NCBI GenBank assembly: GCA_963575645.1 | Contig: OY754468.1 | Coordinates: 8,308,001-8,372,000 of the forward strand | DNA: 64,000 bases | Reading direction: 5' to 3' | DNA from: Xanthostigma xanthostigma | Lineage: Eukaryota; Arthropoda; Insecta; Raphidioptera; Raphidiidae | In this document: piece after piece, positions 1 to 64,000 of the stretch | Numbering within the stretch: the stretch's first letter is position 1 | Layout: the number at the start of each line of letters is the position of its first letter | The notes under the pieces: generated by a model | Seen by the model: the letters and a program-made list of their open reading frames with translations, nothing else | Database searches by the model: none | Told to the model about the DNA's origin: nothing | Position numbers and translations under genes: made by a program

Positions 1-320
1 GATGTATACAAATCCAAACGGGCATCAAATAAGTCCGAAATAAGGTAGGAAATTACACCCAGTAAATACAATTATTTATCATAACATTTGAAAAAAATCT
101 TTCCATCAAAATACCCATACACATTTTCGTTGTGAGACTTTTGTTGCTGTTTTTTTAAAACCATTAAATTTAAAGAATTAAAAATTAACAATGTTTAATT
201 ATTTGTATCAAATATAATATTATAAATGCAATCTATAGAAAAATAAAAATTACCATCAAAAATATGAAAACAAATGTACTGTCTAGAATACAAATATTGA
301 GAGTATTGTGGTTGAAACAA

Positions 321-497
321 AAATAAAAAAATAAAGAATAGTTACTTCTTACCACAACAGTTTTATTAGCGGATGTACATTTCGGGAGCTATTTCAGCAA
401 ACAGTTTGCTGAAGATGAAAGCATAACTCCCGAAATGTACTTACACCCGCTAATAAAGCTGCGGTGGTAAGAAGTAACCATTCTTTGTTTTTTTATT
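321..497. repeat. Palindromic MITE
   Basis: Two arms of roughly 75 bases are near-perfect reverse complements around a short centre near 400-420. The arms share the words ttattagcgg, catttcggga and taagaagtaa in inverted form. There is no coding content. It is probably a foldback MITE; the family is not named. The remaining DNA of 1-1040 is AT-rich with nothing else recognised. Confidence 0.75.
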
Positions 498-1049
498 ACT
501 GGCTAGAAGTAAAATTCAAGTAACCCACAAATAATATCATAAAAATATTTCAGAATATTATGCTAAATGTTCTTTTTTTCATCTGTTTTTAATGTTTCAA
601 CCACGAAGTATGTAACCACGAAACCTAGCTATACCTATGCTTGCTGTGTTTCGAGACGGATCGTTTTCTGGCGCACGCGAGATGGCGCTGTTATCACTAC
701 CTGGGAAAACTTCAGTTCTTTCCACCTGTTTTCGCCATAGTTACCAAAGTTGTTTAACTTCACAGACACTACACAGATGTAAGCCATGAACGTGTGTGCG
801 TTACCCAGTAGCTGGCGCCATATTGGTTCATGCGACAGATATCGGTCCACCGGTACGCTCGAGCTGGATGCCCTAGGTACAGAGTTTCAACTGATTTTTG
901 AAAAGAATGTCGGTTAGTTCACTTCACTTCTAAACGATCGAAATGTATTTATATTTTTCTCAGAAAAGGCTTTACGCATAGCATTTTCTACCCACTCAAA
1001 CTGAACTTCTTTATTAGGTTATCAATAACTACGGCTCTGTAAATACTTA

Positions 1050-1548
1050 TTATTCAACACGCGTGAGTAATATGTAATTTCGGGGCCCTGCTAAATTCGG
1101 GAGAAATAATAAATTACTTCATGTTGACGCGTAGAGTGCTAATAATGAGCCGTACTGTGCGATAATGAATTTTCTGGACCAATAGGAACGCAGTAGTAGG
1201 CCCAGTAATGAAAAAAAACTGCACGCAGCTTCTGGACCAATAGGAACGTGGTAGGCGGTATTGTATATATGAAAACAGCATCGCAATTCAGCGAAAATCA
1301 TGACCATCTTGTGTGCATCCAGGGCGCTGGGTACGTCAATCAATGAAGTGATTTATTATTTTTTCCTCTTTTATCAGGGCCCCGATTACATATTACTCGT
1401 GCTAGTTGAATAAAATATTATGTGCGACCATTGATCGAAGGAGAATATTCCACTCGCGTGTTACCGCACTCGCTAAGCTCGTGCGGCAAATTTCACGCTC
1501 ATGGAATCTTCTCCTTCTCTCACTAGTCGCACAATATACTATTGTTAA
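1050..1548 (+). repeat. Compound inverted-repeat element, copy A
   Basis: The first half (about 1051-1410) has inverted ends: ttcaacacgcgtgagtaata at the left and its diverged complement near 1390-1410, with ggggccc inside each end. The second half (about 1420-1545) is a separate hairpin built from tgtgcgac and gaaggagaa words. The same two-part unit occurs in opposite orientation at 4770-5222. Confidence 0.6.
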
Positions 1549-1630
1549 GTTTACAGTTTTTTATATGTAGAGATACAGATAAATAAACAGACAAAAAATA
1601 TTAATAACTGTACAATAATTACAAACTTAA

Positions 1631-2057
1631 GGCCATTGCACACGAGGCTAGAAACGCTGCTAGATTTGCCTACTAGTTTTCTAGCGCCGGTTTTCTTGAT
1701 TGCTGTTAAATGCTCGCTTCACAAGAGATTATTTTTCAAGCGTGTTTTGTGGATAGATCTGGTGCGCGCGCAGTGACAACTGACAGTTCGAATATAAATA
1801 CAGAGCAAAACGTGTCTGTTGTCTGGCAGAATGACGCCATGTGGGTGTTCAAGTGCCCACGTGAAGATACTGCTTCCTGATTGGTTCTTGCTCACACCTA
1901 GCAACAAATCTAGCAGGGAAAATAGCCCCTGTTCTAATTTTAAAACCTGTCTTCTGAGCTAGCAAGGCAGCCCGCAGTGACGTCATTTCCTGCTTCGTAC
2001 CCAACCTACCGGCTAGCAGAACTCCTAGCAGCGTTTCTAGCCTCGTGTGCAGCGGCC
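1631..2057. mobile_element. Non-autonomous TIR element flanked by TTAA
   Basis: The inverted ends read ggccattgcacacgaggcta and, at the right, the complement of ggccgctgcacacgaggcta. TTAA flanks both sides (1627-1630 and 2058-2061), the piggyBac-type target. There is no transposase. A diverged relative lies at 39700-40030, and an isolated end is visible near 63138-63155. The assignment to piggyBac rests only on TTAA. Confidence 0.6.
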
Positions 2058-2149
2058 TTAAGTTACCGAATTTATTTATTTGTATTCTATCTGTTAACCT
2101 CTGTATAATTCATTAAAAAAATCACTCTCGCAGTATGTGAACTTTGTAA

Positions 2150-2440
2150 TCCGGTGCTATATAAGTATATATTCTTTGTACCTCGATAGAAAGTACGTAC
2201 TTCCGGCATCAATTTTAACGCAGAAAGTCTAGCATTTATGCATTCGTGGGATTACACGTACTTTCGACCGAGGTATAAAGAAAAATAGTATACACCACAC
2301 CGGCAAAAAATTTGAAAGCCTTGAAACGCGCATCATGATCCACTCGGCTTCGCCTCGGACATCATGACGTGGAGTGCAATAATCTCAAACTTTCTGCCCT
2401 TGTAGTGTAATATACTATAGTAAGCCGCGCAAAATCGTCA
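2150..2440. repeat. Interspersed repeat (gaaagtacgtacttccggca family)
   Basis: It shares the words gaaagtacgtacttccggca, atcaattttaa and accgaggtataaagaaa with 55795-55970 and 56210-56400. Its halves are partly inverted copies of each other. Family unknown. The stretch 2440-3340 is AT-rich with nothing else recognised. Confidence 0.5.
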
Positions 2441-3344
2441 CATTTGACCGTTACGCCTACTCACCGAGTAGCCCCTTCCCGAAATTCACAAAATGTGCGT
2501 AAAAAAGCTTTATTTCAAAATCTGACACTATTACACCTGATTTCTTAAAAGTTTTTTAATTTAAATCCCCCCCTCCCATATGTGATGCCTTTTCTCATTG
2601 AATTTTTATGGATTTTTTTTGAAAAATTATTATCGACTCTATGCGCGCTAAAATCATAAATACAAATAATGGGAACATAAATTATTTGTTTTAATATAAA
2701 TAACTCCATACATTCCGTTTAACTGCAGGGTAATAGTACCAGTTGCCGATACGATTCATATTTAAAGTCGTTAAAATACCTAACTATAAAAAAATAATTG
2801 GCACTTTTTTAAATCAATGATTTGATATTTTACCAATAATACAATCTATCGTTGTGAATTTGCAAGCAAATTACAATTTTTTTCTTACTTTTCTTACCAC
2901 TCGTTTTCCCGGTCTTTCCTCTGATCTCTGCCAAGTTCAGGGGGGTGAACCTTAATTATCTACCCTGGCTACGGCTTTGTATTTACTTGCAAATGAATAT
3001 TTTTGTTTTGCCTTCTGATTGGTAGATAAAATACGAATCTAGAAATTTAAAATAATGGCATTATAATTTTTATTGTAATAATCTAATTTAAAAAAAATGG
3101 ATGAAACTTTTAGGTTAAAGAGGCTCGCTGTTCTTACGCTGGGAGCGTAACGAAAATTGAAACACGTCCTTTTTACGTTACTATGGTGAATTATTTCGTA
3201 AGAATTGTAGCAATCAATATTCCACTCTTAACTGCCTGACCAATGGCGGCGTAGCGTGGGTTGGCACCCTCCAATCAACAAATACTACACGTGCTTACGA
3301 AACTATATTTTGCTAAAATATTCTGTCACATTATCAAAATTAAC

Positions 3345-3553
3345 TAATAAGAAAAATCGCAGGATAGTGAACAAATTAGATTTATTAATGTACGACATTT
3401 CGTCTATAGATTTAGACTTTTTCAAGTACAATAAAAAAGTTTTAAAACAATATTTTTTTTATTGTACCTACTTGAAAAAGTCTAAATCTATAGACGAAAC
3501 GTCGTACATTAATAAATCTAATTTGTCCACTATCCTGCGATTTTTCTTATTAA
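3345..3553. repeat. Long palindromic MITE
   Basis: The left arm (about 3346-3437) and right arm (about 3457-3551) are near-perfect reverse complements of over 90 bases with a centre of about 20 bases. The open frame across it (3256-3597) exists because AT-rich palindromic sequence lacks stops by chance, and is not a gene. Confidence 0.8.
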
Positions 3554-4769
3554 TTATTATCTCGATGGACACATTATCTAATATATATCAAAATTAATGT
3601 CATTTTCAATAGATAAAATGAAAAGATTGGTCAGTCACCTTTGACTCATTGTGGACCTTAAGTAAGATTTTATCAACTTTAATTTTGAAAAGTCAATTCT
3701 TTCACATGAAGCCACAGAAACACAAATAGTTAAAAAAAATCTTAGACACAATGTTAGACTCCGAGCAGAAACAGAATAGCCCCATTTTACTATATTTTTA
3801 TAACTTCTATATTGCTAGTGGCCGTAAGTGGAAGCGTGGTCCATAAAATGAGACAACAAATGACTGTTTCTATCTCTTTCTTTTTACTTGACCCGTTGTG
3901 CGCAAGTTTTGCGTCTGTAGTGGGGCAATTAGTAAGTGGAATAGAGCAAGCCACCTACCTTTCACAGCTTAGTTCCATGTGCAAACTGACGCTACAACTG
4001 ACGCGCATGCTCCATTCACGGACATGCGCATGAGACTCAGAGTTTAATTAGTGAGGCAGACGTATAAACGTCTGCACCGTAGTGTTTAAGTCTTTTTCCC
4101 GATCTTTGCTAGCAATATAGAGGATATTAAATATGTGCATTTTACGATGAATCTGAGAAGCTCAGATGCAGTCCATACAAACAAGTTTCAAAACTTGCGC
4201 ACTTATCCGTATTAAATCCCCTGTAGTATGCTATTTCAACTGAACTATAAGGGAAATGTTACGTCTTTTATTTTAGTTTGTCATTTTTTTTTTGAATATT
4301 GTTTTGTTTGGTTTGTAGCAATTTTTATTTCATGTTTCTTTTGTCTTTTTCTGTGGATATTATTGAAATATAAATACTATTAATGCTGTTGTACAGTAAA
4401 CAAAAAACAAATACTCTTTAAAAGTTATTAATTGAATTAATCCTAATGTTAATATTTTAAGCTTATAATATTAATGATAATTATTGTAATTGACCTACGT
4501 AATTATTGTTAATGCAAACTTTTATTCTTGATATAAATCTGTATACAGTCTTGACTGATTTATTGATAAAATGCAATATTAATAATTTATAATAATAAAA
4601 TGTGTTGTATTCTTTATTATCCTTGTTGTATTCCCTCTTTGCTGTATTCTAATCAATTAAATTATTTTACTGTTCCCAGATTTTTAAACCAGTCATGAAA
4701 TTTGGCAAGAAGCAATGTCTTATAGTACAAGTAAAGGGAAAAATCCGAAAACCGTAAATTTGTAGTTAT

Positions 4770-5222
4770 ATCGCAGAAACAATAGTAGGTATATTGTGCG
4801 ACTAGTGAGAGAAGGAGAAGATTCCATGAGCGTGAAATTTGCCGTAAGAGCGTAGCGAGTGCGGTAACACGCGAGTGGAATATTCTCCTTCGATCAATGG
4901 TCGCACATAACACTTTATTCAACTAGCACGAGTAATATGTAATCGGGGCCCTGATAAAAGACGGAAAAATAATAAATCACTTCATTGATTGATGTACCCA
5001 CCGCCCTCGATGCACACAAGATGACTTTGACTTTCGCCGAATTGCGACGCTGTTTTCATATATACAAATCGCTACCGCGTTCCTATTGGTCCAGAAACTA
5101 TGCAGTAATACACTATCGTACAGTTTATTAGCACTCTACGCGTCAACATGAAGGAATTTATTATTTCTCCCGAATTTAGCAGGGCCCCGAAATTATATAT
5201 TACTCACGCGTGTTGAATAAAT
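4770..5222 (-). repeat. Compound inverted-repeat element, copy B
   Basis: Reverse-complement copy of the unit at 1050-1548. The gaaggagaa hairpin comes first, then the acgcgtgagtaata-type ends with ggggccc. The two copies lie head to head about 3.2 kb apart. Confidence 0.6.
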
Positions 5223-6183
5223 AATGTTTTTAAACCGCAATAACGTGTTACGCACGTAGACAGTAACAGTTCTAATACGAAACAAGCGTCCGCTACCGGT
5301 GCGTTTATACAGCACAATATAAGAACTCTCGCATACAAACACGGTACAACAACTAGGCTATCAGATATAGCCACGAGGCACAATACAGTTCAGTAGTCCA
5401 TCTGAACTCATTGCAATTTACACGCTTAGTTGGCAAACTGACCTCAGCATTTGTCAAAGTTTTCCAACGGCTAAGCGAGAAAAACCTTCGAGACTCGATT
5501 CCCGTGATGAAACATCTATTTACAGACCTACAAGTTTGAATGGAACCCTCGGTACGCGAGTCTGACTCGTACTTTGCCGGATTTTTTTATTTGCAACTTT
5601 GCTGTAAGTTCACACACGCGCACTAAGGACAAGAATAAAAAAGAACAATCGAATAGAGAGTCCTTTTTTTTGAAGTCGGTTGAAAACATATCCTATGCCT
5701 ATCAGTTGTAAAATTCTTCATGTGAAACCGTATAATTTTGAAACAAAAGAAGACAACAGTTTTAAATTTCAAACGTCGGTATTGTTATAGTGCAAGCATT
5801 ATTTTTATTTACAAACTTGTTTTTTCAATGAAATATCATTTACAGCGAGCTAAATAATTTCACTGTAGTCATTATTTAGAACAAACATCTTCAGTGAGGA
5901 TGTTACAAACGTGAGATCAGAATTAAATATAGTTTTAAAATGATATTGACTGCAAAATATAAGTGTATTTGGTATATTCTCGATAATTCGCACAGATTAC
6001 TGTTAGGAACATGTTATTTCATTTTTGGTAAGTATATGTTTAATTTACTTATTACTAGCCTGAACCTGCGGCTTCGCTCTCGTTATATATGTTACGGTCT
6101 ATACCTGAATTCGGTCAATGACCCAAATAAATGCACAAAACTAGTTTTGAACAACGAATATTGCCCAAACTCGAAATCTTATG

Positions 6184-6672
6184 CCGGCACTTCACATGGC
6201 TATTTGTATTTGTGTATTTGGCAAACAGTTACCAAGTGTGGACAGTATATTTGACAAAGTGTTGGCCTTATTTGCCTATTTGACAAATAAGCCCAAATAC
6301 GCGTTATAGTGCGCTTGTTGGTTTTTCGAGGCACATCAAAGGAGTCAAATAGGCAAATACGCAAATAAACCGTCCACACAATGGCCATATTCAGAAGCGG
6401 ACGCGCCGTGAACCTGTACGGACGTGCAGTATTTTTGTGTCTGTGCTGTGAGCGAGAACTGGAACAATTACTATTGAAAATGAATTGGGACAATGAAATA
6501 GTGCTAAAATTCCTGGAATTTTGAACCTTGCGTTCTGCTGCCAAATGTTTGTGTGTTTGCTATTTGACTGCCATGTGTGGATGGTCGTATTTGCCTCTAT
6601 TTGCATGTTTGTCTTGAACGTCATATATTTTGCCAAATACAATAGCGAACACAAATAGCCATGTGAAATGCC
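6184..6672. mobile_element. TIR element, non-autonomous
   Basis: The ends read ggcacttcacatggctattt at the left and its near-complement (aaatagccatgtgaaatgcc) at the right. The interior is rich in atttgc words and has no credible protein; overlapping open frames on both strands here are chance. Superfamily not determined. A Helitron-like end with the words ctgcggcttcgct lies just upstream near 6058-6080. Confidence 0.55.
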
Positions 6673-6885
6673 ATCTTTACATTTAAACGGGTATTGAGTG
6701 TTACAAAAAAAAACAATACTAGTTTTGCGCATTTTCAGTTGGACAAAACTAGTTCTGTCTATTTCTGAACGGGCATAAAAGCATTTAAAACACCGAAATT
6801 ACCACAATAAGAGACTACAGCTCAGCAGTAAGCTCAGAAGCTGCCATGGTTACTACGTAAGGCTATATATTTTAGAAAACCAATA

Positions 6886-7094
6886 ATGGCAGCTTGCGAG
6901 CTTATACCTCCACAAAATAATTTTTTAGGACTTTTAAGTCTTCTGTTAAACGTATGGCTGGCCAGCGCATTTTTACAAAGCCGATACCTAACTCTAAGAA
7001 GTCATCTACTCCTGCTGAATCTGTGTGTTGCATGCATAGGGCGAAGCACACTAGCAGGATTTCCCTTTGCAGGAACATCATCAGTTGTTGGAAG
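6886..7094 (+). CDS. Opsin-like GPCR exon 1
   Basis: Start ATG, TM1 and TM2, residues 1-69 plus two bases of Arg70. The donor is g|gtttgt at 7095. The ATG context is aataATGG. A possible acceptor (tatttttag type) lies about ten bases upstream, so the extracellular N-terminus could be longer than the 12 residues seen. Confidence 0.8.
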
Positions 7095-10000
7095 GTTTGT
7101 CTTTTTTCAATTTTTTACCGAGCGGTGTAGCGTAGTGGTGACAGCACTAGACTCGCATTCGGGAGGTAGCGGGTTCGAATCTCGGCGGGGACAGATGTGG
7201 CTGAGACTTTTTCCTGCTGCTTCTCACAAGAATACTCACGAAGGAAGGTGTCAAGCAAAATATTAATTCCCAAACTAATTTTACAAATTCCTTTTCAAAA
7301 AATATTTCTAAACTTTATTTTTTAGCCAGGTATTCGTATTATTTTCAATTTTATTTTTTTATTATTTGAATCCTGGGGACGGGGTAATTATCCCCTTCAC
7401 CTCCTTATATCTACGTCCTTGACTGCTTTTAGTATTCTTTCTTGGGTAAATTAAAATATGGGTTCAATCTTGTTAAATGTAATAAATAAATTGGTGTTTT
7501 TATATTATACTAGCGGTCCCGCCCGGTTTCGCGCGGGTGTAAAAGAACGAAAGGGGGAGGGACGTGAATATGCACGCTTGTCTTAGTTTACCGAGATGAA
7601 TGTTGTGTCCAGGTTTCATGATGATCAGAGTTACCGTTCAAAAGTTTTCGTCGGACGGACAAATGAGTTATATTTTGAAACATTTTTCATTGATGCTCCG
7701 CCCCTATTGGTCGTAGCGTGATATTATATAGCCTATAGCCTTCCTCGATAAATGGACTATCCAACAAAAAAAAAATTCAATTTGAACAATAAGTTCCTCA
7801 GATTAGCGCGTTCAACCAAACAAACAAACAAACTCTTCAGCTTTAATATTAGTATAGATATATTATAACATAGAGGAATTTTTTACTCCCGATTTTAATT
7901 AATATTGTATCTATATTTGATGATTTCACACTGTATGTATATATTTTGTGTGCAAATATATTTTATTCTTTTCTATTTCATAGATGGGTTTTCGGTGAAT
8001 CGTGTTGTCAGCTCTTTGCTTTCCTAAAAAATATGCTGGGAACGTTTCAAATGTGTTCATTAGCCGTATTAGCTATTGAAAGATGGTTAATTGCTCGTAG
8101 GCACGATAAAGGTAAGAACATTTTCAATAAAAAATTGAATTAATATTAATATCCTCTTCAGTGGCCGTTTGTGGGTCAAATCCTAGCAGAAGATATGTTC
8201 TTATAGTCTTATACTGAGATGCATAGACTGCAATTTTGTTAAGAATCCAATAATTTTCATTTCATTTTTACCCGACTACGTCGAAGCCAAAAGGAAGGGT
8301 TGTGAGTTTAGCAGTCTATGTATGTGTGTATTTACGGGTGTTCCACCGTAGCGCTAAACTATTCATCCGATTTTGATAAATAAGGTGGCAATCCATTCGT
8401 TATTATGGCCCGGGAACATAGGCTACATTTATTTTTGAATTTTGGTTTCAGCGGGGAGCAAATTTAAAACAAATAAAAAATAAGTTCAAAAACTAGAACC
8501 CGACTACTGAAAAGTATGAAACAAGAAAATATTGTCATCAGAGGATAGCCGTGGTCGTACGCAATCCCATATATATGAGGCCTCTCTAGATGTATAGCGT
8601 GATGCACTTTGCCCTAGAGCTTATGATCGCTTACTACAGCTAAAATCTAATGTTTTGTTAGAGTAGGTGGCATATGACCACAACTATCTTCAGATGAGAA
8701 TATTTTCTTGTTTCATACTTTTCAATAGTCGGGTTTTTGAACTCATTTTTTATTGATTCTTTCTTTCAGCAGAGAAGTTGTCCTTGCGTTTTTATATTCT
8801 GGGAATGTTAGTTTGTTGGACAGCATCAGTGTCGCTTTCTATACCGCCGGTATTAGGTTTTGGGGCGTACCGTTGTGACGTCACCGGAGCTATGTGCGAT
8901 GTCGATTGGAGAATGATGACCGATAATCAAATGATATACAACACTACTCTTATTGTCCTTGGCGGTGTCATTCCAATCATTATTATGTGAGTTCCTTCAA
9001 CGTTATTTATATTAAGTCTTCAAGAATAAAATATTAACGCACCCAATCACAGGCGTGAAGTACAAAAAGTTTAATTTTAACTCTGGGGGTTAATTTAATT
9101 GGAAGAAATGGGAAAAAAAAACTGTTTTTATTTTTAGATATTGCTGTTTATATAGAGCTAACCGCAAGAAGTGCCAAAATCGTCTATCTTATACACAGAA
9201 AACTTTAACCAAGGTATTTACAAGCAAGTTTCTTTTTTTAGACTACAGAAAATGTTTCTTTTTTTATCCAAGCTTTCACGGCCGGTGTTGATCCAAATCT
9301 TCTTGTTTGCCGTGGTCCATTGGCATTACTACCTGACGTTTCGTCTACAACTGCGGTAGACATCAAAGGCGATGTGGTAGCGGGCGAAGTGTCCTTCAAG
9401 ACTGCTCACAGGTAAGTGTGTCGACAAGACGTGTAATTTCAACCGCAAAGATGAAGGTTTGAATCTAAGTAAAACCTGGACACCAGCACTGTGCAATACC
9501 AATCTACTGAATGGAACGACCAATCAGAAGAGCATACTACGACCGAGTAGAGAACACGAGCACGCTGACTATAAAAGACGGACGTACCACACTTGTCGAC
9601 ACACTTACCTGTGAGCAGCCTAGAAGGACACTTCGTCCGCTACCAGATCGCCTCTGAAAATATCTACCGCAGTTGTGGACGAAACGTCAGGTAGTAATAC
9701 CAATGGACCACGACATACAAGCCCGGAAACCAAGAAGATATGAATTTCTTTTTGAAACTATTTTTAACCGATTTAAAAAAAGAAGGTTATATGTTCGACT
9801 GTTTTTTTTGTATGTTTTCCGTTGATGGCTTCCCGGCTGTGAACCGATTTCGATAATTCTTTTTTTATTCGATAGAGCATGTCTCAAAGCTGATTCCGTA
9901 TAAGTTTTAGCAAAATCGATTCAGTAACTTTTTAGAAAATTAACAAAAACCAAAGAAATATTACAAAAGTTGTAGTTGATATCTGTGTTTCTTGCAGACT

Positions 10001-10833
10001 GTGATCGTAACAGTGATTGGAATATTTCTCCTGTGGCTACCGCAAGGTGTTTTAATATTCTGGATATTAACTGGACTTGGAAGGTCGCCAAGAATGCTAC
10101 CAATACCGTTGGCGGTCATCGCTCCACTTAGTGCCGAAGTACGACTATTTTGATTATGTTGCCCTTAGTCTCGCATGGTAGTCTTTTAGGCTCAGTACTT
10201 ACGATTAATTTTCAATTATTCACTGAAAATTAGCACTAGTGATGTGTCCACATGACTCTTTATTGGGAGCTCCGCTCACTAAAAAGAGTCGCTCAGAACG
10301 AGTCGTTCAAAGGGATGACACTAGACAGTACGCACTGCACAAGTGTGCGGACTGCAGAGGTGTAAACTGTCATCATGCATGCTCAAGAATCATGTATTGC
10401 ACAGCACAATACACACACTCACCTCTGATCTCATTTTAATATGATTCTGATCTTATATTATTCGTCTTTCGGATAAACTATAAAGTATAATAACTGAGAC
10501 TCCTCGTGAGAACTCGGCTTTAAGTATTTGTTTATGTTAAGCAGGGAACGCAATACAAGACGTTCTGTATGAATTTCAACGAGTCGTTCATTGTTTCTCA
10601 GATTTTTATTTTATTTTCGTTCTGCAAAATAAAAATGCGATAAAAAATGCATGCAGATAGTATCATAATTATTACCTACAGTCATGAGTAAGAGTATATG
10701 TTATTTTGTGTTATAGGCAGCCAATTTGGTTCCAGTTCTAAGTTACTTGGCGTATGACGAAAGAATTCGGTCAGCTTTAATAAACATGGTTGGTCCAACC
10801 AAAAAAGTAAATCCACGGACCCAGTTACAGTAA
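6886..10833 (+). CDS. Opsin-like class A GPCR lacking the retinal lysine (6 exons)
   Basis: Join 6886-7094, 7984-8111, 8770-8986, 9138-9213, 9998-10138, 10717-10833: 888 nt, 295 residues, all introns GT-AG, phases consistent. TM1 starts near residue 13. TM2-TM3 carry WVFGE, and Cys78 is the expected disulfide cysteine. Glu102-Arg103-Trp104 stands for E/DRY. The second extracellular loop has Cys155-Asp-Val-Asp-Trp159, an opsin hallmark. TM6 has LWLPQ. Aligning Tyr267 to the NPxxY tyrosine (ten residues apart, as in opsins) puts Glu257 at the retinal lysine. Asp149 falls at the opsin residue-181 counterion position. Known of the family: without the lysine, retinal cannot form a Schiff base. From memory, butterflies have an unclassified opsin group (UnRh) with the same replacement; this may be its orthologue. 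At 295 residues it is short for an opsin, so an upstream coding exon is possible. Confidence 0.88.
7118..7266 (+). mobile_element. tRNA-derived SINE in intron 1
   Basis: The head carries an A-box-like tagcgtagtgg and a B-box-like ggttcgaatc about 40 bases apart, followed by a tRNA-unrelated body with gactttttcctgctgc. The same head recurs at 21426. It is in the same strand sense as the host gene. Confidence 0.7.
7508..7860 (-). mobile_element. Lep1-type non-autonomous Helitron in intron 1
   Basis: Read on the minus strand it starts tatactaatattaaagctga, carries the stretch about flanking cells of tatcgaggaaggctatag and the tcacgctacgaccaatag word, and ends in cgggcgggaccgctagt. These are features of the lepidopteran Lep1 Helitron family. 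Related copies lie at 29892-30193, 31448-31664 and 53935-54120. Confidence 0.75.
7984..8111 (+). CDS. Opsin-like GPCR exon 2
   Basis: Acceptor tttcatag, donor ag|gtaaga. It encodes residues 70-112: the first extracellular loop, Cys78, TM3 and the ERW motif at 102-104, followed by basic residues expected at the inner membrane face. Confidence 0.85.
8472..8754. repeat. Inverted-repeat MITE in intron 2
   Basis: Arms of about 60 bases are inverted copies (aagttcaaaaactagaaccc at the left, its near-complement at the right), with shared word gaaacaagaaaatatt. It ends only 15 bases before the exon 3 acceptor. Confidence 0.7.
8770..8986 (+). CDS. Opsin-like GPCR exon 3
   Basis: It encodes TM4, the second extracellular loop with Cys155-x-x-Asp-Trp, and most of TM5. 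The acceptor is a tandem ttcagcag, so splicing three bases later would delete one alanine (residue 113). The donor is at|gtgagt. Confidence 0.85.
9138..9213 (+). CDS. Opsin-like GPCR exon 4
   Basis: A 76-base exon giving the end of TM5 and the third cytoplasmic loop, rich in Lys, Arg and Gln. Acceptor tatttttag, donor aag|gtattt. Its frame joins exon 3 and exon 5 without a stop. Confidence 0.8.
9272..9735. repeat. Inverted-repeat element in intron 4
   Basis: The arms (about 9283-9425 and 9592-9725) are inverted copies sharing ctacctgacgtttcgtc, ctgcggtaga and cacaggtaagtgtgtcgac. The total is about 460 bases, with no coding content. Confidence 0.75.
9998..10138 (+). CDS. Opsin-like GPCR exon 5
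   Basis: It encodes residues 211-257: TM6 with the LWLPQ turn and most of TM7. The last codon GAA (10136-10138) is Glu257, at the site of the retinal lysine. Donor gaa|gtacga, acceptor ttgcag. Confidence 0.85.
10717..10833 (+). CDS. Opsin-like GPCR exon 6 with stop
   Basis: It encodes residues 258-295. The end of TM7 has Pro263 and Tyr267 in place of full NPxxY. The helix-8 segment YDERIR matches the NKQFR region of opsins in spacing. The tail is short, without a cysteine for palmitoylation. TAA at 10831. Confidence 0.85.
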   Translation, partial: AANLVPVLSYLAYDERIRSALINMVGPTKKVNPRTQLQ

Positions 10834-10932
10834 AATACTGATCAAAGTACAGCAATCAAGGAAAAGAGAAGGATAATGAATAATACAACTAGTTTTATTA
10901 TTATAAATTACTTATTAATATTGTATTTTCAC

Positions 10933-10938
10933 AATAAA
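10933..10938 (+). terminator. Poly(A) signal of the opsin-like gene
   Basis: AATAAA lies about 100 bases after the stop codon at 10831-10833, in a suitable AT-rich context. Confidence 0.6.
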
Positions 10939-12885
10939 TCCATCAAAACTGTGTACAGATTTATATTTAACAATAACAATATTTACGTAGGTTAAATACA
11001 ATAATTACCATTATTATTATTATCAAAACAATCAAATTATTTAAAAGTTTAAAGGAAGGAATTCTCTGTACTTCGCATTGTATTGATGTTTTTTGGTTGT
11101 GAAAGGTAACGATTTCTTATAAAATTAGAACTCAAAACTATATTGAGAAATTTTATTTTGGATATCGTGTCCATCGTGATAAAAATTTTATGAAAAAATT
11201 CACAGGTATTATTGATAGGTAATTCCAGAAATACACAATCGAAAGTCCCTATTTTTGAAACGGTAAGTGATACAGCGCCACGGACGCGTTCGTTGAAAGC
11301 CGCGTGTGAATTTCCATAAGCACACCGAATATGAAAATGATCTGAGAGATTTATAATTTTGTCAAAAAATATTTTTGTATGAAACGTGCTGTTGTTTATA
11401 ATATGAGACCTTAACGCGAATGAAGCCGAATATAAATTAGCCTATTGTTTAACTAAATGAGCCCTATATATGTGTACTAAATTTAATTGAAATCGAATTA
11501 ACTATAAACATATCCGGTTAACAAAGTTTTTATTAAAATCTTGTCAAAAAGCTAATTTTCAGCATTTTGTTATCCGGCTTCCATAGCTATTTAAGAGGTA
11601 TCGCTGTTTATCGTTAAAATTTTCTAGTCGTAATAAAACTAATTTTTGTAAAATTTAGGCATAGGCTGTCTTCGTAGTCAAGAGGTATTTTCTGGTATTT
11701 AACTCATTAACGACTGAAAATAAAAAAGTTTTGGAGACACTGCATTGTCATTAAAGACGGCAATATTTTTGGTGTGAGTATAAAAACTATTATGCAACTA
11801 TGTTTTGTCTTGTTCTAGTCGTTATAAATACCTCTTAACTGGTTCTGGGTGCCGGATAGCTTTCTGATATTTACGTTTGTGTCCGAAATACATTATACAT
11901 TTTTCTCACTTTTCTTAATAAAAAAAGTCCCTCTAAAAGCTAACAGACAACGCACAGCATAAACCGGTGGATCTAAGTGCATGAAATTTTGCACATATAA
12001 CATAAGCACTAAGAAAAGATTTTTGAAAATTCATCCCGTAAGGGGATTTTAATCTACTTAGGTTAATACTCTAACACCGTACAACGCACAGCCGAAATAG
12101 GGATGACTCTAGAAACATAAAATTTTGCACAGAAGTCCCCTATATGGCGTAAGTGAGCATTAAGAGAGGATTTTTGAAAATCCATCTCCTTAGGGGTCTG
12201 ATCTACTTTAACACTGACTAATGGACAACGCACAGCCTCTACTGTTGTTGCTATCGTGTTTTATCTCAATCGCTGGCGGAGCCGCGGGGATTGAAGCAGC
12301 TTGTTTTCTATAAGTCTACCGAATTTGAATCAGTTCCGAGAAAATTTTCAAAATTGTTCGTTATCGTCACACTGATTGAAACTTAACTGATTACTTCAAG
12401 GACATAGCCAGCGAAAGCACTCACACATCCCCAAAACAGGACCGTCTTTAACCTATCGGAGGCCACATTAAGATAATGGGGCCCCTATGACCTTGACAGA
12501 GCACTTTTTTATATTAAAGAGAAAAAATGTGCTTCACTCTTGAGATTATTAACAGGTGTTTGGGACAATTCTGCAAAACAAGACAAATTATATCCAAAGG
12601 GAAATGTTAAGCTTAAAAAATCTATCTGCAAATAGTAAACATTCAAATATACCACGCTTACAAACATATATTCCACGTGGACGAAGGCGCGGGTAACAGC
12701 TAGTTTATGTAAAAAATTATTATTTAGCTGCGCGCCTGATACTTTTGTGTTTATATTACTGATAGTACTAACAGACGCTCGAACTTGGTCCGGTTCGACA
12801 ACGGACATGGTACGGCGGATCAAGTCCGCTGCTTGCAACAGACGACCGGATCTGTCAGTCTCGTTGTGTACACAGATACGTAATC

Positions 12886-13190
12886 ATGCCTATGATTAAT
12901 AAGCGCACGAAAATTGCGATAGTTCTAGCGGCAACGTTAATGCCGCCACAAACAACAAGGGAGAAAAGAAAGGAGTGGGCAAAATTCTATTTGAAAGATC
13001 GCGATGAATTTAGTCATATGAAGTTAATAGCGAAGATCATATTTTGAATAACACTCCCGAAGAATTTCTAGAGCGTTGTTACACGCTTCTCTGTTACAAT
13101 ATAACTTATCTGATAGATCCCACAAACATGAGAAATCTTTTTATAATACCAATACTCCACCAAGAACTTCGCGTTCTGTCAAAATTTCTG
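12886..13190 (+). pseudogene. Harbinger transposase N-terminal fragment
   Basis: The first frame opens at ATG 12886 and stops at a TGA near 13045. Reading continues in another frame (EEFLERC, then DPTNMRN) to about 13190, where similarity ends before the nested MITE. The Lys/Arg-rich WxxxFYLKDRDEF stretch and the later TNMR motif are the basis for the family call. It is frameshifted and truncated, hence non-functional. Confidence 0.55.
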
Positions 13191-13204
13191 TCATGTTGCA
13201 CAAC

Positions 13205-13582
13205 CAGGGCCGTATTTAGGGGAGGGCAACCGGGGCCAGAGCCCCGGGGCCACCACAAGAGAGGGATCCCCACAATAGAGACTTTGGAAAAAAAATTCAA
13301 ATTTCCTGAGCATTGAAAGTGATTTACTTCGGGAACTGGATTTCAGCTCGGAAAGTTCTGTTCGTTAATGCTAAAATTTAATTTTTAGATAATTCTTCTT
13401 TCCTGATTATATTTATATGTTTGTTAAATAATAAAAGAATCTATACTTGGTTTCACAATAAATTATTTATTGGAAAAATCGACTGAAAAAAATTGTCCAT
13501 TTTATTTGGAAAATAATATTGGGCCAGGGGGCCTCCACTCCTTTGTTGCCCCGAGGCCTCCAGACCTCTAAATCCGGCATTG
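13205..13582. mobile_element. hAT MITE nested in the Harbinger element
   Basis: The ends are cagggccgtatttaggg and the complement of caatgccggatttagag. A perfect 8-bp duplication tgcacaac lies at 13197-13204 and 13583-13590. A sister copy in reverse orientation is at 51315-51683. Confidence 0.85.
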
Positions 13583-15126
13583 TGCACAACGTTTTGAATT
13601 ACAATGACGTCGTTATACGGTTATATGTATCAAGTCCGTCGTACTGCTCTACACACGCTCGGATATTGTACCGGACCGGACCAAGTACGATGTGCATTTC
13701 ATCGAACCGGGCGGACACGCAGACTACTGTACAGACGAACAGATTTGGTACGGAGCGGACCAGATCCGCTGTCTGCTTCGAACCAAGTTCGAGCGTCTGT
13801 TAGTACTATGACTGACGAATTTTTAAAGATTGCGTAATGTAGAATGCTGCGTATTAATGCAGTACTAAATCAAGAGGGGGCCATGTCTGTAATTTTACAT
13901 TTTTGAAATATTTAGACTTGAAAAGCAGAAACATTAATAATTTCCTCTTTTGTTTCGTTATCATGCTTTATTATGCATGCATAATATCTATTAATTAATA
14001 GATTTAGCACTGAAGTAATATAATTTGATGTTTTTATCTCAACTTTAAATTTTATATATCTAAAAAATACAAAAAATAACTGTTTTGGTACCAAATTGAT
14101 TATTATTATACCTGCTTGTTTATACTTTGTCAACGTCGAATTTTAAAACTATTATGCAATTATAATATCAATACTGTGGGCAGGGCCGAATCATTCTTTA
14201 TACAAATGAGACAAATGTCTAGGGCCCGGTTTTTAGAAGGACCTGGTCAACTTATTTTGAACAGATTTGTAAACAAGATAGTTTACTTTGCTGTTGAACT
14301 ACTGCGTGTATAAAAAACAGATAAATAAAAATGTGTTGTTTTTTATAGGGTTATTCTAAAATATAATGAAAATGTGTTCATAATATGTTTAACTTTCATC
14401 AAAACTAATTTTTGCCGATAATTTAGATTTCTTTTTATACACTCAAAACAAAAAAATATTTGAATTCACCTTTTTTCAAATATTATTCAGATTTCAAAAA
14501 GGCCACAGTTGATTAGTCCGGTCCTGACCGTGGAAGGGGTTAAAATTTTAAAAATATAATTCATTAGATAACAGTCTGACGTCTTGCTTTATTCGTTATA
14601 AATACCTCTTAACTGTTTCTGTGAGCTGGATAGCAAATTTCTGATATTTACGTTTTCATCGATTTTTATGCACTTTTTTGTCACTTTTTCTTAATAAAAA
14701 AGCTCATAGGTAGACGGTCAACGCACTGCGTAAACCGGTGGGTCTAGAAGCATGATTTTTGCACAGAAGTCCCCTATATGGCGTAAGTGAGCACTAAGAA
14801 AGGATTTTTGAAAATTCATTCCCTTAAAGGGCTAGTCTACTTTAACACTGACTTCTGACGGACAACGCACAGCCACTACTGTTGTAGCTATCGTGTTTAT
14901 CTCATTTGCGGGCGAAGACGCGGAGATAGCAGCAGCTAGTTTTCTATAAGTCTGCCGAACTTGAATCGGTTCCGAGAGATTTACAAAATCGTCCAAAAAG
15001 AAAACCTAAGAGACTGTAAGGAAACTTTCTCGTTTTTCGTCGTTATTCGATATTTTCCAAAAACTCGCTTTTTAGGTCCATATGACTTATACTAACAGGG
15101 AGTTAGGAACTGACACTCAAATAAAA

Positions 15127-15612
15127 AAACTTTTTAACAAAAAAATTAAACCGCCGAAAAACTGAAAAGCAAAAAATAATAAATCTTTTTATTTAACTAA
15201 GTTCTATCCAAGTAGTTGAACGTATGGTTACAGTCTAGTATATCTAAGTAATTTTGAGTCGGCGTCAACAATCCTTTGCCGGAAATCTCTGAGTGTTCAC
15301 GAAGTTAATGTCAGCGACAGAGCAACCCGAACGGGCACACAGTGAGGCCACAACGTCTTTGCGAGTGGTTGTGTGGAGAGCGCATGTTTGGAATGTTAAT
15401 GTTTATCGCTGGAGATTTTTGTTAATTTGATTTGGTTATTTCTTTTAGTGATCTTTGTTCATTGATTGTTTGACGCCGACTCAAAATTACTTAGATATAC
15501 TAGACTGTAACATACGTTCAACTACTTGGATAGAACTTAGTTAAATAAAAAGATTTATTATTTTTTGCTTTTCAGTTTTTCGGCGGTTTAATTTTTTTGT
15601 TAAAAAGTTTTT
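15127..15612. mobile_element. Long inverted-repeat element
   Basis: Arms of about 140 bases (15127-15268 and 15471-15612) are near-identical inverted copies; they share aattaaaccgccgaaaaact and ttgagtcggcgtcaa. The 200-base centre has no coding content. It sits inside the decayed array. Confidence 0.8.
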
Positions 15613-15669
15613 ATTTTATAATTTTTTGTGGCTATATAATTTATAATTGTAATACACAACTCAGCATGA

Positions 15670-16164
15670 AAATCTGTGAGTGAACAATAAATCACCCCTA
15701 TTTTCCCACCCTTAGGGTAGGAATTTTTTTCCAAATTTATATGAGACCAGCCTCGAGGTATACCCTATCCAATAAAAAAATAATTATCAAAATCGGACTA
15801 CTCTTTAAAAAGTTATGTGTGGTCATACCGCATACGTTACAATCTGTGAATGAACAATCAATAACCCCGTTTTCCTACCCTTAGGGTTGAAATTTTTTTT
15901 CCAAATTTATATGGGACCAGCTTTGGGGTATACCCTTTCCAATAAAAAAAGAATTATCAAAATTGAACTACTCTGTAAAAAGTTATGTGTGGTCATACAT
16001 TACAATCAGTGAGTGAACAATCAATCATCCCCTGTTTTCCTACCCTTAGGGTTGGAATTTTTTTACCAAATTTATATGGGACCAACTTCGGGGTGTACCC
16101 TTTCAAACAAAAAAATAATTATCAAAATCGGACTACTCTGTAAAAAGTTATGCGTGGTCATACA
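15670..16164 (+). repeat. Three tandem copies of a ~165-bp repeat
   Basis: Units start near 15670, 15841 and 16003 with aatctgtgagtgaacaat. Each contains cctacccttagggt, ccaaatttatatgggacca, and ends in aaaaagttatgtgtggtcat. An A-run follows at 16165-16187. The downstream tail, cgcgtcgacttgagaacct and a cgtcggttaaaa word, is a common end of lepidopteran dispersed repeats. Confidence 0.8.
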
Positions 16165-17542
16165 TAAAAAAAAAAAAAAAAAAAAAATATACGCGTCGAC
16201 TTGAGAACCTCCTCCGTTTTTGTTTTTCGTCGGTTAAAAATAAGTTCAGCCGGTTCTGTGGCCATGTATGAAATGTGTTTAAATACTGAAGCAACATTCA
16301 ATCGTCACTATCTCCGAAACGGCTATAGATACAGATCTCCGGGTGCGCTCATTAAATTCAGCGTGTCGTTTTCTATCAGTACACCGACTTTTAAATGCAT
16401 CCGATGCGTATTCAAAACTTTCCAGAAAATTACTTCGAACGGGTCTATCTTCGAAACGGTAAGTGATACGAAGCAACGGAGGGGCTCGGTGACTTCAGCG
16501 TGTCACTTTACATAAGCCTACCGAATTAAATCGGATCCGAGAGATCGTCCAAAATTGTCCAAATAAATCACAAAAAAACTCAAGCTACTATGCGAAAAAT
16601 TTCGTTTATGGTCGATTTTCGACATTTTCCAATAACTCGCTTTTTAGGTTCACACGGCTTATACTAACAGGGAACGACACTCCAAATCAAAAAATAAGCT
16701 CAACTTTTAGTTCTGTGGCCATTTGAAGTGTGTTTAAACACCGTTGCAATGCAACATTTGAACGTCTTTATCTCTTAAATGTTAAGTTTAAAAATTCTGG
16801 CTGCAAATATATTCAAATATACCACGCTTACAAACATATATTCCACTCGGACGAAGTCGCGGGTAACAGCTAGTTTATGTATAAAATTATTATTTAGCTG
16901 CGCGCCTGATAATTTTGTGTTTATATTATTGACTGACGAATTTTTGAAGATTGCATAATGTCGAATGCTGCGTATACTGCAGTACTAAAACAAGAGGTCA
17001 TTCTGTAATTTTACATTTTTGAAATATTTAGACTTGAAAAGCTGAAACATTAATTCCTCTTTTGTTTCTTTATCATGCTTTGTTATGCATCCATAATATA
17101 TCTATTTAAATTAAATAGATTTAGCACTGAAGTGATATATTTTGATGTTTTTATCTCAACTTTAAAGTTTAAATATCTACAAAAATACAAAAAAATAACT
17201 GTTTTGGTACCAAATTAATTATTATTATACCTGCTTGTTTATACTTTGTCAAAGTCGAATTCTAAACCTATTATGCAATAATTGCAAAACTGTGGGCAGG
17301 GCCGGATTATTGTATATACAAATGAGACAAATGTCTAGGGCCCGGTTTTTAGAAGAATCCGCTCAAACTGTCTATTTTGAACAGATTTGTTAACAAGATA
17401 GTTTAGTTTTCTGTTGGACAACTGTGTATAATAAACAAATAAATAAAAATGTGTTGTTTTTTATATGGTTATTCTAAAATCTAAAGAAAATGTGTTCTTA
17501 TGTTTCACTTTATTTAAAAACTTATTGTTCCGATAATTTAGA

Positions 17543-17990
17543 ATTCTTTTTAAGGGTTATGTGCACGGAGATGGAGCTACAAATTTTTCGATGCGAGCGT
17601 TTGTAGTGAGCACTAGGGGAAACTTCGAACTCCAATTTTCCGTATGTCAGTTAGCAATGTTTATTAAAAGTGAAAGTAGTTATAATTTTATAAAGTTTTT
17701 TAATTACAAAGAAAACATAAGAAAACTAAGCGATCTGGAAATGCTTGTTGTGTTCCGAGCTATTACGCTGATGGCGATTTAAGTGAAATAAAGACCATTG
17801 GCGCCCTAATTTGACGGTCCGCTGTCAGTGTAAACAAATTAACATCAGTTTTCCTTATTACATTTTTTTTGACACATCATGGCCAACTAATGTATTTGAA
17901 TTATCACCTTAGAAACATGTCGGGATTTCCATAAAAAGTAAGTTCAATAATTCTCTATTAGACACTAGCGGCGCTAATAGGCTTCGTGTC
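17543..17990 (+). repeat. Interspersed repeat, copy 1
   Basis: It shares aatttttcgatgcgagcgtt, gagcactaggggaaa, gatctggaaatgcttgttgt and acacatcatggccaactaat with 31913-32300. The 73-codon open frame inside is broken in the other copy, so it is unlikely to be a gene. Confidence 0.65.
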
Positions 17991-20900
17991 AACCCATACA
18001 CTCAAAAAAAGAAATATTTCAATTTACTTTCAACTATTTTTCAGACTTCAAAAAGGCCAAAGTGGAATAGTCCAGCCCTGACTGTGGAAGGGGTTAAAAT
18101 TTTAAAAATTATTTCATTAGATAACAGTTTGACGTCTTGCTTTATTCATTATAAATACCTCTTAACTGTTTCTGGGAGCTGGATAGCAAATTTCTGATAT
18201 TTACGTTTTCATCGATTTTTATGCACTTTTTTGTCACTTTTTCCTTAATAAAAAAGCTCCTGACGGACAACGCACTGCGTAAACCGGTAGGTCTAGCGCA
18301 ATGAAATTTGGTACATGAGTTCCTTATATAAGGTGGATGTGTACTAAGAATTTTTTTTTAAATTCCTCCCCTAAGGGGGTTAATCTACTAGGTTAAAACT
18401 CTAACATTGACAATCCGGTGGGTCAAGAAGCATGAAATTTTCCACAGAAGTCAAGACCGTAAGTGAGCGCTAAGAAAGGATTTTGAAAATTCATCCCCTA
18501 AGGGGGTTAATCTCCATAGTTAAAACTCTAATATCGACTGACCGTAACAACGCACAGCCTAAAACTCGTTTTAGGTCTACACGGCTTATACTAACAGGAA
18601 ATGACACTCCAAATAAAAAAAAAACCACAACTTTTGATTCTGTGGCCAATTAAAGCAACATTTCAACGTCTTATCTCTAAAACGGTATTAGATACAGAAC
18701 TCCGGGTGTGCTCATTGAATTCAAGGTGTCGTTTTCTATAAGCCTACCGAATTTGAATCGGATCCGAGAGGTCGTCAGAAAATTGTCCAAAAAAATCACA
18801 AAAAAAATAAGGCTTATAACTATGCGAAAAATCTCGTTTATGGTCGATTTTCCACATATTCCAATAACTCGCTTTTTAGGTTCACGCGGCTTATACTAAC
18901 AGGAAACGACTCCCCAAATTAAAAAATAAGCTCAACTTTTGGTTCTGTGGCCATTTGAAGTGTGTTTAAACACCTTTTCAATGCAACATTTGAACAACGT
19001 CTTTATCTCTGAAATATTAAGCTTAAAAGTTCTGCCTGCAAATAGTAATTCATTCAAATATATCAAGCTTACAAACATAAAACCACGCGGATGAAGTCGC
19101 GGGTAACAGCTAGTTTATGTATGCGATTATTAATTATCTGCGCGCCTGATACTTTTGTGTTTATATTATTATTGACTGACGATTTTTTGAAGATTGCGTA
19201 ATGTCGAATGCTGCGTATACTGCAGTACTAAAACAAGAGGTCATGTCTGTAATTTTACATTTTTGAAATATTTAGACTTGAAAAGCTGAAACATTAATTC
19301 CTCTTTTGTTTCTTTATCATGCTTTATTAGGCATCCATAATATCTATTTAAATTAAATAGATTTATCACTGAAGCGATATATTTTGATGTTTTTATCTCA
19401 ACTTTAAATTTTAAATATCTACAAAAATACAAAAAAATAACTGTTTTGGTACCAAAATAATTATTATTATACCTGCTTGTTTATACTTTGCCAATGTCGA
19501 ATTTTAAAACTATTATGCAATTATAATATCAATACTGTGAGCAGGGCCGGATTATTCTATATACAAATGAGACAAATTTAATGTCTAGGGTCCGGTTTTT
19601 AAAAGGACCCGGTCAAACTCTCTATTTTGTACAAATTTGTAAACAAGATAGTTTACTTTGCTGTTGAACAACTGTGTATAATAAACAAATGAATAAAAAT
19701 GTGTTGCTTTTTATATGCTTATTCTAAAATCTAAAGAAAATGTGTTCGTATGTTTCACTATATTAAAAACGTATTTTTCCGATAATTTAGAATTCTTTTA
19801 ATACACTCAAAAAAAATATGTATTTGAATTTACTTATTTTTAACTATTTTTCAGATTTCAAAAAGGCCAAAGTGGATTAGTTCGGCCCTGACTGTGGAAG
19901 GAGTTAAAATTTTAAAAATATAATTCATTAGATAACAGTCTGACCTCTAAAGACGGCAATATTTGGTGTGAGTATAAAAACTATTATGCAACTATGTTTT
20001 GTCTTGTTTTATTCGATATAAATACCTCTAACTGTTTCTGGGAGCCGGATAGCAAATTTCTGATATTTACGTTTCTATCGAAATTTATGCACTTTTTTGT
20101 CACTTTTTCTTAATAAAAAAGCTCAAAGGCTGACAGACAACGCACTGCCTAAACCGCTGGTTCTAATTGCATGAAATTTTGCACAGGGGTTCCTTATTTA
20201 ACGTGGATGTGTACTAAGAAAGGATTTTTGAAAATTCATCCCCTGGGGGGGTTAATCTACTTAGTTAAAACTGTAATATCGACTGACCGTAACAACGCAC
20301 AGCCTAAAACTCTTTTTAGGTCGACACAGCTTATACTAACAGGAAATGACACTCCAATTAAAAAAATAAGCTCAACTTTTAATTCTGTCGCCATTTAAAG
20401 TGTGTTTAAACACCGAAGTAACATTTCAACGTCTTGTCTCTGAAACGGTATTAGATACAGAGCTCCGGGTGCGCTCATTGAATTCAGCGTGTTGTTTTCT
20501 ATCAATACACCGAATTTGAAATGTGTTGGAGGTGTATTCCAGACTTTCCACAAAAGCACTTTGAACGAGTCTATCTTCGAAACTGTAGCTGATACAGCGC
20601 AACCGATGGGCTTGGTGACTTCAGCATGTCATTTTCCGTAAGCCTACCGAATTTGAATCGGATCCGAGACATTGTCTAAAATTGTCAAAAAAAATCACAA
20701 AATAATTAAACTAACGAAATTTTCCAATAACTCGCTTTTTAGGTTCACACGGCTTATACTGTAACGTTATATGGAGGCCATCTTTAAATTCTTGGAGTAA
20801 GACAACTATTAACAACTATTTTTCAGACTTCAAAAAGGCCAAAGTGGATTAGTCCGGCCCTGACTGTGGAAGGGGTTAAAATTTTAAATATATAATACAT

Positions 20901-21423
20901 TAGATAACAGTCTGATCTCTAAAGACGGCAATATTTGGTGTGAGTATAAAAACTATTATGCAACTATGTTTTGTCTTGTTTTATTCGATATAAATACCTC
21001 TAACTGTTTCTGGGAGCTGGATAGCAAATTTCTGATATTTACGTTTATGCACTTTTTTGTCACTTTCTTAATAAAAAATCTCCTGCCTAAACCGCTGGGT
21101 CTAATTGCACGAAATTTTGCACAGGGGTTCCTTATTTAACGTGGATGTGTACTAAGAAATGATTTTTGAAAATTCATCCCCTGGGGGGTTAATCTACTTA
21201 GTTAAAACTTAACACAGGACTGACGTACAACGCGCAGTCTAAACCGGGGGGTCTAGAAACATGAAATTTTGCACTGAAGTCCTCTAAATGGCGTAAGTGA
21301 GCACTAAGAAAGGAATTTTGAAAATTCATCCCCTAAGGGGGTTAATCTATTTAGTTAAAACTCTAATACTTACCGCAAGGCGCTCAATGTATTAGCAAAA
21401 TTATTATTTTTATCTGTTAGATT

Positions 21424-21720
21424 AACCGAGCGGTGTAGCGTAGTGGTGAGGGCACTAGACTCGCATTCACCGTTTCTCGGCGAGAGGCAGCAGGAAAAAG
21501 TCCTATCTACATCTGCCCCCGCCGAGCCCAGTATGTTCGAATCTCAGCGGGGGCAGATGTAGATGGGACTTTTTCCTGCTGCCTCTCGCCGAGAAACGGT
21601 AATTCCTGTACCGGCCATCGTCTTGAGGTTTTCCATAGTTTCCCTCAACAATTCCAGATAAATATCGAGATGGTTCCTTATTCAAGGCCATGGCCGATTA
21701 CCTGTCAAACTCCTATGCTC
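21424..21720 (+). mobile_element. tRNA-derived SINE with internal inverted duplication
   Basis: The tRNA-like head (gcggtgtagcgtagtggtg) matches the SINE at 7118. After it, 21469-21526 reappears inverted at 21545-21602 with about two mismatches in 58 bases, so the body forms a strong hairpin. The distal body (21600-21710) is also present in reverse orientation at 48548-48682. Confidence 0.75.
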
Positions 21721-21879
21721 AAAATTCCTAATGTCTCAAAATTCCTTCATACGCCCATTGCTATTAATTAAGTGGAACTTGGAAGTTTAAAAATGTAGAA
21801 AATAACGGGAATTGTGATAGATGGAAAATAGTAATGGTGCGAATGACGTCTGTTATGACATAAAGTCGAGAAACGTATT

Positions 21880-22010
21880 ATTATTTGTTTGATCCATTTT
21901 TTGACAACTAATTTTTTTTGGTTGTTTGTTGAAACGTCATGACTACATTAAATATTTGAAAATAAATTGGCACGTAGATGAAGAAAGTTTTGCCACCCCT
22001 GGGCCGGTAA
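21880..22010 (+). repeat. Interspersed repeat, copy 1
   Basis: It shares tttttgacaacta, acgtcatg, ctacattaaa and tggcac then agatg with 29325-29430. The rest of 22010-23560 is AT-rich 3' flank of CHS1 with no gene seen. AATAAA on the minus strand at 23163-23168 is a candidate poly(A) signal for CHS1, about 520 bases past its stop. Confidence 0.45.
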
Positions 22011-23567
22011 CCGAAACCCATGTCGTAATTAATCCATTTATTAATTCAAAGGTAAATCAATATTAATATCTACAATTTTTAATATATATATATTTAATTA
22101 TAAAAAATACATAGTATGTACAAAAGACTGTTTTGTTCGAAACAGGAACAATATCGCGTGTTTAAATAATAAAAAAATACAAATGTACAATAATATTAAT
22201 CTTCTGAACCGTTTCGCTGTTGAATTTGTGCAGCATTGTAATTCAATATTTTGAATTAAAACAGCAATTTCAACAAAATTATAAATATCACACAACTACA
22301 TACACGTTACTTATTTTATATATTTAAGTAAAAGGACATTGCCTATTTTATATAGGGAATTCGGTCCAAATGTTGTCCATACTCCACAAGTGATTTCTAC
22401 TTCAACTTGTTTCTGGTGTGGTCTGATCAAAGCCGGAACTACTTCGGGACTAGTAAGTCTTAAGTCATGGGCCCCAAGTGTCAAGGGCCCAAAAAATTGA
22501 ATTATCGTCATACATTTGTAACACAATAACAACGAGCACTAATCGTACAGTAAAAAATAGTCACTAATAATGATTACCACTATCTTGAGTGAGTTATAAT
22601 AATTTTTTGGGAGAATTCTGACATATTGTTGGGTGAGTTTATAGTATTATTTATTTGGTCAGATCACCAAATTTCAATTTTGATGTTTTTAAAAATAAAT
22701 TTTAAAGCCCAACTTAAATATTCCTCATTTAACAAAAAAAGAGTCCCCATAGGACTGCAAAATATAATCAAATAAAATATCAAAATAATAATTGATGAAG
22801 CGATTTTTCGTTCTTTTGGTGTAATTGAAAAAGTTATCATTTATTGACAAGTTCTTTCGAATCCGAATAATTTTAACTTTGGGCAACATTTGAACCAAAA
22901 TCAGACAACGTTCTTTCTAGTCAATATAATGTATTACATCTCACTTGATACCCTATCTTTATTTTGAGTCATATGGACTCTGTATTACCTGATTAAAGCA
23001 TTTGGAGAACTTCAGGCGCAACGTGATTTTGAAGCCTCCACTAAATATTTTATTTTTTTTGTCAATTGAGACCCTTGAGGCCACAATTGTGCGCTTCTTA
23101 AATCTGCGAGGTGACCCGCAATTACTTAGGCTATGAAACTTTTTGCAGAAAAAATTAAATTATTTATTAGGTATATTTTAAATATATTGCTATTGTTCCT
23201 TTTTGATATAAGTAATTACAAAAAGAATAAATATATTTCTTTTACTTCTTGGGTTGATGTATTCCTCACGAATAAGGTATAAGTCAAACATAATAATATG
23301 TGACCACTTTATCTCAACTACAGAACATAAAAATCAATTGCATTTAACCCATTCAGATCCGTAGCAATACATACATGCAACACATTAAATCATCATATTA
23401 AGCGTACTAGTTTCTTCAAAGTGGAGGAGAATGGGTTACTTTACCTAAATGTCAAAACAATAATATAAACGGTAGTTGATATTTTTCAATAATTCAATAA
23501 GTTATCCAATAAACTTTCAGAATATTAATTTGAGCAGCATAAAACGTATCATCATATAATGATGATT

Positions 23568-23652
23568 ATGGGCGCCGGCAGGATTGATTTCAAGGGGATG
23601 CAAGAATCTTTCTGATTCTAAATAATACTGCACGCCCCTCGTGGCGCCCATA
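23568..23652. repeat. Miniature TIR element of about 85 bp
   Basis: The ends tatgggcgcc and ggcgcccata are perfect inverted repeats of 10 bases. It lies about 40 bases after the CHS1 stop codon, so it is probably transcribed in the 3'UTR. Confidence 0.5.
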
Positions 23653-23687
23653 ACGACAATTGACATTTATATAAAATAATAATTGCA

Positions 23688-24037
23688 TTACATATGACTA
23701 TTTGTTCCACTCCACGTGACTTGAGACGGTCTAGACTGCATTCTTAAAGATTCCCTGTTGTCTATTTCATCCTCGGATATGGCCGGTTCGTACGCACGAT
23801 TATCGTGGCCTTGATTATTAAACATGTCCTTGACCGACATACTTGCATTTGAATTACGGTGTCTGTACGGATAGACTCCCAGATTGTTGTTGACTCCTGT
23901 AATTCCGTACTCGTTGTGAGCACCCAAAGTTTGCATCTGCGATTTCCTTCGTTCGGCCATCACGGAATTTCTTCTCACTTCTAAAGCTTTTATCGTTTCT
24001 CGTCGCATCGTCATCTTACGAGTCAGGACAGGTGTAC
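23688..24037 (-). CDS. CHS1: CHS1 exon 16 (C-terminal tail, stop)
   Basis: Last coding exon, 115 residues plus TAA at 23690-23688. Acceptor gctcttcag. It has basic stretches (RKMTMRRETIKALEVRRNS), Asn/Ser-rich spacers and an acidic SEDEID patch. The tail is cytoplasmic or extracellular according to topology and is typical of CHS1. Confidence 0.95.
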
Positions 24038-27000
24038 CTGAAGAGCAACCACGTTAATTGATCTACTGTCAAAATAGTATATTTTAATTAACGAACACGA
24101 ATTACAGAGTACGGGAGTTCTGCTGGGTCCGGATTAATCATTAGGCATTGATGAAATAATTCATACATACCTAATAAGATAAAATTTAAAATAACTACGT
24201 CACGTCTTATTTCTCTTTCCTGACCCATCAAAAAACCTGGATCATCAATTATCTATAACCTATTCATTAAGACCATTTCAATAAAGCTAACGAGTCAGGT
24301 AAGGCGATGCTGCAGCATCTAGTCAAAGTAATCATGTTGTTACAATATTACATAAGACATTGAAGTAACAGGATGCCTGGAGCCGACCATCTGGTAGTTA
24401 CTCAAATCCCCTTCATCAACTGGAAAAGACCTGATTGCATTGCCCAGGGGCCCGGACAGGGTTAATCCGGTCCTGACACTAGGCACGGGCCTAGGGAACA
24501 GAGGGGGCACCACATTGCAAGATTTTTTTCCTATAGTTAGAACTATTTCGGTTCTTAAATTTCTGAATAAAAATTGTATGTTTGCACAGGATTTATACCA
24601 ACTTTACGAAAATGTAGATGACGTTCCTTCTGGATCTAATATTATGAAAAATAGTAGAATTTTGAAAGTCAAACAAACATATTAAAAAAAGACGATACTA
24701 ATAAAAGTCGAGATCTTGCGCTATAAACCAAAACAACAAAAAAAGAAAAACTAGATCATCGTTAACTACAAAAACCTAGGGCACCAAAAAGTTAAATCTG
24801 GCACTTCTGATATGGCTATAAGAATCTAAAAATCTAAATATATAAAAAGAAACCTAGATCTATTAACGCACAGCTCAAACCGCTGGACGGATTGGGTTGT
24901 TTGGCACACTGATAGTTATTATGACGGAGGAATCCGCTAACAACGGATTTTTGAAAATTCAACCTCAAAAAGGGTGCAACGGGGGTTCAAAATTTGCATG
25001 GAGACTAAACGCACAACCCAAACCACTGGACGTATTGGGCTGAAATTTGGCACGCAGATAGTTATTATGACGTAGGCATCCGCTAAAAACATGTTTTTGA
25101 GAATTCAGCCCCTAAAAGGGTGTAACGAATTCGTATGGAGAAATTATATAAGAGAGATGTATCGATTCAAAAATGAGCAGGATTACTCCTGTCAACAAAT
25201 AAATAAACGCGTGTTTCATGCGTTTTCAAAAACAATCCCTTCAGAGAGTGAAAAGAGGTAAATAGTCTAAAAATCAACATGGGTGTCACTTTCAAGGTTT
25301 GTCGGGACGTTGATCACGTGAATGTCATCAATTTTGAAATTTATTAGGGGGATCTACATTGAGAAAGGAGATAACGGGAATGCATGCGTGTTTCGTCACA
25401 ATCGCGCGCTAAGTCGCGGGTAACGGCTAGTAGATATATACCTGGATTGGCTCCGTTTGCGTTCATGTTGAAGAATCTTCGTTTGAAGGCAACATCTAAC
25501 GTTCCAATTTGTCGTTTTCGTTGAGCAGCCTTCTCCAAATTATGTATGGTTCTTCTTCTGCCAATACGGTCAGGCCCTGAGCCTGAATCATTGTCATAAT
25601 CTCCATCGATGCCTTGCAGTCGCTGAAGATTCTTTACGATCTCAACAGCATGTTTGTCTATCAGTGCGTCTTGAGATAGTTCTTCAGCCTGAAATAAAAA
25701 TTTAGATGGTGGATTAAGAAGTATTGTAGTGATATTTTTTCTATAAAGTTCTAGAAAAATTGATTAACTATTACCTTTCTAGTACAATAGATATTGAGTT
25801 CGGTGGATGCCAAAATGTGGGACAGTGTTCCAAAGCGATGGAACAACATGGCGGTGAATTGTATAACCAAGATCAAAGCAAAGAAGAACACGAACACAAG
25901 ACCGATCGGTTCCAGTTGTAAATATTCCTTGGTAATATGTACCTACAGTTAAAAAAACAAATAAGTTGATGTCCATTTAAAGATTCTCTCTTTACTAAAA
26001 ACTATAAAACATTAACAAAATTAATTTTTCTTTTTTTCGCGATAGTCTCATCTTAGCATGAGCTCGAGTGATAATAATTTCAGTTAACTTGATTTGAAAT
26101 TTTTGAAATAGTGCATTCAATAGATCACACTATAATGTTAAATTAAAAAGTTGTTAAAAATAACGAATTTTAAATATTTTAAAAAAATATTTCAATGTCT
26201 TTGAAAACTATTTTGCAGTTTTTTTTAATATATATTTACACTTATTTACTTTGTGGAATTAATACCATGCGATCAATTAAAATCTTTATTCAAACTAATT
26301 CAAAATACGCGAATTCCGTAGCTATAGAACCCAAATCGACATAGCCAACATGTTATAATATTTTACGTATCCTCCACGACTATTGGCCAGTGCCGGATTA
26401 ATCATTAGGCAGAATAGGCAACTGCCTAGGGGCCCCGCATCGACTAGGGGCCCGTGCACGCACAAAGAAAAAAACTTTTCATTGAACGAATATTTTATTT
26501 GAAAATTTATATGAAATTTCCCAACAACAATATTATTTTCTTTCGTAGTTTATTGTAATTTATTGCATTTAACAAGATAAAATTTTAAATAACTACATCA
26601 CGTCTCATTTCTTTTCCTGACCCATCAAAAAACCTGGATCATCAATTATCTATAACCTATTCATTAAGACCATTTCAATAAAGCTAAGGAGTCAGGTAAG
26701 ACGATGCTGCAGCATCTAGTCAAAGTAATCATGTTGTTACAATATCACATAAGACATTGAAGTAACAGGATGCCTGAAGCCGATCATCTGGAAGCTACTC
26801 ACATCCCTTCATCAACTTGAAAAGATCTAATTGCATTGCCTAGGGGCCCGGACAGGGTTAATCCGGCCCTGAAGATTAATCAAAGCTATATCAAATTCCG
26901 ATTTTAATTGATCGCATTGTATGTGCAGTGCTGTTATAAATAAATTTTATATTAAAAAACAAAATTAACAAAAAAAACTTTACAAACGTGAAATGTGAAT

Positions 27001-30000
27001 TATTAATTAGACTATAGACACTTAAAACTATTTTAAAAACACACAATGAAACAAAACAGTCGAACAAACAAATTAAATTATTAGATCACCAAATTGTTCG
27101 ATTAACTGCAATGTATGAACGGATTAAAAATTTAACAACAACAAATTTTAAAGGAATAGTTGTTTGGACAGAGCACCAAGAATAGTCGAGGTAAGGAGTC
27201 GGAATTTTTTTGGGTTTATTTTTGCCAGAGCGCCAATCTAGAGACCCCCTCCCTCCGTTTTCGAAGTCGCTGAACACGATGGTGAGGGTCTCACGTTTTT
27301 TTTCCTCGACAACCCCTTCAAATTGCCAATTGGCTCCTCTGATTTACAACTTATTGAAAAAAATTTGTAAGAACATTAATTGTCCACAAAAAATATTTCT
27401 TTTTTTTCTGTAAATGTGATACTTTAAGAATACAGGCCTTCAAAGAGTATCATTTATGGAAATTTTCATAAATGATACTCTGGCAAAAAAAAAATACCCC
27501 TTCCGACTTCTGACCTCGACTATAAAATTTTCAACTCTGATTTTGATGTTATAAAAAAAAAATAAACCCCAATTATAAAAAAAATCCCATTGGACTTCTG
27601 TAAGCCCTAGATCCGCCCCTGGTCCAGTTATTTTCTATCCCAGACGAAATTATTTTTTCGGCAGTACAATTTGTACAAAAATTAACTATTGAAGCGAACT
27701 TCATACAACAAATTATTTTTCAAAATTGTTATTAAATTATCAATCCAGTAAAATAATCATGAACGGATTAGTAATGAAATTAGTGATTGTTTTTATTAAT
27801 ATTAGGTGATTTTATGTAACCATGAGCCATTGAGTATCTTAAACATTATTTACAAGAAACAGTCGCCTTAGTACCAATGAATTCTCTGAACACTCAGAAA
27901 AAAAAAACAATTTAAGAATCATTTGTTAATATAAACGTGCGAATTTGATTTTGAACACATAAAACACAAAATATATTCAGGTGTGTGAGTCAGTTTTAGG
28001 ACATTTTTATTAAACAGAAATCCCTAGACTGCCCGGAAAAAGAGTCATTTATGCACCACCACGTAAATAGTACTCCGTAGAAAGTGCAGATCAAAATCAC
28101 TTAGAGGCTCATTTACACGGGTAGAGTAATGAGGCAAGTACTTGATAGAGTAGAGTAACTCTACCCGTATAAACGGTCAGTAGATTAGAGTAGCGAGTAG
28201 AGTGTGTAGTAGGTGGTAGAATAGAATACTAGCAACATGTGACAAAGTAACTCTACTCTACTACTACCACCACCGTCAAAATATCCACTTGCCTACGCAC
28301 TCTACCCATGGAACGCGGTCTGATTCCGTAGTAGAGTATAGTAGGTAGGAGAGTGAGAACGCTGTCATTCCGGCAGAAGTCACGTTCTGTCTTGTTTAAA
28401 TAAAATAGTGAAAATGAAATTCACCGAAGATGAAACTTTAAAACTTGTAGAGCTGTATGGCAAACACGAGTGTTTGTGGAATTTAGGTAGTGTAAACTAT
28501 ACAGAAATAAAAATATGAGGCAAGCCGTGGAAAATGAAATCGTGGAAATAATGGCAATGGGGGGCTTTGGAATCCAACAAACACCACACCACTTCGTGTG
28601 ACCAGATTCAGAGCTGAAACGGTAGAGCGGATGGTAGAGTGCACTCTACTTGCTACTTTACTCTACCCGTGTAAATAAGCCTTAAGTACCCCTCTGGACT
28701 GTTCGCATACGGCTGCAACAATATAAAAGCAGGGGCGGCGAACGTATGGCACGCGACAGATTATTGTGGGCACGGCATTGATTGAGGTTCAAAATCGAAA
28801 TAATTAAAAATATGCTAGATGTCGAAAAAAATGACTGTCACCCATATACATTTATTCTATACTGAGCATAAGAATAAAATCGCAATAGAACCGCTAGGGT
28901 GCAAACATATACTTCTGTCATTTTTTATGCCGTAAGCACTGGCGTATCCAGGAGGGCAAAGCAAGCACGGGGGAGCCGGCTTAAGAAATTTATAATTTGC
29001 TCCCTCCAGGGCCAAGAGCTGTGTACATCCATGTTAACGTCATAGAAAAAGACAGACTTTTTGAAATAGAGATACTTTATTCAAATTGAATGCAAGTACA
29101 TCAACTAATCCTATCATTGGAGAAATCAGGGAATTACATCGAAGAAAGAGACGCAGATATATTTTCGATACGCTTTGTTGGTTCGCTTACCGCACATTGA
29201 GTAGATAGACAATGATTCATATAGTAAATTATTAAATATATGCTGTCACCAAATAACAAAATATATGAAAAATGTTCATGGTATTATCGAAATTATTCTT
29301 TTTATCTATGTTTGATTCATTTTTTTGACAACTAAATTTTCTTCACTGATTGTCGCCACGTCATGGCTACATTAAACATTTTTGAAAAAAAAATGGCACT
29401 TAGATGTAGAAAGGTTCGCCATCCCTGATATAGGGTGTTTGACACTATATGAAAAAGTTTAAATTATGTAAATACGGTTGTATCGAATAAGAAATCAGAA
29501 TTATTGGTTTGTATAAATACAAAAACGCAAGATTGATTTATTACTTCAATTTAAAAAAATTTGACATGTCAAGAAACGCTGCCCGCAATAATAGTCTGAT
29601 GTGTGACGTCAGACTTTAGTAAACACACATCTATTCTATACCAGGGGCGGGCAATCTTTTGATCGTCGGGCCACATAGCTGATGAAAATTTGACCGTGGG
29701 CCAAAAAAGCAAAAAAAAAACAAAGGTTCTTTCATTTTAGCAACAAAAATTTGGAGAGCAAAAGATCTTTTTTCGTCTGCTGTGGCCCTTGCCATTTGCT
29801 ATTTTTCTAAAATTTATAAAATGTTTCGCGGGTCGGACAAAATTGTACTGCGGTCCGGATCTGGCCCGCGGGCCGCCATTTGCCCAGGCCTGATCTATAC
29901 TAATATATAAAGCTGAAGAGATTGTTTGTTTGTTGGATAGTCCATTTATCGAGGAAGGCAATAGGCTATATAATATCACGCTACGACCAATAGGACCGCA

Positions 30001-33000
30001 CCATCAATAAAAAATGTTCAAAATATAACTCAAAATGTGTCCGTCCGACAAAAACTTTATAACGGTAACTCCGATCATCATGAAATTTGGACAAAACATT
30101 CATCTCGGTAAACTGAGATGAACGTGCGTACTTATGTCCCTCTCCCTATTTGTTCTTTTGCACCCGGCTGTAACCGGGCGGGACCGCTAGTATTATATAA
30201 AACGAAGTCCCTCCACCGCGTCTGTATGTCTGAACACGATAAACCGAAAATCTACCGAATGGATTTTCATACGGTTTTCAACTAATACAAAGAGTGATAA
30301 GCGACGAAGGTTTCTGTGTGTAATTTGTAAATATTTTGTACAAAATGGCTGAAATATGACGGTATTTTGTCAAAAAAAAAACTGTTTTCGTACGCTTGCA
30401 TGGCTAACGCTGGCCAAATCTTTAGATATGCATCAAAACAATGTACTTTGATAGTTCTGCTGTGTAGATGAGAAGATCAATATAAAATTTCCAGAACAGT
30501 TTTGCACCCAGATGAAACCGTCTGACAAACATCAACGTGTTGAAGTAGAGAGAAAATGCTAGTTATTCTATAATATGCTTTATCCTAAGGTTATACAGGT
30601 GAGTCAGACCACCCGTATCAGTCGTTTTTTTCGAAAACGGTTAGTCGTAGAGAGTTGTGTCAAAAATCTGTATTATAAAAGCCCTAATGAAGAATCGAAT
30701 GGTGATATTTTTTCCCCCCGGAAAGGTCGGCTTCCCTGCTAGTTTGCTCCGGAATGTTCAGAACTCCGGAATATTAAATGGCACGATAGGTCGAAAGTGG
30801 TATTGTTGAAAAGATCTTTAAAAAATAAGCAAGTTTTGTAGGACATTTTTTTTTGTTACTGCCACCCCTGTTAAGTAATATTCGTTTGAAATTATTAAAT
30901 TAACATGTAAGAATAACAAACTTAATTTTAAAAGTTGGCATTTAAAATCTAGTTACCTAATTAAACAATGTCACAAATGTTCAAACTGTCTTCAATTTAC
31001 TTCTAAACACTGCGGAGCTTTTCTAGATAATATGTTATGAGTACCTGGAAGTATTTTCCGACAAAGAAAAAACAATTGCAATTATTGAAAACTTATTGTG
31101 ACATTGTTCAATTAGGTAACTAGATTTTAAATGCCGACTTTTTTGTTATTCTGACATGTTAATTTAATAATTTCAAACGAATATTACTTAACAGGGGTGG
31201 CAGTAACAAAAAAATATGTCCTACAAAACTTGCCTATTTTTTAAAGATCTTTTCAACAATACCACTTTCGACCTATCGTGCCATTTAATATTCCGGAGCA
31301 AACTAACAGGGAAGCCGACCTTTCCGGGGGGAAAAAATATCACCATTCGATTCTTCATTAGGGCTTTTATAATACAGATTTTTGACACAACTCTCTACGA
31401 CTAACCGTTTTCGAAAAAAACGACTGATACGGGTGGTCTGACTCACCCTGTATAATATCACGCTATGACCAATAGAAGCGGAGAATCAATGAAAAATATA
31501 ACTCAAAATTTATCCATCCGACAAAAACTTTTGAACGGTCATTCCGATCATCATGACATTTGGACACAACATTCATCACGGTAAACTAAGATGAACGTGC
31601 GTACTCACGTCCTCCCCCCATTCGTTCTTTTGCACCCGGGCGAAACCGGGTGGGACCGCTAGTAAAAAAATAAAACTGAAAATACGAATACTTGGCTAAA
31701 ATATAAAATTTTGAAATTTTTTTTGAAAAGGAATTTGTAAAATTAGTCTCGAAATTAATATTTTGCTTGACACCTTCCTTCGTGACTATTCTTGTGTAAT
31801 ATTAAAAAAAACTTAAAAAATATTGAATTTTTTGCTTTACTTCCCCCCAGAAAAAAAATATCTACGCCCTTTTAGGCAAGTCACTTCTGAGACGATTTAA
31901 AGAAAAATGAAGTATATGGGCTATGTGCAGGGAGGCGGAGTTACAAATTTTTCGATGCGAGCGTTTGTGATGAGCACTAGGGGAAATGAGCAATGTTTAT
32001 TAAAAGTGAAAATAGTTATAATTTTATGAAGTTTTTTTAATTACAAGTAAAACACGGGCAAAACTAAGCGATCTGGAAATGCTTGTTGTGTTCCGGGCTG
32101 TTGCGCGGATGGCGATTTAAGTAAAATAAAAACCATTGGCACCCTAATTTGACGTTCCGCTGTCCGTGTAAGCAAATTAACATCAGTTTTCCTTATTACG
32201 TTTTTTTTGACACATCATGGCCAACTAATGTTTTTGACTTATCACCTTAGAAACATGTCGCGATTTCCATAAAAAGTGAGTTCAATAATAATAATAATAG
32301 GTTTCGTGTCCCGCTTGAAGCAGACCTAACGATATAATTATGGGAATACATTGATCTCTTGGTCGTCACTACAAGCAACTTTTACTGTATACCCCATCTC
32401 CCCGCTAACACCGGTCCTGAATCAAATGCGGTTCTAAGATAAAGAAGAAACGAGTGTCGTATTTCATGGTATGCATAAATGACTCAGACAAAAAAAAAAT
32501 AGACGGCATGCGTGTAATCTCGTGCATGTAGGTCCCACAAAGAAATTAGTCCTCGATGCAAGAGTCCATAATTTCTCTGATAATACCTCAGCCGTTTCCT
32601 CTATATAGGTGATATTGGTCTTGATTCCCAATGGCCAATCGACATGAATTTGATCTTTATTCAGTTGCAGTAAAAACACGACCAATACAAATAAAGCATT
32701 GAACATGAAGAATGCAAATACAGATTTGTTGCGCAACTCTATTAAATCAGCTGCAATTCTTGCCTGTAATTATCAGAACAAAAGCACAAAACAATTAGAT
32801 TTATTATAAATTAGGTTTTGTGGTCCGACAGTTATTATGGTTGTTGTTGTCTTACGCTTTTTATCCGTTGATCCAATCATTGCCGGGGGCTTTATTCTCA
32901 GCAGGTAACACTTATAAAATACGTTCAAAATAATACCTCAATTGCTCTAAAAAATATCAACCTGAAATAAGTATATAGCTAAATATCATGCCAACTACTT

Positions 33001-36000
33001 AAAAAACTATTTCTGTAGTAACTTCATCTACAAGCGCCAAATAGCATAGTACCTATAGGATTTGAGGTGAAGAATGTAGAGTGTATTAATTAAGTTGATT
33101 TTTTCTTTTTTAACAGCGTGTAGAAATCAAATAGACGAACAAATATTTCAAGTAACTTTTTTATCAAGGCTAAAAAATAAGAGAGAAACAGCCTTTCAAA
33201 GTTTTATTAAATTTTATCAAATTTTGTGGTTGGTCCTGGCGTTGTTATGTCACTTAGGAATATTACTGTTTTATTTAATTTTCTTTTGCTACAGATCACT
33301 GCAACAACAACAATCGTTTAAAAGGCAGTAGCGTATAAGCAATTTCTATGAAATGTTTACCCCTAACTATATTTCAAATTCTACGAAAGCAGATGATGAA
33401 ATAATTTGATAGTTGTTGCTGATCGAAGCATGATTTTCACAATAATACTATGTGAAAGCGCAACTACAATAATTACTGATTATACTATATTTTAGCAAAA
33501 AAATACGTAAGTAACTGAAAAGAAATTTTCAATAATCCAAGTCCTCAAAACTGGAATATTAAAAATTTAGAGGTAACATACGAGCGTTTCAATTTCAGGA
33601 TGGTCACAAATATCTGAAAAACATCATTGACTTTTCCAATGCCCAAAATACGGTTTTCCGAAACATTTTTCTGTTTATCATAAGCTTCAAGCGAACATGT
33701 ATTTTAAATTTTATTACAATTAAAAATGTCGGCGAACGTTAACCATTTCTTGTCAAAAACTATCGTTTGGTGCCGGATAAAATGGCAACCTATGTTTTGA
33801 ATAGAAAAATTAATGTTTTCGATTTTATTCTTGACGCGGATAATATTTCTGATTTTTTCATGATCTGTGACCATCTCGAATTAACAAGATTAGTACTTTT
33901 AACTAATTTCTAACAAATTTTGCTCTGCAAATTAATGGCATCTACAGAGAATGATGAAGACATTAGCATCCAAAAATAATATTTGAGCCGAGAGGTAGTA
34001 TTTTCAAAGTAGGTACACATTGAGGCTGGGGCATTAAAAGGACAACCATAAAACAAATTGAACCACAAAACCACTTTCGTTAAGCGTTACCTCCTGAGTA
34101 TTTCCATCAAAGGTGATATTTGTCTTGACACCAAACGGCCACTTAATATGGAGTAATTCTTTATTCAGTTGTAGTAGAAATACAACGAGGACAAACAATG
34201 CGTTCAACATAAAGAACGCAAATACTGATTGATCACGAAGGTCTTTCAAATCTTTTGCAATTCGGGCCTAAAAAGTGGCAGCCATTTGAATTAAAATTAT
34301 TCAATAAAACATATTATAATAACTGGTGATGGTCGCTCATAAAAATCTGAAAATAACAGTCTCATATTTGTTTAAAAAATTGTTAATGACAATCAAACTC
34401 AATACAGTGTCCCTCAACCTTGAGCGTTTTCAAAGTAAAAAGTCGCAGACCCTTAGATAAGCGCGGGTCACACTAGGCTGGTTGCCAGCCGCGAGTTGTG
34501 GAAGCCGCTACTGTCAGCCATCAATCAACTTGGTGTGAGCATAAAATTCGCCGCTGGCGCCGCCAGCCGACGAGTATTTATCAGCGGCTGTTGAAATTAG
34601 ACATGTTCTATTTTGGTAGCCAGGCAGCGGCAACTAGCAGGTCACGTGACTCACTCGGACCCGCTACCACCAGCGAGCAGCATCGCAGTCTGGCCGAAGC
34701 AGTGCATCATAGACGAGTGAACCATCACGTGCCACGTGGTTTATGTTCGATGTATGCAGTGACCGAATTGGCAGCCACTACTCGCGGTAGACTAGCGAGT
34801 TGTAGTCATAGTGTGACCGGGCTGCCCGCCGCTGCTTGCTGGTGCTACTGTCCGCCGCTGATCAGCAGCGGCTGACAAGCAGCCTAGTGTGACCCGCGAT
34901 TAGATCCATATACTTAATCCTCCTATACTGCTAGTACGAGTCTAGAAAAGGATGACGACCCAACGGTGCAGACATACATAAGTCTGTCTCCGTCATTTAC
35001 GCATCAAATGTTATGAGCAAGTCCGAGAATGGAATATGAACGCAACGCTTACGCAAAACGAATCGAGTAAAAATAAGTGAAATATAAGTATACAGTTGCT
35101 GTCTCTCTTGGTGGGCAACACTTCCACTTACGGGAATTAGCAATATAGGAGTGTTAAGTATATGTTTAGATCAACTTCTTTTCAAGGGCGTTGTTCGGAC
35201 GCTGGGTATTGGCTGAGCTACATCCGGGAATCCTGCGTAGTTTGTTCCATAGAACTCCTTATATGATTATTTTCCATCACTTTTTAAATTCGAATTAAAT
35301 TTATAAATCTATAATTTTTATTAATATTTCTCATGGACCATAGATTGAGAAACACTGAAATAGACCATGTTCGAACATGTTGTGACTAATTAACCACAAT
35401 CGTCTGTTAATTTTGAAACAGTTGACTAGAATTTTTTTAATACTGAAATAATCTTTTTCAGCTAATTTTTAGCCTTTAGATCTAATTGATTAATAAACAG
35501 AATTTATTTAAACGAATTTTTTAAAATTTAGTCATGCTGGTCTACAGAAAGGTAGATCCACAATCTTTGACCTTAATGTAGCAAAAGTAACCACCAGTTG
35601 GCAAACAACTGTTAGGTGATTAATTTTGATAAACTTAGTCATTGCAAAGGCAATATTTTCTTTTAAGTAAAACTTCTTCACGCGCGGTATAGTAAATCGT
35701 ATTCATGCGACTGACCATGTTACTGAACGAAACGCAGCACCATCACTCCTCTACGCCGTTGAGATAGAGTGGGACGTTGAGGAGGCATCGATTATTATAC
35801 GCAAGGGGCGCGTTCATTTATTATGCAAATCGTTTTTTTTTACTTTAACATCTCATAATAAGAAAATATATAATACAATTTCCCCTCTAATCAAACGTAA
35901 TGTAAAAAGGCGATATCAGAACGTATAACATATACTCTATTAACGAAGTAGATGCAAATAAATCACAAAAACAGTGCAAAATGCTGTTCGAATGTGCCGA

Positions 36001-39000
36001 CCGACCAATCACAACTCAAGAAACAAAGATACACGCGTAAACGGCGCACATGTATTACGTATTAAATATTAATTATTACACCAAACACGTATAGATAATT
36101 ATGCTCATATTTTTTATATGTTAACTTCTCCTCCTCAATTGATACCTCTTACTTAATAAATGAACAACCAGCTTGGGAGAATGAATACGATCCGATATGT
36201 ATCTACCGTCGACGCGATTAGAAGTTTCACTTCTGTGTAATGTAAAACAGGCGGTCTGATTTTAATAACACTAACCTGTTCCACAGGATCTGCATCAATA
36301 GGAAACAGATACTTGTCAATAAGGTCCTTCCAAAATTGTAATTCTGCGCCGGACAAGAAGTCAACTTCACCCTTGCGTATCTCTGGATCTTCTATCCAAT
36401 ACGGATTCGTCAAATGATCTCTTTCTTCTTTTGGAGATGTTGATACGGTTTCACTGTCCGTGTCTGTGCGCTGGTCAGCTTCTGCTTCATTGACGGCACT
36501 CAGATGATGATCACCTCTGGAACTAGCCGACATCGTGCGACGCCTCTGACCTCCATGAGGTGGTTCGATCATTCTGAAACAAATTAATGCCAAACTTGTA
36601 ATACCAGTGCAGTAGCTAAGGTCAACAACTCTTCACTTGATACTCATTAATACAAATCGAATTGCTAATTTGATGAATTGCACCATCATCTCCAAGGAAG
36701 TACTAAACTTTAATTCTAATAATGATGTCTTCAGCATAAAGTAGTGTTGATCCAATAGAATGTTACGATGAAGGAAGGTTTTGGTTGAGGATCATAAATA
36801 AATAAGCTTTACCAATGATGCGCTAGTGGCCAACGTTTCGTTAGTAAATTGGCCAACGTTTCGAAACATTTATTTTCATCTTCAGGGCCTCAAGCTGGTT
36901 CTTTCGACCAGCTTGAGGCCCTGAAGATGAAAATAAATTTTTGTGTAACATTGGTAAAGCTTATTTATTTATGATCCTCAACCAAAACCTTCCTTCATCT
37001 AATAATGATCACAATCTCCATTTTCCGCGCGTATTTTAATTTTCTTCTACGTGCTTCTCTAAATAATCTGCGATGTTATCGCTTAAGAGTCAAAACACTG
37101 TTATTAGGTCTATAACTATTGTCAAGTTGGCAGACTGACTGTGGATTATAAATGCTCACTAGCGTCTTAGGTTTAGTTAAAGAATACAATACACCAGAAT
37201 GACATACGTGCTTTTCAAGATCTTCTGCGATGTTGACTGTTATTAGGTTCTTAACTATTATCAAGTTGATAAGTAGTTTGTGGATTATAGACACTCGACA
37301 ACAGAGGTCATCAACGTCTTGCTATGTTAAAGCGTTTTCTCTTTAAAAATACCCCAAAACGACATACATCGACTAATCTTCGAAAAGGTCACTCCATACC
37401 GATTCATCGCCCATCAAATTTATCCAAAGAATGGAATTATACGACACGCGTAGCCATTTTGAATCCACAAAAGTATCCCCAGTATTTGTTCCAAAACTAA
37501 GAACTTTCACATACCTTTCAATAGCATCCAATCGTTTATTGAGTGTATCCAAAGAATCAGCAATGTGCATCAACTGTTGTTTTTCTCCATCGCTCTTGCC
37601 GTGCGTACAGAACATACATTTGAACAGACCAGCGAAAGATAATTCTAGACTGCCTTCATCATCATCGTCAGCATCTCCTTGACCACCTTGTAAGAATCCA
37701 AGAAGGGATTTATTTTTGGATTTCTTCTTTGAGTCTTCGGCTCTCTTCTTTTCTTCTTCTAGCTCCTAATAGTGTACATCATGTGTTAATATTTACAATA
37801 TAGATTATAGACGGTCATTAGCATCGACAAAATATTTTCATATTTTTTAAAATCATTAAATTAAATTAGTATAAATCATGCAACCCCGTACCTGTTTTCC
37901 AACCTTACTTTGTACTTCCCGAGTACCCCAAGTGACGTTATTCATATTAAATACTGAATATATCATCAGCAACAAGTACATGCTCGGTACAGTGACATAG
38001 TAGATGACGCCGTAAGGTAAACAGCCAACTTCTTGAGGATGAAAAAAGGCTGTTACTATCAGCTCCCCTGCCACCATGAAGAAGAATATAGAAGAAGGAG
38101 CCATTATTCCATCCTCCTCGATTTGCAGCATTATGCCAACCAGGACGGCCATCATCACCAACCCGTAAATAGCGCTTATCAACCCTGCCATGAATAACTG
38201 CCACCGAAACATGCTAAATGTTAGTTATTGCAGAGCAAACTGTTTATAAATAATATTATAGTGTTTTGATAATGCAAATAAATATATTGTTTTTTTAATT
38301 GAACAGACATCAAAATAACTGGTCCAATGCGAGCTGAACTCATGTTCACAATCTTAGGTCATTGTCAAATTTTTTGACAATTCTTTCTGCAACCCAGCAT
38401 TAGGATTTATGAGTAGGTGGTCCTGCATACTATGAGTGAGATTCAATACTTCCTTTTAATTTTATGATCAATTAGTTTCGGTGATAAGAGAGGGGGAATG
38501 ATCGATCTTCGTATATTTTCTTTGATACCCCGATAACAAAATTAATGCAAAAAAAGTGTATTTTAAGATATTTTGCAAAATATTTCTCGGGACTAATTTG
38601 TTAAATACCTACATATTTAATATTCAGTATTGATCACAGTGGGAAGCTGGTCGTGTGGACCTCAAGGGTCGCACTTGTAGACTTCCAATAAACGACCCAC
38701 CTCACGGTTTGTTAGTATTTTAATCAGATCTAATGGTCAATAATTTACAGACCTTCCACCACCTTAATTATTATAATATACCTCTCTTCCAAGAGGCTCG
38801 AAGCAGGTTAATTCTATAGACAAAACGTAGTATTGGGCGATTATGAATGATATAATCGAAATATTTCGATTATGGCCGAATAATCGATCATTCGATTATG
38901 GCAACCGAGATATCATTCGCTTGAATCGATTATGAAATATGAAATGAATACTAAATCCCGACACAGTACTATTGCTATGTCCACTGTCGATATTACCTAA

Positions 39001-42000
39001 TGTGATATATCGATATATCATTCGGTTCCTGCATCAAATCAAATTCCTAAAAAATTGTTTTTATGACATTAAGGATTTTTTAAATTTTAATGTTTAACTC
39101 ATTATGTAAATTGACGATGTATCCATCTAGGGCATAACAAATATATTTCTATTTCTATTCGATCATACCAGGGATTCCATTATTAATATTGTGTTAAGTA
39201 ATATTAAAAAATCGAAATTGCAAAGTTTGAACATAATTCATATTCGATATTTTAAATGATCATTCGCTTATACTGTAAAAGTAAATAAAACGAAATTAAT
39301 AATTGCCAAGTCTGCGCATCATTCATAATCGATAATTCGAATGATCATTCGAATCATTCATAATCGATAATTCGAATGATCATTCGAATCATTCATAATC
39401 GATAATTCGAATGACCATTCGAATCATTCATAATCGATAATTCGAATGATCATACGAATCATTCATAATCGATAATTCGAATGATCATTCGATTATAAAA
39501 ACCGATTATTTTGATTCATTCGATTATTGAAATCTATCGATTATGCCCAACACTAACAAAAAGTGATGCCCTTCACCAACACATAAATTGTTGCATAAGA
39601 AACTGCTGAAAATGATATTTCTGCATACACCATCGAATAGAATGAAATGCTAGACAGTAGTGATATAACCAAATATTCGCATATTTTTTAACATTCGCAT
39701 GTTAGATGGGTTTGGTGCGCGAGTAGTGACAGTTCGAATGTGAACAAAAGTGAACGTTTACTGTCTTTGAACAGAACACACGTTATAACACCATATTGTT
39801 TGTGGACGTTTGCCCATGTCGTCCACGTGACGAGATACTGTTTCCTGATTGGTTCTTGCTCAAACCAAACAGAGAAACAATCACGAAAAATAGCCCTGGT
39901 TCTAATTTGAAATACCAGCTTGTAATCACGCACGCTAGCCCGCGTGTACCTACGTCATTTCCATCCTCATAGCCGCGCAAGTCCCAAAATCGATTCCAGG
40001 GACTACACCAACCTCGTGTGCAGCGGTCTTCAGTATTAAGAGTCAACCTACTACCCAGAATCACTACAAATGTGTGCGTGCGACTTGCGCAGTTGTCAAA
40101 TTTTAAACTTGAACAAATGACGCCAGATTTCGCATTCGAAAAAAGTCTAAAAATTGGCATTCGTTACATCACTACTATACAGATTCCTAACAGACACCGG
40201 AGCAGTCCGTCACCAGCAAACAAACTAGACAGAATATGGACAAACCTTCTTCGTTTTCTTAGTCTGTACTTCACGGGTTCCCCATGTGACGACATTAAGG
40301 TTGATGATCGAATACAAAATAAGCAACAAGTACATAGAAGGTATTGATAACAAATATATGATGCCCGGAACGATACACCAGAACTCCTGTGGATGGAGGC
40401 AAGCCGCTATAAACGTCGTACTCGTTAACGCCGTCAAGAAAATGGCCGACGGAGAACCCATGCCATCCTCGCCTAACTGGAGAGCCGTACCGACTATTAC
40501 GGCCATCATGACCAAAGCGTAAGCTGTTGACAATATCTGTGCCACCAATAACTGGCGCACAAAATACACAAAAACATTACAAATACATAAAGGACTTCAC
40601 AAAAACGTCACAATGCGATGCAATAGAGTTCTATCGACAGATGCGGATCTGGGTTTTTCGGGCCCTAAGGCTTATTTTTTTGTTACATTAGGAATCTTTA
40701 AATTGGGTTTTTTAAGTTATTTTGAATAGCATCGAAATCAGAGTTGAAATTTGGTAACTAGATACTGATAATCATTAACTAATTTACTTATCATTAACTA
40801 TGTAACAAACCGGGTCGTCTCACCTATTGAGGACTGCTGGATTGCACAGAAACGCAGCACGAAAGATAAGACGATGCATGTACAACGGTAGGGGAGTCGG
40901 TAGTTGACAGTGAAAGTGAGTGGAGGTGATTTTGGGCCGGGTGGAGTATTTCAGGGTGCAGTCCAGGAATCCTCAAGGTAGGATCTACCAATGTAGTTTT
41001 ACTTTATATTACTCTATTATTTAGTTTGGTTTCTGTTATCCCATATTTACCTAATTATTACTAAACTAGTACATAGAAAGATGTATTACATTTTAACTAG
41101 CCAGGAGGGCAAGAACCCTAATAGCACGCTACCGAAATTTAGGGGTCAAAAACCGAGCGTGCAACAACTATTTTTTACTGTAGGTACAATAAATGCTCAT
41201 TGTTATAGTGCCCGCGGTGAGAGTTGAAGCCAGATACGTCATCAATAATATGGTAGTGAACGCCTACTTGCCCGCAGACAGTGGCGTGTGGAATAAATTC
41301 GACATATCCATTTATATCGGTAGAATAAAAGTAACCACTCGACGCACATGAATCTTCGAAACAGCCAATATCAAGCTAGAAGGCGGGCGCAATGCGTTCA
41401 CGTCACTATGACGCGGTGGCTTCATCTTTCGCCGCAGCTATTCTAATAAAAGTGTATTAAAAATTTATGATAAGAAATCAATTTATTTGGGTCTTGGCAC
41501 TTAGGGTCCAGGGCTAAAGCCTGATTAGTTACTATGCAGATCCGCCTCTGCCCACCGAAGCTTCGTCTTCGGCCACTCTCGGTAAAAAAATGCATATAAA
41601 ATCAGAGCGAAGATTTTGGCGATGCCGAAAGTTGAATTTACTTAAAAATCGAAAGAGTATTATTTTTTTAAATCACAACACACAGTTATGCAAACAAAGA
41701 ATATGAAAAAAACACAATAAATGGAAAATGCCAGACATATTACCCATACTCACAAATGAGCCAGACTATTTTTTCTTAACTTCACTCACTAATACAACTA
41801 TTTTTATCACTGGAAAAAAAGTGCAGTATATTTATACTTTCTAACGCATTTTCCGCCTCAAACCCATCAGAACCCCCCCCCCCCTCCTACATATATATGA
41901 ATTTTGCTTATAATAACAAACCGAACAATTCTATCGGTGTTTGCTGACTGGGAAAATAAGTGCCGAAAATCTTCACTGCCTACTGGACTATATACTCGGT

Positions 42001-45000
42001 ACAGAATAAAAGTATATGGTTTACATGAAAGACAATTTCACATACCTGTATATTTGATTTACAAGTGAAGCATACCAACATGAAAAACAGTATAGGAATT
42101 ATGTTGTAATAAAAACTTGTCCAATTGTCAATACGAAAAGCTGCCACGAAAGCTCCCACCAACATAAGAAATATAGTTCCAGGACCTAATATTGTACCGC
42201 CCATCAATAGAATCTAAAAAAGAAAAACAAAACATTAGATATTGCATTTGTTTTACACAAAATATATTATAACACAAATATTATTAAACTTGCCTGGTAG
42301 AAAATATAAGGCAGTGAAATATTGTCATTGATTTTGATAGTTCGTTTTGAATCCATAAGCAAGTCCATAATATTGGCGATAGTCGAAGGCACCCATCTTC
42401 TTCTCTGGTTGTAGAACTCATTAAATCCTTCAGGACAATGGGTGTAAGCGTCGGAAGCAGCGCAATATTCTACACGATATCCTCGCTGTAAAAGCAGTGT
42501 ACACAACCATCTATCTTCCCCTGAAACAACAAAAAGATTCCTTCGCTCAGATTGGGGCTTACACACCGGAATTTCTAGATTATGTAATTCCAGAATTTCA
42601 CACAAACACTTTAAATATGTCAATTCCGGGCTGCAGAAATAAATATTGTAATTCAGGAGTCAAAGAAATCGAAGTGTTTCAAATTATAATTACTAGTAGA
42701 TAATGTTGATTTTTTGGTTGTTTCAACACTCAACACTCAAAACTTTATTCAAAGTTTTTATCAAAAAAAAAAAAAATTTAAAAAGACATGTTTATTCTCC
42801 GTTCAATATTTTTGTACAACTTTCAAGATATCCAAACTGAACTAGTTTACGGAATTCCGAGAGCCAAGAAGTTCCCAAATTGAGAGGACAATCCGATTTC
42901 GGAGGCCTTAATTCAAATTGTTCTCAGTAGAGCATAACAGAAAATATTAAACATGGTTTTGGAGATTTTCGAAAAGATTTTTGATAATGCGAGTTTTGAA
43001 TATTTTTTGGTGCAACGTTTTGAAAGTCTTGGAATTGTGTTTTATTGGTTAATCAAAGCCACGCTAACTTCCATAACATTTAATCAAATAATAGCAATAA
43101 CCAAGACTGATAATTCGGAAGGGCATTTTGAAGTCCTTAAGACATTGTCTTCAAGTTTTTGAAACAGTATTTTGGTGGCTTTAAAATATTCTTTTTAGAG
43201 TGTTGGTAGAACATTTTGAGTGTGTTTTGGGTTTATTTTGAGCCTGTAGGCATACCTTGATCGTATTGTACATAATGTCGAGCCTGATCTGAGCGAGTCG
43301 TGTATTTAGCCATAACGTTGTCATCCATCAAAGCTTTTCCTCTAAACAACGAGAAACATCCAGGGCTACAAAGTACACAACCAATCATATGTTCGGTGGC
43401 TTTTTGCAGCCAATGACCAATTGCGTATTCAAACATTTGATACCACACCATCGGACCTATAAATAAACAATCATAATAATTTATCTTTCCAAAATGAAAT
43501 ACTTTGCTACGTATAATAGGTATCGATTATTATGAATTAGCTGTTCTTATCCGTCCATAAATGGATGAACATTAAAAATACATACCAGATCCAATTGGAT
43601 GAATACGACCGCAAGCAGCTCCTAGATTCCTGTTCTTCTTCATCAAATCAATCAGCAATTGCACGGCATGAGGCTGGAAATCAATATCTCCATCCAACGT
43701 AAGCAAGAATGTATTTTCCGCCATGACATCTTTCCTATCAACGGATATGGGTAGTTCCATCAACCTGTGTCCCAACAAATAGTACATGTACATAACTTGC
43801 GACCATCGTTTCCTGTGTCGAATCAACGATTTATCTTTTAAGTGGGCTATCATTTTGGTCTTTCCTGGTAACGTCCAAACTAAACGACCACCGTAAGGCG
43901 TTGGATATTTCTTTGGAGCTCGGATATAAATACGCGTTTGATGCACGTCTGTTGCAGCTTCATCCAGCGTTTCAATGAGGAGTTTTACGAATCGATTCAC
44001 TTGGTTGTCGCTGTCGCTGTGATCAGATATTTCAAACGCGTCATCGAAAAATATATGAGCTGAAAATAATAAAGTAAACTTTTTAGTTTAACTTCTTCGT
44101 TTTCATAAGAACCGTTACTCACTCCTTATAACAAAAGAAATTCCTCTAATGATTAGTTTCGTTATAGAGTTTTGATTGATACATTTTTTAAACCCGAAAA
44201 CAACCTTTATCTCGTACAGGAAGGGTTATTGAAAAAAAAGTTTCGGAGAAAAGTTGCAAGGAATCGAGGAGGGAGAATATTGGTGAAGTTTTTTTTCATT
44301 TGGTAGAGGTGCTTCCTCCGAAATATTAAGGTCATCTCCACTTTTTTAAATAGGATCTCGAAAACGGGGAGATTTTGCTGGCGATATGAAAAAAATCACC
44401 TGTTTCGGGGGTGAGATTTGGCCGGTGGAGGGGTTGGTGAGAGTCATCAGCAATATTTAACGAGAGAACGAAACTGAAATAAAAAACACTTGCGAGGAAG
44501 AAGAAACTGAGCAGTTAGAATCTAGAAAATTAGACAAGAGTACACGCAAGAAACATAAAGAAAAAAAAGACTTGAATGTTAGTGAAGATGGCACATCAAA
44601 AAAAACGGAAAAAATAAAGCCAAGTGAAGATAATGAACAAAAGATGAAAATCGATTCCAGTCATCAATCGTCAGAATTTACCGTGCTCATCATCCTCAAA
44701 AAAAGGTAAAAAACATTTTTTTTCGGAAATGGAATAATGTAAAGCGCGTTTAACCCCGTTTGGGGGTGGTTTTTAGTCGGTTTGGAGGGTTGCGCAGCCC
44801 CAAAGAGAAATTTGAATATCACCACCGTGTTCAGAATCCTCGAAAACGAAGGAGAGAGGTAATCTCGTTCCGGCTCAAAATATTTACATGTTCGTCCGAT
44901 TCACACACGGCACTAGCCCATCAAGTCAAAAAATGTTTGGTACAAAAGTTATTTTCTTTGACCCAAATAACAAAAATCCGACATAAAAAATATGGGTTCC

Positions 45001-48000
45001 TACTTAGAAAACTGTAAGTGATCTTGATATCTCGGAGGCACCTCCATCAAATAAAAGGAAATCGCCAGTGCAACTTTTTTTTCGAAACTGTTTTTTCAAA
45101 AGCCCTTCTCTATGAAATAAAAGGGTGTTTGGTTTTTAAAACTCCACCTTGTATAATTGAATGTTTAATACTTACTTTCGAATTCATAATAGTCGGGATC
45201 GACAACTCTCAAATATTTCTGTGCGACTCGTCGAGCGCACTGATCTTCATCCAATCTCAGAATAGATTTCAAGAATTCCATCATCTCATCTTTCGTTTCG
45301 TGCCACATGGTAGCACAAGCATAAATTCTCGTAATCTTATCAGATGATTTAACAGACTTAGATGCAGAATTCTCCGTGTGCACTGATATCGTTTCATAAT
45401 AATCCTCACCCTTTTCCTTTTCAATTTCAGCCAAATCTTCAGACTTAACTTCAGCCTGGTCATCTCTTCTTCTGTTTAATCCTAACGACTGATCGATCAA
45501 TAAAGATCCGTACATTGGGGACACGAATAACTTTTCAGTTGTGGCTAAACGTTCGCATTTTGGTGTCCAAATATGTAAAGTTATCCATGTTTGCGACAAA
45601 AGCCACAATAACCAAACCCACGCTTGTTGATAAACAATAAATTCATCCAAGAAATATACAGGAGGACTTTCGAAGAAGAGATAGTTCGGTATTGTGTTTT
45701 GGAAGAAACAAGGATCGCCGTTTCGTAGACCACATGCCGCAATCAAGAGAGATATTGAAACGGGAACGGTTAAGTTTACGGGAAATGCATAACTGAAACC
45801 TTGAATAAGAATTTTACACGCGAATTTTCCGAATATGTAACATAAATAGGCAGCCAAAATTTGAATGATAAGAACGTATATTGGCGTATTATAGTCAGCC
45901 TGAATATTTTGCTCTTCTCCAGTGTAGATCATTTCTGTTATGTCTGTTTGGGTCGTACTGGTTAAAATTGGTTTTATCTGGAAGAAAAGTAGTTGTAAGT
46001 ATATTGTTGTGACTTTTTGCGACAACATTAAAGCGCTCCACACACGGTGCTTGATTTCGAGCTTGCTCGCTTGCTAGATTCGCTGGCAGGCAGCGCAGCT
46101 AATTTGAAGCTTATTCATTTGCTTGATGCTCTGCTAGCTTAACAGTTAAATAAATATGCTAGAAGTAATTCATCGTAGACGAACTCATTCACAATAAACA
46201 ACAAAATGTTTTATGTTAATAATAATTAACAAAAAATATCAAAAAATTGCGAGGGCTGCCACACAACTACTGACATTGCAATGTGTTAACAGATGACTAC
46301 GTGACAAAATCATGATCCGAGAATGGCTCAACACTTGAACTAGCAGAAAGTTCTGCGTGAAAAATAGCACCGCACCTATCACCAAAATATAGCAAGCAGC
46401 AGAGTCATCAGTACGTCATGATCCAGCAGCGTAGCGTGCAAAGCTGCCATCAAGACTCCGAGCAAGCGAGCGAGCTCAAAATCGAGAATCGTTTACGAGG
46501 CATAACTTTGTTTTATTCAGTGTTTCTATGAACAAAATTCACAAAAGAAATAAACACAATTTATTTATTAAAACACTTCGTAGAAACAATCCTAAATCGT
46601 CAAATATTGCAAAGGAAATTTACCTCTTTTACGACAATTTTATGTGCACCAAATCCTTCAGACATCAGCGTAAAGAATTCTGCTGCACTCTCTCCTTTTA
46701 ACATGATTATAACCAATGTTGTGCACAAAAAACAAACTATCTTCCAAACAGATATAAAGATATAGGTGAAGTATCTAGTTTGTTTGAGAGCCTCCTTAAC
46801 TTTTGCTAAGGACTTCATGAATGGTAATGGTGAATGGCCGGACACATAATTCTCCCACCAGCCGCACGAAATACATATAATGGCAATTGGAATAATCCAT
46901 AAATGAGGATGGTTCTTTTGTTCCAAGATTGGCCAAACAACGAACCCTGTAGCTTGGGCAGCAATAGCTGTGAGATCAATTAACACCTTGATGAACCGTT
47001 TTGATTCCTTATTACTTCTGCTAAGAAGACCTAAATAACAAAAACAATTCTTTTAATTATATGGAAAACAATTTTATCATAATTATTGATTTTGTCAAGA
47101 TATAGCTGTTGAGAACAACATTATTGGATTTCTTTAAAGTATATATCTAATACCATCAGTTTTTTAGAATTTTTAGGTGTACTAGTTTTAGAAATTAAAG
47201 AAGTTTACCTGATGCGCTTTCAAAAAAACTACGTAGCATCAAAGTTTGAACAAATTAGTTTTCAAATCTTCAAGAAAAACTTTTTTAAATGATATGTATA
47301 TACTTTATTTTGGGTACCAAACTTTGACTTATCTCTCCTTCTCATTTTACAGGAAAATATTGTTTAGGGTCTTACTGTTGGAATATGCTAAATTTAAGCT
47401 TGATACCTTTATTTAGGCTCAGTGCCATAACTGGGGCCATGCCCAGTCACAGGGCGCAGAAATGACCAGATTAGATTTGGGTTTTCAAAGCCGCAGTTGT
47501 AGAAGCTCGCACCGAGCGCATAAAGGCTAGTTACGGCACTGTTTAGGAAATTCGACAGAGACAGACGTACGGACAGACGGACAAACTTTTCTTTTCATAA
47601 TTATACCTAATACTCCGGGTACGAAACAGACGCAATTGGTAAGCATCGCGCCTTTTACAACGTCCAAATCTGGCAGTATGACGTAGATAAGCAGCGCCAA
47701 GCCTATAGTATGAAGCGTTTCAGCGAGGAATACGACCAGAAAATGCGCAAACGGCGGTTTGCTCCACGATTTGAAGAAACAAATCCTCATTGAACGGATG
47801 AAAGCGCCGACTTCCGGTACCATGAAAGCGAAAAATAAACACCACATCCACGCTATTCGTTCAGAATCTGGCAGTGTTACTACGAACTGTTTTTCTCGTC
47901 CTGAAAAAGAAGAGTGGAAAAGACGTCTTTAATAAACTTTTTTTGGTAGCTATTTTCGTACAATCCTATATTTAATGTTCTTCTAGTTTTATTGATGGAT

Positions 48001-51000
48001 TATAACTTAGGAAAAATGATCCTCTTACCGAATTCTCTATTACAGTAAGGCAATGTTCGGGTTTTGTTGAGCTGTGACGTCATGAATAACATCGTGCCCT
48101 TGGCGATGACTCCCGATCCAAGGACGATGACGAATGTGAATAAGTAAGATATGAGTTTGAGTATTCTGGCAGTGATCTCGAAACAGCGCTGATTGGCCAT
48201 GGAGCCCGAGTCCACTTTCCGTGGCGGATTTCTGAAGACGTCCCATGATTTCGTTTCTTGTACTGTTCTTTGGCTGCAATAGAAGACAAAGAATTCGTTA
48301 ATGCTTATGAAGCACATTAGATATAATAATAGTTTAAATAAAAAAAATATATATAATAATAATAATGCGTTTAACGTCAATTTCTCGACTTTAGGTCATA
48401 ACAGACGCCATTCGCACCATTACTATTTTCCACACTTTCCGTTATTTTCTACATTTTTAAACTTCCACTTAATTAACAGCAATGGTCGAATGAAGGACAT
48501 ATAAGACATTAGGATAAGGTAGGAAAATTTTGAGCATAGGAGTTTGACAGGTAATCGGACATGACCTTGAATAAGGAACCATCTCTATATTTATCTGGAA
48601 TTATTGAGGGAAACCATGGAAAACCTCAACAAGATGGCCGGTACAGGAATTACCGTTTCTCGGCGAGAGGCAGCAGGAAAAAGCCGAACACAGCTTATCG
48701 TATACCACACGTCACTCTTTCATTTGATATCCATGTCAAGAGTGTTGTAAAGAAAACGGTAATTCGCCATCTTGGGACGTCCGCCATATTGGATTTATGC
48801 ATTGACATCGAACTTAAAGTTCAAAACGCTAGCTTAACTATATTTAGTCTGAATTTGATTACAAGTTTTTACACAATCTAACTGACCGACTGACAAACAT
48901 GGCAAGTTAAATAAAAGCTTGTAAAAAAGGGGTGCGTCGGTTTGTGGACACACGGCGGAAGCTAAGTTCACTTCGTATTTATTTATGAACTCACCCAGAA
49001 TTTGAAAAAATATATGTGTATCCATATTGATCACTGATCATATTTTAACACAAAAATTTCATATTACACTTTTGCTATTTTTATGTTTAAGTTATATTAG
49101 AGTGGAACCTGTTTATAATGAAAATGCTACAAAAGAAACCGTGGTACGTTTAAACATGAAATTATTAAGCCAAATAATAAATGTCGTTTTTTTAATACAA
49201 ATCAATCACCGACAATCTCATTCACAATAAAAATATGATAATTTCATTCACATTAAAAATATTATACACTTCACGTCCAAAGTTTAGTTTGTAAAAACAG
49301 TGATATAACATGCATTAATAATTCGCTTTAGCCGTTAAATCGCTATAGCCTTTATAAAGTAGTTCTCTGTTGATTCTTTTAAATAATAAAATCAACCAGC
49401 TACAATTTCATTCACAATAAAAGTATCACACACTTCAAAAAGTCCAAAGTTTCTTTCGTAAAAACAGTGATATAACATGCATTAATAACTCGTTTTAGCC
49501 GTTAAATCACTATATCCGTTAAAAAGTAGTGCTCTGTTGATCTTTAAAAAAAATGAAATCAACCAGCGACAATAAAAATATCACACACGTTTAAAAGCCC
49601 AAAATTCCGTTCGTAAAGACAGTGATAAAGCATGCATTAATAATTCGCTTTAGCTGTTAAATCGCTATAGCCGTTATAAAGTAGTATACTGTTGATCTTC
49701 TCAAATAATAAAATCCATCAGCGACAATTTCGTTCACAATAAAAGTATCACACACTTCAAAAAGTCCAAAGTTTCGCTCGTAAAGATAATGATATAACAT
49801 GCATTAATAAGTCGTTTTAGCCGTTAAATCACTATATCCGTTACAAAATAGTGCTCTGTTGATCTTTAAAAAAATGAAATCAACCAGCGACAATAAAAAT
49901 ATCACACACGGTTAAAAGCCCAAAATTCCGTTCGTAAAGACAGTGATAAAACTTGCATTAATAATTCGCTTTAGCCGTTAAATCGCTATAGCCGTTATAA
50001 AGTAGTTCTCTGTTGATTCTTTTAAATAATAAAATCAACCAGCTACAATTTCATTCACAATAAAAGTATTACACACTTCAAAAAGTCCAAAGTTTCTTTC
50101 GTAAAAACAGTGATATAACATGCATTAATAACTCGTTTTAGCCGTTAAATCACTATATCCGTTAAAAAGTAGTGCTCTGTTGATCTTTAAAAAAAATGAA
50201 ATCAACCAGCGACAATAAAAATATCACACACGTTTAAAAGCCCAAAATTCCGTTCGTAAAGACAGTGTAAAGCATGCATTAATAATTCGCTTTAGCTGTT
50301 AAATCGCTATAGCCGTTATAAAGTAGTATACTGTTGATCCTCTCAAATAATAAAATCCATCAGCGACAATTTCGTTCACAATAAAAGTATCACACACTTC
50401 AAAAAGTTCAAAGTTTCGCTCGTAAAGATAATGATATAACATGCATTAATAATTCATTTTAACCGTTAAATCACTATAGCCGTTATAAAGTAATATATAC
50501 TGTTGATCCTCTTAAATAATAAGATCAACCAGCGACAATTTCGTTCACAATAAAAATATCACACACGTCAAAAAGCCCAAAATTCTGTTCGTAAAGACAG
50601 TGATATAACATGCATTAATAATTCGTTTTAACCGTTAAATCACTATAGCCGTTGTAAAGTAATATACTGTTGATCCTCTTAAATAATAAAATCAACCAGC
50701 GACAATTTCGTTCACAATAAAAATATCACACACTTCAAAAAGTCCAAAGTTTCGTTCTTGAAATCAATTACATTACTTTTTAGCCGATCGCAATAACCGT
50801 TATAAAGCAGTACACTTGATTATCGTAGATAAAATTAACCGCCGTCAATATTGTCTTTAAACGACTGTATTTGTACTAACAATAATCTGAGTACACTCTT
50901 GTAAAGAAATTTCACTTGAATGTGAATAACTGGAGATTTGGCGAAAGGATGACCGGAAATAAACAGGCGATACTTACCCGGAGAAAGAATAGATCGGAGT

Positions 51001-51030
51001 ATATCCGTATTGGTCATAGTTAGGCACCAT
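23688..51030 (-). CDS. CHS1: Chitin synthase 1 (CHS-A, kkv orthologue), complete
   Basis: Exons, 5' to 3': 51030-50978, 48273-48029, 47900-47607, 47030-46624, 45977-45176, 44059-43586, 43456-43256, 42520-42294, 42213-42046, 40551-40246 or 38197-37892, 37765-37515, 36573-36276, 34267-34091 or 32763-32587, 25942-25775, 25688-25442, 24037-23688. Sum 4668 nt, 1555 residues, the usual insect length. It polymerises UDP-GlcNAc into chitin at the plasma membrane of epidermis and trachea. Visible: a multi-pass N-terminus; CATMWHE; Asp723-Gly-Asp725; Glu827-Asp-Arg; Gln864-Arg-Arg-Arg-Trp868; a transmembrane bundle with WGTRE at 1047-1051; a coiled-coil stretch near 1120-1143; further C-terminal membrane segments; and a polar tail. 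The coiled coil, alternative 59-residue exons and tail identify CHS1 rather than midgut CHS2. All introns are GT-AG except intron 8 (GC-AG). Confidence 0.97.
24128..24477. mobile_element. hAT-like MITE in CHS1 intron 15, copy 1
   Basis: The ends are diverged ccggattaatcattaggc and ggttaatccgg. The interior (ctgacccatcaaaaaacctg, gatgctgcagcatctagtca) matches 26388-26871, which has an extra stretch near its left end. The ends are more decayed than in the sister copy. Confidence 0.65.
24860..25435. repeat. Tandem repeat unit pair ending in a Helitron-like terminus
   Basis: Two copies of about 135 bases (near 24865 and 25008) share cgcacagc/aaccca, accgctggacg, tttggcacac, gttattatgac and tccgctaa. 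The block ends at gcgggtaacggctag (about 25435), a Helitron-type 3' end, just inside intron 15 of CHS1. Confidence 0.6.
25442..25688 (-). CDS. CHS1: CHS1 exon 15
   Basis: Encodes 82 residues of the C-terminal domain after the last membrane segments: a charged helix, an Asp/Ser-rich stretch and a basic region with GTLDVAFKRRFFNMN, strongly conserved in insect CHS1. Donor ccag|gtatat. Acceptor tttatttcag. Confidence 0.96.
25775..25942 (-). CDS. CHS1: CHS1 exon 14
   Basis: Encodes 56 residues, with ITKEYLQLEPIGLVFVFFFA leading into a membrane segment and then HRFGTLSHILASTEL. It is in phase 0 at both ends and directly follows the alternative 59-codon exons. Acceptor taactgtag, donor aag|gtaata. 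Confidence 0.96.
26388..26871. mobile_element. hAT MITE in the large CHS1 intron, copy 2
   Basis: The ends are cagtgccggattaat and the complement of cagggccggattaa. It is related to 24128-24477 over most of its length. No clear 8-bp duplication is left. It contains the sub-terminal words ctgcctaggggcccc and gcctaggggccc in opposed positions. Confidence 0.7.
27185..27525. repeat. Inverted-repeat element in the large CHS1 intron
   Basis: The ends gtcgaggtaaggagtcgg and ccgacttctgacctcgac are inverted, each followed inward by tttgccaga or its complement. The interior also has the hairpin agtatcatttatg/cataaatgatact. No coding content. Confidence 0.55.
28103..28684 (+). mobile_element. PIF/Harbinger-like MITE with MADF remnant
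   Basis: The ends gctcatttacacgggtagag and the complement at 28665-28684 are inverted. Several internal gtagagta words suggest sub-terminal repeats. A short open frame at 28414-28518 resembles the start of a MADF domain, the second protein of Harbinger elements. Confidence 0.65.
28414..28518 (+). pseudogene. MADF-domain protein fragment
   Basis: 34 codons from ATG to TGA. The LVELYGKHECLWNLGSVNY stretch fits the start of MADF (helix with ELY, then acidic/Cys, LW, N, Y). It is cut off after the first helices. In intact Harbinger elements a MADF/Myb-like protein accompanies the transposase; here it is a relic. Confidence 0.55.
29325..29430 (+). repeat. Interspersed repeat, copy 2
   Basis: Related to 21880-22010 (tttttgacaacta, cacgtcatggctacatt, tggcacttagatg). 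Family unknown. Confidence 0.4.
29643..29889. mobile_element. hAT MITE inserted at a Helitron 5' end
   Basis: The ends are caggggcgggcaa and its near-complement tttgcccaggcctg. tctatac flanks both sides (left ends at 29641, right begins at about 29892). The right copy is also the first seven bases of the adjoining Helitron, so the target was that terminus. Confidence 0.7.
29892..30193 (+). mobile_element. Lep1-type Helitron in the large CHS1 intron
   Basis: Starts tctatactaatatataaagc, contains ggatagtccatttatcgagg and ccaataggaccg, ends cgggcgggaccgctagt. It is opposite in orientation to the copy at 7508 and antisense to CHS1. Confidence 0.75.
30591..31456. mobile_element. Large inverted-repeat element, arms about 370 bp
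   Basis: The left arm (about 30594-30985) and right arm (about 31097-31453) are inverted copies with over 90% match by eye, around a centre of about 110 bases. The termini read ttatacagg(g)tgagtcagac. There is no protein. Within CHS1 pre-mRNA it could fold into a very long hairpin. Confidence 0.85.
31448..31664 (+). mobile_element. Helitron 3' part (Lep1-type)
   Basis: Starts inside the element at tataatatcacgctatgacc and runs to ccgggtgggaccgctagt. Its 5' part is missing at the junction with the large inverted repeat. Confidence 0.65.
31913..32300 (+). repeat. Interspersed repeat, copy 2
   Basis: Second copy of the repeat at 17543-17990, with an internal deletion near 31988. It lies in the intron just 3' of the second 59-codon alternative exon. 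Confidence 0.6.
32587..32763 (-). CDS. CHS1: CHS1 alternative exon 13b (59 codons)
   Basis: Starts ARIAADLIELRNKS, then the membrane segment VFAFFMFNALFVLVVFLLQL, then WPLGIKTNITYIEE. Acceptor taattacag, donor gag|gtatta, phase 0. It is 177 nt, exactly the size of exon 13a. Insect CHS1 genes are known to choose one of two such exons; the isoforms differ by tissue (epidermis versus trachea in Drosophila and Manduca). The N-glycosylation site NIT is kept. Confidence 0.95.
34091..34267 (-). CDS. CHS1: CHS1 alternative exon 13a (59 codons)
   Basis: Starts ARIAKDLKDLRDQS, then VFAFFMLNALFVLVVFLLQL, WPFGVKTNITFDG. Acceptor ccactttttag, donor gag|gtaacg, phase 0, 177 nt. It is the 5' member of the pair. 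By position it corresponds to the variant called 'a' (8a/19a) in other insects; which tissue uses it cannot be read from the sequence. Confidence 0.95.
34459..34898. mobile_element. GC-rich TIR element in CHS1 intron 12
   Basis: The ends gcgggtcacactaggctg and its perfect complement are inverted. It is much richer in GC than its surroundings, with dense gccgc, gcagcgg and ccgctg words. The open frame across it has no recognised domain. Confidence 0.65.
36276..36573 (-). CDS. CHS1: CHS1 exon 12
   Basis: Encodes the hydrophilic linker: basic RRR, SRGDHHLS, an acidic Ser/Thr stretch (DTDSETVSTSP), then NPYWIEDPEIRKGEVDFLS and DKYLFPIDADPVEQ. All are conserved in insect CHS1. Acceptor ttgtttcag, donor cag|gttagt. 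It precedes the 59-codon pair. Confidence 0.95.
36765..37000. repeat. Palindromic MITE in CHS1 intron 11
   Basis: Outer arms share gatgaaggaaggttttggtt, and inner arms agcttgaggccctgaagatg, in inverted order around the centre at about 36904. One arm has an extra 50-base stretch containing two ggccaacgtttcg copies. The adjacent 37040-37340 holds an imperfect direct duplication of about 160 bases (ctgcgatgtt, gttattaggt). Confidence 0.8.
37515..37765 (-). CDS. CHS1: CHS1 exon 11 (coiled-coil region)
   Basis: Starts with a Glu/Lys-rich helix (ELEEEKKRAEDSKKKSK), then SLLGFLQ, a run of Asp, LSFAGLFKCMFCTH, and a heptad-like segment LMHIADSLDTLNKRLDAIER. A coiled coil here is typical of CHS1 and absent from CHS2. 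Phase 0 at its start, so it can follow either exon 10a or 10b. Confidence 0.95.
37892..38197 (-). CDS. CHS1: CHS1 alternative exon 10b (second copy of exon 10)
   Basis: 306 nt, 102 codons, open throughout, phase 0 at both ends. The acceptor is ggtggcag|TTATTC, with a ctaac branch-like word 20-30 bases upstream. The donor is acag|gtacgg. Aligned without gaps to exon 10a, about 52 of 102 residues match: MMAV, EDG, HPQE, PSMYLLL and TWGTREVQ are shared. The divergent parts are the membrane faces (GELIVTAFF against STTFIAACL) and the last residues SKVGKQ. By general recall it looks closer to midgut CHS2 in some places (APSSIFFF, IYYVTVPS). No other CHS2 exon is nearby. It is inferred to be a functional alternative to 10a. 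Confidence 0.88.
38832..39555. mobile_element. TIR element between exons 10a and 10b
   Basis: The ends are tattgggcgattatgaa and the near-complement of agtgttgggcataatcgat. The interior is filled with cgattat, tcgaatgatcattcga words and the 35-bp tandem repeat at 39321-39495. There is no transposase. Confidence 0.65.
39321..39495 (+). repeat. Five tandem copies of a 35-bp palindromic unit
   Basis: The unit begins attcataatcgataattcg and ends with atgatcattcgaatc. Five copies in a row differ by single bases. Each holds the palindrome attcgaatgatcattcgaat, so the RNA of either strand can form many alternative hairpins. It lies in the intron separating exons 10a and 10b. Confidence 0.85.
39700..40030. 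repeat. Diverged copy of the TTAA-flanked element
   Basis: It shares gacagttcgaat, tgcttcctgattggttcttgctca (as tgtttcctgattggttcttg), aatagccctggttctaattt and the end cctcgtgtgcagcgg with 1631-2057. The left end is not recognisable. Confidence 0.6.
40246..40551 (-). CDS. CHS1: CHS1 exon 10a (5-TMS bundle, WGTRE)
   Basis: 306 nt, 102 codons, phase 0 at both ends. It encodes three of the membrane segments that follow the catalytic domain: LLVAQILSTAYALVMMAV, SAIFLTALTSTTFIAACL, and VPGIIYLLSIPSMYLLLILY. Then comes VTWGTREVQTKKTKK, with the WGTRE signature needed for activity in the family. It matches canonical insect CHS1. Acceptor ttgtgcgccag, donor aagaag|gtttgt. This bundle is thought to shape the chitin-exporting channel. 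Confidence 0.95.
40638..41550. mobile_element. hAT-like TIR element in CHS1 intron 9
   Basis: The ends are cagatgcggatctggg and the near-complement of cagaggcggatct. It shares ggtttttcgg, ggcttaagcc-type and atgcagat(c/a)cgcc words with 58568-59033, a smaller relative. No protein is recognised inside. Confidence 0.55.
42046..42213 (-). CDS. CHS1: CHS1 exon 9
   Basis: 56 codons: membrane segment ILLMGGTILGPGTIFLMLVG, then AAFRIDNWTSF, a second membrane segment and CKSNIQ. Phase 0 end, cag|gtatgt, joining to Leu of exon 10a or 10b. Acceptor cttttttag. Confidence 0.96.
42294..42520 (-). CDS. CHS1: CHS1 exon 8 (EDR and QRRRW)
   Basis: Carries the acceptor-binding and catalytic signatures Glu827-Asp-Arg829 and Gln864-Arg-Arg-Arg-Trp868, followed by VPSTIANIMDLL. 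The acceptor is ttgtttcag. The 3' end is tac cag|gcaagt, a GC donor that fits the minor GC-AG class; no GT donor keeps the frame. Confidence 0.96.
43256..43456 (-). CDS. CHS1: CHS1 exon 7
   Basis: Catalytic-domain exon: PMVWYQMFEYAIGHWLQKA, EHMIGCVLCSPGCFSLFRG, and DNVMAKYTTRSDQARHYVQ. These are the substrate-loop and central helices of the GT2 fold. Acceptor tttatag, donor caag|gtatgc. Confidence 0.96.
43586..44059 (-). CDS. CHS1: CHS1 exon 6 (DGD motif)
   Basis: Encodes THIFFDDAFEISDHSDSD, KKYPTPYGGRLVWTLPGKTK, RHRKRWSQVMYMYYLLGHR and FLLTLDGDIDFQP. The DGD (about 723-725) binds the metal and UDP-GlcNAc. Acceptor attattttcag, donor tctg|gtatgt. Confidence 0.96.
44461..44709 (+). pseudogene. 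Lys/Glu-rich open fragment in CHS1 intron 5
   Basis: 82 codons are open on the plus strand between stops at 44458 and 44707, without a starting ATG near the left. The composition is strongly protein-like: EEEETEQLESRKLDKSTRKK, KEKKDLNVSEDGTSKK, and a Ser-rich end. This resembles the charged tail of a nuclear or nucleolar protein. It may be a piece of a retrocopied gene or a captured exon. No family is assigned. Confidence 0.35.
45176..45977 (-). CDS. CHS1: CHS1 exon 5
   Basis: Largest exon, 267 codons. Membrane segments (YVLIIQILAAYLCYIFGKFA, VPVSISLLIAACGL, WVWLLWLLSQTWITL) end domain A. Then follow HIWTPKCERLA, LLIDQSLGLNRRRDD, an acidic EIEKEKGEDYYETISVHTE stretch, and the start of the catalytic domain with CATMWHETKDEMMEF. 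Acceptor cttttcttccag, donor gaaa|gtaagt. Confidence 0.96.
46030..46510. mobile_element. TIR element in CHS1 intron 4
   Basis: The ends cacacacggtgcttgatttc with gagcttgctcgctt are matched at the right by aagcgagcgagctcaaaatc. They are imperfect inverted repeats. No protein. Confidence 0.5.
46624..47030 (-). CDS. CHS1: CHS1 exon 4
   Basis: N-terminal membrane domain: SNKESKRFIKVLIDLTAIAA, CGWWENYVSGHSPLPFMKSL and two further membrane segments up to GFGAHKIVVKE. Acceptor gttatttag, donor gag|gtaaat. Ends exactly at codon 333. Confidence 0.96.
47420..47541. mobile_element. 122-bp hAT MITE in CHS1 intron 3
   Basis: The ends cagtgccataactgg and complement of cagtgccgtaactag are inverted. The flanks tttaggct and tttaggaa agree in six of eight bases and are probably a decayed 8-bp duplication. 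Confidence 0.7.
47607..47900 (-). CDS. CHS1: CHS1 exon 3
   Basis: Encodes REKQFVVTLPDSERIAWMW, a membrane segment, PEVGAFIRSMRICFFKSW and DVVKGAMLTNCVCFVPGVLG. Acceptor cttctttttcag, donor ttag|gtataa. Confidence 0.96.
48029..48273 (-). CDS. CHS1: CHS1 exon 2
   Basis: Encodes QRTVQETKSWDVFRNPPRK, a conserved CHS1 entry region, then the first membrane segment (LISYLFTFVIVLGSGVIAKG) and MLFMTSQLNK. It needs two bases from the preceding exon, which exon 1 supplies as GG. Acceptor tctattgcag, donor ttcg|gtaaga. Confidence 0.95.
48548..48685 (-). mobile_element. SINE body fragment in CHS1 intron 1
   Basis: Reverse copy of the SINE body at 21585-21710 (ggtaatcgg, ccttgaataaggaacca, ccggtacaggaattaccg, cggcgagaggcagcaggaaa). 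The tRNA-like head is absent, so it is 5' truncated. Confidence 0.65.
49180..50770. repeat. Tandem repeat with higher-order structure in CHS1 intron 1
   Basis: Ten units of 152-169 bases; nine start points are marked by gcattaataa near 49313, 49477, 49634, 49800, 49956, 50123, 50275, 50440 and 50609. Units 1-3 are closer to units 5-7 than to their neighbours, giving a second period of about 643 bases. Each unit has cagtgata, gttaaatc(g/a)ctata, ctgttgat and caaccagc(g/t)acaat words. Confidence 0.85.
50978..51030 (-). CDS. CHS1: CHS1 exon 1 (start codon)
   Basis: ATG at 51030-51028 begins a 17-codon stretch, MVPNYDQYGYTPIYSFS, then GG|gtaagt. The two spare bases complete Gly with exon 2 and keep the WDVF frame. 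A TAG lies in frame 12 codons upstream. A competing ATG six codons further in would throw exon 2 out of frame. Other moths have two alternative N-terminal exons in CHS1 (2a/2b). Only one is recognised here; another may be shorter than can be seen or lie outside. Confidence 0.75.
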
Positions 51031-51314
51031 AGCACAGGTATCACTCCGATACCAAACACTAAACTAACTAACCGAACGCTTTTGGAAGCGTTAATTGCAA
51101 ACTGACGGACTATGGTGAAACTCGATTACTTAAAATGCACATAATGTGTAGGTACTGTCTGTATACATAAAATAATAGACACAATATAACGGCGATTTCT
51201 TTACATTTTTGCTTTATTAAGTGAGGATACGTTGTTACCTATTACCTGTAAAAGTGTAAGGATGTTACGAAATAAATATAATTATATGCAAATATGTCAG
51301 GCATGTATAACTCA

Positions 51315-51683
51315 CAATGCCGGATTTAGAGTCTGGAGGCCTCGGGGCCACAAAGGAGTGGAGGCCCCCTGGCCCCAAATTATTTTTCAAAAAAATGGAC
51401 AACTGTTTCCACTCTAGTTTTCCAATAAATAATTTATTGTGAAACCAAGTATAGATTCTTTTATTATTTAACAAACATATAAATATAATCGAAACTAGAA
51501 TTGTCTGAAATTAAATTTTAGCGTTAACGAACGGAACTTTCCGAGCTTTTTTCGCCGAAAAATATCAAAGGAAAAGTTGTTTACTAGTGTTTACTAGTCT
51601 AAATTTGATTTTTTTTTTCGAAGTCTATTGTGGGGGCCCCTCTTTTGTGCAGCCCCGGTTGCTCACCCCTAAATCCTGCCCTG
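51315..51683. mobile_element. hAT MITE upstream of CHS1
   Basis: The ends are caatgccggatttagag and the complement of cagggcaggattta. A perfect 8-bp duplication ataactca lies at 51307-51314 and 51684-51691. Reverse-orientation sister of 13205-13582 (shared ggaggcc, ccccctgg and cacaaaggagtgg words). Confidence 0.88.
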
Positions 51684-51699
51684 ATAACTCATCAATGCA

Positions 51700-53930
51700 G
51701 GATCTATTCTAATTATGCCCATATTCACCGAACACTATATTAAAGATAGAAGTTACTAATCTTGGAACGAATTTATTCGTTAGAATAAAATTTACTTTGA
51801 ATTCACCAATCAAAATAACAGCTAGAAAAAGTTAGTTAAAGAATAAATATAGACTGCACTATACTCGTTGCTCTTTTTGTTGAATATTTTGACGTTCACC
51901 CAAAAATCCGACCGATGGCGTTAGTGTAAACGTCAAAAAAAAGATTCACAAAATAATAATGTTTTATCCTTTCCTAACCCAATTGCACACAAAACTTCTA
52001 CTAACTTTAATGTTGTACAACTATACACTTCACAAAAGGTTAATAAATTCACAAGAGCAAACTGCAGATATAATACTCCACGTTTATAGGTTAGGTATTG
52101 TGGTCTATGTGGCGGCCATTATTATTTTCTCAGACGAATAAATATTTATACCCTCGAAATAAGACAGAATAGATTTATACCTGCAGTAAACACAATAAAT
52201 GTTTGGTGAATTGAATTATCGCTATTTATTCGAAGGAATAGTTACTTGAAGAACAAATGAACCGAATAAATGACTACTTACATTCGGTGAATATGGCCAT
52301 ATGGTAGTGTTCAGAAATATTACAAAAAAGGTTAAACATACCTATTGATTGTGTGTGAGTATGATAGGTAAATAGTAAATATAATTTTAATTAATATAAA
52401 AATCGCAAGTAAGCAAGGAATATTAAATTAACCATGGTTTGTATGCACTCAAATCAATTTTATTATAAAATATTAATTAAAATTATTTTATTAATATTAC
52501 GTATATTCGAAGCGTCAATAAAAACGAGATATGCAATCAATGCATGAAATAATTTCAATCTATTTTTACACAATATCAATATGGCATAACATAAATTAGT
52601 TAATAAATGAGAGTTTTTATTTATAATAAATTCTTCGGCTTGAGATTGAATTTTAGATTAAATCTTGTTTAAAAATCCTCCATTTCGTTTAGACTTCATT
52701 AATAGTTAGAAATAAAAATAAAAATCTTCTTCGCTTCTAAACAGGTTTTAATGTAATTAAAAATTGCTTCTTTTATCAAACGGTGGACATTTTTGCGGTG
52801 AATATAAACTTATAATTTATATCTTAAGATGGTATACAGGGATTGTAAACATATAACGAAGAATAACAAAAAAAAAGTTACAAAAAGATTTTATCAGTAT
52901 TTTTTTTAATAATGAATTAATTATAGTTACATATTTATATGTATATTTCAGTCACCTAAGGCTAAACAGATATCCCTTCTAGCGAAACAAATCTATAATA
53001 ATATTATAAAGAGATAAATAAAATTATACCCATTTGGTCGCTAATTTTATTTATTTGAAGAGTTCTATTTAGACGTTAATCTAAGATTAAGAGATAAAGT
53101 TTGCAAGTTTGAATGTAGGAGGTAATCTCCGAAACTATTAATCCGATTGCAAAAAATTTGTCACCAATATTCAGAATGGGCCTTCAGGATGGACATAGGC
53201 TATATACTATCAACCCGGGGGCCCTCTTAGACCAGGGGTCCGTGGCATTTTGCCTCTTCTGCCAACCTATTGTTACGCCACTAGTCAAAGCTGTAAGCCA
53301 ACACGTCACTATATAGATAAAGAGAAGTATGTCTATGTATGAAAAGAGATGTATATACCAGCTGTCATCTAGATCTCTACCGGCCGCTGCCTTTAACGCG
53401 AACGAAGCAGCTCATAGGGTATACTAGAAAATACCAAGAACTAAAATATCATCTACTGGAAATGCAAGCATATCCAAAACCGATTTAAAATGTTTAAAAG
53501 GCATTAAATTTAAATGCATACAACATTGAAGTCTGCTTCGGTCTGATTACAAAATAAATCAGTTGAAACTAAAATAAAATGAAATGAGAATTCGGTTTTT
53601 TAATTACAATAATTTTGCTAACACTACACATTAAAAACATTAAGTCAGGTCTTCTGAAACAAGTTTATGCGTAATTCATAGACCATTTTATTTAGACAAT
53701 TTATAATAGTCATAATTTGAAAATCAATACCTTAACAGTCAACTATACATAAACATCCAAACTTATATTTTGTTTCTTACATTTCTAAGGACCAGCGAAA
53801 ACAAAATTATGCTAATTTTCGTGTCGCGATTGTGCGTTTCAGTCGGTTGTAGATCGTTATAGTCTAAGATTCCGATTTGGCTCGATCTTCATCCATCGAG
53901 TTTTCTAATGAAATTTGAAGTTTGATAGTA
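51700..53930. other. AT-rich CHS1 upstream region, no gene seen
   Basis: Contains several short open frames without domain-like composition. A GC-rich island near 53215-53280 (cccgggggccc, ggggtccgtgg) looks like the decayed end of a DNA transposon. CHS1 promoter elements would be expected near 51050-51300 but none can be named with confidence. Confidence 0.4.
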
Positions 53931-53934
53931 TAAT

Positions 53935-54170
53935 CTATACTAATATATAAAGCTGAAGAGTTTATTTGTTTGGTTGAACGCGCTAATCTCTGGAACTACT
54001 GGTTCACATTGAAAAAAAAATTTTATTGGATAGCCCATTTATCGAGGAAGCCTATAGGCTACATAATATCACGCTACGATCAATAGGAGCCGAGCATCAA
54101 TGAAAAATGTTACAAAATGTATCTCAAAAATACCTTTTATTCAGGTAAAATGCCGTAACTACATGATATC
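53935..54170 (+). mobile_element. Lep1-type Helitron, 5' part
   Basis: Starts tctatactaatatataaagc; has ttgaacgcgctaatctctgg, cccatttatcgaggaagcc and tcacgctacgatcaataggag. The 3' end is lost near the tRNA-like insertion at 54194. Confidence 0.75.
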
Positions 54171-54193
54171 AATATTAGGTCGTACATTCACAA

Positions 54194-54266
54194 GCCCGGC
54201 TAGCTTAGTCGGTAGAGCTTGCGACTGTAAATATCCGGGTTGTGAATTCGAGTCCCACGTTGAGCG
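54194..54266 (+). mobile_element. tRNA-Lys-like SINE head (tRNA pseudogene)
   Basis: 73 bases with gcccggctagcttagtcgg at the 5' end, a T-arm gaattcgagtccc, and an acceptor complement gttgagc. These match the tRNA-Lys(CTT) frame. The anticodon loop reads ctgtaaa (GTA, not CTT) and its stem does not pair, so it is not a working tRNA. A (ta)n-T-run tail follows, typical of a SINE. Confidence 0.6.
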
Positions 54267-55178
54267 AATATATACCTCTATATATATTTTTTTTTTATTT
54301 TCCACATTGCTTTCTTCTAAAGCTTACATTTAAATTTATTTTAATTTTGTTTACGACTAATTAAAATTAAATAAATCTAATTAATAGCTCATTTGAAAGC
54401 TGTTATAACTATAGGTACCTAGATATAAAATAATTATCCTGCAGTGTTTTCAATTAAATATTTATTATATTTTATTTATTACGGTAATTATTGATTTAAA
54501 AGAAATTTATTACTTAAAAAAAGTATAAATACTTTTTTATTTTACTTTCGATTGGTAATTTTATCTGAAAACTCGATACGTACATTTCAGAAATATAAAA
54601 TTAACAACTTTAATTTTCATTATTATAGTAAAAAAATAAAATGGATTATTTCTTCTCTCCGTTTAACGACAACTTAAATAACGCCACACACAGTCCCTTG
54701 AGTGTCGCTACTCGCTATATAGAGTTAACACTGTACTTGAAAACTGTTAAATATCTGCCGCACAAGAAACTTTATTAATTGCTGGTCCGTTCAGGTCTGG
54801 CGGAATCATGCAGGTAGAGTGTGCGCGATCTTTCAGATCGAAACTGTTGTAAGTATAACTTTTATAATAATTTATGGACCATAAACTTAATAACAAACGC
54901 AGCTGCAGATATTTTGAAACCTGAATGCCAGTTCAGAATGCAAAAGAAATATAGTTGACATTTCAGCAACACATAGACATCCGGGTCAAGAATCTGTAAC
55001 CCAAGCGTCCTTCACACAGCCTTGGTTGTTTTTTTTACATATACTGCTATAATATAAAATATGCACATGGGCGGTGACGCCAGGTTTCTGAGGGGGTTTG
55101 ATAAAGACCAAGGTAAGGTATCTGCAACAGGCTGGAAACAAAAGGTTGTCGCTTTGACGTCATGACAACCATCTTGCT

Positions 55179-55569
55179 CAGAGCCGGATTAATGACTATA
55201 GAGGCTCTTGGGCACTTGAGCGTGTGACGCCCCTTGCAAGGATTTTTTTTAGGATATTTTCTTTGAATAGAAAATTTAAAATGACAAAGATTTAATTTGT
55301 TGTTTTATAATGAGTTTATCGACAAATAGTTACATACATTTTCGGCTCATCTTTTTTTTAAACGAATTCATCTATGATCTCTTCGAAATCGATCGTTTGA
55401 AGTAGATCATTTACTACCCGAGTCATGTGCGATTGCCTGCTTATGGTTTAAACACCCCGAGATAATTATGTGGGTTAATTTGTTTGTACTTAGAAAAGTA
55501 CGAGGCCCCCTTAGAAGCTCGAGGCCCCTGGCTCAGGCCCATCTAGGCCCATACGTTAGTCCGGCTCTG
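55179..55569. mobile_element. hAT MITE
   Basis: The ends are cagagccggattaatga and the complement of cagagccggactaac. The flanks atcttgct (55171-55178) and gtcttgct (55570-55577) agree at seven of eight bases. Confidence 0.8.
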
Positions 55570-55794
55570 GTCTTGCTGATGACTAATCACTGAGATTCTA
55601 AAAATGCTCTGAACAAATTTAAAGCTGTGATCGCAAATTACATTTTAGTACTGTTTTTATTAAGTATGATTAAGATTTAAGCTTCACAAAACTTGGCTTG
55701 TTGCTTGAAAATTTCAAACAACACATTTATTTGTCCCAAAAAGTATATAAAATAACGTGATATATGTCAATATTTTTTTCCTTATACCTTAATC

Positions 55795-55970
55795 GATCGA
55801 AAGTACGCTTATTTCTTTATAGCCGGTCGAAAGTACGTACTTCCGGCATCAATTTTAAGTCAGAAGGTGGGATTACTTTCCACCTTAAACTTGATGCCGT
55901 AAATTTGTACTTTCGACCGGCTATAAAGAAATAAGCGTACTGTCGACCGAAGTACAAAGAAATAGTATAT
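55795..55970. repeat. Palindromic repeat
   Basis: The arms share tcgaaagtacgcttatttct and ttatagccggtcgaaagtac in inverted form around a centre near 55868. Related to 2150-2440 and to a further copy at 56210-56360. Confidence 0.7.
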
Positions 55971-57103
55971 TACCTACACCACAAGTTCGCCTCGGGCATC
56001 ATTTTTCTTCATACCTCGGTTGTAAGTAAGCTTATTAAATACATTAAATAATTACTTATTAACTACATAAAAACACAATAAATTCCAAGCAAGCAGCTTT
56101 GAGGTTATACGTAATAACACGAATGACAGCTGTTCGCAACTATTAGCTAAAATGTAATAGGGTTGGAAACGACATCTAAACAACAGTTGATTGGTGATTT
56201 TTTCTTTACTGCCGCCCGAACGTACGTACTTCCCGCATCAGTGCGTGTAATCCCACCAGTGCGTAAATGATACACTTTCTGCCTTACAATTAATGCCGAA
56301 ATGTACTTTCGATCGAAGTATGAAGAAAAATAGTATACACCACACGGGCAGAAAGTTTGAGAGCCTTGAACTGCGCGTCTTGATGTCTATCAATGTTCCT
56401 GCCTTGTGTAGATTATTGCCTTGGTTTTGACTCATTCCATGAAGATCTCTGACCATCACGAGAGTCGCCCATAGATAGACGTTTGCATTAACAAAGAAGC
56501 GTTGGAAGTTCGCAGAAAATAAAATGACAGCCGCGAAACACTAATAAGCGTGATCCAAGATACCCATTGTTATGATTCAAGTACTACTTAAAACAACTCA
56601 TTATATTAATTTACCATAAAAGCAGATAACCTTAAGAATGGCAGAAGTACCCGCACAATTCGCGATTTTAGTAGATAGATAGATAAATTACTGTACTTTA
56701 TCAAAGATATTACAAGTGGTTGGTACATATTGCACTAAATTATATTTTACACGTTTTGTACGCACATATTATATTTGAGAACACATCGATTTCCCTATTT
56801 TATAAATTCACACGCAGAACAAAAAACAAAAAAGATACCAAGATGAGAGCTACTCGCAAAGGCGCGCGAAGCTGTTTCGCATTAAAATGCCTTTCATATA
56901 TTTTTTTTAAGTGCAACTTCTCGTGCGAGTTCGTGTCGTTTAGCGTTTTGCGTTAAATATTCAACGCTATACACGCTAACGGCAACGAAAAACAAATCGC
57001 ACAATATCATAATAAATTTTTTCCACGACCCTCTCTTAGTTTATATCGCGGCAGTAAAATGACCGATTTCGCACGAGTGCGTAAAGTAAAACAAAAGAAA
57101 TAC

Positions 57104-57507
57104 AAGTCAAAAATGTCTAATGAACATATACCCGGAACGCTATCCTAACTGAGCTAGTAGCATTTGAAATTTTAAATAAGTAAGCCCACTAATGCAGGTA
57201 TTAAGTTCGGCTGTTGGTTTTGTTATTATTAAAAAGACCAGATGGCTGTGAATCACCATTAGTATTTATTGGTGCTGATCCTGAGACTCTTCGCAGAACT
57301 ACCACTTCAATCCTAAGAAGAGCTAGACTATGTCTACAGCAACTGGGTGGACATTTTAAGCAACTAATTAAAAAAAGCGATTTCTTTTCAAATGGTTTTT
57401 AAATTAGAAGGGAATTCCTACTACTATTTATCTAAACTTTCAAATGCTTCTAGCTCAGTTAGGATAGCGTTCCGAGTATATTATGTTCATTAGACATTTT
57501 TGACTTG
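57104..57507. mobile_element. TIR element with tRNA-like inverted ends
   Basis: The arms (57104-57171 and 57438-57507) are inverted, about 68 bases: aaaatgtctaatgaacata and cgctatcctaactgagctag. The inner part of each arm reads as a tRNA D-arm (tagctcagttaggatagcg). The open frame inside (57214-57402) has no recognised domain. Confidence 0.65.
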
Positions 57508-58567
57508 AAATCACCCCAGCAACACAGTCCCAGGCAATGGCAGTCATGCCGTGGGACACCCCGTGTATCTCCTATAGTTGTGAAATAATTGTTATGAACC
57601 TTGGCCGGCGAAACTGTAGTTTCACCATTAAAAACGGCAAAACAAAGATATTAACTGCAGGTATAGATTAGTGATGTAACGAATATTCACATTTGCATTC
57701 GAAATTTTGACATTTGCATTTGCATTCGTTCGAATATTACTTAATATCAGAAAAAATAATATTTTTTTTTTAATGTGAAAATACTATTAAATAAGACAAA
57801 AAATGCTAAGGAATTCTTACTCCTTTTTTAAAATTAACTTAAGTTTTTTCGCTAAGGTAACCTTGCAATTATATCAGATTTTATCAGCTTTTACTTTAAC
57901 ATTACGTAATAAAGCTCTAGGAGTAAGTAGCAACCCGGTCCGGCTTCACCCGAATTTGTAGATTGCCGCCATTTTTGAAGTAAAACTTCTTCACGCACGC
58001 TTGACTTGGGGAGTAAGCTGGTGAATGCTTACGAAAAGTGTGATCCGGCGATCGCGAACGAATTCGCGAATGCCTAAAAATTGACATTCATTACATCACT
58101 ACAGTAGGTATATATAATTATTTAATGGTTCAACGTATAAACTTAACATTTTCTTAACTGACAGTTAAATAACGTTACAAATATGGTGTGTAATTTTATC
58201 TAATTAAAGCTACTTAAAACACTCGAGCGAATCGACTTCTTTTAAGAAAAGTTTATATAAACTATCATATTAACAATTACTTTCATTACATATATTAATT
58301 CATATATCGTGCAATTTCTAATTCAATAAAAATATATCGCTAGCTATTAATTTATTATTTTAAAAAATTAAACCAACTATTAGCCATTCGTTACACATCG
58401 CGCATACACGCAATCCTAACTCGTAAATTTTAATATCACGTGAGGTATCGCCTTTTTATGAGACTTGTGACGCTCGAATCATCGTCTCACATAATCATAT
58501 TTTAATTCATAGTAAGTTCAGTTCAGATTGTCAGGTGTCAGTTGTATTAGAAAATAATTCTGACAAA

Positions 58568-59033
58568 AAGAGGCGAATCTAGGTTTTTCGGGGTCTAGGG
58601 CATATTGAAGTACAATGGGGCCCCATTTTTTGTTATATTAAGAATCGTTAAATTGGTGTTTAAAATTCATTTATAACACAATCAAAATTTGGTGACCTGA
58701 TCAAACAAATAATAGATACTATAAATTGACTAAAAAAAGTTGTCAAAATTAATCAAAAAGATTGTCAAAATTTCTACAAAAAATTGTCAAAATACGTCCA
58801 AAATATTGTCAAAATTTCTACCAAAAAATTGTTAAAATACGTCCAAAAAATTGTCAAAATTTCTACAAAAAATTGTCAAAATACGTCCAAAAAATTGTCA
58901 AATTCATCGAAAAAAATTTCATGTCAATGTAAAAGTATTAAAAATGTATAGTAATAATTCAATTTTGGTGTGCCTTTGACACTTGGCAGCCCAGGGCTTA
59001 AGCCCTATTAATCCCTATGTAGATACGCCCCTG
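58568..59033. mobile_element. hAT MITE containing a minisatellite
   Basis: The ends are aagaggcgaatctagg and the complement of caggggcgtatct. A perfect 8-bp duplication ctgacaaa lies at 58560-58567 and 59034-59041. Between about 58735 and 58915 a unit of about 22 bases (aaaaattgtcaaaat plus tacgtcc or ttctac) repeats eight times. Confidence 0.85.
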
Positions 59034-59469
59034 CTGACAAAGATCAGGACAGGGCCGGTTTATTTATATGATTTTATTTTAATGATGTTTTTATTAGTTT
59101 TGTAAGGAATATCGGGCTTTGCATTCGCAATATACGCAGCTTTTCAAATTTCACATTCTGTTAGGTACCTAACTTTTATTGCGAATGTTTTCATACTAGA
59201 TTATTTCTTTTAATGTAACAGTGTTGTAGCATTTATGGGAATAATAAATTCAATAAATAATAGTAATTTGAACTTTTCGTAATTTTATTAACATAATATT
59301 TCCATAATTATGTAAAAATAATTGCAAAAAATAATCTTTGCATTGGCACTTTTTGTACAATAAATATTATATATTTCGATATTGGCTTATATTGTTTTAT
59401 TTAAATTTATTTATTGAGTTCGATTTCAGCTTGATGTTCTCTTTTATTTTTAATTATATTATTATTTTT

Positions 59470-59766
59470 TATATTTCTGACAGCTGACTGTAATAAAATT
59501 ATGCTTGAAGGCCATAATCGTTTGGAACAATTAATTCTCCGTAAGGCGACGAGCCCGATAATAATACCTAACCAAATGTTTTTGTATCTAGTTTTGCATT
59601 TCTACAGTATTTTTTTTTAATTTTATGAACTTTTATAGTTATCCGGCAGTAATAGAATTATGCTGTAAGGTCATAATCGTTTCGACCAATGAATGCTTCG
59701 TAAGACGACGAACCCGATAGATCTGCAATTATATACTTACCCAACGTTTTTGTATCTATATTCTAA
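59470..59766 (+). repeat. Direct duplication of about 165 bp
   Basis: Two copies (about 59480-59605 and 59645-59766) share taatagaattatgct-type, ggtcataatcgtttcga, cgtaag(g/a)cgacga(g/a)cccgata and gtttttgtatcta words, about 80% alike by eye. No gene seen. Confidence 0.6.
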
Positions 59767-59781
59767 ATTTAATTCAATTAG

Positions 59782-60258
59782 GACCCCGCACAAATCTTAA
59801 TGGGTTGGGGTTAATTGATCGAAAATGGTTTTATTTTATAGTTTAAAGATCACTAAGAAAAAGTGTTTAGCAAGATTTTAGATATAAAGATATTATCCAT
59901 TGAATTCACAAACATTTTCCATGTTCAACTTTTGTGCTATTTTTTTAGAAATAGAAAAATAGTCAAAAACTAAGTAATGTTGGAAGGTGTCACCCTGTAT
60001 AAAATAATAATGTCATATTCGGATTCAGCGCACTCGAAAACATATTTCTAGAACTTAGGATTTTTTAATATTGTGAATTCAATGGATATCTCTATATCTA
60101 AAATCTCGCCAAACATAGATATCTGTAGCTAAAAATCTATTGGTTTTTAGACTATGCGCCCTTGAACACTTCTTTTAATGACCTTTAAACTATAAAATAA
60201 AACCATTTTCGATCAATTTAACCGAGAACCAAATCCCATAAGGTTTGTGCGGGATTCA
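59782..60258. mobile_element. Inverted-repeat element
   Basis: The arms share cgcacaaa, aaaatggttttattttatag and ttcaatggata in inverted form, about 160 bases each. attcaatta flanks both sides and may be the target duplication. No coding content. Confidence 0.7.
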
Positions 60259-61397
60259 TCATTCAATTAATTTTAATTCAGCGCAATATTTGATTCAAAA
60301 CTTCAAGTTGTGAAAGTAATATCAACTTATTCTTTTATCATTACTAGTTGGCCATGGATAATTACTATTCATACAATGACTTGATCCATATTAAATTGCT
60401 ATAGGTACATTAATTATTAATTTAGTATGCGCTATTATTATTACGTACACATTGTTGCAATCAGTTCTGCCTATATGGAATAACAATGATCTGCCCACAT
60501 GATAACTAATGAGATTTAATGATTTAGCAACAATTTTGATTTATTTGATTTTGCAGCGGCTTCGATTTTTGATTTTTCACACACCGGGATCTTATGACGT
60601 ATAGGCGTCTTTAAAATCAGAACAACACATCTTTTAACAAACCTGAAATTTTTATATGTTATTTATAGTAATATTATAAGCCTATATTTATGATGGCAGA
60701 CATTTCCTTCGGTTGTAACACAATAAAACGTCCGCTGTAAGAGCGCGATGATATTATCATGAAAACATATGAGTGCGAGTGAGGGCATTCGATGGCATTC
60801 GAGCGTTACGAAAATTGTGACGATAAAAAATTTAAAAAAATTGAACACAATAAAATTTTGAGGACGGCGCCATTCGAATTACTAAAACTTTTTTATGAAA
60901 TTATACCGACCTCAAAATTTTATTATTTTATTCCTTTTTGAAGAAAGTCAGAGCCGAGTATTCACAACCTACTCGTTTTTTTTCGCAACTAATTTTGTGA
61001 CCACACTATACTAGAATAATGCATTCCTTTTTTTTGTAGACAAAGCATGATTATTTATGCGTATACAAGGTTTGTAAAAAACTGTTCCTTTCAAGGAATT
61101 ATTTCTTTCCGAGAATGCACTCGGCCACCTTGAAAAGATTCAGCGGTATTATTAGCCAACTAGCTTGCGAACCCGGCTTCGCTCGGGTCAAGTTCTGTGC
61201 GGATACAATCTTTAATTTGCATTAAGAGTGCGAGTGCAGGTATTGGCTTGCATTAATATTAATACGGAAAAAATATTTTATGACAAAGAGTATAGTAATT
61301 ACCGTTTGGTTTCATTCAAGTCTACTGTACCGACGCGTCATCTATGAATTGTTGTCCAAATCTTTGATTAACGTCTGAATAGAACTCTTCAAATAAA

Positions 61398-61532
61398 CAA
61401 AATTATCGACCAATTTTTCTCAGACCATATATTGACAAAAACGTCATCCTGTGTTATATTGATTTGTATTTTTATTATTTTTTGTCAATATATTATGGTC
61501 TGAGAAAAATTGGTCGACAATTTTATTTATTT
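61398..61532. repeat. Palindrome of about 135 bp
   Basis: gaccaatttttctcagacca at the left and its complement at the right, with ttgacaaaaa/tttttgtcaa further in. Probably a MITE. Confidence 0.65.
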
Positions 61533-62263
61533 CATGAATTGTTATATTGACAGTAAGCACGATACAGGTCAAACGGATGATCGGATTGAAACTAAATTTT
61601 AGGATGATATTTGATATGCAAATATGAAGATCCCTATTGTTTTTGGGGAAAATCGGCGTATGAGCAGAAGAGATGCTATAAAGTTGTTTTTTTTTTAATT
61701 AATAATTGTATAATTTTCATAACGGTTTATTATTCTATTTATTTTCACACGAAAGTTTTGTAAAAAAAATTCCAAACTATAGTTTAGGAAATATTTTGAA
61801 AATAAAAAAATCAGCTGTTCTTTTGGTTTGTTGATCTGTTAGAAAGAAATTATCTAAGCATGATTTGATTAATTTTTACATGACGTGGAACATATTATAA
61901 ATAGTAGGAAATATCAAATGTTAATATTTTTAAATTTGGAATGGCCTCGTCGTGTGCCCAATTGGCTGGATATGTTTTCTTATTACATTCCCGAAACTTG
62001 ATATCAATTATTTTTGTCGTACTCACAAACTTCGAGCATACATTAAGTTCGTTCTAAGCAACCAGCAAACGGTAACGAAACCGTCACCCGCATGCGCAGT
62101 AACTAAAACGAAGCTGTTAGTGGCTATTTTAGAACACTTTTTGCTAGCTGCTTGGAACGAACCTATTGTAAATGAGTATAGACAATATATAGACAAACAA
62201 TTTTCAAATCCATGTCGTCAGAGATTATTAGACCAACATCAACAACCGTCAAATAAGTTAGTA

Positions 62264-62693
62264 CAGTGGACCCTCGGTAATCCGGCCCCTGTCTAATCCG
62301 GCACACCCTGTAATCCGACATGATCTATTATTTATTATTGAATATTTTTTTGACAATCTTTGCTAATTCATGATTGAACAAGTTATAACATGTACGCACC
62401 ACCACTATTGTGCTCGACGCGTAGGGTATTGTTTTGATTCTGATTGCTTAGTTTGAATTTGAAGTTTGAAGAAGATAGCGGTGCGGTCTAGCGTGTGTTT
62501 ATTGTTTACTGTTTATTCATTGTGTATTACGTATTCGTACCTAGTGATGTCACAAGCTCAGAAGCGAAAGCACAAAACACTGACAAAGAAAAATGTGATA
62601 TTCTTAGGCAGTACTCTATACTATATAATCCGGCAAACCCGGTAGTCCAACACTGCCCTGCAAAATGTTTGTCGGATTATCGGGGGTCCACTG
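62264..62693 (+). mobile_element. pogo/Tigger-like non-autonomous element
   Basis: The inverted ends cagtggaccctcggtaatcc and complement of cagtggacccccgataatcc are flanked by TA on both sides. From the ATG at 62547, MSQAQKRKHKTLTKKNVIF resembles the start of the CENP-B-like DNA-binding domain of pogo transposases; the frame is then lost. It is a deletion derivative. Confidence 0.75.
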
Positions 62694-63177
62694 TACTGCT
62701 GATCGATGACGTAGGTACATGATTCAGCATACTCCTTCATCGATTTATTACTACAATTAATAGCATAGCGTCTACTCCAACAGCATCAGCTTGGCGAGAC
62801 CGCATTGACCACAGACAAAGACCTCAGCCTTACGAAATGTTGTATGCGATATCATATTATGTACAATAACAGGCACTGAACCGATGACCGTTCGCTAACA
62901 CGTAGGCGAACCAAGGACGTCCACACAACAAATCGCAGCAAGCTGAGGTTACTGCCTCCAGTTTATATTTAAAGTTGACTTGTAATTTTAGCTACAGAAT
63001 GTGTTTTGCAACAACAGTATATAGAAACACTATACGAATTACTATTCTGTGACGACGACGACGGGTACCCCGCTTATCCGACCATTCAATAGCGTTTTTA
63101 TCTCAGCGCCAACGATTTCAGCGGCAAAACCACCCTCGTGTGCAGCGGTCTATAATTATAACGCTGCTAATTCCTCA

Positions 63178-63875
63178 TTAGCTTTTGACAAAGAAAAAAT
63201 TAATAGCAGAAAACGAATGATGAGGAAGAGAAGAAACTGCCGTCAGAATTAATACAGAAACCAAAAATTTAAATGCGTAAAGGGCAGGAGGGCGGCGGAG
63301 GACGCGTTTTAGGGGTCAAACGCGGTTTTTCGTTATTTCCAGCGAAAGTTGACCTCTAATCGAAAAATGTTGTATGGCAATGTTGTAGGTATTAAAAGGA
63401 TCTACAACTCTTATGAATATAATTTTTTCACATAACCTTAAAGATTCAGAGAAATGTCGAAAAAACCCGGTTTTTCGTTTTTAATTTTTTTCTCCTGCAA
63501 AAGTGTTTTTTTTTCATGAAATTTTCAGGAGACTTACCTTTCTATGTCCTACTGTAGTTTTTTCGAATAAAAAAAAATAATTTTCCAATGCAATATGAAC
63601 AAAAAACAGAAAAATTACCCCTAACTTCAACCTAAAAAAGTATTGTAAAAATTTCAGATTTTCAAAAATCGTAGTATGGTGTTTTCTTCGTTAAAATGTC
63701 TACTTTCAGATGGTGTATTACATTTGTTAATGTAGCATTGAATTCCCCTTTTATAAATGATTTTAACTGTACATTTTCATATATAATTGCCAAATTTAAA
63801 CAATATTGTCCCTGTATTTCTTACGACAGTTTCTTCCTTTCCTCATCATTCGTTTTCTGCTATTAATTTTGTCCC
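63178..63875. repeat. Inverted repeat at the right edge
   Basis: ttaatagcagaaaacgaatg with aggaagagaagaaactgcc near 63200-63245 is inverted at 63820-63870. The 550 bases between are AT-rich with a GC-rich start (gggcggcggaggacgcg). The short frame at 63049-63252 is part of this repeat, not a gene. Confidence 0.6.
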
Positions 63876-64000
63876 TTTTTCACTTGATTTTGGGCTAACT
63901 GCACTGGCCTATTATAGCTACTAAAACAAACAATCCAAATTATTTCACCACCGTGTCAGTAAAATGCCGTGTGCTTAATCTGATCTCTTAGAACTTTAAT

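Follow-up and report, generated by a model that had tools for sequence, protein, structure and literature searches.

A second pair of tandem, putatively alternative exons in the sole detectable chitin synthase gene of an insect genome

The window, i.e., the whole stretch of 64,000 nucleotides that was analysed, contains a class A-type chitin synthase gene (Table 1). Two of its exons matched the Pfam family Chitin_synth_2 above the cut-off, and the translated product carries the EDR and QRRRW motifs, plus WGTR after the membrane cluster, which are among the marks of insect CHS1. Screens by motif and acidity, covering the window and the 20 kb beyond it, did not reveal the 5′ exon or exons of the gene. 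Genome searches found neither a second chitin synthase gene nor a CHS2, leaving this gene as the sole one detectable. No Rfam match was obtained in the window at the gathering score and, as expected, no relatives of the QRRRW exon were confirmed in the viral and prokaryote collections.

Table 1. Positions in the window of the chitin synthase gene and of the exons and introns discussed
Feature	Position	Strand	Description
Class A-type chitin synthase gene	23688..48273	(-)	gene model; exons labelled 3-16
Exon 9	42046..42213	(-)	168 nt; donor CAG/gtatgt; two hydrophobic segments (by eye) upstream of the swap
Exon 10a	40246..40551	(-)	306 nt, 102 codons; canonical version; probable two membrane helices and IF3-type helix, WGTRE
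Intron 10a-10b	38198..40245	(-)	2048 nt; 35-bp satellite array inside at 39318-39492
Exon 10b	37892..38197	(-)	306 nt, 102 codons; putative alternative version
Intron 10b-exon 11	37766..37891	(-)	126 nt
Exon 11	37515..37765	(-)	charged region (ELEEEKKRAEDSKKKSK) after WGTRE; other class A enzymes have the coiled coil here
Exon 13a	34091..34267	(-)	alternative exon of the known 59-codon type, copy a
Exon 13b	32587..32763	(-)	alternative exon of the known 59-codon type, copy b; 41/59 identical to 13a

The original prediction had placed two intact exons of equal length, 10a and 10b, between exons 9 and 11, and we confirmed that both have GT-AG splice sites, are in phase 0 at both ends and are open throughout. 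The copies align without a gap over 102 of 102 residues, 52 of which are identical (51%; BLASTP E = 4e-39), and the joins of exon 9 to either copy (42046 to 40551 and 42046 to 38197) and of either copy to exon 11 (40246 to 37765 and 37892 to 37765) are all in frame, as had been described. Likewise, WGTRE is kept in both copies, with nine of nine residues identical at 88-96. In the gene model, all combinations of 10a or 10b with 13a or 13b read through from exon 3 with no stop before the terminal one, and judged from the reading frames four isoforms are possible from the two pairs. Inclusion of both 10a and 10b was also found to preserve the frame, as predicted, yielding 1640 codons including the stop, and omission of both leaves 1436 codons in frame (each tested with 13a).

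Exon 10 aligns to chain residues 659-746 of the oomycete enzyme PsChs1 (PDB 7wjm and relatives), ending in the SWG motif, with E = 0.003 for the two-exon profile and E = 0.016 for 10a alone, and the identity between 10a and PsChs1 over the aligned part is 27% (23/86). By homology with PsChs1, whose structure is solved, exon 10 probably encodes two transmembrane helices, the interface helix IF3 and the SWG loop. Thus, the earlier claim that three membrane segments are exchanged is right in that membrane segments are swapped, while their number is probably two, plus IF3. The differences between the copies are concentrated in residues 39-52, where 1 of 14 positions is identical compared with 51 of 88 elsewhere (Fisher p = 3.6e-4, for a segment picked after the alignment was seen). 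This segment corresponds to the second membrane helix, which is nearly all replaced in 10b and there contains a glutamate, E45. The description of the membrane faces as changed was therefore roughly right, except that the change is not spread but concentrated in this segment. A predicted structure of 10a, made from two sequences, had a pLDDT of 56 and a pTM of 0.35, too poor for a fold search; its helices at 2-28, 34-52 and 54-100 are consistent with the expected layout and carry little weight.

We then compared the two copies for coding constraint. Identity between 10a and 10b was 59% at first, 79% at second and 37% at third codon positions, and third positions that are near random beside second positions that remain largely identical point to long coding constraint. 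The NG86 method gave dN 0.43 and dS 2.37, and maximum likelihood gave dN 0.65 and dS 11, both from one pairwise comparison in which dS is saturated and the contributions of the two copies are not separated; the pattern is like that of 13a and 13b, the accepted pair of the same gene (dN 0.22, dS 2.21). Among 3000 neutral simulations started from 10a and run to the same nucleotide divergence, 1.7% were stop-free and the top protein identity was 41%. Judged from these comparisons, the likeness of 10a and 10b is due to common ancestry and long coding constraint, not to chance. Genome searches with 10b (E <= 0.001) and 10a (E <= 10) returned these two places and a third match to 10a at chance level (E 1.7, 34% over 47 residues, with two stops). 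Further weak matches were also put down to chance, both in the window (E 2.1-8.9) and in the genome (E 0.28 with one stop, E 0.17 with two). The two copies are thus adjacent homologous exons of equal length and phase, with splice sites and coding constraint, as in mutually exclusive tandem duplicated exons, and the sequence supports the proposal of a second tandem alternative pair in this CHS1 gene. In our judgment, 10a and 10b are probably an old tandem duplicate whose two copies would serve this one gene as mutually exclusive alternatives.

If, instead, 10b were a recently silenced relic, it would be a once working alternative exon that is no longer spliced and has not yet decayed. The weak pyrimidine tract of its acceptor (9 of 17) speaks for such a history, although the constitutive exon 11 likewise has 9, and the pairwise constraint, being an average over all the time since the copies diverged, cannot tell when constraint ceased. 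Against it, 10b has an intact frame, intact splice sites at either end and, 24 nt upstream, an intact branch-point-like CTAAC site, and by sequence scoring its donor (5.7) and acceptor (5.3) lie inside the ranges of the gene's constitutive exons (5.0-11.0 and 1.0-17.8, respectively). Any silencing would have to be recent, because in neutral-decay simulations, which assume 0.12 indels per substitution, the exon stayed intact by luck in 13.5% of cases at 0.06 substitutions per site and in 4% at 0.10. The GC3 of 10b (0.51) falls among those of the gene's other exons (0.34-0.57). Moreover, 10b does not resemble a decaying copy, since it is as near to PsChs1 as 10a is (22/86 versus 23/86 identical; BLOSUM62 sums of 100 versus 101). 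Over a shorter match to a Candida chitin synthase (7stl), 10a did better than 10b, with sums of 66 and 51 and with 13/50 and 12/50 identical. The published CHS1 primer sites of Sogatella, Spodoptera and Drosophila fit 10a better than 10b, which marks 10a as the canonical version. Taken together, we regard a silenced relic as unlikely.

Mutual exclusion of 10a and 10b is not implied by the frame, because the exon combinations remain in frame, and in all combinations tried there was accordingly no exclusion by reading frame or NMD. Steric exclusion by a short intron was ruled out, as the intron between the copies is too long, and intron RNA pairing that might enforce exclusion gave no signal, the best duplex being reached by 4 of 12, 7 of 12 and 7 of 12 shuffles (12 per intron pair, in 2-base blocks that preserve dinucleotides only partly). 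An identifiable mechanism is known for only some mutually exclusive exon pairs, so that its lack here is not disqualifying. The frame would also permit a non-exclusive use of 10b, in which transcripts carry it together with 10a or lack the two altogether; such an in-frame cassette would give modified or dead enzyme and so set the enzyme level. If the assignment is right, the number of membrane helices is even, and the topology downstream would stay unchanged in such products. Duplicate channel helices and WGTRE in one chain are, however, structurally unlikely, and equal length and phase together with long coding constraint usually mark exon exchange, not addition. The double-skip product would be dead, given that Drosophila Kkv without WGTRE is described as inactive and retained in the ER in the available part of PMC9894549. 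We therefore rate cassette use as improbable, and from homology and the Kkv result we infer that 10a and 10b are mutually exclusive.

No report of a 10a/10b-type pair was found in papers on CHS1 variants, exons, CHS2, the resistance site or the motif, a search that covered few subscription journals. This agrees with the earlier statement that the pair is apparently undescribed, and 10a and 10b most likely represent a real, undescribed alternative exon pair. In the available parts of PMC6355952 and PMC9631950, the published CHS1 variants differ only in the 177-nt exon, so 10b, if widespread, would have to be rare or overlooked. That exon forms the 59-residue pair CHS1a/CHS1b, described in planthoppers and others (PMC6355952, as far as available), which shares with 10a/10b the design of equal-length, same-phase neighbouring exons, each coding for a membrane segment. 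Its counterpart in the present gene, 13a/13b (34267-32587), lies downstream and swaps one C-terminal membrane segment, whereas 10a/10b, the more diverged pair (51% versus 69% identity), would swap helices that adjoin WGTRE and the catalytic domain. In lepidopteran CHSA, exons 2a and 2b are N-terminal, tied to alternative promoters and located outside the channel. They resemble the present pair in being a second alternative splicing site in a class A chitin synthase, one called Lepidoptera-specific in titles cited in PMC7240487.

The original prediction assumed a moth, which we rejected on the basis of the gene for USP. In moths and flies, USP has diverged. The USP ligand-domain exon of the host scored 211 bits against 4ozt, 200 against 1z5x and 190 against 2nxx, which we take to be from the louse Bovicola, Bemisia and Tribolium, and 112 and 108 bits against 1hg4 and 1r1k, presumably from Drosophila and Heliothis; vertebrate RXRs scored 185-201 bits against the same exon. 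As one marker gene, this RXR-like USP would exclude flies and moths and by itself names no order. Chorion_1 had no match in the host, nor in the controls, and carries no weight; EcR was not recognised among the host's hormone-receptor loci. The lack of a second chitin synthase gene is also reported for Hemiptera, and the insect is probably hemipteroid. A single chitin synthase gene is no proof of Hemiptera, since the Asian longhorned beetle also has one according to the available part of PMC6444547. A very improbable descent of 10b from a CHS2-type (gut) exon, kept in CHS1 by conversion or exon capture after CHS2 loss, would fit the failure to find CHS2 in the genome and the loss of CHS2 in Hemiptera held by some authors (available parts of PMC9631950 and PMC6355952), but the Drosophila Chs2 primer site fits 10a and 10b equally (7/11 each, 4 of the 11 residues being the kkv primer tail), and nothing was lost if CHS2 is instead a duplication in certain beetle and fly lineages, as stated in the part of PMC6444547 that was available.

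With 10a and 10b as exclusive alternatives, inclusion of 10a would give the standard enzyme, and splicing of 10b into the mRNA, presumably regulated by tissue or stage, would give an enzyme that has a rebuilt wall but shares its catalytic core and its WGTRE ER-exit/activity motif with the standard one. In this wall, the second membrane helix would be nearly wholly replaced, with E45 inside it, and the interface helix, which keeps the helices in place above the active site, would also be altered in its first half. Such a swap may tune chitin extrusion, partner contacts or ER exit, not catalysis, and would offer a natural test of the role of the export-channel helices apart from catalysis in the same protein. 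Should the host be a hemipteran, the swap would also be relevant to the way in which chitin is diversified in a group that has one chitin synthase gene. More speculatively, and on balance doubtfully, an insect with a single gene could use splicing to obtain chitin synthase of a second class, in which 10b would change both the channel wall and the interface helix to serve a chitin structure of its own, with a CHS2-like role and a different residue at the known inhibitor site; if true, splicing would do what duplication of the CHS2 gene does in other insects.

As an essential enzyme, chitin synthase is a major target of insecticides. In the portions of the literature available, the benzoylurea/etoxazole resistance site of CHS1 is given as I1042 in Plutella, I1043 in Culex, I1056 in Drosophila and I1017 in Tetranychus, and I1056 of Drosophila Kkv sits 20 residues before W1076 (PMC5601912 and PMC9894549, which may number different isoforms). 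By this numbering, the site maps to residue 70 of exon 10, which is Ile in 10a and Val in 10b. Because the exon that would be swapped contains a known resistance residue, one gene may make synthases that answer differently to chitin-synthesis inhibitors. The Val of 10b is not among the residues found in resistant alleles (M, F or L), and Val at this site is reported in ticks (V1047) in the available part of PMC13219254. A resistance-type F in 10b, suggested when the site was first placed at the Ile pair of YSIINLN (V and F in 10b), was rejected once the numbering led to residue 70.

One chitin synthase gene was found on the minus strand of the window, and its model was rebuilt from exon 3, the first exon recognised, to the stop codon. 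In this model the spliced frame was open over 1537 residues in all four isoforms, which combine the tandem alternative exons 10a and 10b with 13a and 13b, the downstream alternative 59-residue pair of the known type. The positions, length and phase originally predicted for 10a and 10b were confirmed. The two encoded segments aligned without gaps, with 52 of 102 residues identical, and the frame was retained when both exons were included and likewise with neither. Splice-site scores of 10b fell inside the range of the gene's constitutive exons; its acceptor pyrimidine tract is weak (9/17, the same value as in exon 11), and CTAAC lies 24 nt upstream of the exon. All junctions of the model were GT-AG but one, the GC-AG donor (CAG|GCAAGT) of an exon labelled 8x, which carries EDR and QRRRW and with its intron directly precedes exon 9. 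The intron separating 10a from 10b holds a 35-bp satellite (5.0 copies, 97% match).

Features of the chitin synthase locus in window coordinates
Feature	Position	Strand	Remark
Tandem array	49240-50768		upstream of exon 3
Gene model	48273 to 23688	minus	exon 3 to stop codon
Exon 8x	42520-42294	minus	GC donor
Intron after exon 8x	42293-42214	minus	
Exon 10a	40551-40246	minus	306 nt, both ends in phase 0
Satellite	39318-39492		between 10a and 10b
Exon 10b	38197-37892	minus	306 nt, both ends in phase 0

Identity between 10a and 10b at the three codon positions was 59/79/37%, with the third near random and the second strongly conserved. By the NG86 method dN was 0.43 and dS 2.37, and since dS is saturated the ratio serves as a rough guide only; the 13a/13b pair gave a similar pattern with a smaller protein change (dN 0.22, dS 2.21). 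When 10a was evolved neutrally to the observed nucleotide divergence, the exon remained stop-free in 1.7% of 3000 runs, and protein identity was at most 41% in all of them. Exon 10b might alternatively be a relic, which is conceivable solely with a recent loss of function, because in a simple simulation assuming 0.12 indels per substitution a functionless exon stayed intact in 52% of cases after 0.02 substitutions per site, in 13.5% after 0.06 and in 4% after 0.10. The two copies were equally close to PsChs1, the solved oomycete chitin synthase (22/86 identical residues for 10b, 23/86 for 10a); in a shorter Candida match 10a scored above 10b (66 versus 51), with 13/50 and 12/50 residues identical. 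No third copy of exon 10 was detected in the window, where other matches had E values of 2.1-8.9, or among the best candidates scored genome-wide, where the one other match had an E value of 1.7 and 2 stops. The reading of 10a/10b as an old, constrained exon duplicate is thus a real observation and well supported at the sequence level, and its use in RNA is predicted.

N-terminal variants of CHS1 occur in moths. The CHS1 variants described in the accessible literature text involve the 59-residue exon only, and in a psyllid two isoforms differ by one alternative exon (PMC9631950). In agreement with the prediction of an apparently undescribed pair, no report of a 102-codon exon pair appeared among the matches listed from openly accessible papers; the pair may already be present, unremarked, in some automatic genome annotation. 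Published CHS1 primer sites from planthopper (PMC6355952), moth (PMC9604260) and Drosophila kkv (PMC12431666; the initial residues of this primer are a Chs2 tail) were, once translated, nearer 10a than 10b in 6/6 cases, by margins of 1-3 residues over 5-12, and the Drosophila Chs2 site gave a tie. Judged by these primer matches, the form described so far corresponds to 10a, and 10b is new.

A profile of both exons aligned to PsChs1 chain residues 659-746 (E = 0.003). In that enzyme the stretch leading up to SWG forms a bent interface helix, IF3, which topology programs call a membrane span; IF3 touches TM1-TM4, the SWG motif sits in the IF3-TM5 loop, and the W742A change abolished activity (PMC9556331). 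On this homology, at 27% identity, exon 10 would therefore encode a first membrane helix at about residues 2-28, a second at about 34-52, IF3 at about 57-87 and, last, the loop with WGTRE, so that of the three membrane segments originally proposed to be swapped two would stand as membrane helices and the third is better read as IF3. The two membrane helices would be TM3 and TM4 if exon 9 carries TM1 and TM2. A structure model of 10a had low confidence (pLDDT 56) and was consistent in helix layout only. As the PsChs1 dimer contacts join TM2 with TM5, a dimer interface of that type is not expected within exon 10.

Differences between the copies were uneven: residues 39-52 keep 1/14 and 57-70 keep 4/14, against 13/18 at 13-30, 9/11 at 71-81 and 9/9 at 88-96, and 10b places a glutamate (E45) inside the second helix. 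Drosophila Kkv requires WGTRE for activity and ER exit (PMC9894549), which would explain why both copies retain it and why a product skipping both would be dead. Kkv/Chs2 chimeras fused at WGTRE lacked activity and stayed in the ER (PMC12431666), suggesting that diverged synthase parts are not freely mixed and that a working 10b would have had to stay compatible.

Most likely, one gene makes a regulated choice between 10a and 10b, which, combined with that between 13a and 13b, would give up to four enzymes. No feature forcing exclusion was found in frame, spacing or RNA pairing, so exclusion, if real, would depend on regulatory proteins. The swap to 10b would affect the interface helix and the route of export and leave the catalytic pocket unaltered; for this reason we favour a role in making a particular chitin structure, by way of changed extrusion, assembly or trafficking.

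A second chitin synthase (CHS2) was not found in the genome with family, catalytic-exon, long-protein or C-terminal queries. Since the same search recovered 10b at 51% and 13b at 67% identity, any CHS2 whose catalytic exon is conserved would have been expected to appear, and its absence from search or assembly falls short of proof. The USP receptor exon of this genome is RXR-like (best insect chain 211, vertebrate RXRs 185-201, the source organisms of these PDB chains being presumed). The chromosomes are large and uneven in size (84 to 18 Mb among the ten listed), whereas moths have many small, even ones. Together with the RXR-like exon and the single detectable chitin synthase gene, this showed the moth frame of the original prediction to be wrong and pointed to a hemipteroid insect. 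Hemiptera are reported to have a single chitin synthase gene without CHS2 (PMC9631950, PMC6355952, PMC12431666); the assignment is not firm, because one gene is reported for milkweed bug and bed bug but also for Asian longhorned beetle (PMC6444547), and because vertebrate RXRs come close to the score of the best insect chain.

Insecticide resistance changes (I1042/I1043/I1056/I1017) fall in the exon 10 region (PMC9604260, PMC5601912, PMC7219787, PMC13219254, PMC12112526). Placed from Drosophila numbering (I1056, WGTRE 1076-1080), the site is residue 70 of exon 10, Ile in 10a and Val in 10b. Ticks have Val there, yet are impaired by etoxazole (PMC13219254), and an altered inhibitor response of the 10b isoform is therefore possible but not indicated.

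Motif and acidity screens that covered roughly 36 kb on the upstream side of exon 3, including 48274-64000, recognised no first coding exon; perhaps the first intron is very long or the N-terminus unusual. The tandem array upstream of exon 3 has a period of about 167/321 bp, with 4.6 copies of the 321-bp unit.
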